From positions 1 through 17,993 of the forward strand of contig JADFWE010000302.1 in assembly GCA_015222915.1 (NCBI GenBank): 17,993 nucleotides of DNA, written 5' to 3'. Below the pieces are notes generated by a model. The model worked only from the letters and a program-made list of their open reading frames with translations. It was not told the DNA's origin and made no database searches. Positions 1-17,993 of the stretch are shown one piece after another; the first letter of the stretch is position 1; the number at the start of each line of letters is the position of its first letter. The stretch is from Pseudomonadota bacterium (lineage in GTDB: Bacteria; Pseudomonadota; Gammaproteobacteria; SZUA-229). The position numbers and the translations under genes are program-made.

Positions 1-199
1 AACTAAACTTTGAGTTTTTTGTTAGTTAGATGTTTTTTGATGTACGTCAAATGTAATTGGCTTTCAGATGTGTAATTTTTGGGGTTTAGGTAGTATATCT
101 GACCGCTAGCAGCCAGAACCGGACAGTCAAAAAATATTTCACCACATCCTACTTTTAACGAACGACGAAAAACGAGCGACGGTCAACTTCTCTTTTGTA
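1..199. other. Gene-free region downstream of moaA
   Basis: No convincing gene is visible. The stretch is AT-rich at its left end and carries the FNR-type site at 37-50. It also holds AAAAATATTTCACCACA at 130-146, which recurs exactly at 17573-17589 next to a palindromic repeat. A run of ACGA-rich short repeats follows at about 157-180. No clear terminator for moaA (hairpin plus T-run on the minus strand) is seen. Confidence 0.5.
37..50 (+). promoter_or_regulatory. FNR/Anr-type binding site with candidate -10 element, target unknown
   Basis: The sequence TTGAT-GTAC-GTCAA matches 9 of 10 positions of the FNR consensus TTGAT-N4-ATCAA. On the plus strand a TGTAAT at 71-76 (5 of 6 to TATAAT) would place a transcription start near 83. 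The site centre would then lie about 40 bases upstream, the class II activator position. No plus-strand gene follows before the convergent 3' end of moaA at 200. The site may instead serve a leftward gene outside the window, though no good leftward -10 is visible. The site match is seen; its use is inferred. Confidence 0.45.
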
Positions 200-1204
200 T
201 CAGCCGCCGGTCATACTCATCAGGCGGACGACCTGATCCGGTTTATTATTGAATTCATGTTTTTCCGGTTTTAGTGAGATGGCATCGATCAGTACGGTTT
301 TTAGCTCATCATCAGTGATACCGTTTCGAAGCAGTGGACGCAATTCTACTTTATCGTCCTGTCCCAGGCAGAGGTAGAGGGTACCGTCGACGGACAGGCG
401 TACGCGGTTGCAGGTCTCGCAGAAGTGCTGTGATATCGGGGTGATAAAACCGATGCGTAGATCGGTGTTTTTTATCTGCACGTAGCGTGCAGGACCGCCG
501 CCGGGCATGACACCGGGAACAAGGTCATAACTCTGTGCCAGCTGCTGCTTCACGGTCTGCAGATCGAGATAATGGTCGGTGGCATCATCGCTGGTCGCAC
601 CCATCGGCATGGTCTCGATGAAGCGCAGGGTGAAGCCGTGCTGCAGGCAAAACCCAACCATGTCTTCAAATTCGTCATCATTGATGCCTTTCATGGCAAC
701 CATGTTGATTTTGATCGGTGTGAAGCCAGCTTCTTTCGCTGCCATCAGGCCATCGAGAACCGGTTGCAGTTCACCACCGGTAATCTCTTTGAAACGCTCT
801 GGCTTTAAGGTGTCCAGGCTGACATTGATCCTGGAAACGCCTGCTTCATGAAGGCTGGCAGCATGTTTTTTTAGCAGCGTTGCATTGGTGCTGAGGGACA
901 GGTCGCTTAGACCGGGCAGTGCGGTAAGACGTGATGAGAGTTCAGTTATACCTTTTCGTACCAGCGGTTCACCACCGGTCAGGCGCAGGCGTGCTACGCC
1001 AAGTTCGGTGAATACTCTGATAACCCGCTCGATCTCATCGAATGTTAGCCAGTGTTCCGGCTGTTCGAAATCCCTGAAATCTTTTGGCATGCAATAGAAA
1101 CAGCGCAGGTTGCACTTATCGGTCACCGACAGGCGCACATATTCGATACGACGTCCGAAAGGGTCGGTGAGTGCTGCGTTGCTATGTATGGTCGTTTTAT
1201 CCAT
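200..1204 (-). CDS. moaA: GTP 3',8-cyclase MoaA (radical SAM, molybdenum cofactor step 1)
   Basis: MoaA is a cytoplasmic radical SAM enzyme that rearranges GTP to 3',8-cyclo-7,8-dihydro-GTP, which MoaC turns into cPMP. The 334 residues fit the family's usual size. The N-terminal cluster motif is C31-x3-C35-x2-C38 (CNLRCFYC), followed by LTGGEP typical of radical SAM enzymes. The second, substrate-binding cluster has C262, C265 and C279 (CETCNRVRLS...CLG). The chain ends in the conserved Gly-Gly needed for activity. The start ATG has only a weak ribosome site, but the N-terminus aligns with family expectation (DPFGRRIEYVRLSVTDKCNLRC). It lies downstream of napC on the same strand with 208 bases between, which hold a palindromic repeat, so it may be the last gene of the nap operon or have its own promoter. 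It serves the Mo cofactor of NapA. Confidence 0.97.
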   Translation of the reverse strand: MDKTTIHSNAALTDPFGRRIEYVRLSVTDKCNLRCFYCMPKDFRDFEQPEHWLTFDEIERVIRVFTELGVARLRLTGGEPLVRKGITELSSRLTALPGLSDLSLSTNATLLKKHAASLHEAGVSRINVSLDTLKPERFKEITGGELQPVLDGLMAAKEAGFTPIKINMVAMKGINDDEFEDMVGFCLQHGFTLRFIETMPMGATSDDATDHYLDLQTVKQQLAQSYDLVPGVMPGGGPARYVQIKNTDLRIGFITPISQHFCETCNRVRLSVDGTLYLCLGQDDKVELRPLLRNGITDDELKTVLIDAISLKPEKHEFNNKPDQVVRLMSMTGG

Positions 1205-1295
1205 GCCGGGTTTTATAGTAAGCCTGAAGTGTTTTGTATATTACCTACTAACTCAGGGGTTTAAATAGCGGGCGTTAAAAAAGCAGGAGATATAT

Positions 1296-1373
1296 CACCG
1301 CGAAGGTCGCAAAGGACGCAGAGAATACAATTCATCTTGTTTTTCTTCGCGTTATTTTGCGTCCTTCGCGGCA
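1296..1373. repeat. Imperfect inverted-repeat element between napC and moaA
   Basis: The left arm (1296-1324) starts CACCGCGAAGGTCGCAAAGG. The right arm (about 1343-1372) is its imperfect reverse complement, with CCGCGAAGGACGCAAAA read on the minus strand. The loop is about 15-18 bases. The arms are internally repetitive, with GAAGGNCGCAAAGGACGC-like units of about 9-10 bases. The element lies 40-117 bases past the napC stop and could fold as RNA in the napC-moaA spacer. A related element is at 17582-17750. It resembles short dispersed intergenic palindromes seen in many proteobacterial genomes; mobility is inferred only. Confidence 0.7.
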
Positions 1374-1412
1374 AAAAGCTCTGCATCTTATATCTGTCAG
1401 TAAGATTAAAGC

Positions 1413-2042
1413 TTAAATATCACCGATAGATGAACCGGGGTCGACATCATGCATATCAGGCAGCTCATGCGCGATACCTTTATGACAGTCGATACAGGTC
1501 TTTCCGGCATCAAGACCTTCGGAGTGCGCTTTTACTGCACGGCGGCCCTGCTCACCGAAGTCCATGTATTCAAAGTTATGGCAGTTACGACATTCACGTG
1601 AGTCGGTTTTCTTCATCGCTTTCCAGACATTGCTAGCCAGTTGCAGGCGTTTACCCTCGAATTTCTCACGGGTATCGATGGTGCCCAGTGCCTTGTGCAG
1701 TAACTCGTTACTGGCCTGTATCTTACGCACCACCTTATGGTTCCATTCTTTAGGTACGTGACAGTCAGGACAGGTCGCACGTACACCGGTACGGTTGCTA
1801 TAGTGGATGGTCTGTTTGTATTCCTGGTAGACGTTGTCTTCCATCTCGTGGCAGGAGATACAGAAATCTTCATTGTTGGTCATCTCCATGGCGGTATTAA
1901 AGCCACCCCAGAAGAGGACGCCCGAGATGAAACCGACAACCAGCAGCGTGCCCAGTGAGTAAGTGACAGAGGGTTTCTTCAGTACCTGCCATATTCTGCA
2001 GAGTATCATGTCATTGCATTCTTTCGAGTTTTTATTACTCAT
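1413..2042 (-). CDS. napC: NapC, membrane-anchored tetraheme c-type cytochrome (quinol dehydrogenase)
   Basis: NapC takes electrons from the quinol pool at the periplasmic face of the inner membrane and passes them to NapB/NapA. The 209-residue protein has a single membrane anchor (about 29-47) and four CxxCH heme motifs: C61-C64-H65, C91-C94-H95, C151-C154-H155 and C183-C186-H187. This is the NapC/NirT family pattern. Length is close to the roughly 200 residues of known NapC. The chosen ATG has a GGAA about 11 bases upstream, which is weak. A second Met at residue 12 (position 2009) is possible and would keep all features. It is the last nap gene here, 72 bases after napB. TorC or NirT homologues look alike, but the operon context settles the call. 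Confidence 0.95.
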   Translation of the reverse strand: MSNKNSKECNDMILCRIWQVLKKPSVTYSLGTLLVVGFISGVLFWGGFNTAMEMTNNEDFCISCHEMEDNVYQEYKQTIHYSNRTGVRATCPDCHVPKEWNHKVVRKIQASNELLHKALGTIDTREKFEGKRLQLASNVWKAMKKTDSRECRNCHNFEYMDFGEQGRRAVKAHSEGLDAGKTCIDCHKGIAHELPDMHDVDPGSSIGDI

Positions 2043-2114
2043 GATAAGTAAATTCCGTAAATGATTATTTAACGTTATAGCGGATCATTTTCGACCCCAG
2101 GTTTCGTCGCTGGC

Positions 2115-2561
2115 TTACTGCTGTCCAGAGATCGCTGTAATCGGTGTGAATTCATTTTCTACCAGCGGTTTAGCATCGACCTGTGGAACGTGACACTGGG
2201 TGCAGAAATAACGCCGTGCTGAAACATTCGCTAACACGTGTTTGTCTCTTGACTCAAAATGCGTCTGGCTGATCTTTGTTGCACCGGCTTCTCGATAATC
2301 GGCCCAGCTGTGGCAGCTCATACATTTGTTTGATTTGAGGTTGATGCGGTAGTTGGTGATCTTGTGCGGGATCAGCGGCGGCTGTTGCACGTAATCACGG
2401 GCAATCGGTTCACCGTCTTTATTGTATTTCTTTGCAGGCGTAGTGGTCGAGTCATTGTCGATATCGTTACCGCCTCGTAAAGAGGAAACACTGTCCGAAA
2501 TCGCCTGCATGCTCATTCCTGCAGTAAGTAGCAATGCCATTATCAAAGTTATTTTTTTCAT
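2115..2561 (-). CDS. napB: NapB, periplasmic diheme cytochrome c subunit of nitrate reductase
   Basis: NapB is the small electron-transfer partner of NapA. The 148-residue precursor has a Sec-type signal peptide (MKK, then a hydrophobic stretch to about residue 20). Its two heme motifs are C80-MS-C83-H84 and C120-TQ-C123-H124. His66 and His101 are plausible distal heme ligands, being placed before each motif in the family manner. The stretch PPLIPHKITNYRINLKSNKC resembles known NapB proteins. A GAGGT lies about 9 bases before the ATG. It sits between napH (33 bases upstream) and napC in the same operon. Confidence 0.96.
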   Translation of the reverse strand: MKKITLIMALLLTAGMSMQAISDSVSSLRGGNDIDNDSTTTPAKKYNKDGEPIARDYVQQPPLIPHKITNYRINLKSNKCMSCHSWADYREAGATKISQTHFESRDKHVLANVSARRYFCTQCHVPQVDAKPLVENEFTPITAISGQQ

Positions 2562-2594
2562 TATCTTAATACCTCTTTCCTAAGAAAATATTTT

Positions 2595-3503
2595 TTAAGA
2601 AGTTACCGTTTTATCACTAAATTTATTGCTGTCTGACACATCATTATTCACCTTGTTATTCAGGCGAAGGCCGAAATGAAAAACATCTTTGGCGCAGACA
2701 TCTATACAGCGGCCGCAGTTGGTGCAATTCGATGAGGTGATCACCGGGCCAGCACCGTTGATGGCTTTTAATGCAGTGCGTATCACCTGTTGTTCCGGGC
2801 ACACCATGAAACAGTCCATGCAGTCGTCACATGCTTCGCGGTTGTCTGCACGCATGCGGATGAGGCTGTTATTACCGAGTAAGCTGTAGAAAGCGCCGAC
2901 CGGGCACAGGTGGCTGCACCAGGCACGTCTGCTTACCAGCAGGTCTAATAGAAATACGCCGAGTACGATGATCCAGGCCAGTCCCATGCCGAAGATAAGG
3001 CCGCGGTGTAGCATGGATACCGGATTGATGATCTCCCAGACGATGCTGCCCGTGACGATCGACAGTATGAAGGTGAATGCCAGGATCCAGTAACGTGTCT
3101 TGCGCGATAGTGACGAAGCGCCGGAAATTTTGAACTGTTCGCGCAACCACTGCGCAGCATCGGTAATCATGTTGACCGGGCAGATCCATGAACAGTATAC
3201 GCGTCCACCGACCAGAACATAAAAAGCAGTAACGATGAGCGCGCCGGTGATAGCGCTAAGTTCCGGTACATGCCCCGCGACGAGACTCTGTAACAGGATA
3301 TATGGATCGGTCAGCGGCAGCACATCCAGGACCAGGCTGGAATTGAGGTTGCCGGTTACGATCCAGACACCGAACCATGGGCCGAGTAAAAATAAAAACA
3401 GGATGGATAACTGGCTGCCGCGTCTCGCCAGCAGCCACTTGTTGGCCGCTAGCCGGCCTTTCTGCTGAACGGCGTCAGCCCCGGGGTGCAGTGCACGGCT
3501 CAT
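2595..3503 (-). CDS. napH: NapH, membrane ferredoxin-type quinol dehydrogenase subunit
   Basis: NapH is an integral inner-membrane iron-sulfur protein that, with NapG, forms a second quinol oxidation route into NapAB. In 302 residues there are about four membrane segments (roughly 31-50, 82-98, 138-156, 170-190). Two cytoplasmic Cx3CP motifs are present (C104-SWI-C108-P and C196-SHL-C200-P), both hallmarks of the NapH family. Two [4Fe-4S] ferredoxin motifs follow: C225, C228, C231, C235 and C260, C263, C266, C270. The start ATG overlaps the napG stop as ATGA (3500-3503), so translation is probably coupled. The C-terminal 25 residues are a polar, Asn/Ser-rich tail without a recognised motif. 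Confidence 0.96.
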
Positions 3504-4429
3504 TTCCGTGTGCCTCCCTGTTTGCTCAGGCTACCGTTTGAACCATCGTTGAGGCTGTTTCTATTCAATGTATCCAGAGGATTGCTACTAAAAGGTGAGT
3601 CCGAAGAAGCCGGGTCTTTACCCTGGTTCATGATCAGGCCTTCACCTTCAATATCGTAAGACTGACCCTGCGGCAGGTTATATCTGTGTTCGACATCTGG
3701 TGCTACCAGACTTTCGCCGGCACGGTTCTTCTCTTTCCAGCCCCAGCGGTAATGATGACCCAGTTCACCTTTTGCCAGTTCAAAAGGCATCACGCGGATA
3801 GCAGTGGTCTCGAGTACGCAGGAGCGTTCACACTTCCCGCAACCGGTGCAGTGATCGGAATGCACTGTGGGAATGAACAGCGCATGTTTGCCGCTGCGCA
3901 CATTGTGTCTCATCTCAAGGGTAATCGCCTTGTCGATGACCGGGCACACACGGTAGCAGACGTCACAGCGCAGGCCCTGAAAATTCAGGCAGTTCTCTTC
4001 ATCGATCAAGACTGCCAGGCCCATGCGGGCATCGTCGATATCCTCCAGACTGTGATCAAGTGCGCCGGTCGGGCAGGCTTTTACGCAGGGGATGTCTTCA
4101 CACATCTCACAGGGGATGTCGCGGGCGGTGAAATACGGTGTGCCGGTGGCGACACCACCGCTATCGCCGAATTTCGCCAGCTTCAGGGTATCGTAAGGGC
4201 AGTCACGCACACACAGGCCGCAACGCACACAGGCACCGAGGAAATCTTTCTCATCCAGAGCGCCGGGCGGACGGATGGCGCCAGCCGGCAGCGAGACCGC
4301 CTGTCGTGAATACAGGCCGACACCGAGTGCCACCAGGGAGGCGGCACCGGCAGCACGGGCAGAGTCCAGCAAGAACTTTCTCCGGCTGTGGTTAGCTACG
4401 TTCTTGCCTTTTGTCGGCTGAGTATTCAT
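3500..4429 (-). CDS. napG: NapG, Tat-exported ferredoxin-type protein
   Basis: NapG is a periplasmic iron-sulfur protein that works with NapH in menaquinol/ubiquinol oxidation. The N-terminus carries a twin-arginine signal (S15-R-R-K-F-L), then a hydrophobic stretch to about residue 45. Four [4Fe-4S] sites are visible: C67/C70/C73/C77, C107/C110/C115/C119, C147/C155/C158/C162 and C194/C197/C200/C204. At 309 residues it is somewhat longer than the E. coli protein, which I recall as roughly 230. The extra length is a C-terminal extension beyond about residue 230, ending in a Ser/Asn-rich low-complexity tail. No strong Shine-Dalgarno is seen before this ATG, but the Tat motif position supports it. 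It is 44 bases after napA and overlaps napH by 4 bases. Confidence 0.95.
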
Positions 4430-4473
4430 GGCTATTGCTGATGTGATCGCAAGTTAGCTGAGTCAGATACGGC

Positions 4474-7011
4474 TCAGGCCTTAACGACCTTAACCGCACA
4501 TTTTTTATAATCCGTTTCCTTGGAAAGCGGATCGGTGGCATCCAGTGTTACCTTGTTGATCAGGCGGCTGGCATCAAACCATGGCACGAAGATCAGACCT
4601 TTCGGTACTTTGTTTCGTCCACGGGTTTCGATACGGGCGACGATCTCACCACGGCGACTCTGAATCTTCGCTGTCAGACCACGGCGGAGACCGCGTGCCT
4701 TGGCATCATCAGGGTGCATGAAGATCACCGCATCCGGGAATGCGCGGTATAACTCAGGTACACGACGGGTCATAGAGCCTGAATGCCAGTGTTCCAGTAC
4801 ACGGCCGGTACATAACCACAGATCGAACTCCTTATCAGGGCTCTCTGCTGCTGGCTCATATGGCGCAGTGATGATGTTGGCCCTGCCGTCTTTCCTGCCG
4901 TAGAAGCGAATATCTTCACCGGTTTTAACGTAGGGGTCGTAACCTTCACGGTAACGCCACAGGGTCTCCTTGCCGTCGATAACCGGCCAGCGTAGACCAC
5001 GGGTATTATGATAGACGTCGAACGGCGCCAGTTCGTGACCTTTCTTGGGTCCTTCGAACTGGAAGCGGCGGTATTCTTCGAACAGACCTTTCTGCAGGTA
5101 GAAACCAAAATCATCCATCTCGTGATTATTGTACTTGTTACCGTCACTGTCGGTCACGGTCTCCCTGGCGAACTGGTCGACCTGACCGTTGGCAAAGAGA
5201 ACCTCGTACAGGGTCTTGCCCTTGTATTCAGGGTTTTTCGCCAGCAGGTCATCGGTCCAGACGTCATCGGTTTTGAAACGTTTGGAGAATTCGACTACCT
5301 GCCACAGGTCGGAACGCGATTCACCAGGAGCATCCACCTGCTGACGCCAGAACTGGGTGCGGCGTTCGGCATTACCATAGGCACCTTCCTTCTCTGTCCA
5401 CATCGCAGTCGGCAGGATCAGGTCCGCCGCCATCGCGGTAACGGTCGGGTAGGGGTCGGAAACCACGATGAAGTTATCAGGGTTACGGTAACCGGGATAG
5501 GTCTCCTCGTTAAGGTTAGCGGCTGCCTGCATGTTGTTATTACACTGTACCCAGTAGGCGTTCAGCTTGCCGTCTTTCAACATGCGGTTCTGCAGCACTG
5601 CGTGGTAGCCGGGTTTACCGGGGATAGTGCCTTCCGGTAATTTCCAGATCTTTTCAGCCAGATCACGATGGCCTTTTTTCTTGACCACGTAATCGGCAGG
5701 CAGACGATGTGAGAAGGTGCCCACTTCGCGTGCGGTGCCACAGGCAGAAGGCTGACCGGTCAGTGAGAACGGACCATTGCCCGGTTCTGAGATCTTGCCG
5801 GTTAACAGATGCACGTTGTACATCAGGCCGTTGGCCCATACACCACGGGTGTGCTGGTTGAAGCCCATGGTCCAGAAGGAAGTGATCTTCTTCTTCGGAT
5901 CGGCATACAGTTTTGCCAGACGCAGCAGCTTTTCTTCCGGTACACCGGATAGTTCCGAGGTGTATTCCAGGGTATAGGGTTCGAGAGATTTCGCGTATTC
6001 CTCGAAGGATATCTTGCTCAGCTTGCCGCCTTTGCCGGTTTTCTTTTTCTCCAGCGGATGATCAGGGCGTAAACCGTAACCGATGTCGGTCGGAGTCTTG
6101 GTAAAGTTCACGTGCTTGCCGATAAAGTCTTTACTGTAGGCTTTGTTCTGCACGATGTAGTTGGCGATGTAATTCAGTATGGCCAGATCCGTCTGCGGGG
6201 TGAAGATCATGTTGTTATCACCCAGATCGAAGCAACGATGTTCGAAGGTCGATAATACGTGAACCTCACTGCCTTTCTTGGTCAGACGGGTATCGGTGAG
6301 GCGAGACCAGAGGATAGGATGCATCTCGGCCATGTTAGAGCCCCACAGAACGAAGGCATCTGCGTGTTCCAGGTCATCGTAACAGCCCATAGGTTCATCC
6401 GCACCGAAGGCACGCATGAAACCACCCACCGCAGAAGCCATACAATGGCGTGCGTTCGGGTCGATATGGTTAGAGCGGAAGCCGGCCTTGTAGAGTTTAG
6501 ATGCGGCATATCCTTCCCATACGGTCCACTGTCCGGAACCGAACATGCCGACGGTAGAGGTCAGTTCTTCGGCTTTCTTGCCTTCGTTAGCTTTTTTGTC
6601 GTGTGCCAGTGCGGCTTTGAATTTTTCTTCCATGACGTCGAAGGCTTTTTCCCAGCTGACCGAGGTGAAGTCACCTTCTTTATCGTACTGGCCGTTGCTC
6701 ATGCGCAGCAGCGGCGTCGTCAGACGATCTTTACCGTACATGATCTTGGACAGGAAGTAGCCTTTGATACAGTTCAGTCCACGGTTGACCGGTGCATCCG
6801 GGTCACCCTGGGTGGCGACCACGCGCCCGTTTTTGGTGCCGACCAGCACGCTACAGCCTGTACCGCAGAACCGGCAGGGCGCTTTGTCCCAACGGATATC
6901 ATCTTTGGTATTTGCCAGTGCTTCTTTTACGCCCGGTATGGTAATGCCTGCTGCGGTAGCGGTTGCGGCGATAGCATTTGTTTTAATGAAATCTCTTCGT
7001 GTTAGTTTCAT
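4474..7011 (-). CDS. napA: NapA, periplasmic nitrate reductase catalytic subunit (Mo-bis-MGD)
   Basis: NapA reduces nitrate to nitrite in the periplasm. The 845-residue precursor starts with a Tat signal (T4-R-R-D-F-I-K, hydrophobic core to about residue 33, ALA before the mature chain). The [4Fe-4S] site is C46-x2-C49-x3-C53 with C81 (CIKG; K83 is the electron-relay lysine of the family). The molybdenum ligand is C190 in the [13 protein letters not shown] context, typical of NapA. The body is a full-length DMSO reductase-family fold, with a molydopterin dinucleotide-binding C-terminal region from about residue 720. The start has an excellent AGGAGG seven bases upstream. napD precedes it by 98 bases. 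Related assimilatory enzymes (NasA) lack the Tat signal and the nap neighbours. Confidence 0.98.
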
Positions 7012-7109
7012 TACTCGGCCTCCTGTTGACCTTGAACTGTTCTTATACGTTTAAATTTTTGTGTAGATGTCTGTGTATCTAATGTTTTAAATCTGTTGGA
7101 TATTTGAAT

Positions 7110-7340
7110 CTAGTCATCAAAATGGTGATAGACCATCGCTGCCGACAGTACGCCGGGCACTTGCTGAATCTCCACCAGTATGTCTGATACCTTGTTTGCG
7201 CTTTCCTGCTCGACGGTGACAACGATGCGACCATCCTCGTTATTGCCATGAACCTCGACACCTTCCATCGTCGTCAGTACTTCTTCGATGGAGATGATCT
7301 TTTCCGGATAAGCTTTTACTACTACGCCGCTTATATTCAT
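7110..7340 (-). CDS. napD: NapD, chaperone binding the NapA Tat signal
   Basis: NapD is a small cytoplasmic protein of the NapD family that binds the twin-arginine signal of NapA and delays export until the cofactor is inserted. The 76-residue product begins MNISGVVVKAYPEK and has the alternating beta/alpha pattern of a ferredoxin-like fold (beta at 2-9, helix at about 14-25, beta around 27-33, beta around 39-46). The length is close to known NapD proteins (about 80-90). An AAGGT lies six bases before the ATG. It sits between napF and napA, as in E. coli. Confidence 0.93.
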   Translation of the reverse strand: MNISGVVVKAYPEKIISIEEVLTTMEGVEVHGNNEDGRIVVTVEQESANKVSDILVEIQQVPGVLSAAMVYHHFDD

Positions 7341-7418
7341 CGTGTTACCTTCGTTGTTGTTAATCCTGTCTGTATATGCTTCAAAAAAACTACTGGCTCA
7401 AATCATTTTAATGTACGG

Positions 7419-7904
7419 CTAATGTACGGAGATCGCATCTACCGGACACACCGAAACGCAGGCACCGCAACCGGTACAATCCGTATCGCTGACCAGCGGA
7501 ATTGAGATTCCCCCCAGACGTGGCGGCATTTTTATCGCACGCGCCTCGCAGGGGTCGTAACAGCCTCTACATTCCACACCCTGAAAGGTGACGCAGGTTT
7601 TTTCGTTGATATCGGCTTTGATCGACCATGGCTCGCGTTGCGGGCTTCTGAGGAGTGCTTTGGGTTGGCAGGCGGCAGTGCAGTCACCGCAGAACAGGCA
7701 TTCGCTGGCGCTGAAATCGATGACGGGAAAATTGGCGCGTGCCGGTTTGATGATGTCTGTCGGGCATGCGGAGATGCAGTCGCCACAGTTGGTGCAGGTC
7801 TCGGTGAAGAGGGCCTCGTCGATCGCCCACGGTGGACGAAGCGGTGATTCTTTTCCTTTGAAATCACCACGAAGAAACTGCATTCTGCTGACTTGAGTGT
7901 TCAT
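7419..7904 (-). CDS. napF: NapF, cytoplasmic ferredoxin-type NapA maturation protein
   Basis: NapF is a cytoplasmic iron-sulfur protein that interacts with NapA before export. Reading from the ATG at 7904 gives 161 residues beginning MNTQVSRMQFLRGDF. Three classical [4Fe-4S] motifs are seen (CTNCGDCISACP, CLFCGDCTAAC, CTGCGACVSVCP), plus an extra Cys group CRGCYDPC between the second and third. The frame stays open to an ATG at 7949, which would add 15 Arg-rich residues without family similarity. The lower start is preferred because the FNR-type promoter would start transcription near 7934, downstream of 7949, and because NapF proteins usually begin just before the LRGD-like stretch. The 7904 start has no strong Shine-Dalgarno. 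It is the first gene of the nap operon. Confidence 0.9.
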   Translation of the reverse strand: MNTQVSRMQFLRGDFKGKESPLRPPWAIDEALFTETCTNCGDCISACPTDIIKPARANFPVIDFSASECLFCGDCTAACQPKALLRSPQREPWSIKADINEKTCVTFQGVECRGCYDPCEARAIKMPPRLGGISIPLVSDTDCTGCGACVSVCPVDAISVH

Positions 7905-7933
7905 CTTATATTGCCGATGCCTTAAAGTTCTGC

Positions 7934-7980
7934 TACGGATGTTATCCATGTTGCAGCCCGTGATACATGACTTAAATCAA
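7934..7980 (-). promoter_or_regulatory. FNR-dependent type promoter of the nap operon
   Basis: On the minus strand 7980-7967 reads TTGAT-TTAA-GTCAT, an 8 of 10 match to the FNR/Anr consensus with one perfect half-site. GATAAC at 7946-7941 is a plausible -10 and puts the start of transcription near 7934. The FNR-site centre is then about 40 bases upstream, the class II position. This would make nap expression respond to low oxygen, as known for FNR control of nap in E. coli. No clear 7-2-7 NarL/NarP pair was found. The site and spacing are seen; function is inferred. Confidence 0.55.
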
Positions 7981-8072
7981 GCCCATGTAAAACAAATAAG
8001 TATTCCAGTAATAAGTGATATAGAGCCGGTGTAAGACTCAGTCCACGACACCATTTAATTAGAACGCAGACC

Positions 8073-8744
8073 TTACTCAGCTGTCAAGCCGCTGCCAGTG
8101 CCCGGGAGCCTCTGGTCGATATTTTTGGCAGGGATGGGGGGCTGGGCTATCGGGCTGGCACGTACCAGGTAGCGAAGTGAACCGCCGGCGGTGGCTGCCT
8201 CAAAAGGGTAGCAGGTTACCAGCACCAGTGAACGGTCATCGCTGTCGTTTGGCAGGCGGAAGGTCTCGCTGTCGACGATCTGGAAACTTTCGACATGATA
8301 TTGCACGCCGCCAGCACGGGTCTGCAGATAGATCCGGTCGTTTATCTTCAGATCTTTCAGGAAGTTAAAATGCGTATCACGGTGCCCGCTGATCATGGTT
8401 ATGCCGCCGCTATCCGGCGTGGCACCGGCAAATGACAGGCCCGGCCCGAACGCCAGGCTGCTGCCGCTGTCACCGGCGAGCACGATCTGTTCGATGCCGT
8501 GCTGCGGCACCCGTAATTTTGCCACCGGCCAGGTGTCTGCCCAGGGCCATGGTCTATGGCTATTGTGAGTATTCGCCTGGTCATCGATCGTCAGCTGCCA
8601 TGAATGATTCAACAGCTGTTGTGCCACCATGGCTTTACCCTGTATCCAGCCGGCCGAGGCCAGCTGCCACAGGCTTAAACTGAACAATATTACGATGACG
8701 ACAGTGCTGAGTATTCTCAGGTGTTTTTGAAAGCAGTCTTTCAC
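8073..8744 (-). CDS. Class GN (Gram-negative, marine proteobacterial type) sortase
   Basis: This is a cysteine transpeptidase that should cleave the sorting signal of the neighbouring target protein and attach it to an envelope amine. The 223 residues have an N-terminal membrane anchor (about 11-31) with the catalytic domain outside the cytoplasm. The triad residues are visible: His121 in SGHRDTHF, Cys178 in LVLVTCYP (TLxTC-like) and Arg191 in LRYLVRA. The start is GTG at 8744, overlapping the target gene's TGA as GTGA, with no good Shine-Dalgarno, so translation is likely coupled. The pairing of sortase and VIT/vWA target matches the proteobacterial dedicated sortase system defined in TIGRFAMs/NCBI. 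The last 12 residues contain LPGTG, itself a sorting-like motif. Substrate acceptor in the cell is unknown. Confidence 0.93.
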   Translation of the reverse strand: MKDCFQKHLRILSTVVIVILFSLSLWQLASAGWIQGKAMVAQQLLNHSWQLTIDDQANTHNSHRPWPWADTWPVAKLRVPQHGIEQIVLAGDSGSSLAFGPGLSFAGATPDSGGITMISGHRDTHFNFLKDLKINDRIYLQTRAGGVQYHVESFQIVDSETFRLPNDSDDRSLVLVTCYPFEAATAGGSLRYLVRASPIAQPPIPAKNIDQRLPGTGSGLTAE

Positions 8745-11023
8745 GATATCAACCCATGTATGGTCTTCGTATGGTCTGCGTATGCTCTACGTATGCAGGG
8801 CACACGATACAACGAAAGCGCAGCAATAAAAAACAGCAGGCCAAGCAGCAGCTTAAGTTCCGAACCTGTCGCCGTCTGTGCCAGTCTCATCTGTGCCATC
8901 ATGGTATTCCCGTTACCGGCGTTAGCCCGTTTCCAGCCATGCGGCAGGTTGTTTTTCATGCGCTGCTGGTACAGCAGTTCGCTGATATTGACCGGCGTAA
9001 CATCCACTGCCACCAGGCTTGTGAAACGGCTGACCAGGTGATGTTGCAGCGCGGTACTGGTGATTTCCTGTTTGATCGCATCACGAACATTATCTGCCGT
9101 CGATTCATGGCGCAGGCTCATCAGCGATGCGACCTTTTCACGCGCCCATGCCACTCTGATGCCGTCGCGACTGCCATCGCGACTCATGTTCTCTGCTGAT
9201 GTTTTACCCTGCAGTAGCTGTGCCGCAGTGATACTGCTATGCCACTCGGTATTGCCGTAGTCGCCCCGGATGTCGATGCTATCCGGCAGGTTTTTACCCT
9301 TGATCAATATGGTGGCGGTCTCTCCTGCATACAGGTCCGGGATGATGTTTGGAAACATTTCATAAGTGTTGTGGTCATCCTGGCTGGTGTTGAGGTCCAG
9401 CTGTATATTGATCAGTGCCGGGTTCTCCAGCTTTTTAAACAGCGCGACCGTCTTCTCATGAACTTCGTTGACATCACCGATGTAGGTAAATGTACCGCGG
9501 CCTTTGTTCGCGGCCTTGCGCATGAAGTAGGAGTTAGGAGCTGAACCGATGCCGATGGTAAACAGCCGGTTATTGCCCAGCTGATCATCGATCACCTTAA
9601 ACAGTTCGACTTCATTACTGATATTGCCATCGGTCAGAAAAACCACCTGGCGGAAACGGGAAAAGGTTTCCTGCTTCGATAAGGCAAGTTTTAGCGCGCC
9701 CAGCATCTCGGTACCGCCATCGGCCTGCAGGTTGTCGATGTAGTGTCTTGCGATATTTTTATATTGTGCCGATGCGATGACGGCCCCGGGGAACAGGCTG
9801 CCGCTCTCATGATTGAACCAGATAATGTTAAATCTATCGATGGACGAAAGACCATCCAGTGCGGTGATCAGTGACGCTTTTGCCTGGTCGATCGATGTGC
9901 CAGCCATAGAGCCGGAGATGTCCAGTACGAAGATGACATCACGTGCCTGGACTTTCTGCTGCAGGTGGCCGAGATCAGACGGCAGTACTGTCAGCATGGT
10001 GTAGTGATCACCGTCTATCTCCTGTTCGAATACCGATAGCTGCGGCTTATCGATCAGTTCCGGTTTCCAGACCAGTTCGAAATCACGGTCAGCTTTGATC
10101 GATTCGCCCATGGTGGAGATGCTGTAGCGATTTTCACTGGTCTGTTTGATATCGATCTGGTGATAAGAGCTATCCAGTTCGGCAAGGCTGACACCGGCAT
10201 CGAGCAGGATGTGGATACGTGTGGGATTGTTATCATTGTCTGTCTCGTCGGTTTGTGTGTAGACGCTGGTCTGATCGGGGAGCGGTGAGACATATTTCTG
10301 CAGAGCGGTATTCGCTTTGTCAGCGCCCGTCTGATGCAGGTCAGGGTTGTAGCGTGGACCGACCACCATAGGAAAACGTAGACGGTAGCGTTCGTCTCTA
10401 TATTCGAGCACCTGCTGGTATTCAAATTCCACTGTGATCTGTTCACCCGGTGCGATATTGGCCAGTGATGTAGTAAAAACATTCGGCCGCTGCTGTTCGA
10501 TCAGGCTGGCTTTTTTACCGGCGGCTTTTGCCTGCTGATAGATCTTCTTCGCTTCCACCCGTTCTTTTACTCTGCCTTCGATGATGCGCTCACCGATCCT
10601 CATCCTGAACCGGTCAACGGCCGCTCTTTCAGGTAGCGGGAAAACATAGATGCCTTCTGCCCAGTATTCACTGCTGTTGATAAACATCTGCCTGACCGTG
10701 GCGCGGGCGATGGCACCGGTGATGTTGATATCGACATCGGTCTGCATCTGCAGGGCTTCGATATAGATATTCTGTCGTGTGGTGCTATCAGCGTCAGGTG
10801 TTGTTCCATAGTCGGGTTTTAACCATACGGAGCCATGCTGTGACTGGTAAGGACTATCTGCACCTTGTTCTGTAGAGTCATTTATGTCTGCGTAGACATA
10901 TTGAAATAACAATCCGAAAACCAGGTAGACGCTGGCAACGACCAGTACCTTGCGTACCAGGTTTAATGATCTCGAGCAGATGGTATGTTGCGGTTTAACA
11001 CGTTGAAAATAGCAGGTATTCAT
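8741..11023 (-). CDS. Marine proteobacterial sortase target protein (VIT and vWA domains)
   Basis: This is the probable dedicated substrate of the adjoining sortase. The 760 residues start with a signal/membrane segment (about 25-45). A VIT domain follows (about 85-210). A von Willebrand A domain spans about 361-535, with an intact MIDAS: D368-I-S370-G-S372, T438 and D465. The C-terminus has the tripartite sorting layout: motif LAQTATG (714-720), hydrophobic stretch 724-738, and basic tail RVPCIRR. The usual LPxT proline is alanine here. The ATG at 11023 is chosen because AGGAG lies six bases upstream. An upstream GTG at 11056 is in frame but sits inside a hairpin and has no ribosome site. 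By family analogy it may be a metal-dependent adhesin on the cell surface; its real role is unknown. Confidence 0.93.
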   Translation of the reverse strand: MNTCYFQRVKPQHTICSRSLNLVRKVLVVASVYLVFGLLFQYVYADINDSTEQGADSPYQSQHGSVWLKPDYGTTPDADSTTRQNIYIEALQMQTDVDINITGAIARATVRQMFINSSEYWAEGIYVFPLPERAAVDRFRMRIGERIIEGRVKERVEAKKIYQQAKAAGKKASLIEQQRPNVFTTSLANIAPGEQITVEFEYQQVLEYRDERYRLRFPMVVGPRYNPDLHQTGADKANTALQKYVSPLPDQTSVYTQTDETDNDNNPTRIHILLDAGVSLAELDSSYHQIDIKQTSENRYSISTMGESIKADRDFELVWKPELIDKPQLSVFEQEIDGDHYTMLTVLPSDLGHLQQKVQARDVIFVLDISGSMAGTSIDQAKASLITALDGLSSIDRFNIIWFNHESGSLFPGAVIASAQYKNIARHYIDNLQADGGTEMLGALKLALSKQETFSRFRQVVFLTDGNISNEVELFKVIDDQLGNNRLFTIGIGSAPNSYFMRKAANKGRGTFTYIGDVNEVHEKTVALFKKLENPALINIQLDLNTSQDDHNTYEMFPNIIPDLYAGETATILIKGKNLPDSIDIRGDYGNTEWHSSITAAQLLQGKTSAENMSRDGSRDGIRVAWAREKVASLMSLRHESTADNVRDAIKQEITSTALQHHLVSRFTSLVAVDVTPVNISELLYQQRMKNNLPHGWKRANAGNGNTMMAQMRLAQTATGSELKLLLGLLFFIAALSLYRVPCIRRAYADHTKTIHGLIS

Positions 11024-11048
11024 ATTTGGCTCCTGTGAAGGAAATATC

Positions 11049-11068
11049 GGTGGCACTTGCGTGCCACC
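11049..11068 (-). other. Perfect 8-bp hairpin in the leader of the sortase target gene
   Basis: GGTGGCAC and GTGCCACC pair perfectly around a four-base loop. The hairpin is 24 bases past the stop of the DUF4258-like gene and about 26 bases before the target gene's ATG, with the ribosome site between. No T-run follows on either strand, so it is not an ordinary rho-independent terminator. An mRNA-stabilising, processing or attenuating role inside the operon is inferred. Confidence 0.7.
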
Positions 11069-11091
11069 ACATGTGAGAGAGGATCTTTTTG

Positions 11092-11577
11092 TCAGAAATT
11101 TTTGATGCGCTTGTAGCGATGACCGACGGTGACGATCCGGTTACCGGCAGTGACCAGGTAGGCGTTCATCAGGCTGGATAACCGACGGATGACAACCTTG
11201 CCGACATCGGATGTCAGCAGGCGCACGCTTTTTTTATCGAAGTAACATACGATGGTGCCGTTGATGCTTCGTTTGCGTGATCCGTACTGGCATAACCAGT
11301 GGATGATGAGTGGTGGGATACAGCGTTGCTGTGATCTCTCCAGTGCGTGGCTGGTCATCCTGAAACCGCGTTCACGACTGAAGATGTTCATGTAGACCAT
11401 ATCCTCACCGCCCATGGCGGTGCCATTACCGACATCATGTCTGCCCTCGTATCCGTTACCTTTTAAACTGGGTAAAGGTCCGTCGACCCCGATCATTGGC
11501 AGGTCCAGTTCTGCAGAGGTACCGGTCGGCACCTCTGAAGGCATCACGGTTGTCTGCTGCGCTTTCAAGGCCATCAC
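11092..11577 (-). CDS. Small DUF4258-like protein of unknown function in the sortase operon
   Basis: The C-terminal 90 residues (MTSHALERSQQRCIPPL onward) carry the pattern S-H-A-x-E-R-x-x-x-R-x-I, a Tyr-Phe-Asp-Lys segment and a final T-V-G-H-R-x-K-R-I. That pattern recalls DUF4258-type proteins, a family linked by others to small RelE-like folds; this similarity is from memory and moderate. The first 60 residues are Gly/Pro/Ser-rich and look like a linker. The longest reading begins GTG-ATG at 11577/11574, two bases after the pdsO stop. Its GAGG is too close to the ATG for a good ribosome site. A better-spaced start could be the ATG at 11391, with GAGG 11 bases upstream, giving 99 residues. 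No signal peptide is seen. No antitoxin-like partner lies beside it. Its place between pdsO and the target gene suggests cotranscription with the sortase system. Confidence 0.65.
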   Translation of the reverse strand: MMALKAQQTTVMPSEVPTGTSAELDLPMIGVDGPLPSLKGNGYEGRHDVGNGTAMGGEDMVYMNIFSRERGFRMTSHALERSQQRCIPPLIIHWLCQYGSRKRSINGTIVCYFDKKSVRLLTSDVGKVVIRRLSSLMNAYLVTAGNRIVTVGHRYKRIKNF

Positions 11578-11579
11578 CT

Positions 11580-12704
11580 CTAGAACCGGCTGCCGGCATC
11601 GGCAACAACGGGGCTGATGCTGATTTCAGAAGCATCGTTAGCAGATACGTCAGCAGACACGTCGTCTGCATCCATCTCGGACAATGCTGTTTTCATGCTG
11701 TGGATCGAGTCGACCGTTTTTCGCTCGAAACGGATGACTACCTTGCGGTCGAAGGTGTAACCGTCAAGATCACCGGGTGCTGAAACCATCTTCATCTCAC
11801 CGAAGGCTCTGCTGATGATGCGGCTTTCATCGACACCGGCATCGATCAGTTGCTGGCGAACTGTTTCGATACGCTCATTGGCCAGTGCGATATTCTGTGA
11901 CTTGTCACCACGTCGGTCGGTATAACCGTCGAGATGGATCTCCAGGCTGTCCATGGTGTTCAGCAGATCGGCGATGGCTGCCAGACGGGCAGGATAGAAG
12001 CTTTCGATATCGGTACTGCCGGAACGGAAATACACATCGAGGCTCAGATCAGCAGTAAGGATATCCACAAGTTCGTCCTGTCGCGTATATACGTCCTCAT
12101 CGAGAACCGGTTCTATAGCGCCCAGCTGAGCGACCTGTATGCCGTCATGCGTGGTGTTCTGCTCACCGGAGGTATCCGTTGAAAACAGATCGTCTGATGA
12201 TGCGGTGTATGCCACTGTCTCGCCTGGTGAGTCATCGGCAACTGCCAGCGTTGTTTGCTGAAGCTCGTCTGTATCTTCTTCAGCGATGCTCTGTTCTGAG
12301 CCGATCAATGCGCCAATAAGGCCGCCGACGACAAAACCGACAGGGCCGGCAACAACAGTACCGGCGATAGCACCGACACCCATGCCTGAATACATTTGGT
12401 TTTTATCGGATACTTCCTTATTATCTTCTGCCTTTGATAGACTTGTCTCAGTAGCAGGGTTCTCAGTGATGGATTCTGCGATAATAGTGCTTTCGACGAC
12501 GGTGTCCGTTGTGCTGACTTCTGCAGAGCCTGTTTCGACGGAGCCTGTCTGATCTGTATTGATACTGGCAGCAACAGAAAGGTCAGACGCCGGACTGTCT
12601 GCCGGTAAAGTATCAGCAAGGGCCAGTGTATTCAGCGCAGCGCCAGACAGCAGTGCAGTAGACATCGCCAGTGTGATAGCAGTATTTAATATTGATTTTT
12701 TCAT
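11580..12704 (-). CDS. pdsO: PdsO, OmpA-family protein of the proteobacterial dedicated sortase system
   Basis: This is an envelope protein that is probably peptidoglycan-bound through its OmpA-like domain. The 374-residue precursor has a clear signal peptide (MKKSILNTAITLAMSTALLS, with cleavage after ALA at about residue 30). A long acidic Thr/Ser-rich stretch follows (31-105), then a glycine-zipper hydrophobic segment (about 108-135: GVGAIAGTVVAGPVGF...GGLIGALIG). The OmpA C-terminal domain is at about 222-327, with LDGYTDRRGDKSQNIALANE and R278 matching the peptidoglycan-binding pattern. The ATG at 12704 has GGAG seven bases upstream, better than the in-frame upstream start at 12719. It is the first gene of the minus-strand sortase operon and diverges from pdsR. 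OmpA domain, glycine zipper and sortase neighbours together point to PdsO. Confidence 0.9.
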   Translation of the reverse strand: MKKSILNTAITLAMSTALLSGAALNTLALADTLPADSPASDLSVAASINTDQTGSVETGSAEVSTTDTVVESTIIAESITENPATETSLSKAEDNKEVSDKNQMYSGMGVGAIAGTVVAGPVGFVVGGLIGALIGSEQSIAEEDTDELQQTTLAVADDSPGETVAYTASSDDLFSTDTSGEQNTTHDGIQVAQLGAIEPVLDEDVYTRQDELVDILTADLSLDVYFRSGSTDIESFYPARLAAIADLLNTMDSLEIHLDGYTDRRGDKSQNIALANERIETVRQQLIDAGVDESRIISRAFGEMKMVSAPGDLDGYTFDRKVVIRFERKTVDSIHSMKTALSEMDADDVSADVSANDASEISISPVVADAGSRF

Positions 12705-12919
12705 TATCGTTCTCCACAAATAATTGATATGTTCGGGTAAAAGGTTCAGTGGTCATACATTCGAAAGTGCATGTTGTGTCTTCCCCTGTACTTCCACGGT
12801 TGCCATTAGAACAAGGCAGCTGTTTTCAATCTTTGGCAGTCGATGGACGAAATATGGAGAGATTATGGAGATGCTCAAAAACAACAGGAGCGGAATTCAT
12901 TCCGCGATAAGGTGTTCAT
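12705..12919. promoter_or_regulatory. Divergent control region between pdsO and pdsR
   Basis: This 215-base spacer must hold promoters for both arms of the sortase locus. Promoter hexamers are weak: a possible plus-strand TTGCCA at 12800-12805 with TTCAAT at 12825-12830 is too widely spaced (19). No strong minus-strand pair is visible. Weak hexamers would fit activation by PdsR itself, but no clear repeat operator was identified. A 26-codon frame at 12843-12923 ends in ATGTGA, overlapping the pdsR start codon. Confidence 0.4.
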
Positions 12920-13633
12920 GTGATACAAACCATCGCCATCGTCGAAGATGACAGAGACCAGCGTCACTATTACGCTGAAGCCTTGCGTGCGCATGGTTAT
13001 GAGGTCAGTGAATACGAAGACCGGGAGCAGGCGATCGCCGCGTTCGAACAGGCGCTGCCGGAGCTGGCGATACTGGATATCGCGTTAAAAACCGATGTCG
13101 GCGGCGGTTATGAAGTCTGCCGTTATCTGCAGCAGCGTGATGCGACTCTGCCGGTCATCTTTCTCACCAGCCGCGGTGATGAACTGGATAAGATCTATGG
13201 TCTGCAGCTGGGTGCCTGGGATTACCAGACCAAACCGGTGTCACTGGAGTTTCTGATCGTACGCATCGAATCTTTCCTTCAGATAAAGCAGTTAAATTCG
13301 AATGCGGTAGCTGTCAAAGGGGAAGATGCGAATCAACGTTTCGGTGATCTTAAGATCAATAGCAGAGCCATGGTCTGCCACTGGAAGGATCAGGAAGTTA
13401 ACCTGACGCCGACTGAATTCTCACTCTTGCAGGCAATGCTGGATGCTGCGCATGAGACGGGTCAGGGTGTCAGTGTTGATGATCTGATCAAGGCCACCCG
13501 TCAGGGTATCGTCGAAGAGAATACCATCAGTACCCATATCCTTCACATCAGAAAAAAATTCAAGAAGATCGATACGGACTTCCAGTGTATAAAAACACGG
13601 TACGGTCTGGGCTATCAATGGATGTGCAGTTGA
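12920..13633 (+). CDS. pdsR: PdsR, OmpR-type response regulator of the sortase system
   Basis: This is a two-component transcription factor, 237 residues long. The receiver domain (1-120) has acidic residues E9, D10 and D11, phospho-acceptor D53 (LAILDIAL), T83 and K105 (TKP). The loop after D53 holds a glycine-rich KTDVGGGY, and the usual Asp-Asp before the TKP motif reads W100-D101. The C-terminal winged helix (about 145-236) shows LTPTEFSLLQAML and the ending TRYGLGYQW typical of OmpR/PhoB proteins. The start is GTG at 12920, with AAGG seven bases upstream. pdsS follows 16 bases after its stop. It probably controls the divergent pdsO-sortase operon (inference from layout). Confidence 0.93.
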   Translation: MIQTIAIVEDDRDQRHYYAEALRAHGYEVSEYEDREQAIAAFEQALPELAILDIALKTDVGGGYEVCRYLQQRDATLPVIFLTSRGDELDKIYGLQLGAWDYQTKPVSLEFLIVRIESFLQIKQLNSNAVAVKGEDANQRFGDLKINSRAMVCHWKDQEVNLTPTEFSLLQAMLDAAHETGQGVSVDDLIKATRQGIVEENTISTHILHIRKKFKKIDTDFQCIKTRYGLGYQWMCS

Positions 13634-13649
13634 AGTCGAACAGGCTCAA

Positions 13650-15677
13650 ATGCTCAGACGGGGTGCCTGGATGAAGTTGCGTACCCGACTATTGATCTTC
13701 AGTTCCGTCTTCCTGGTATTGCTGCCGTGGTTCGGTTTTCATTTTACCGAAAAAGTCGAACAGTCATTATTGCAGGGGCAGGAAGAAGCGCAGTCCATGG
13801 TGGCATCCGCCATCGCCACCGTGTTGAATGGTTATACCGGTCTTTTTGATATCGACGAGGATGCTCTGTATGTCTATCCGGTCAAGCAGCTTATCGATGT
13901 CGACGGTTATGACGAGGACTGGCAATCATTAGCCCAGCGTTTTACTGATTATGCAGACGGGGTTTTCTCGCTGCTACTGACTGATCGTGATGATTACCTG
14001 TATGTTTATATAAAAGTTAGAGACGACGATATCATCTACCGCAATCCGCGCTATGTGCCGCTGGATTCCAGTGACCATGTTCGCCTGGAATACCTGGACA
14101 AAGATAACCGGCGTCATCGACTCGTCGTCCTCGCAGAAGCGCAGGGCAGGGGCAGTGTCTATGAAGTTAAAGATGACTGGCGCTACTGGCTCACGGGGAA
14201 AAATGTTAATGCGGTTTATGCTTTCTGGCGTGAGACCCAGAGAGGATATGACGTAGAGCTACGCTTGCCCCGGAAATGGCTGGAGCCTAACCGCCGCCTG
14301 TCGATCAGCGTGGTCAACGTCTTCAGCGATAACGAACGATACCCGGACACCGTGCTGGCGACCCATAGTTCAGATTACAGCGCCCTGAATCCACTGCTGT
14401 TTCAATCTTCCGAGATCAGCAACGTGATAAAAAATCTCAGTGAGTCTGATTCCAGGATATGTGTCATCGATAAATACCGACGTGTGCGTGCGGCCATCGG
14501 CGGACAGCAGATCCAGATCCCGCTATGTACGAATATCGATAAGGTTAAAGATGCGCTTGTCGATAGAGCACTCTCCGGCGAGACACAGGTAACCCGCCTG
14601 CAGCAGGGTGATGAAACATTGATCGTGGCAGCACATCCGGTGTTCAATGACGTCGATAGAGGTGCTGAGATCATCGGCGCAGTACTGGTCAGCAAGAACA
14701 GCCGCCAGGTACTAGCTCTACAGCGCGATACCTTGAAAGAGATCGCCTATGCTGCTATCGGGATCTTTCTACTGGCATTTATCAGCCTGCTGTTTTTCAG
14801 TTCGTGGCTGGCGTTCCGCATCAATCGCCTGAAGAATCAGGCAGCGTCATTGGTCGATGATAGCGGGCGTTTTGTTCAGAATATCACTCTGATCGATAAT
14901 CTGGCTGATGACCGTAGCGGTGATGAACTCGGTGAACTGTCTCGCAGCTTTTCATCGTTGCTGGATAAGCTGAACCGTTATACCTCCTTCCTGGAGACCG
15001 TGCCGCGTATGTTACGCCATGAGATCTTAAATCCGGTCAATACCATTAGCATGTCGCTGCAGAAGGTGAACGAGATGTATCCTTCCTCATCTAGAGAGGC
15101 TGCTACTGCCAGTAATGCGGTCATGCAGCTGCAGCTGATTGTTTCCAGCCTGACGGAAGCGGCGAATATCGACGAAGCGCTTGCTCAGGATGATGTTGAA
15201 ACTATCGATATCGCTGCCTTGCTCACGGAGTATGTCGAGAATTCACAGCTCAAACACCCGCAGGCAAAACTGTGTTATTCAGGCAGTAACAGAGGGGTTT
15301 ATATCGAAGCGAATGATATTAGAATCGTTCAGCTGCTGGACAAGATTAAAGACAATGCGCTGGACTTCTCGCAGCCGGAAACGGAAATCTGTTTTCAGCT
15401 TGATGTAAATCATAGCGGTTTCGTGCATATTCATATAAAAAACGAGGGCGAAACAATTCCGCAATCGCAGCTCGACATCCTGTTTCAGGGTATGGTCTCG
15501 CATCGTGCAGAAAAGACCGGACAGCCGCATCTTGGCATCGGTCTCTATGTGGCGCATCGTATTGCCCGGTTCCATCAGGGTGAGCTGAAGATAGCCAATC
15601 GTGAAGATATACAGGGCGTGGTAGTGAGTTTAATATTGCCCGGGTTAGCGGATACAACGAAGAAACTTAACGAGTAA
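13650..15677 (+). CDS. pdsS: PdsS, membrane sensor histidine kinase of the sortase system
   Basis: PdsS is the likely kinase partner of PdsR. The 675 residues show a first membrane segment (11-30), a large periplasmic sensor (31-365) and a second membrane segment (366-387). A HAMP-like linker follows (about 388-440), then the H-box L455-R-H457-E-I-L-N-P, N-box K567-D-N569-A and a G2 box HLGIGLYVAHRI (627-638). The G1 position reads NEGETIP instead of the common DNGxGIP. The first half of the sensor (about 80-225), with DVDGYDEDW and DDYLYVYIKV, resembles CBM9/DOMON-like beta-sandwich domains, so a carbohydrate or similar ligand is possible (inference). Either ATG 13650 (CAGG five bases upstream) or ATG 13671 (giving MKLRTRLLIF) may be the start. 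It ends four bases before moaB. Confidence 0.92.
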   Translation: MLRRGAWMKLRTRLLIFSSVFLVLLPWFGFHFTEKVEQSLLQGQEEAQSMVASAIATVLNGYTGLFDIDEDALYVYPVKQLIDVDGYDEDWQSLAQRFTDYADGVFSLLLTDRDDYLYVYIKVRDDDIIYRNPRYVPLDSSDHVRLEYLDKDNRRHRLVVLAEAQGRGSVYEVKDDWRYWLTGKNVNAVYAFWRETQRGYDVELRLPRKWLEPNRRLSISVVNVFSDNERYPDTVLATHSSDYSALNPLLFQSSEISNVIKNLSESDSRICVIDKYRRVRAAIGGQQIQIPLCTNIDKVKDALVDRALSGETQVTRLQQGDETLIVAAHPVFNDVDRGAEIIGAVLVSKNSRQVLALQRDTLKEIAYAAIGIFLLAFISLLFFSSWLAFRINRLKNQAASLVDDSGRFVQNITLIDNLADDRSGDELGELSRSFSSLLDKLNRYTSFLETVPRMLRHEILNPVNTISMSLQKVNEMYPSSSREAATASNAVMQLQLIVSSLTEAANIDEALAQDDVETIDIAALLTEYVENSQLKHPQAKLCYSGSNRGVYIEANDIRIVQLLDKIKDNALDFSQPETEICFQLDVNHSGFVHIHIKNEGETIPQSQLDILFQGMVSHRAEKTGQPHLGIGLYVAHRIARFHQGELKIANREDIQGVVVSLILPGLADTTKKLNE

Positions 15678-15681
15678 AGAC

Positions 15682-16200
15682 ATGACAGATAAAGAGATAG
15701 TACCGATACGTATAGCCATATTAACGGTGTCTGACAGCCGTACCGAAGCCGATGATACATCGGGTGATGCACTGGTTGACCGTTTAACATCCGCCGGCCA
15801 CAAGCTGGTCGAAAAAGTTATCTGTGTGGATGACAAATACAAGCTCCGTGAGCTGCTGTCGCGCTGGATCGCTGACAGTGATGTCGACGTGGTGATCAGT
15901 ACCGGCGGTACCGGACTGACCGGTCGTGATATTACGCCGGAAGCGGTCAAGCCGCTGTTGGACAAAGAGATCGAAGGTGTCGGTGAATTGTTTCGCCTGG
16001 TCTCCTATGAAGAGATCGGCACTTCGACCATCGCTTCACGCTGTATCGGCGGAGTAGCGAATGCTACTTTTATATTCTGCCTGCCGGGTTCGACCGGTGC
16101 CTGCCGAACTGGCTGGGACAAGGTGATAGCGCCGCAGCTGGATTGTAATACACGGCCTTGTAATATCGTGGCGCTGATGCCGAGACTGCTGGAGAAATAA
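15682..16200 (+). CDS. moaB: MoaB/Mog-family molybdopterin adenylyltransferase
   Basis: This protein is expected to act in Moco synthesis, adenylating molybdopterin (Mog role) or a related step. The MoaB role in bacteria that also have Mog is less clear. The 172 residues show the family landmarks: ILTVSDSR near the N-terminus, the nucleotide-binding ISTGGTGLTGRDITPEA (about 71-88), and LPGSTGACRTGWDKVIAPQL (about 133-152). The size fits MoaB. The ATG lies only four bases after the pdsS stop, so it is very likely cotranscribed with pdsRS. The ribosome site is weak and translation may be coupled. moeA follows after 69 bases. Confidence 0.95.
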   Translation: MTDKEIVPIRIAILTVSDSRTEADDTSGDALVDRLTSAGHKLVEKVICVDDKYKLRELLSRWIADSDVDVVISTGGTGLTGRDITPEAVKPLLDKEIEGVGELFRLVSYEEIGTSTIASRCIGGVANATFIFCLPGSTGACRTGWDKVIAPQLDCNTRPCNIVALMPRLLEK

Positions 16201-16269
16201 AACCAGTGAATAACGAATAGTGAATAGTTAAGGGCAATAGGTCAGAATAGCATTTACAGAGCTGAGATA
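16201..16269 (+). repeat. Short GAATA direct repeats in the moaB-moeA spacer
   Basis: The spacer contains three close copies of a short GAATA unit (GTGAATA at 16206-16212, CGAATAG near 16214-16220, TGAATAG at 16220-16226). No terminator or clear promoter is seen, so moaB and moeA are probably in one transcript. Whether the small repeat has any role is unknown. Confidence 0.35.
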
Positions 16270-17526
16270 ATGAAAGAAATTAAAACAAGTGGTGGTGACT
16301 GCTGTGCGACACCGGGATTAATGTCAGTCGAACAGGCGATAGATAATATTCTATCGCCTGCTGTAGCTGTTGAAGAAACTGAAAGTGTTGATATCCTCGA
16401 TGCGCTGAATCGTATACTGGCAGAAGATCTGTCTTCAACGATAGATGTGCCCGGTTACGATAACAGTGCGATGGATGGTTATGCTGTGCGTAGTGAAGAC
16501 TGTCAGCAATCAGGCGTAAAACTTCCTGTATCTCAGCGTATTCCTGCCGGTCAGGTAGGAGAAGCTTTACAGTCTGGTACGGCTGCCCGGATCTTTACCG
16601 GCGCACCGGTTCCCGAAGGCGCTGATGCCGTGGTCATGCAGGAGATGTGTGAAGCCGCAACTGTGGCCGATGGTGAGCAGGTAACGATCAACACGGTGGT
16701 AAAGGCGGGCAGCAATGTACGGCGCGCCGGTGAGGATATTAAAGAGGGCAGCGTTGTTCTGAAAGCCGGTAAACGACTACGAGCACAGGAGCTGGGTCTG
16801 TTGGCATCAGTCGGGCTTGCTGATTTTAAAGTCAAAAGAAAATTAAAAGTCGCTACTTTCTTTACCGGTGATGAAATTGTGCTGCCGGGCCAGCCTTTAA
16901 AAGCCGGGCAGATCTATAATTCAAATCGCTATACTCTACGCGGTCTCATGCAGTCGATGAACTGCGAGATCATCGATCTGGGTATCGTGCCCGATACACT
17001 GGATGATACGGTCAAGGTATTGAAAGAGGCGGCAGCCTGTGCCGATCTGGTCGTCACCTCTGGTGGTGTTTCGGTCGGTGAAGAGGATTATGTGCGTATC
17101 GCGCTCGAAGAACTCGGCGAGCTTTCCATGTGGCGTATCGCGATGAAGCCAGGCAAGCCGGTAGCGTTTGGTAAGATAGACGATACTTTATTTATGGGTC
17201 TGCCCGGCAATCCGGTTTCAGTGTTTGTCACCTTTTTACTATTTGCCCGTGCCTTGATTCTAAAACTGCAGGGTGTGGATGACTGTATTGCTAAACGTGT
17301 TTCGGTGACTGCAGATTTTGACTGGCCAAAAGTAAAACGCCAGGAATACTTACGTGTACGTCTAGTGCAAAAAGACAAGCAGGCCGTTGCGCAGATATAT
17401 CCACACCAGGGCTCCGGTGTATTGTCTTCAGCAAGCTGGGCAGAGGGCCTGGTCGAAGTGTCTGTCGACAGGGAAATAAAAAAAGGTGATACGGTTGATT
17501 ATCTTTCGTTTGAAGGGCTTTTGTAA
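16270..17526 (+). CDS. moeA: MoeA, molybdopterin molybdenumtransferase
   Basis: MoeA inserts molybdate into adenylated molybdopterin, the final step to Mo-cofactor. The 418 residues match family length (about 410). Landmarks in order are YDNSAMDGYAVR (64-74, with catalytic-region D69), FTGAPVPEGADAVVMQE, the FFTGDEIV segment, NSNRYTLRGLM, the MPT-binding TSGGVSVGEEDYV, MKPGKPVAFG and GLPGNPVSVFVTF, followed by the C-terminal domain IV. The N-terminus carries a short extra stretch with Cys-Cys (residues 11-12). The start has GAG about six bases upstream. A perfect 11-bp inverted repeat lies at codons 22-31. It is the last gene of the pdsR-pdsS-moaB-moeA run. It supports maturation of NapA. Confidence 0.96.
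   Translation: MKEIKTSGGDCCATPGLMSVEQAIDNILSPAVAVEETESVDILDALNRILAEDLSSTIDVPGYDNSAMDGYAVRSEDCQQSGVKLPVSQRIPAGQVGEALQSGTAARIFTGAPVPEGADAVVMQEMCEAATVADGEQVTINTVVKAGSNVRRAGEDIKEGSVVLKAGKRLRAQELGLLASVGLADFKVKRKLKVATFFTGDEIVLPGQPLKAGQIYNSNRYTLRGLMQSMNCEIIDLGIVPDTLDDTVKVLKEAAACADLVVTSGGVSVGEEDYVRIALEELGELSMWRIAMKPGKPVAFGKIDDTLFMGLPGNPVSVFVTFLLFARALILKLQGVDDCIAKRVSVTADFDWPKVKRQEYLRVRLVQKDKQAVAQIYPHQGSGVLSSASWAEGLVEVSVDREIKKGDTVDYLSFEGLL
16333..16360 (+). other. Perfect 11-bp inverted repeat inside the start of moeA
   Basis: CAGGCGATAGA (16333-16343) and TCTATCGCCTG (16350-16360) are exact reverse complements with a six-base loop TAATAT. The stem lies about 63 bases into moeA and encodes part of QAIDNILSP. 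A stem this long is unlikely by chance. It could slow early translation or act as an mRNA processing site; it could also be a protein-binding palindrome. No T-run follows. Confidence 0.75.
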
Positions 17527-17993
17527 TTTTTTCATGTCTACTTCTGGGTCGGAGTCGAAATACTGAAAAACGAAAAATATTTCACCACAGAGGCACAGAG
17601 GACACAGAGATAAACAATTGTATGTTTGTAGCAGCGAAGATCGGGCATTGCCCGATTGAGTGCAGCCAATAGATATCCCATGGTGGTGAGCAATACCCAC
17701 TCAACCAACACTTACAAACTTTTCTCTGTGTCTCTGCGTCTCTGTGGTGAGTGGTTTTTAAAGTTTTTATCTTTTCGTTCCTGTCCGATAGTGGCTCCCT
17801 GGTTGCTAAATAGTTCGTTTATAATCAGCACAGGTCGGGTATAGCTCTGCATAACTCGCACCTGCATTTATAAAGCCGTTGCCATAAACTTGCTGCGTGT
17901 TTGTGCTTCTGCGAGAATTGCTCTTAACTTTATTGTCTCAGTACGCTAGTTAAAACTATGCACTTTAGTGCAAGGCTTTAGCTGCTACACACT
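17527..17993. other. Gene-free region downstream of moeA
   Basis: No credible gene is visible in these 467 bases; the short open frames there fall on repeats. The region holds the inverted-repeat element at 17582-17750. Beyond it there is only AT-rich sequence with a minor 5-bp hairpin (TGCAC-TTTA-GTGCA) near 17959-17972. No canonical terminator for moeA with a T-run is seen. Confidence 0.5.
17582..17750. repeat. MITE-like element with terminal inverted repeats and central hairpin
   Basis: The left arm (17582-17610) reads TCACCACAGAGGCACAGAGG then ACACAGAGA. The right arm (17723-17750) is its reverse complement with few mismatches (TCACCACAGAGACGCAGAGA on the minus strand). Between them lies a perfect 7-bp hairpin, ATCGGGC-ATT-GCCCGAT (17640-17656). 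The arm matches the element at 1296-1373 apart from G/A changes and one single-base gap. No coding capacity is seen, so any movement would need help from elsewhere. It could also end moeA transcription. Confidence 0.7.

What the first reader, a model, noticed from the sequence alone, without database searches (positions are those of the whole stretch)
8073..15677. Complete dedicated sortase system set inside a nitrate reductase/Moco gene block
The window carries pdsO, a VIT/vWA target, a class GN sortase, pdsR and pdsS, flanked by moaA-napFDAGHBC on one side and moaB-moeA on the other. Sortase systems are rare in Gram-negative bacteria, and this family is known mainly from genome comparison with no settled function. 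Its insertion into an anaerobic respiration block raises the question of whether the anchored vWA protein is made under low oxygen or nitrate.
Basis: partly seen in the sequence, partly recalled or inferred. Interest (0 to 1): 0.8.

Follow-up and report, generated by a model that had tools for sequence, protein, structure and literature searches.

The report
Wall-anchoring protein system beside molybdenum genes
A bacterium carries a known but little-studied set of genes that probably senses sugars of its cell wall and fixes a protein to that wall; the set sits among genes for breathing nitrate, but comparison with relatives suggests that this neighbourhood is a habit of one genus rather than a link to nitrate or low oxygen.

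Summary
The gene set is real: class GN sortase, a VIT/vWA target ending in LAQTAT, pdsO and divergent pdsR-pdsS, between moaA-nap and moaB-moeA.

The nap link does not generalise. Of 53 GN-sortase loci in other families of the class, 0 have nap (at 40% identity) and 1 a Moco gene; in a wider, partly overlapping set the Moco count is 1 of 71. Within the genus the Moco side is kept (12 of 12 readable loci) but nap only in 5 of 11, and one relative has nap and Moco genes without pds. napF has its own FNR-like site; the pds promoter has none, but carries three 11-bp repeats in 13 of 13 genomes, a candidate PdsR box.

The PdsS ectodomain is predicted to be a CBM9-type carbohydrate-binding domain plus a WalK-like Cache domain. 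With class D-like T|A cleavage, and a related S. meliloti target under ExoS/ChvI control, the best reading is a wall-glycan-sensing module that anchors a vWA protein to peptidoglycan. Two relatives lost sortase and most of the target but keep pdsO, orf161 and pdsRS. Known kind, new variant; sensing and anchoring are inferred.

The parts
8073..8744 (-). class GN sortase (srt); His121, Cys178 and Arg191 in GHRDTHF, VTCYPF and SLRYLV are the expected catalytic residues (triad recalled)
   Evidence: TIGR03784 193.8 bits, above cut-off; PF04203; positions
8741..11023 (-). VIT/vWA sortase target, 760 aa from ATG 11023; metal-site (MIDAS, recalled) residues D368, S370, S372, T438, D465
   Evidence: TIGR03788 712.4 bits; PF08487 and VWA; these residues invariant in 17 of 17 aligned sequences, window included
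8867..8884 (-). sorting signal LAQTAT, followed by a hydrophobic helix and a tail with basic residues; proposed cleavage T|A
   Evidence: sequence and position; census of C-termini
11092..11577 (-). orf161: DUF4258-like small protein; conserved core about 11095-11400, start codon uncertain; no obvious signal peptide by eye (no predictor run)
   Evidence: alignments of 10 and 22 sequences; AlphaFold pLDDT 81.7; fold matches
11580..12719 (-). pdsO: N-terminal signal-like and glycine-rich segments (by eye), C-terminal OmpA domain; likely ATG at 12704
   Evidence: TIGR03789 151.8 bits against cut-off 152.2; PF00691
12844..12869 (+). candidate PdsR box: three TGGA half-sites at 11-bp period in the pdsO-pdsR divergent promoter
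   Evidence: 13 of 13 intergenic regions with at most 1 mismatch, 12 exact; 0.007 regions expected in mononucleotide shuffles; exact match here
12920..13633 (+). pdsR, OmpR/PhoB-type response regulator
   Evidence: TIGR03787 best hit, 221.5 bits against cut-off 335.7; PF00072, PF00486
13650..15677 (+). pdsS, sensor histidine kinase (RHEILNP at residue 456)
   Evidence: TIGR03785 best hit, 399.4 bits against cut-off 612.2; HATPase_c; position
13866..14360 (+). PdsS ectodomain part 1: CBM9-like carbohydrate-binding domain (about residues 73-237)
   Evidence: AlphaFold pLDDT 90.4; Foldseek 7nwn E 5.9e-6, 1i82 E 1.6e-5; PF06452 in 15 of 39 homologues, not in the window's own copy
14388..14699 (+). 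PdsS ectodomain part 2: WalK-like Cache domain (about residues 247-350)
   Evidence: PF23846 in 17 of 39, window E 1.4e-4, under the gathering score; Foldseek 4ywz prob 1.00, rmsd 3.4, E 2.8e-3
15682..16200 (+). moaB, start codon 4 bp after the pdsS stop
   Evidence: TIGR02667; coordinates
16270..17526 (+). moeA
   Evidence: NF007960 441.8 bits
7967..7980 (-). FNR-like site upstream of napF (TTGATTTAAGTCAT, 2 mismatches)
7419..7949 (-). napF
   Evidence: TIGR00402
7110..7340 (-). napD
   Evidence: sequence; 75-80% identical copies between napF and napA in relatives; no NCBIfam match at E 1e-20
4474..7011 (-). napA
   Evidence: NF010055 1522.5 bits, TIGR01706 1481.8 bits
1413..4429 (-). napG (3500-4429), napH (2595-3503), napB (2115-2561), napC (1413-2042)
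   Evidence: NF007012, NF007013 and TIGR02161 over cut-off; NapB by PF03892, its NCBIfam score is under the cut-off (124.6 against 230)
200..1204 (-). moaA
   Evidence: TIGR02666 382.2 bits

Best explanation
This is a dedicated sortase system that most likely works as a cell-wall (peptidoglycan or wall-associated glycan) sensing and protein-anchoring module. PdsS has a periplasmic CBM9-like carbohydrate-binding domain followed by a WalK-like Cache domain (predicted here); it would sense glycan or wall state (inferred) and phosphorylate PdsR (inferred from family). PdsR would bind three 11-bp repeats in the divergent promoter (element shown, binding inferred) and control both pdsO-orf161-target-srt and its own operon. 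The target is exported, held by its C-terminal helix, cut by the sortase between T and A of LAQTAT (inferred from SrtC of Bacillus anthracis) and joined to peptidoglycan, most simply to meso-diaminopimelate (inferred). PdsO would bind peptidoglycan through its OmpA domain (family knowledge). The position between nap and moaB-moeA is a genus-level feature of gene order, with possible read-through from pdsRS into moaB-moeA; nap has its own promoter.
For: Gene identities. PdsS ectodomain: AlphaFold pLDDT 90.4, pTM 0.85; the best PDB folds are CBM9 modules, one with glucose and one with cellobiose (E 5.9e-6 to 1.6e-5), and the second half matches the S. aureus WalK sensor domain (4ywz, prob 1.00, rmsd 3.4); Pfam CBM9_1 in 15 of 39 and Cache_WalK in 17 of 39 homologues. 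Candidate PdsR box in 13 of 13 divergent promoters; in a scan of 18 genus genomes it lies at the pds promoter of the 13 that have one. Best PDB sequence match of the sortase is 2ln7, E 2e-10, and its best NCBIfam matches after class GN are class D; SrtC cleaves LPNT|A and uses m-Dpm (PMC3297441, passages). S. meliloti SMc01580, paired with an annotated sortase target (PMC6637203, table row), has its upstream region bound by ChvI (PMC3687685, passage) and is induced at pH 6 (PMC10659215, passages). A review cites a pdsS mutation in carbapenem-resistant S. algae (PMC12114352, passages).
Against: No ligand, binding, cleavage or anchoring was tested. The window's own PdsS does not reach Pfam CBM9_1 and is under the Cache_WalK gathering score; 4ywz has E 2.8e-3, a range in which unrelated antibody chains also appear; sugar-binding residues were not examined. 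PdsR and PdsS fall below the equivalog cut-offs. Most distant pdsR promoters lack the box: 26 of 84 loci with pdsR have any hit with at most 2 mismatches nearby. Deleting the putative sortase gene srtA of S. oneidensis had no significant effect on anode current (PMC8176591, passages). Many GN-sortase loci show no such regulator: pdsR in 25 of 53, pdsS in 22 of 53 (BLAST-based and partly contig-limited). The primary S. algae paper is not held.
Confidence: 0.55

Rival explanations
1. One reading: the anchored vWA protein belongs to anaerobic nitrate respiration and is made under low oxygen or nitrate together with nap.
For: Adjacency to nap in 5 of 11 readable same-genus loci.
Against: 0 of 53 class loci outside the family with nap; nap missing beside pds in G013 and G014 and replaced in G006; a same-genus genome has the nap and Moco genes without pds between (L118); no FNR-like site with at most 1 mismatch in 13 pds promoters.
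Confidence: 0.08
2. Coincidence: pds landed in a molybdoenzyme slot and nothing connects them; moaB-moeA keep a promoter of their own inside pdsS.
For: Other genera of the family have pds elsewhere (0 of 17 beside nap or Moco genes) and other content in the slot (complete in L128 and L129, partial in L124 and L130); G008 lacks pds there (L118).
Against: moaB or moeA stays directly behind pdsS in 12 of 12 readable loci; gaps are -4 to 170 bp in the 10 relatives measured and 4 bp in the window.
Confidence: 0.3
3. Functional capture: in this genus moaB-moeA are part of the pdsRS operon, so molybdenum-cofactor synthesis follows the state of the cell envelope.
For: 4-bp gap in the window, 4-bp overlap in G010; shared upstream box in 13 genus genomes.
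Against: Gaps of 96, 132 and 170 bp in three genomes leave room for another promoter; moaB is not behind pdsS in G014, where moeA is; no expression data.
Confidence: 0.2
4. The sortase joins the target to another protein (for example PdsO) or to itself instead of peptidoglycan.
For: Some sortases use a lysine of another protein (PMC3297441, passages on a pilin sortase); PdsO is encoded beside the target.
Against: Sequence is nearest to class D; pdsO is detected in only 11 of 53 class loci, although BLAST misses divergent copies.
Confidence: 0.15

Closest known systems
Proteobacterial dedicated sortase system (TIGR03784, 03785, 03787, 03788, 03789)
   Same: Sortase, VIT/vWA target, OmpA-like PdsO, response regulator and kinase together; sortase and target pass the curated cut-offs.
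   Different: PdsR and PdsS below cut-offs, PdsO just below; an extra DUF4258-like gene; LAQTAT signal; pdsRS lead straight into moaB-moeA.
SrtC of Bacillus anthracis (LPNTA; class D by recall)
   Same: Best PDB sequence match is 2ln7 (this enzyme by recall); T|A cleavage of a TA signal.
   Different: Works in sporulation of a Gram-positive with two substrates; class D NCBIfam cut-offs not reached here.
WalKR cell-wall two-component system
   Same: The Cache domain of PdsS resembles WalK's by Pfam and by fold.
   Different: PdsS adds a CBM9-like domain, and in this genus the candidate box was tied only to its own locus.
ExoS/ChvI control of SMc01580 in Sinorhizobium meliloti
   Same: A protein paired with an annotated sortase target is a target of an envelope-stress two-component system.
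   Different: The passages treat ChvI as a global regulator and never name a sortase (0 occurrences).
DUF4258 proteins and BrnT-like folds
   Same: The orf161 model resembles a phage DUF4258 protein (rmsd 1.8, prob 1.00) and BrnT (TM 0.56 by target length).
   Different: No fold match reaches E 0.001; Pfam DUF4258 in 1 of 10 members at E 0.039.

Membership tests
Proteobacterial dedicated sortase system | Class GN sortase over TIGR03784 cut-off | tested here: met
   193.8 against 158.25 bits
Proteobacterial dedicated sortase system | Adjacent target over TIGR03788 cut-off, with sorting signal, membrane helix and basic residues | tested here: met
   712.4 against 551.65 bits; C-terminus read
Proteobacterial dedicated sortase system | PdsO over TIGR03789 cut-off | tested here: inconclusive
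   151.8 against 152.2 bits, profile positions 7-242 of 243
Proteobacterial dedicated sortase system | Response regulator over TIGR03787 cut-off | tested here: not met
   221.5 against 335.7 bits; still the best family by 87 bits
Proteobacterial dedicated sortase system | Histidine kinase over TIGR03785 cut-off | tested here: not met
   399.4 against 612.2 bits; still the best family by 278 bits. The sortase-target pair is filed as a member; the equivalog label is not claimed for the two regulators
Proteobacterial dedicated sortase system | Covalent anchoring of the target | not testable with these tools
   needs wall digestion and mass spectrometry
Class D sortase | Score over NF033746 or NF058671 cut-off | tested here: not met
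   75.7 against 165 and 83 against 140 bits
CBM9 carbohydrate-binding domain (PdsS part 1) | CBM9 fold | tested here: met
   Foldseek 7nwn E 5.9e-6, prob 1.00, TM 0.59 by target length, on a predicted model
CBM9 carbohydrate-binding domain (PdsS part 1) | Pfam CBM9_1 match | tested here: inconclusive
   15 of 39 homologues, best E 2.4e-5, but not the window's own copy
CBM9 carbohydrate-binding domain (PdsS part 1) | Sugar binding and conserved binding residues | not tested
   model coordinates were not inspected; needs a binding assay
WalK-type Cache domain (PdsS part 2) | Pfam PF23846 over gathering score | tested here: inconclusive
   22.6 against 27 bits, E 1.4e-4; fold match 4ywz
DUF4258 (orf161) | Pfam PF14076 match | tested here: inconclusive
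   1 of 10 members at E 0.039; fold match to a DUF4258 phage protein at E 0.021
FNR regulon (pds promoter) | FNR-like site conserved in the promoter | tested here: not met
   0 of 13 with at most 1 mismatch; 3 of 13 with 2, not at one place

The most novel reading that the evidence does not exclude
In this genus a wall-glycan-sensing two-component system, built from a CBM9 sugar-binding domain and a WalK-type Cache domain, has captured moaB-moeA, so that molybdenum-cofactor synthesis and hence the molybdoenzymes follow cell-envelope state; and the sensor half (pdsO-orf161-pdsRS) has a function of its own that outlives the sortase and its target.
Probability: 0.2. Interest if true: 0.65.

Novelty: new variant of a known kind. 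Interest (0 to 1): 0.48.

Why it matters
Sortases in Gram-negative bacteria have no settled role (so PMC10581121, passages). The predicted CBM9 plus WalK-like Cache architecture of PdsS and a conserved candidate PdsR box turn that open question into direct tests: which glycan the kinase binds, and whether the regulator controls the sortase genes. It also links the GN-sortase target to a studied envelope-stress regulator through a homologue that the rhizobium passages name only by locus tag. And it removes a tempting lead: the neighbourhood with nitrate respiration belongs to one genus.

Tried and rejected
Nap/Moco enrichment as a general rule: rejected on three sets of loci. The sets overlap: at least five records sit in two of them, judged by equal contig length (L038/L155, L041/L151, L043/L199, L050/L230, L086/L202). 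Joint FNR control: rejected on promoters; with 2 mismatches FNR-like sites in the window are at chance level (11 against 9.54 expected), so the napF site rests on its conservation in relatives. A wide PdsR regulon: the genus scan gave 25 hits in 18 genomes, 13 at pds promoters and 12 elsewhere (1 of these exact), against 5 for the control pattern; the 12 were not studied, apart from two whose regions were fetched (L268, L269) and held no match to the reference proteins. orf161 as a known enzyme: no PDB sequence match and no fold match under E 0.001. A target relative in viral contigs: none. MoeA tree for gain and loss of pds: poorly resolved, 2 of 15 inner branches starred by its header. Regular expressions for sortase catalytic motifs missed many copies: HRDTH in 114 of 141, TC.P in 132 of 141, so no claim is made on their universality. 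The regular expression for sorting signals matched 74 of 143 C-termini; by eye many of the other 69 also look like signals, but they were not tallied. The 143 include a few targets without a sortase in reach and do not include the window's own.

An earlier count said 10 of 18 genus genomes have the sortase; the right count is 9 of 18.
Full report
What is there. The window holds, from left to right, moaA, napC, napB, napH, napG, napA, napD, napF, srt, target, orf161 and pdsO on the minus strand, then pdsR, pdsS, moaB and moeA on the plus strand. It is one whole contig of a fragmented genome. The sortase and target are over the curated NCBIfam cut-offs; pdsO is 0.4 bits short; pdsR and pdsS have the dedicated-sortase models as clear best hits but stay under the equivalog cut-offs. 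The target has a VIT and a vWA domain, the five metal-site residues invariant in 17 of 17 aligned sequences, and relatives of known structure in PARP4 and inter-alpha-trypsin inhibitor heavy chains. Its C-terminus is LAQTAT, a hydrophobic helix and a tail with basic residues. Among 143 C-termini, LPQTAT is the commonest form caught (26) and LAQTAT the second (8); the pattern used caught 74 of 143.

A missed gene. Between pdsO and target lies orf161 (aligned). It is present in 13 of 13 same-genus loci that cover this stretch (the window; L024, L026, L028, L030, L032, L033, L035, L119, L121; L265, L266, L267) and in 11 of 17 loci of other genera of the family, which belong to genera g10 and g13. 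BLAST found it in 0 of 53 other class loci. A profile search hit 4 of 369 class genomes including this one; the other three are much weaker, and none of the three regions fetched around them (L161, L162, L163) holds a sortase match. An AlphaFold model (pLDDT 81.7) gives no fold match under E 0.001 but resembles a DUF4258 phage protein (rmsd 1.8) and, more weakly, BrnT.

Is the nitrate neighbourhood general? No. The class sample of 369 genomes has 56 with a GN-sortase match. I read the loci of the 53 outside the family: none has nap, one (L228) has moeA. Of 80 loci from named genomes (the best 80 of 287 confirmed), 71 have a sortase in reach; none has nap, one (L040, Sedimenticola thiotaurini) has a moaA, and L040 and L062 also have a molybdoenzyme only 23-24% like NapA. 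Of 17 loci in other genera of the family, none. The threshold is 40% identity to the window's proteins. Both flanks reach 8 kb in 31 of 53, 43 of 71 and 7 of 17 loci, so some neighbours are out of sight, and the sets share at least five records.

Inside the genus. A sortase was found in 9 of 18 genomes including this one. Four more (G002, G009, G011, G017) have the pds promoter and genes but no sortase in the data: in G002 and G011 the contig ends inside the target; in G009 and G017 the target is cut to its N-terminal signal segment and the sortase is not found, while pdsO, orf161, pdsR and pdsS remain (pdsS of G017 in two contig pieces). In G017 the stub is followed by a remnant of napC, residues 164-209 at 78% identity (L266:3897-4034), a scar consistent with a deletion that took sortase and nap together. 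In the other five (G001, G007, G008, G012, G016) no pds was seen; G001, G012 and G016 also gave no match to moaA or moeA. moaB or moeA stands behind pdsS in 12 of 12 loci where that side is on the contig. On the other side, of 11 readable, nap follows in G000, G003, G005, G009 and G010; G013 and G014 have moaA directly; G004 a NapC-like gene and moaA; G006 a NapC-like gene and another molybdoenzyme; G015 an unidentified gene; G017 the scar. G008 has moaA-nap and moaB-moeA with another gene and no pds between (L118), and other genera have another molybdoenzyme between moaA and moaB-moeA (complete in L128 and L129). So the slot is an older molybdoenzyme site, pds a resident of this genus, and nap a variable one. 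A MoeA tree was too poorly resolved to date the changes.

Regulation. The pdsO-pdsR promoter holds a block conserved in 13 of 13 genomes of three genera, with TGGA half-sites at 11-bp period (12 exact, 1 with one mismatch; mononucleotide shuffles give 0.007 regions). That spacing is what PhoB-type regulators use (recalled). An exact block was also seen before pdsR in two distant loci, L072 and L198; but of 84 loci with pdsR, relatives of this subgroup included, only 26 have any hit with at most 2 mismatches nearby, one of them on the opposite strand. In the genus it occurs at the pds promoter of the 13 genomes that have one (one with a mismatch), with 12 scattered other hits against 5 for the control pattern. 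napF has an FNR-like site with at most 1 mismatch in 4 of 6 genomes; the window has 2 mismatches, and G008 has only 2-mismatch sites at other places. No pds promoter of 13 has one with at most 1 mismatch. pdsS and moaB are 4 bp apart in the window; in ten relatives measured the gap to moaB (moeA in G014) is -4 to 170 bp.

What PdsS sees. The ectodomain model (39 sequences, pLDDT 90.4, pTM 0.85) matches CBM9 modules (7nwn, 7nwo with glucose, 1i82 with cellobiose; E 5.9e-6 to 1.6e-5) and, in its second half, the WalK sensor domain (4ywz; prob 1.00, rmsd 3.4, but E 2.8e-3, where antibody chains also appear). Pfam agrees: CBM9_1 in 15 of 39 homologues (not the window's own) and Cache_WalK in 17 of 39 (the window at E 1.4e-4, under the gathering score). 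Sugar binding was not tested.

How it likely works. The sortase's nearest solved sequence is 2ln7, and class D is its next NCBIfam neighbour. SrtC of B. anthracis, a class D enzyme by recall, cuts LPNT|A and uses meso-diaminopimelate (PMC3297441, passages), a residue that Gram-negative peptidoglycan also has (established knowledge). This makes T|A cleavage and wall attachment the simplest reading. In S. meliloti, SMc01580, paired in PMC6637203 with an Ensifer protein annotated as a sortase target (80% in the table row), has its upstream region bound by ChvI (PMC3687685, passage) and rises at pH 6 (PMC10659215, passages); it is listed with a value of 1.25 in a table of genes that differ in a mutant without phosphatidylcholine (PMC8343143, table row; direction inferred). 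SMc01581, which I recall as its neighbour, rises with a host peptide (PMC12714254, passages). None of these four texts names a sortase. A review (PMC12114352, passages) cites a pdsS mutation in carbapenem-resistant S. algae; the primary paper was not held. Deleting the putative sortase gene of S. oneidensis left anode current unchanged (PMC8176591, passages). Together these favour envelope sensing over respiration.

What is known in print. Searches for pdsO, class GN sortase, dedicated sortase system, pdsS with Shewanella, sortase with inter-alpha-trypsin, CBM9 with histidine kinase and sortase, and related terms turned up no listing that describes a CBM9 domain in PdsS, a PdsR box or orf161. 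The library holds open-licence papers only, listings were capped (20 of 5,611, 12 of 3,773), and I read listings and passages, not whole papers. PMC10581121 (passages) calls class GN sortases poorly described and their Gram-negative role unknown.

Noticed in passing
L119:8831-9016 and L266:3611-3865: Two same-genus genomes (G009, G017) lack the sortase and keep only the N-terminal signal segment of the target, yet keep pdsO, orf161, pdsR, pdsS and the promoter repeats.
   Followed up: partly
L266:3897-4034: The stub in G017 is followed by a C-terminal remnant of napC (78% over 46 residues), as if one deletion removed sortase and nap together.
   Followed up: yes
L211, L212, L217, L223, L225, L229: Several GN-sortase loci have a response regulator only 31-44% like pdsR beside or near the pair, so the regulator may have been swapped.
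   Followed up: no
L228:5367-6629 and L040:14123-15148: The only two Moco genes (40% identity or more) seen near GN sortases outside the genus: a moeA 2.7 kb and a moaA 1.6 kb away.
   Followed up: no
G003:C79:1850-1875 (L256): One exact copy of the three-repeat pattern away from pds; its neighbours were not read.
   Followed up: no
window 15400-15413 and 37-50: FNR-like sites with 1 mismatch inside pdsS and beyond the 3' end of moaA; not followed, the count in the window as a whole is at expectation.
   Followed up: no
L049, L052, L061, L064, L077, L079: Loci from alphaproteobacterial records with target and sortase but no detected pdsR, pdsS or pdsO of this type, in line with control by a regulator encoded elsewhere, such as ChvI.
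   Followed up: no
L162:9339-9629 and L163:2877-3188: Distant orf161 relatives (32-33%) with no sortase in the region fetched.
   Followed up: no
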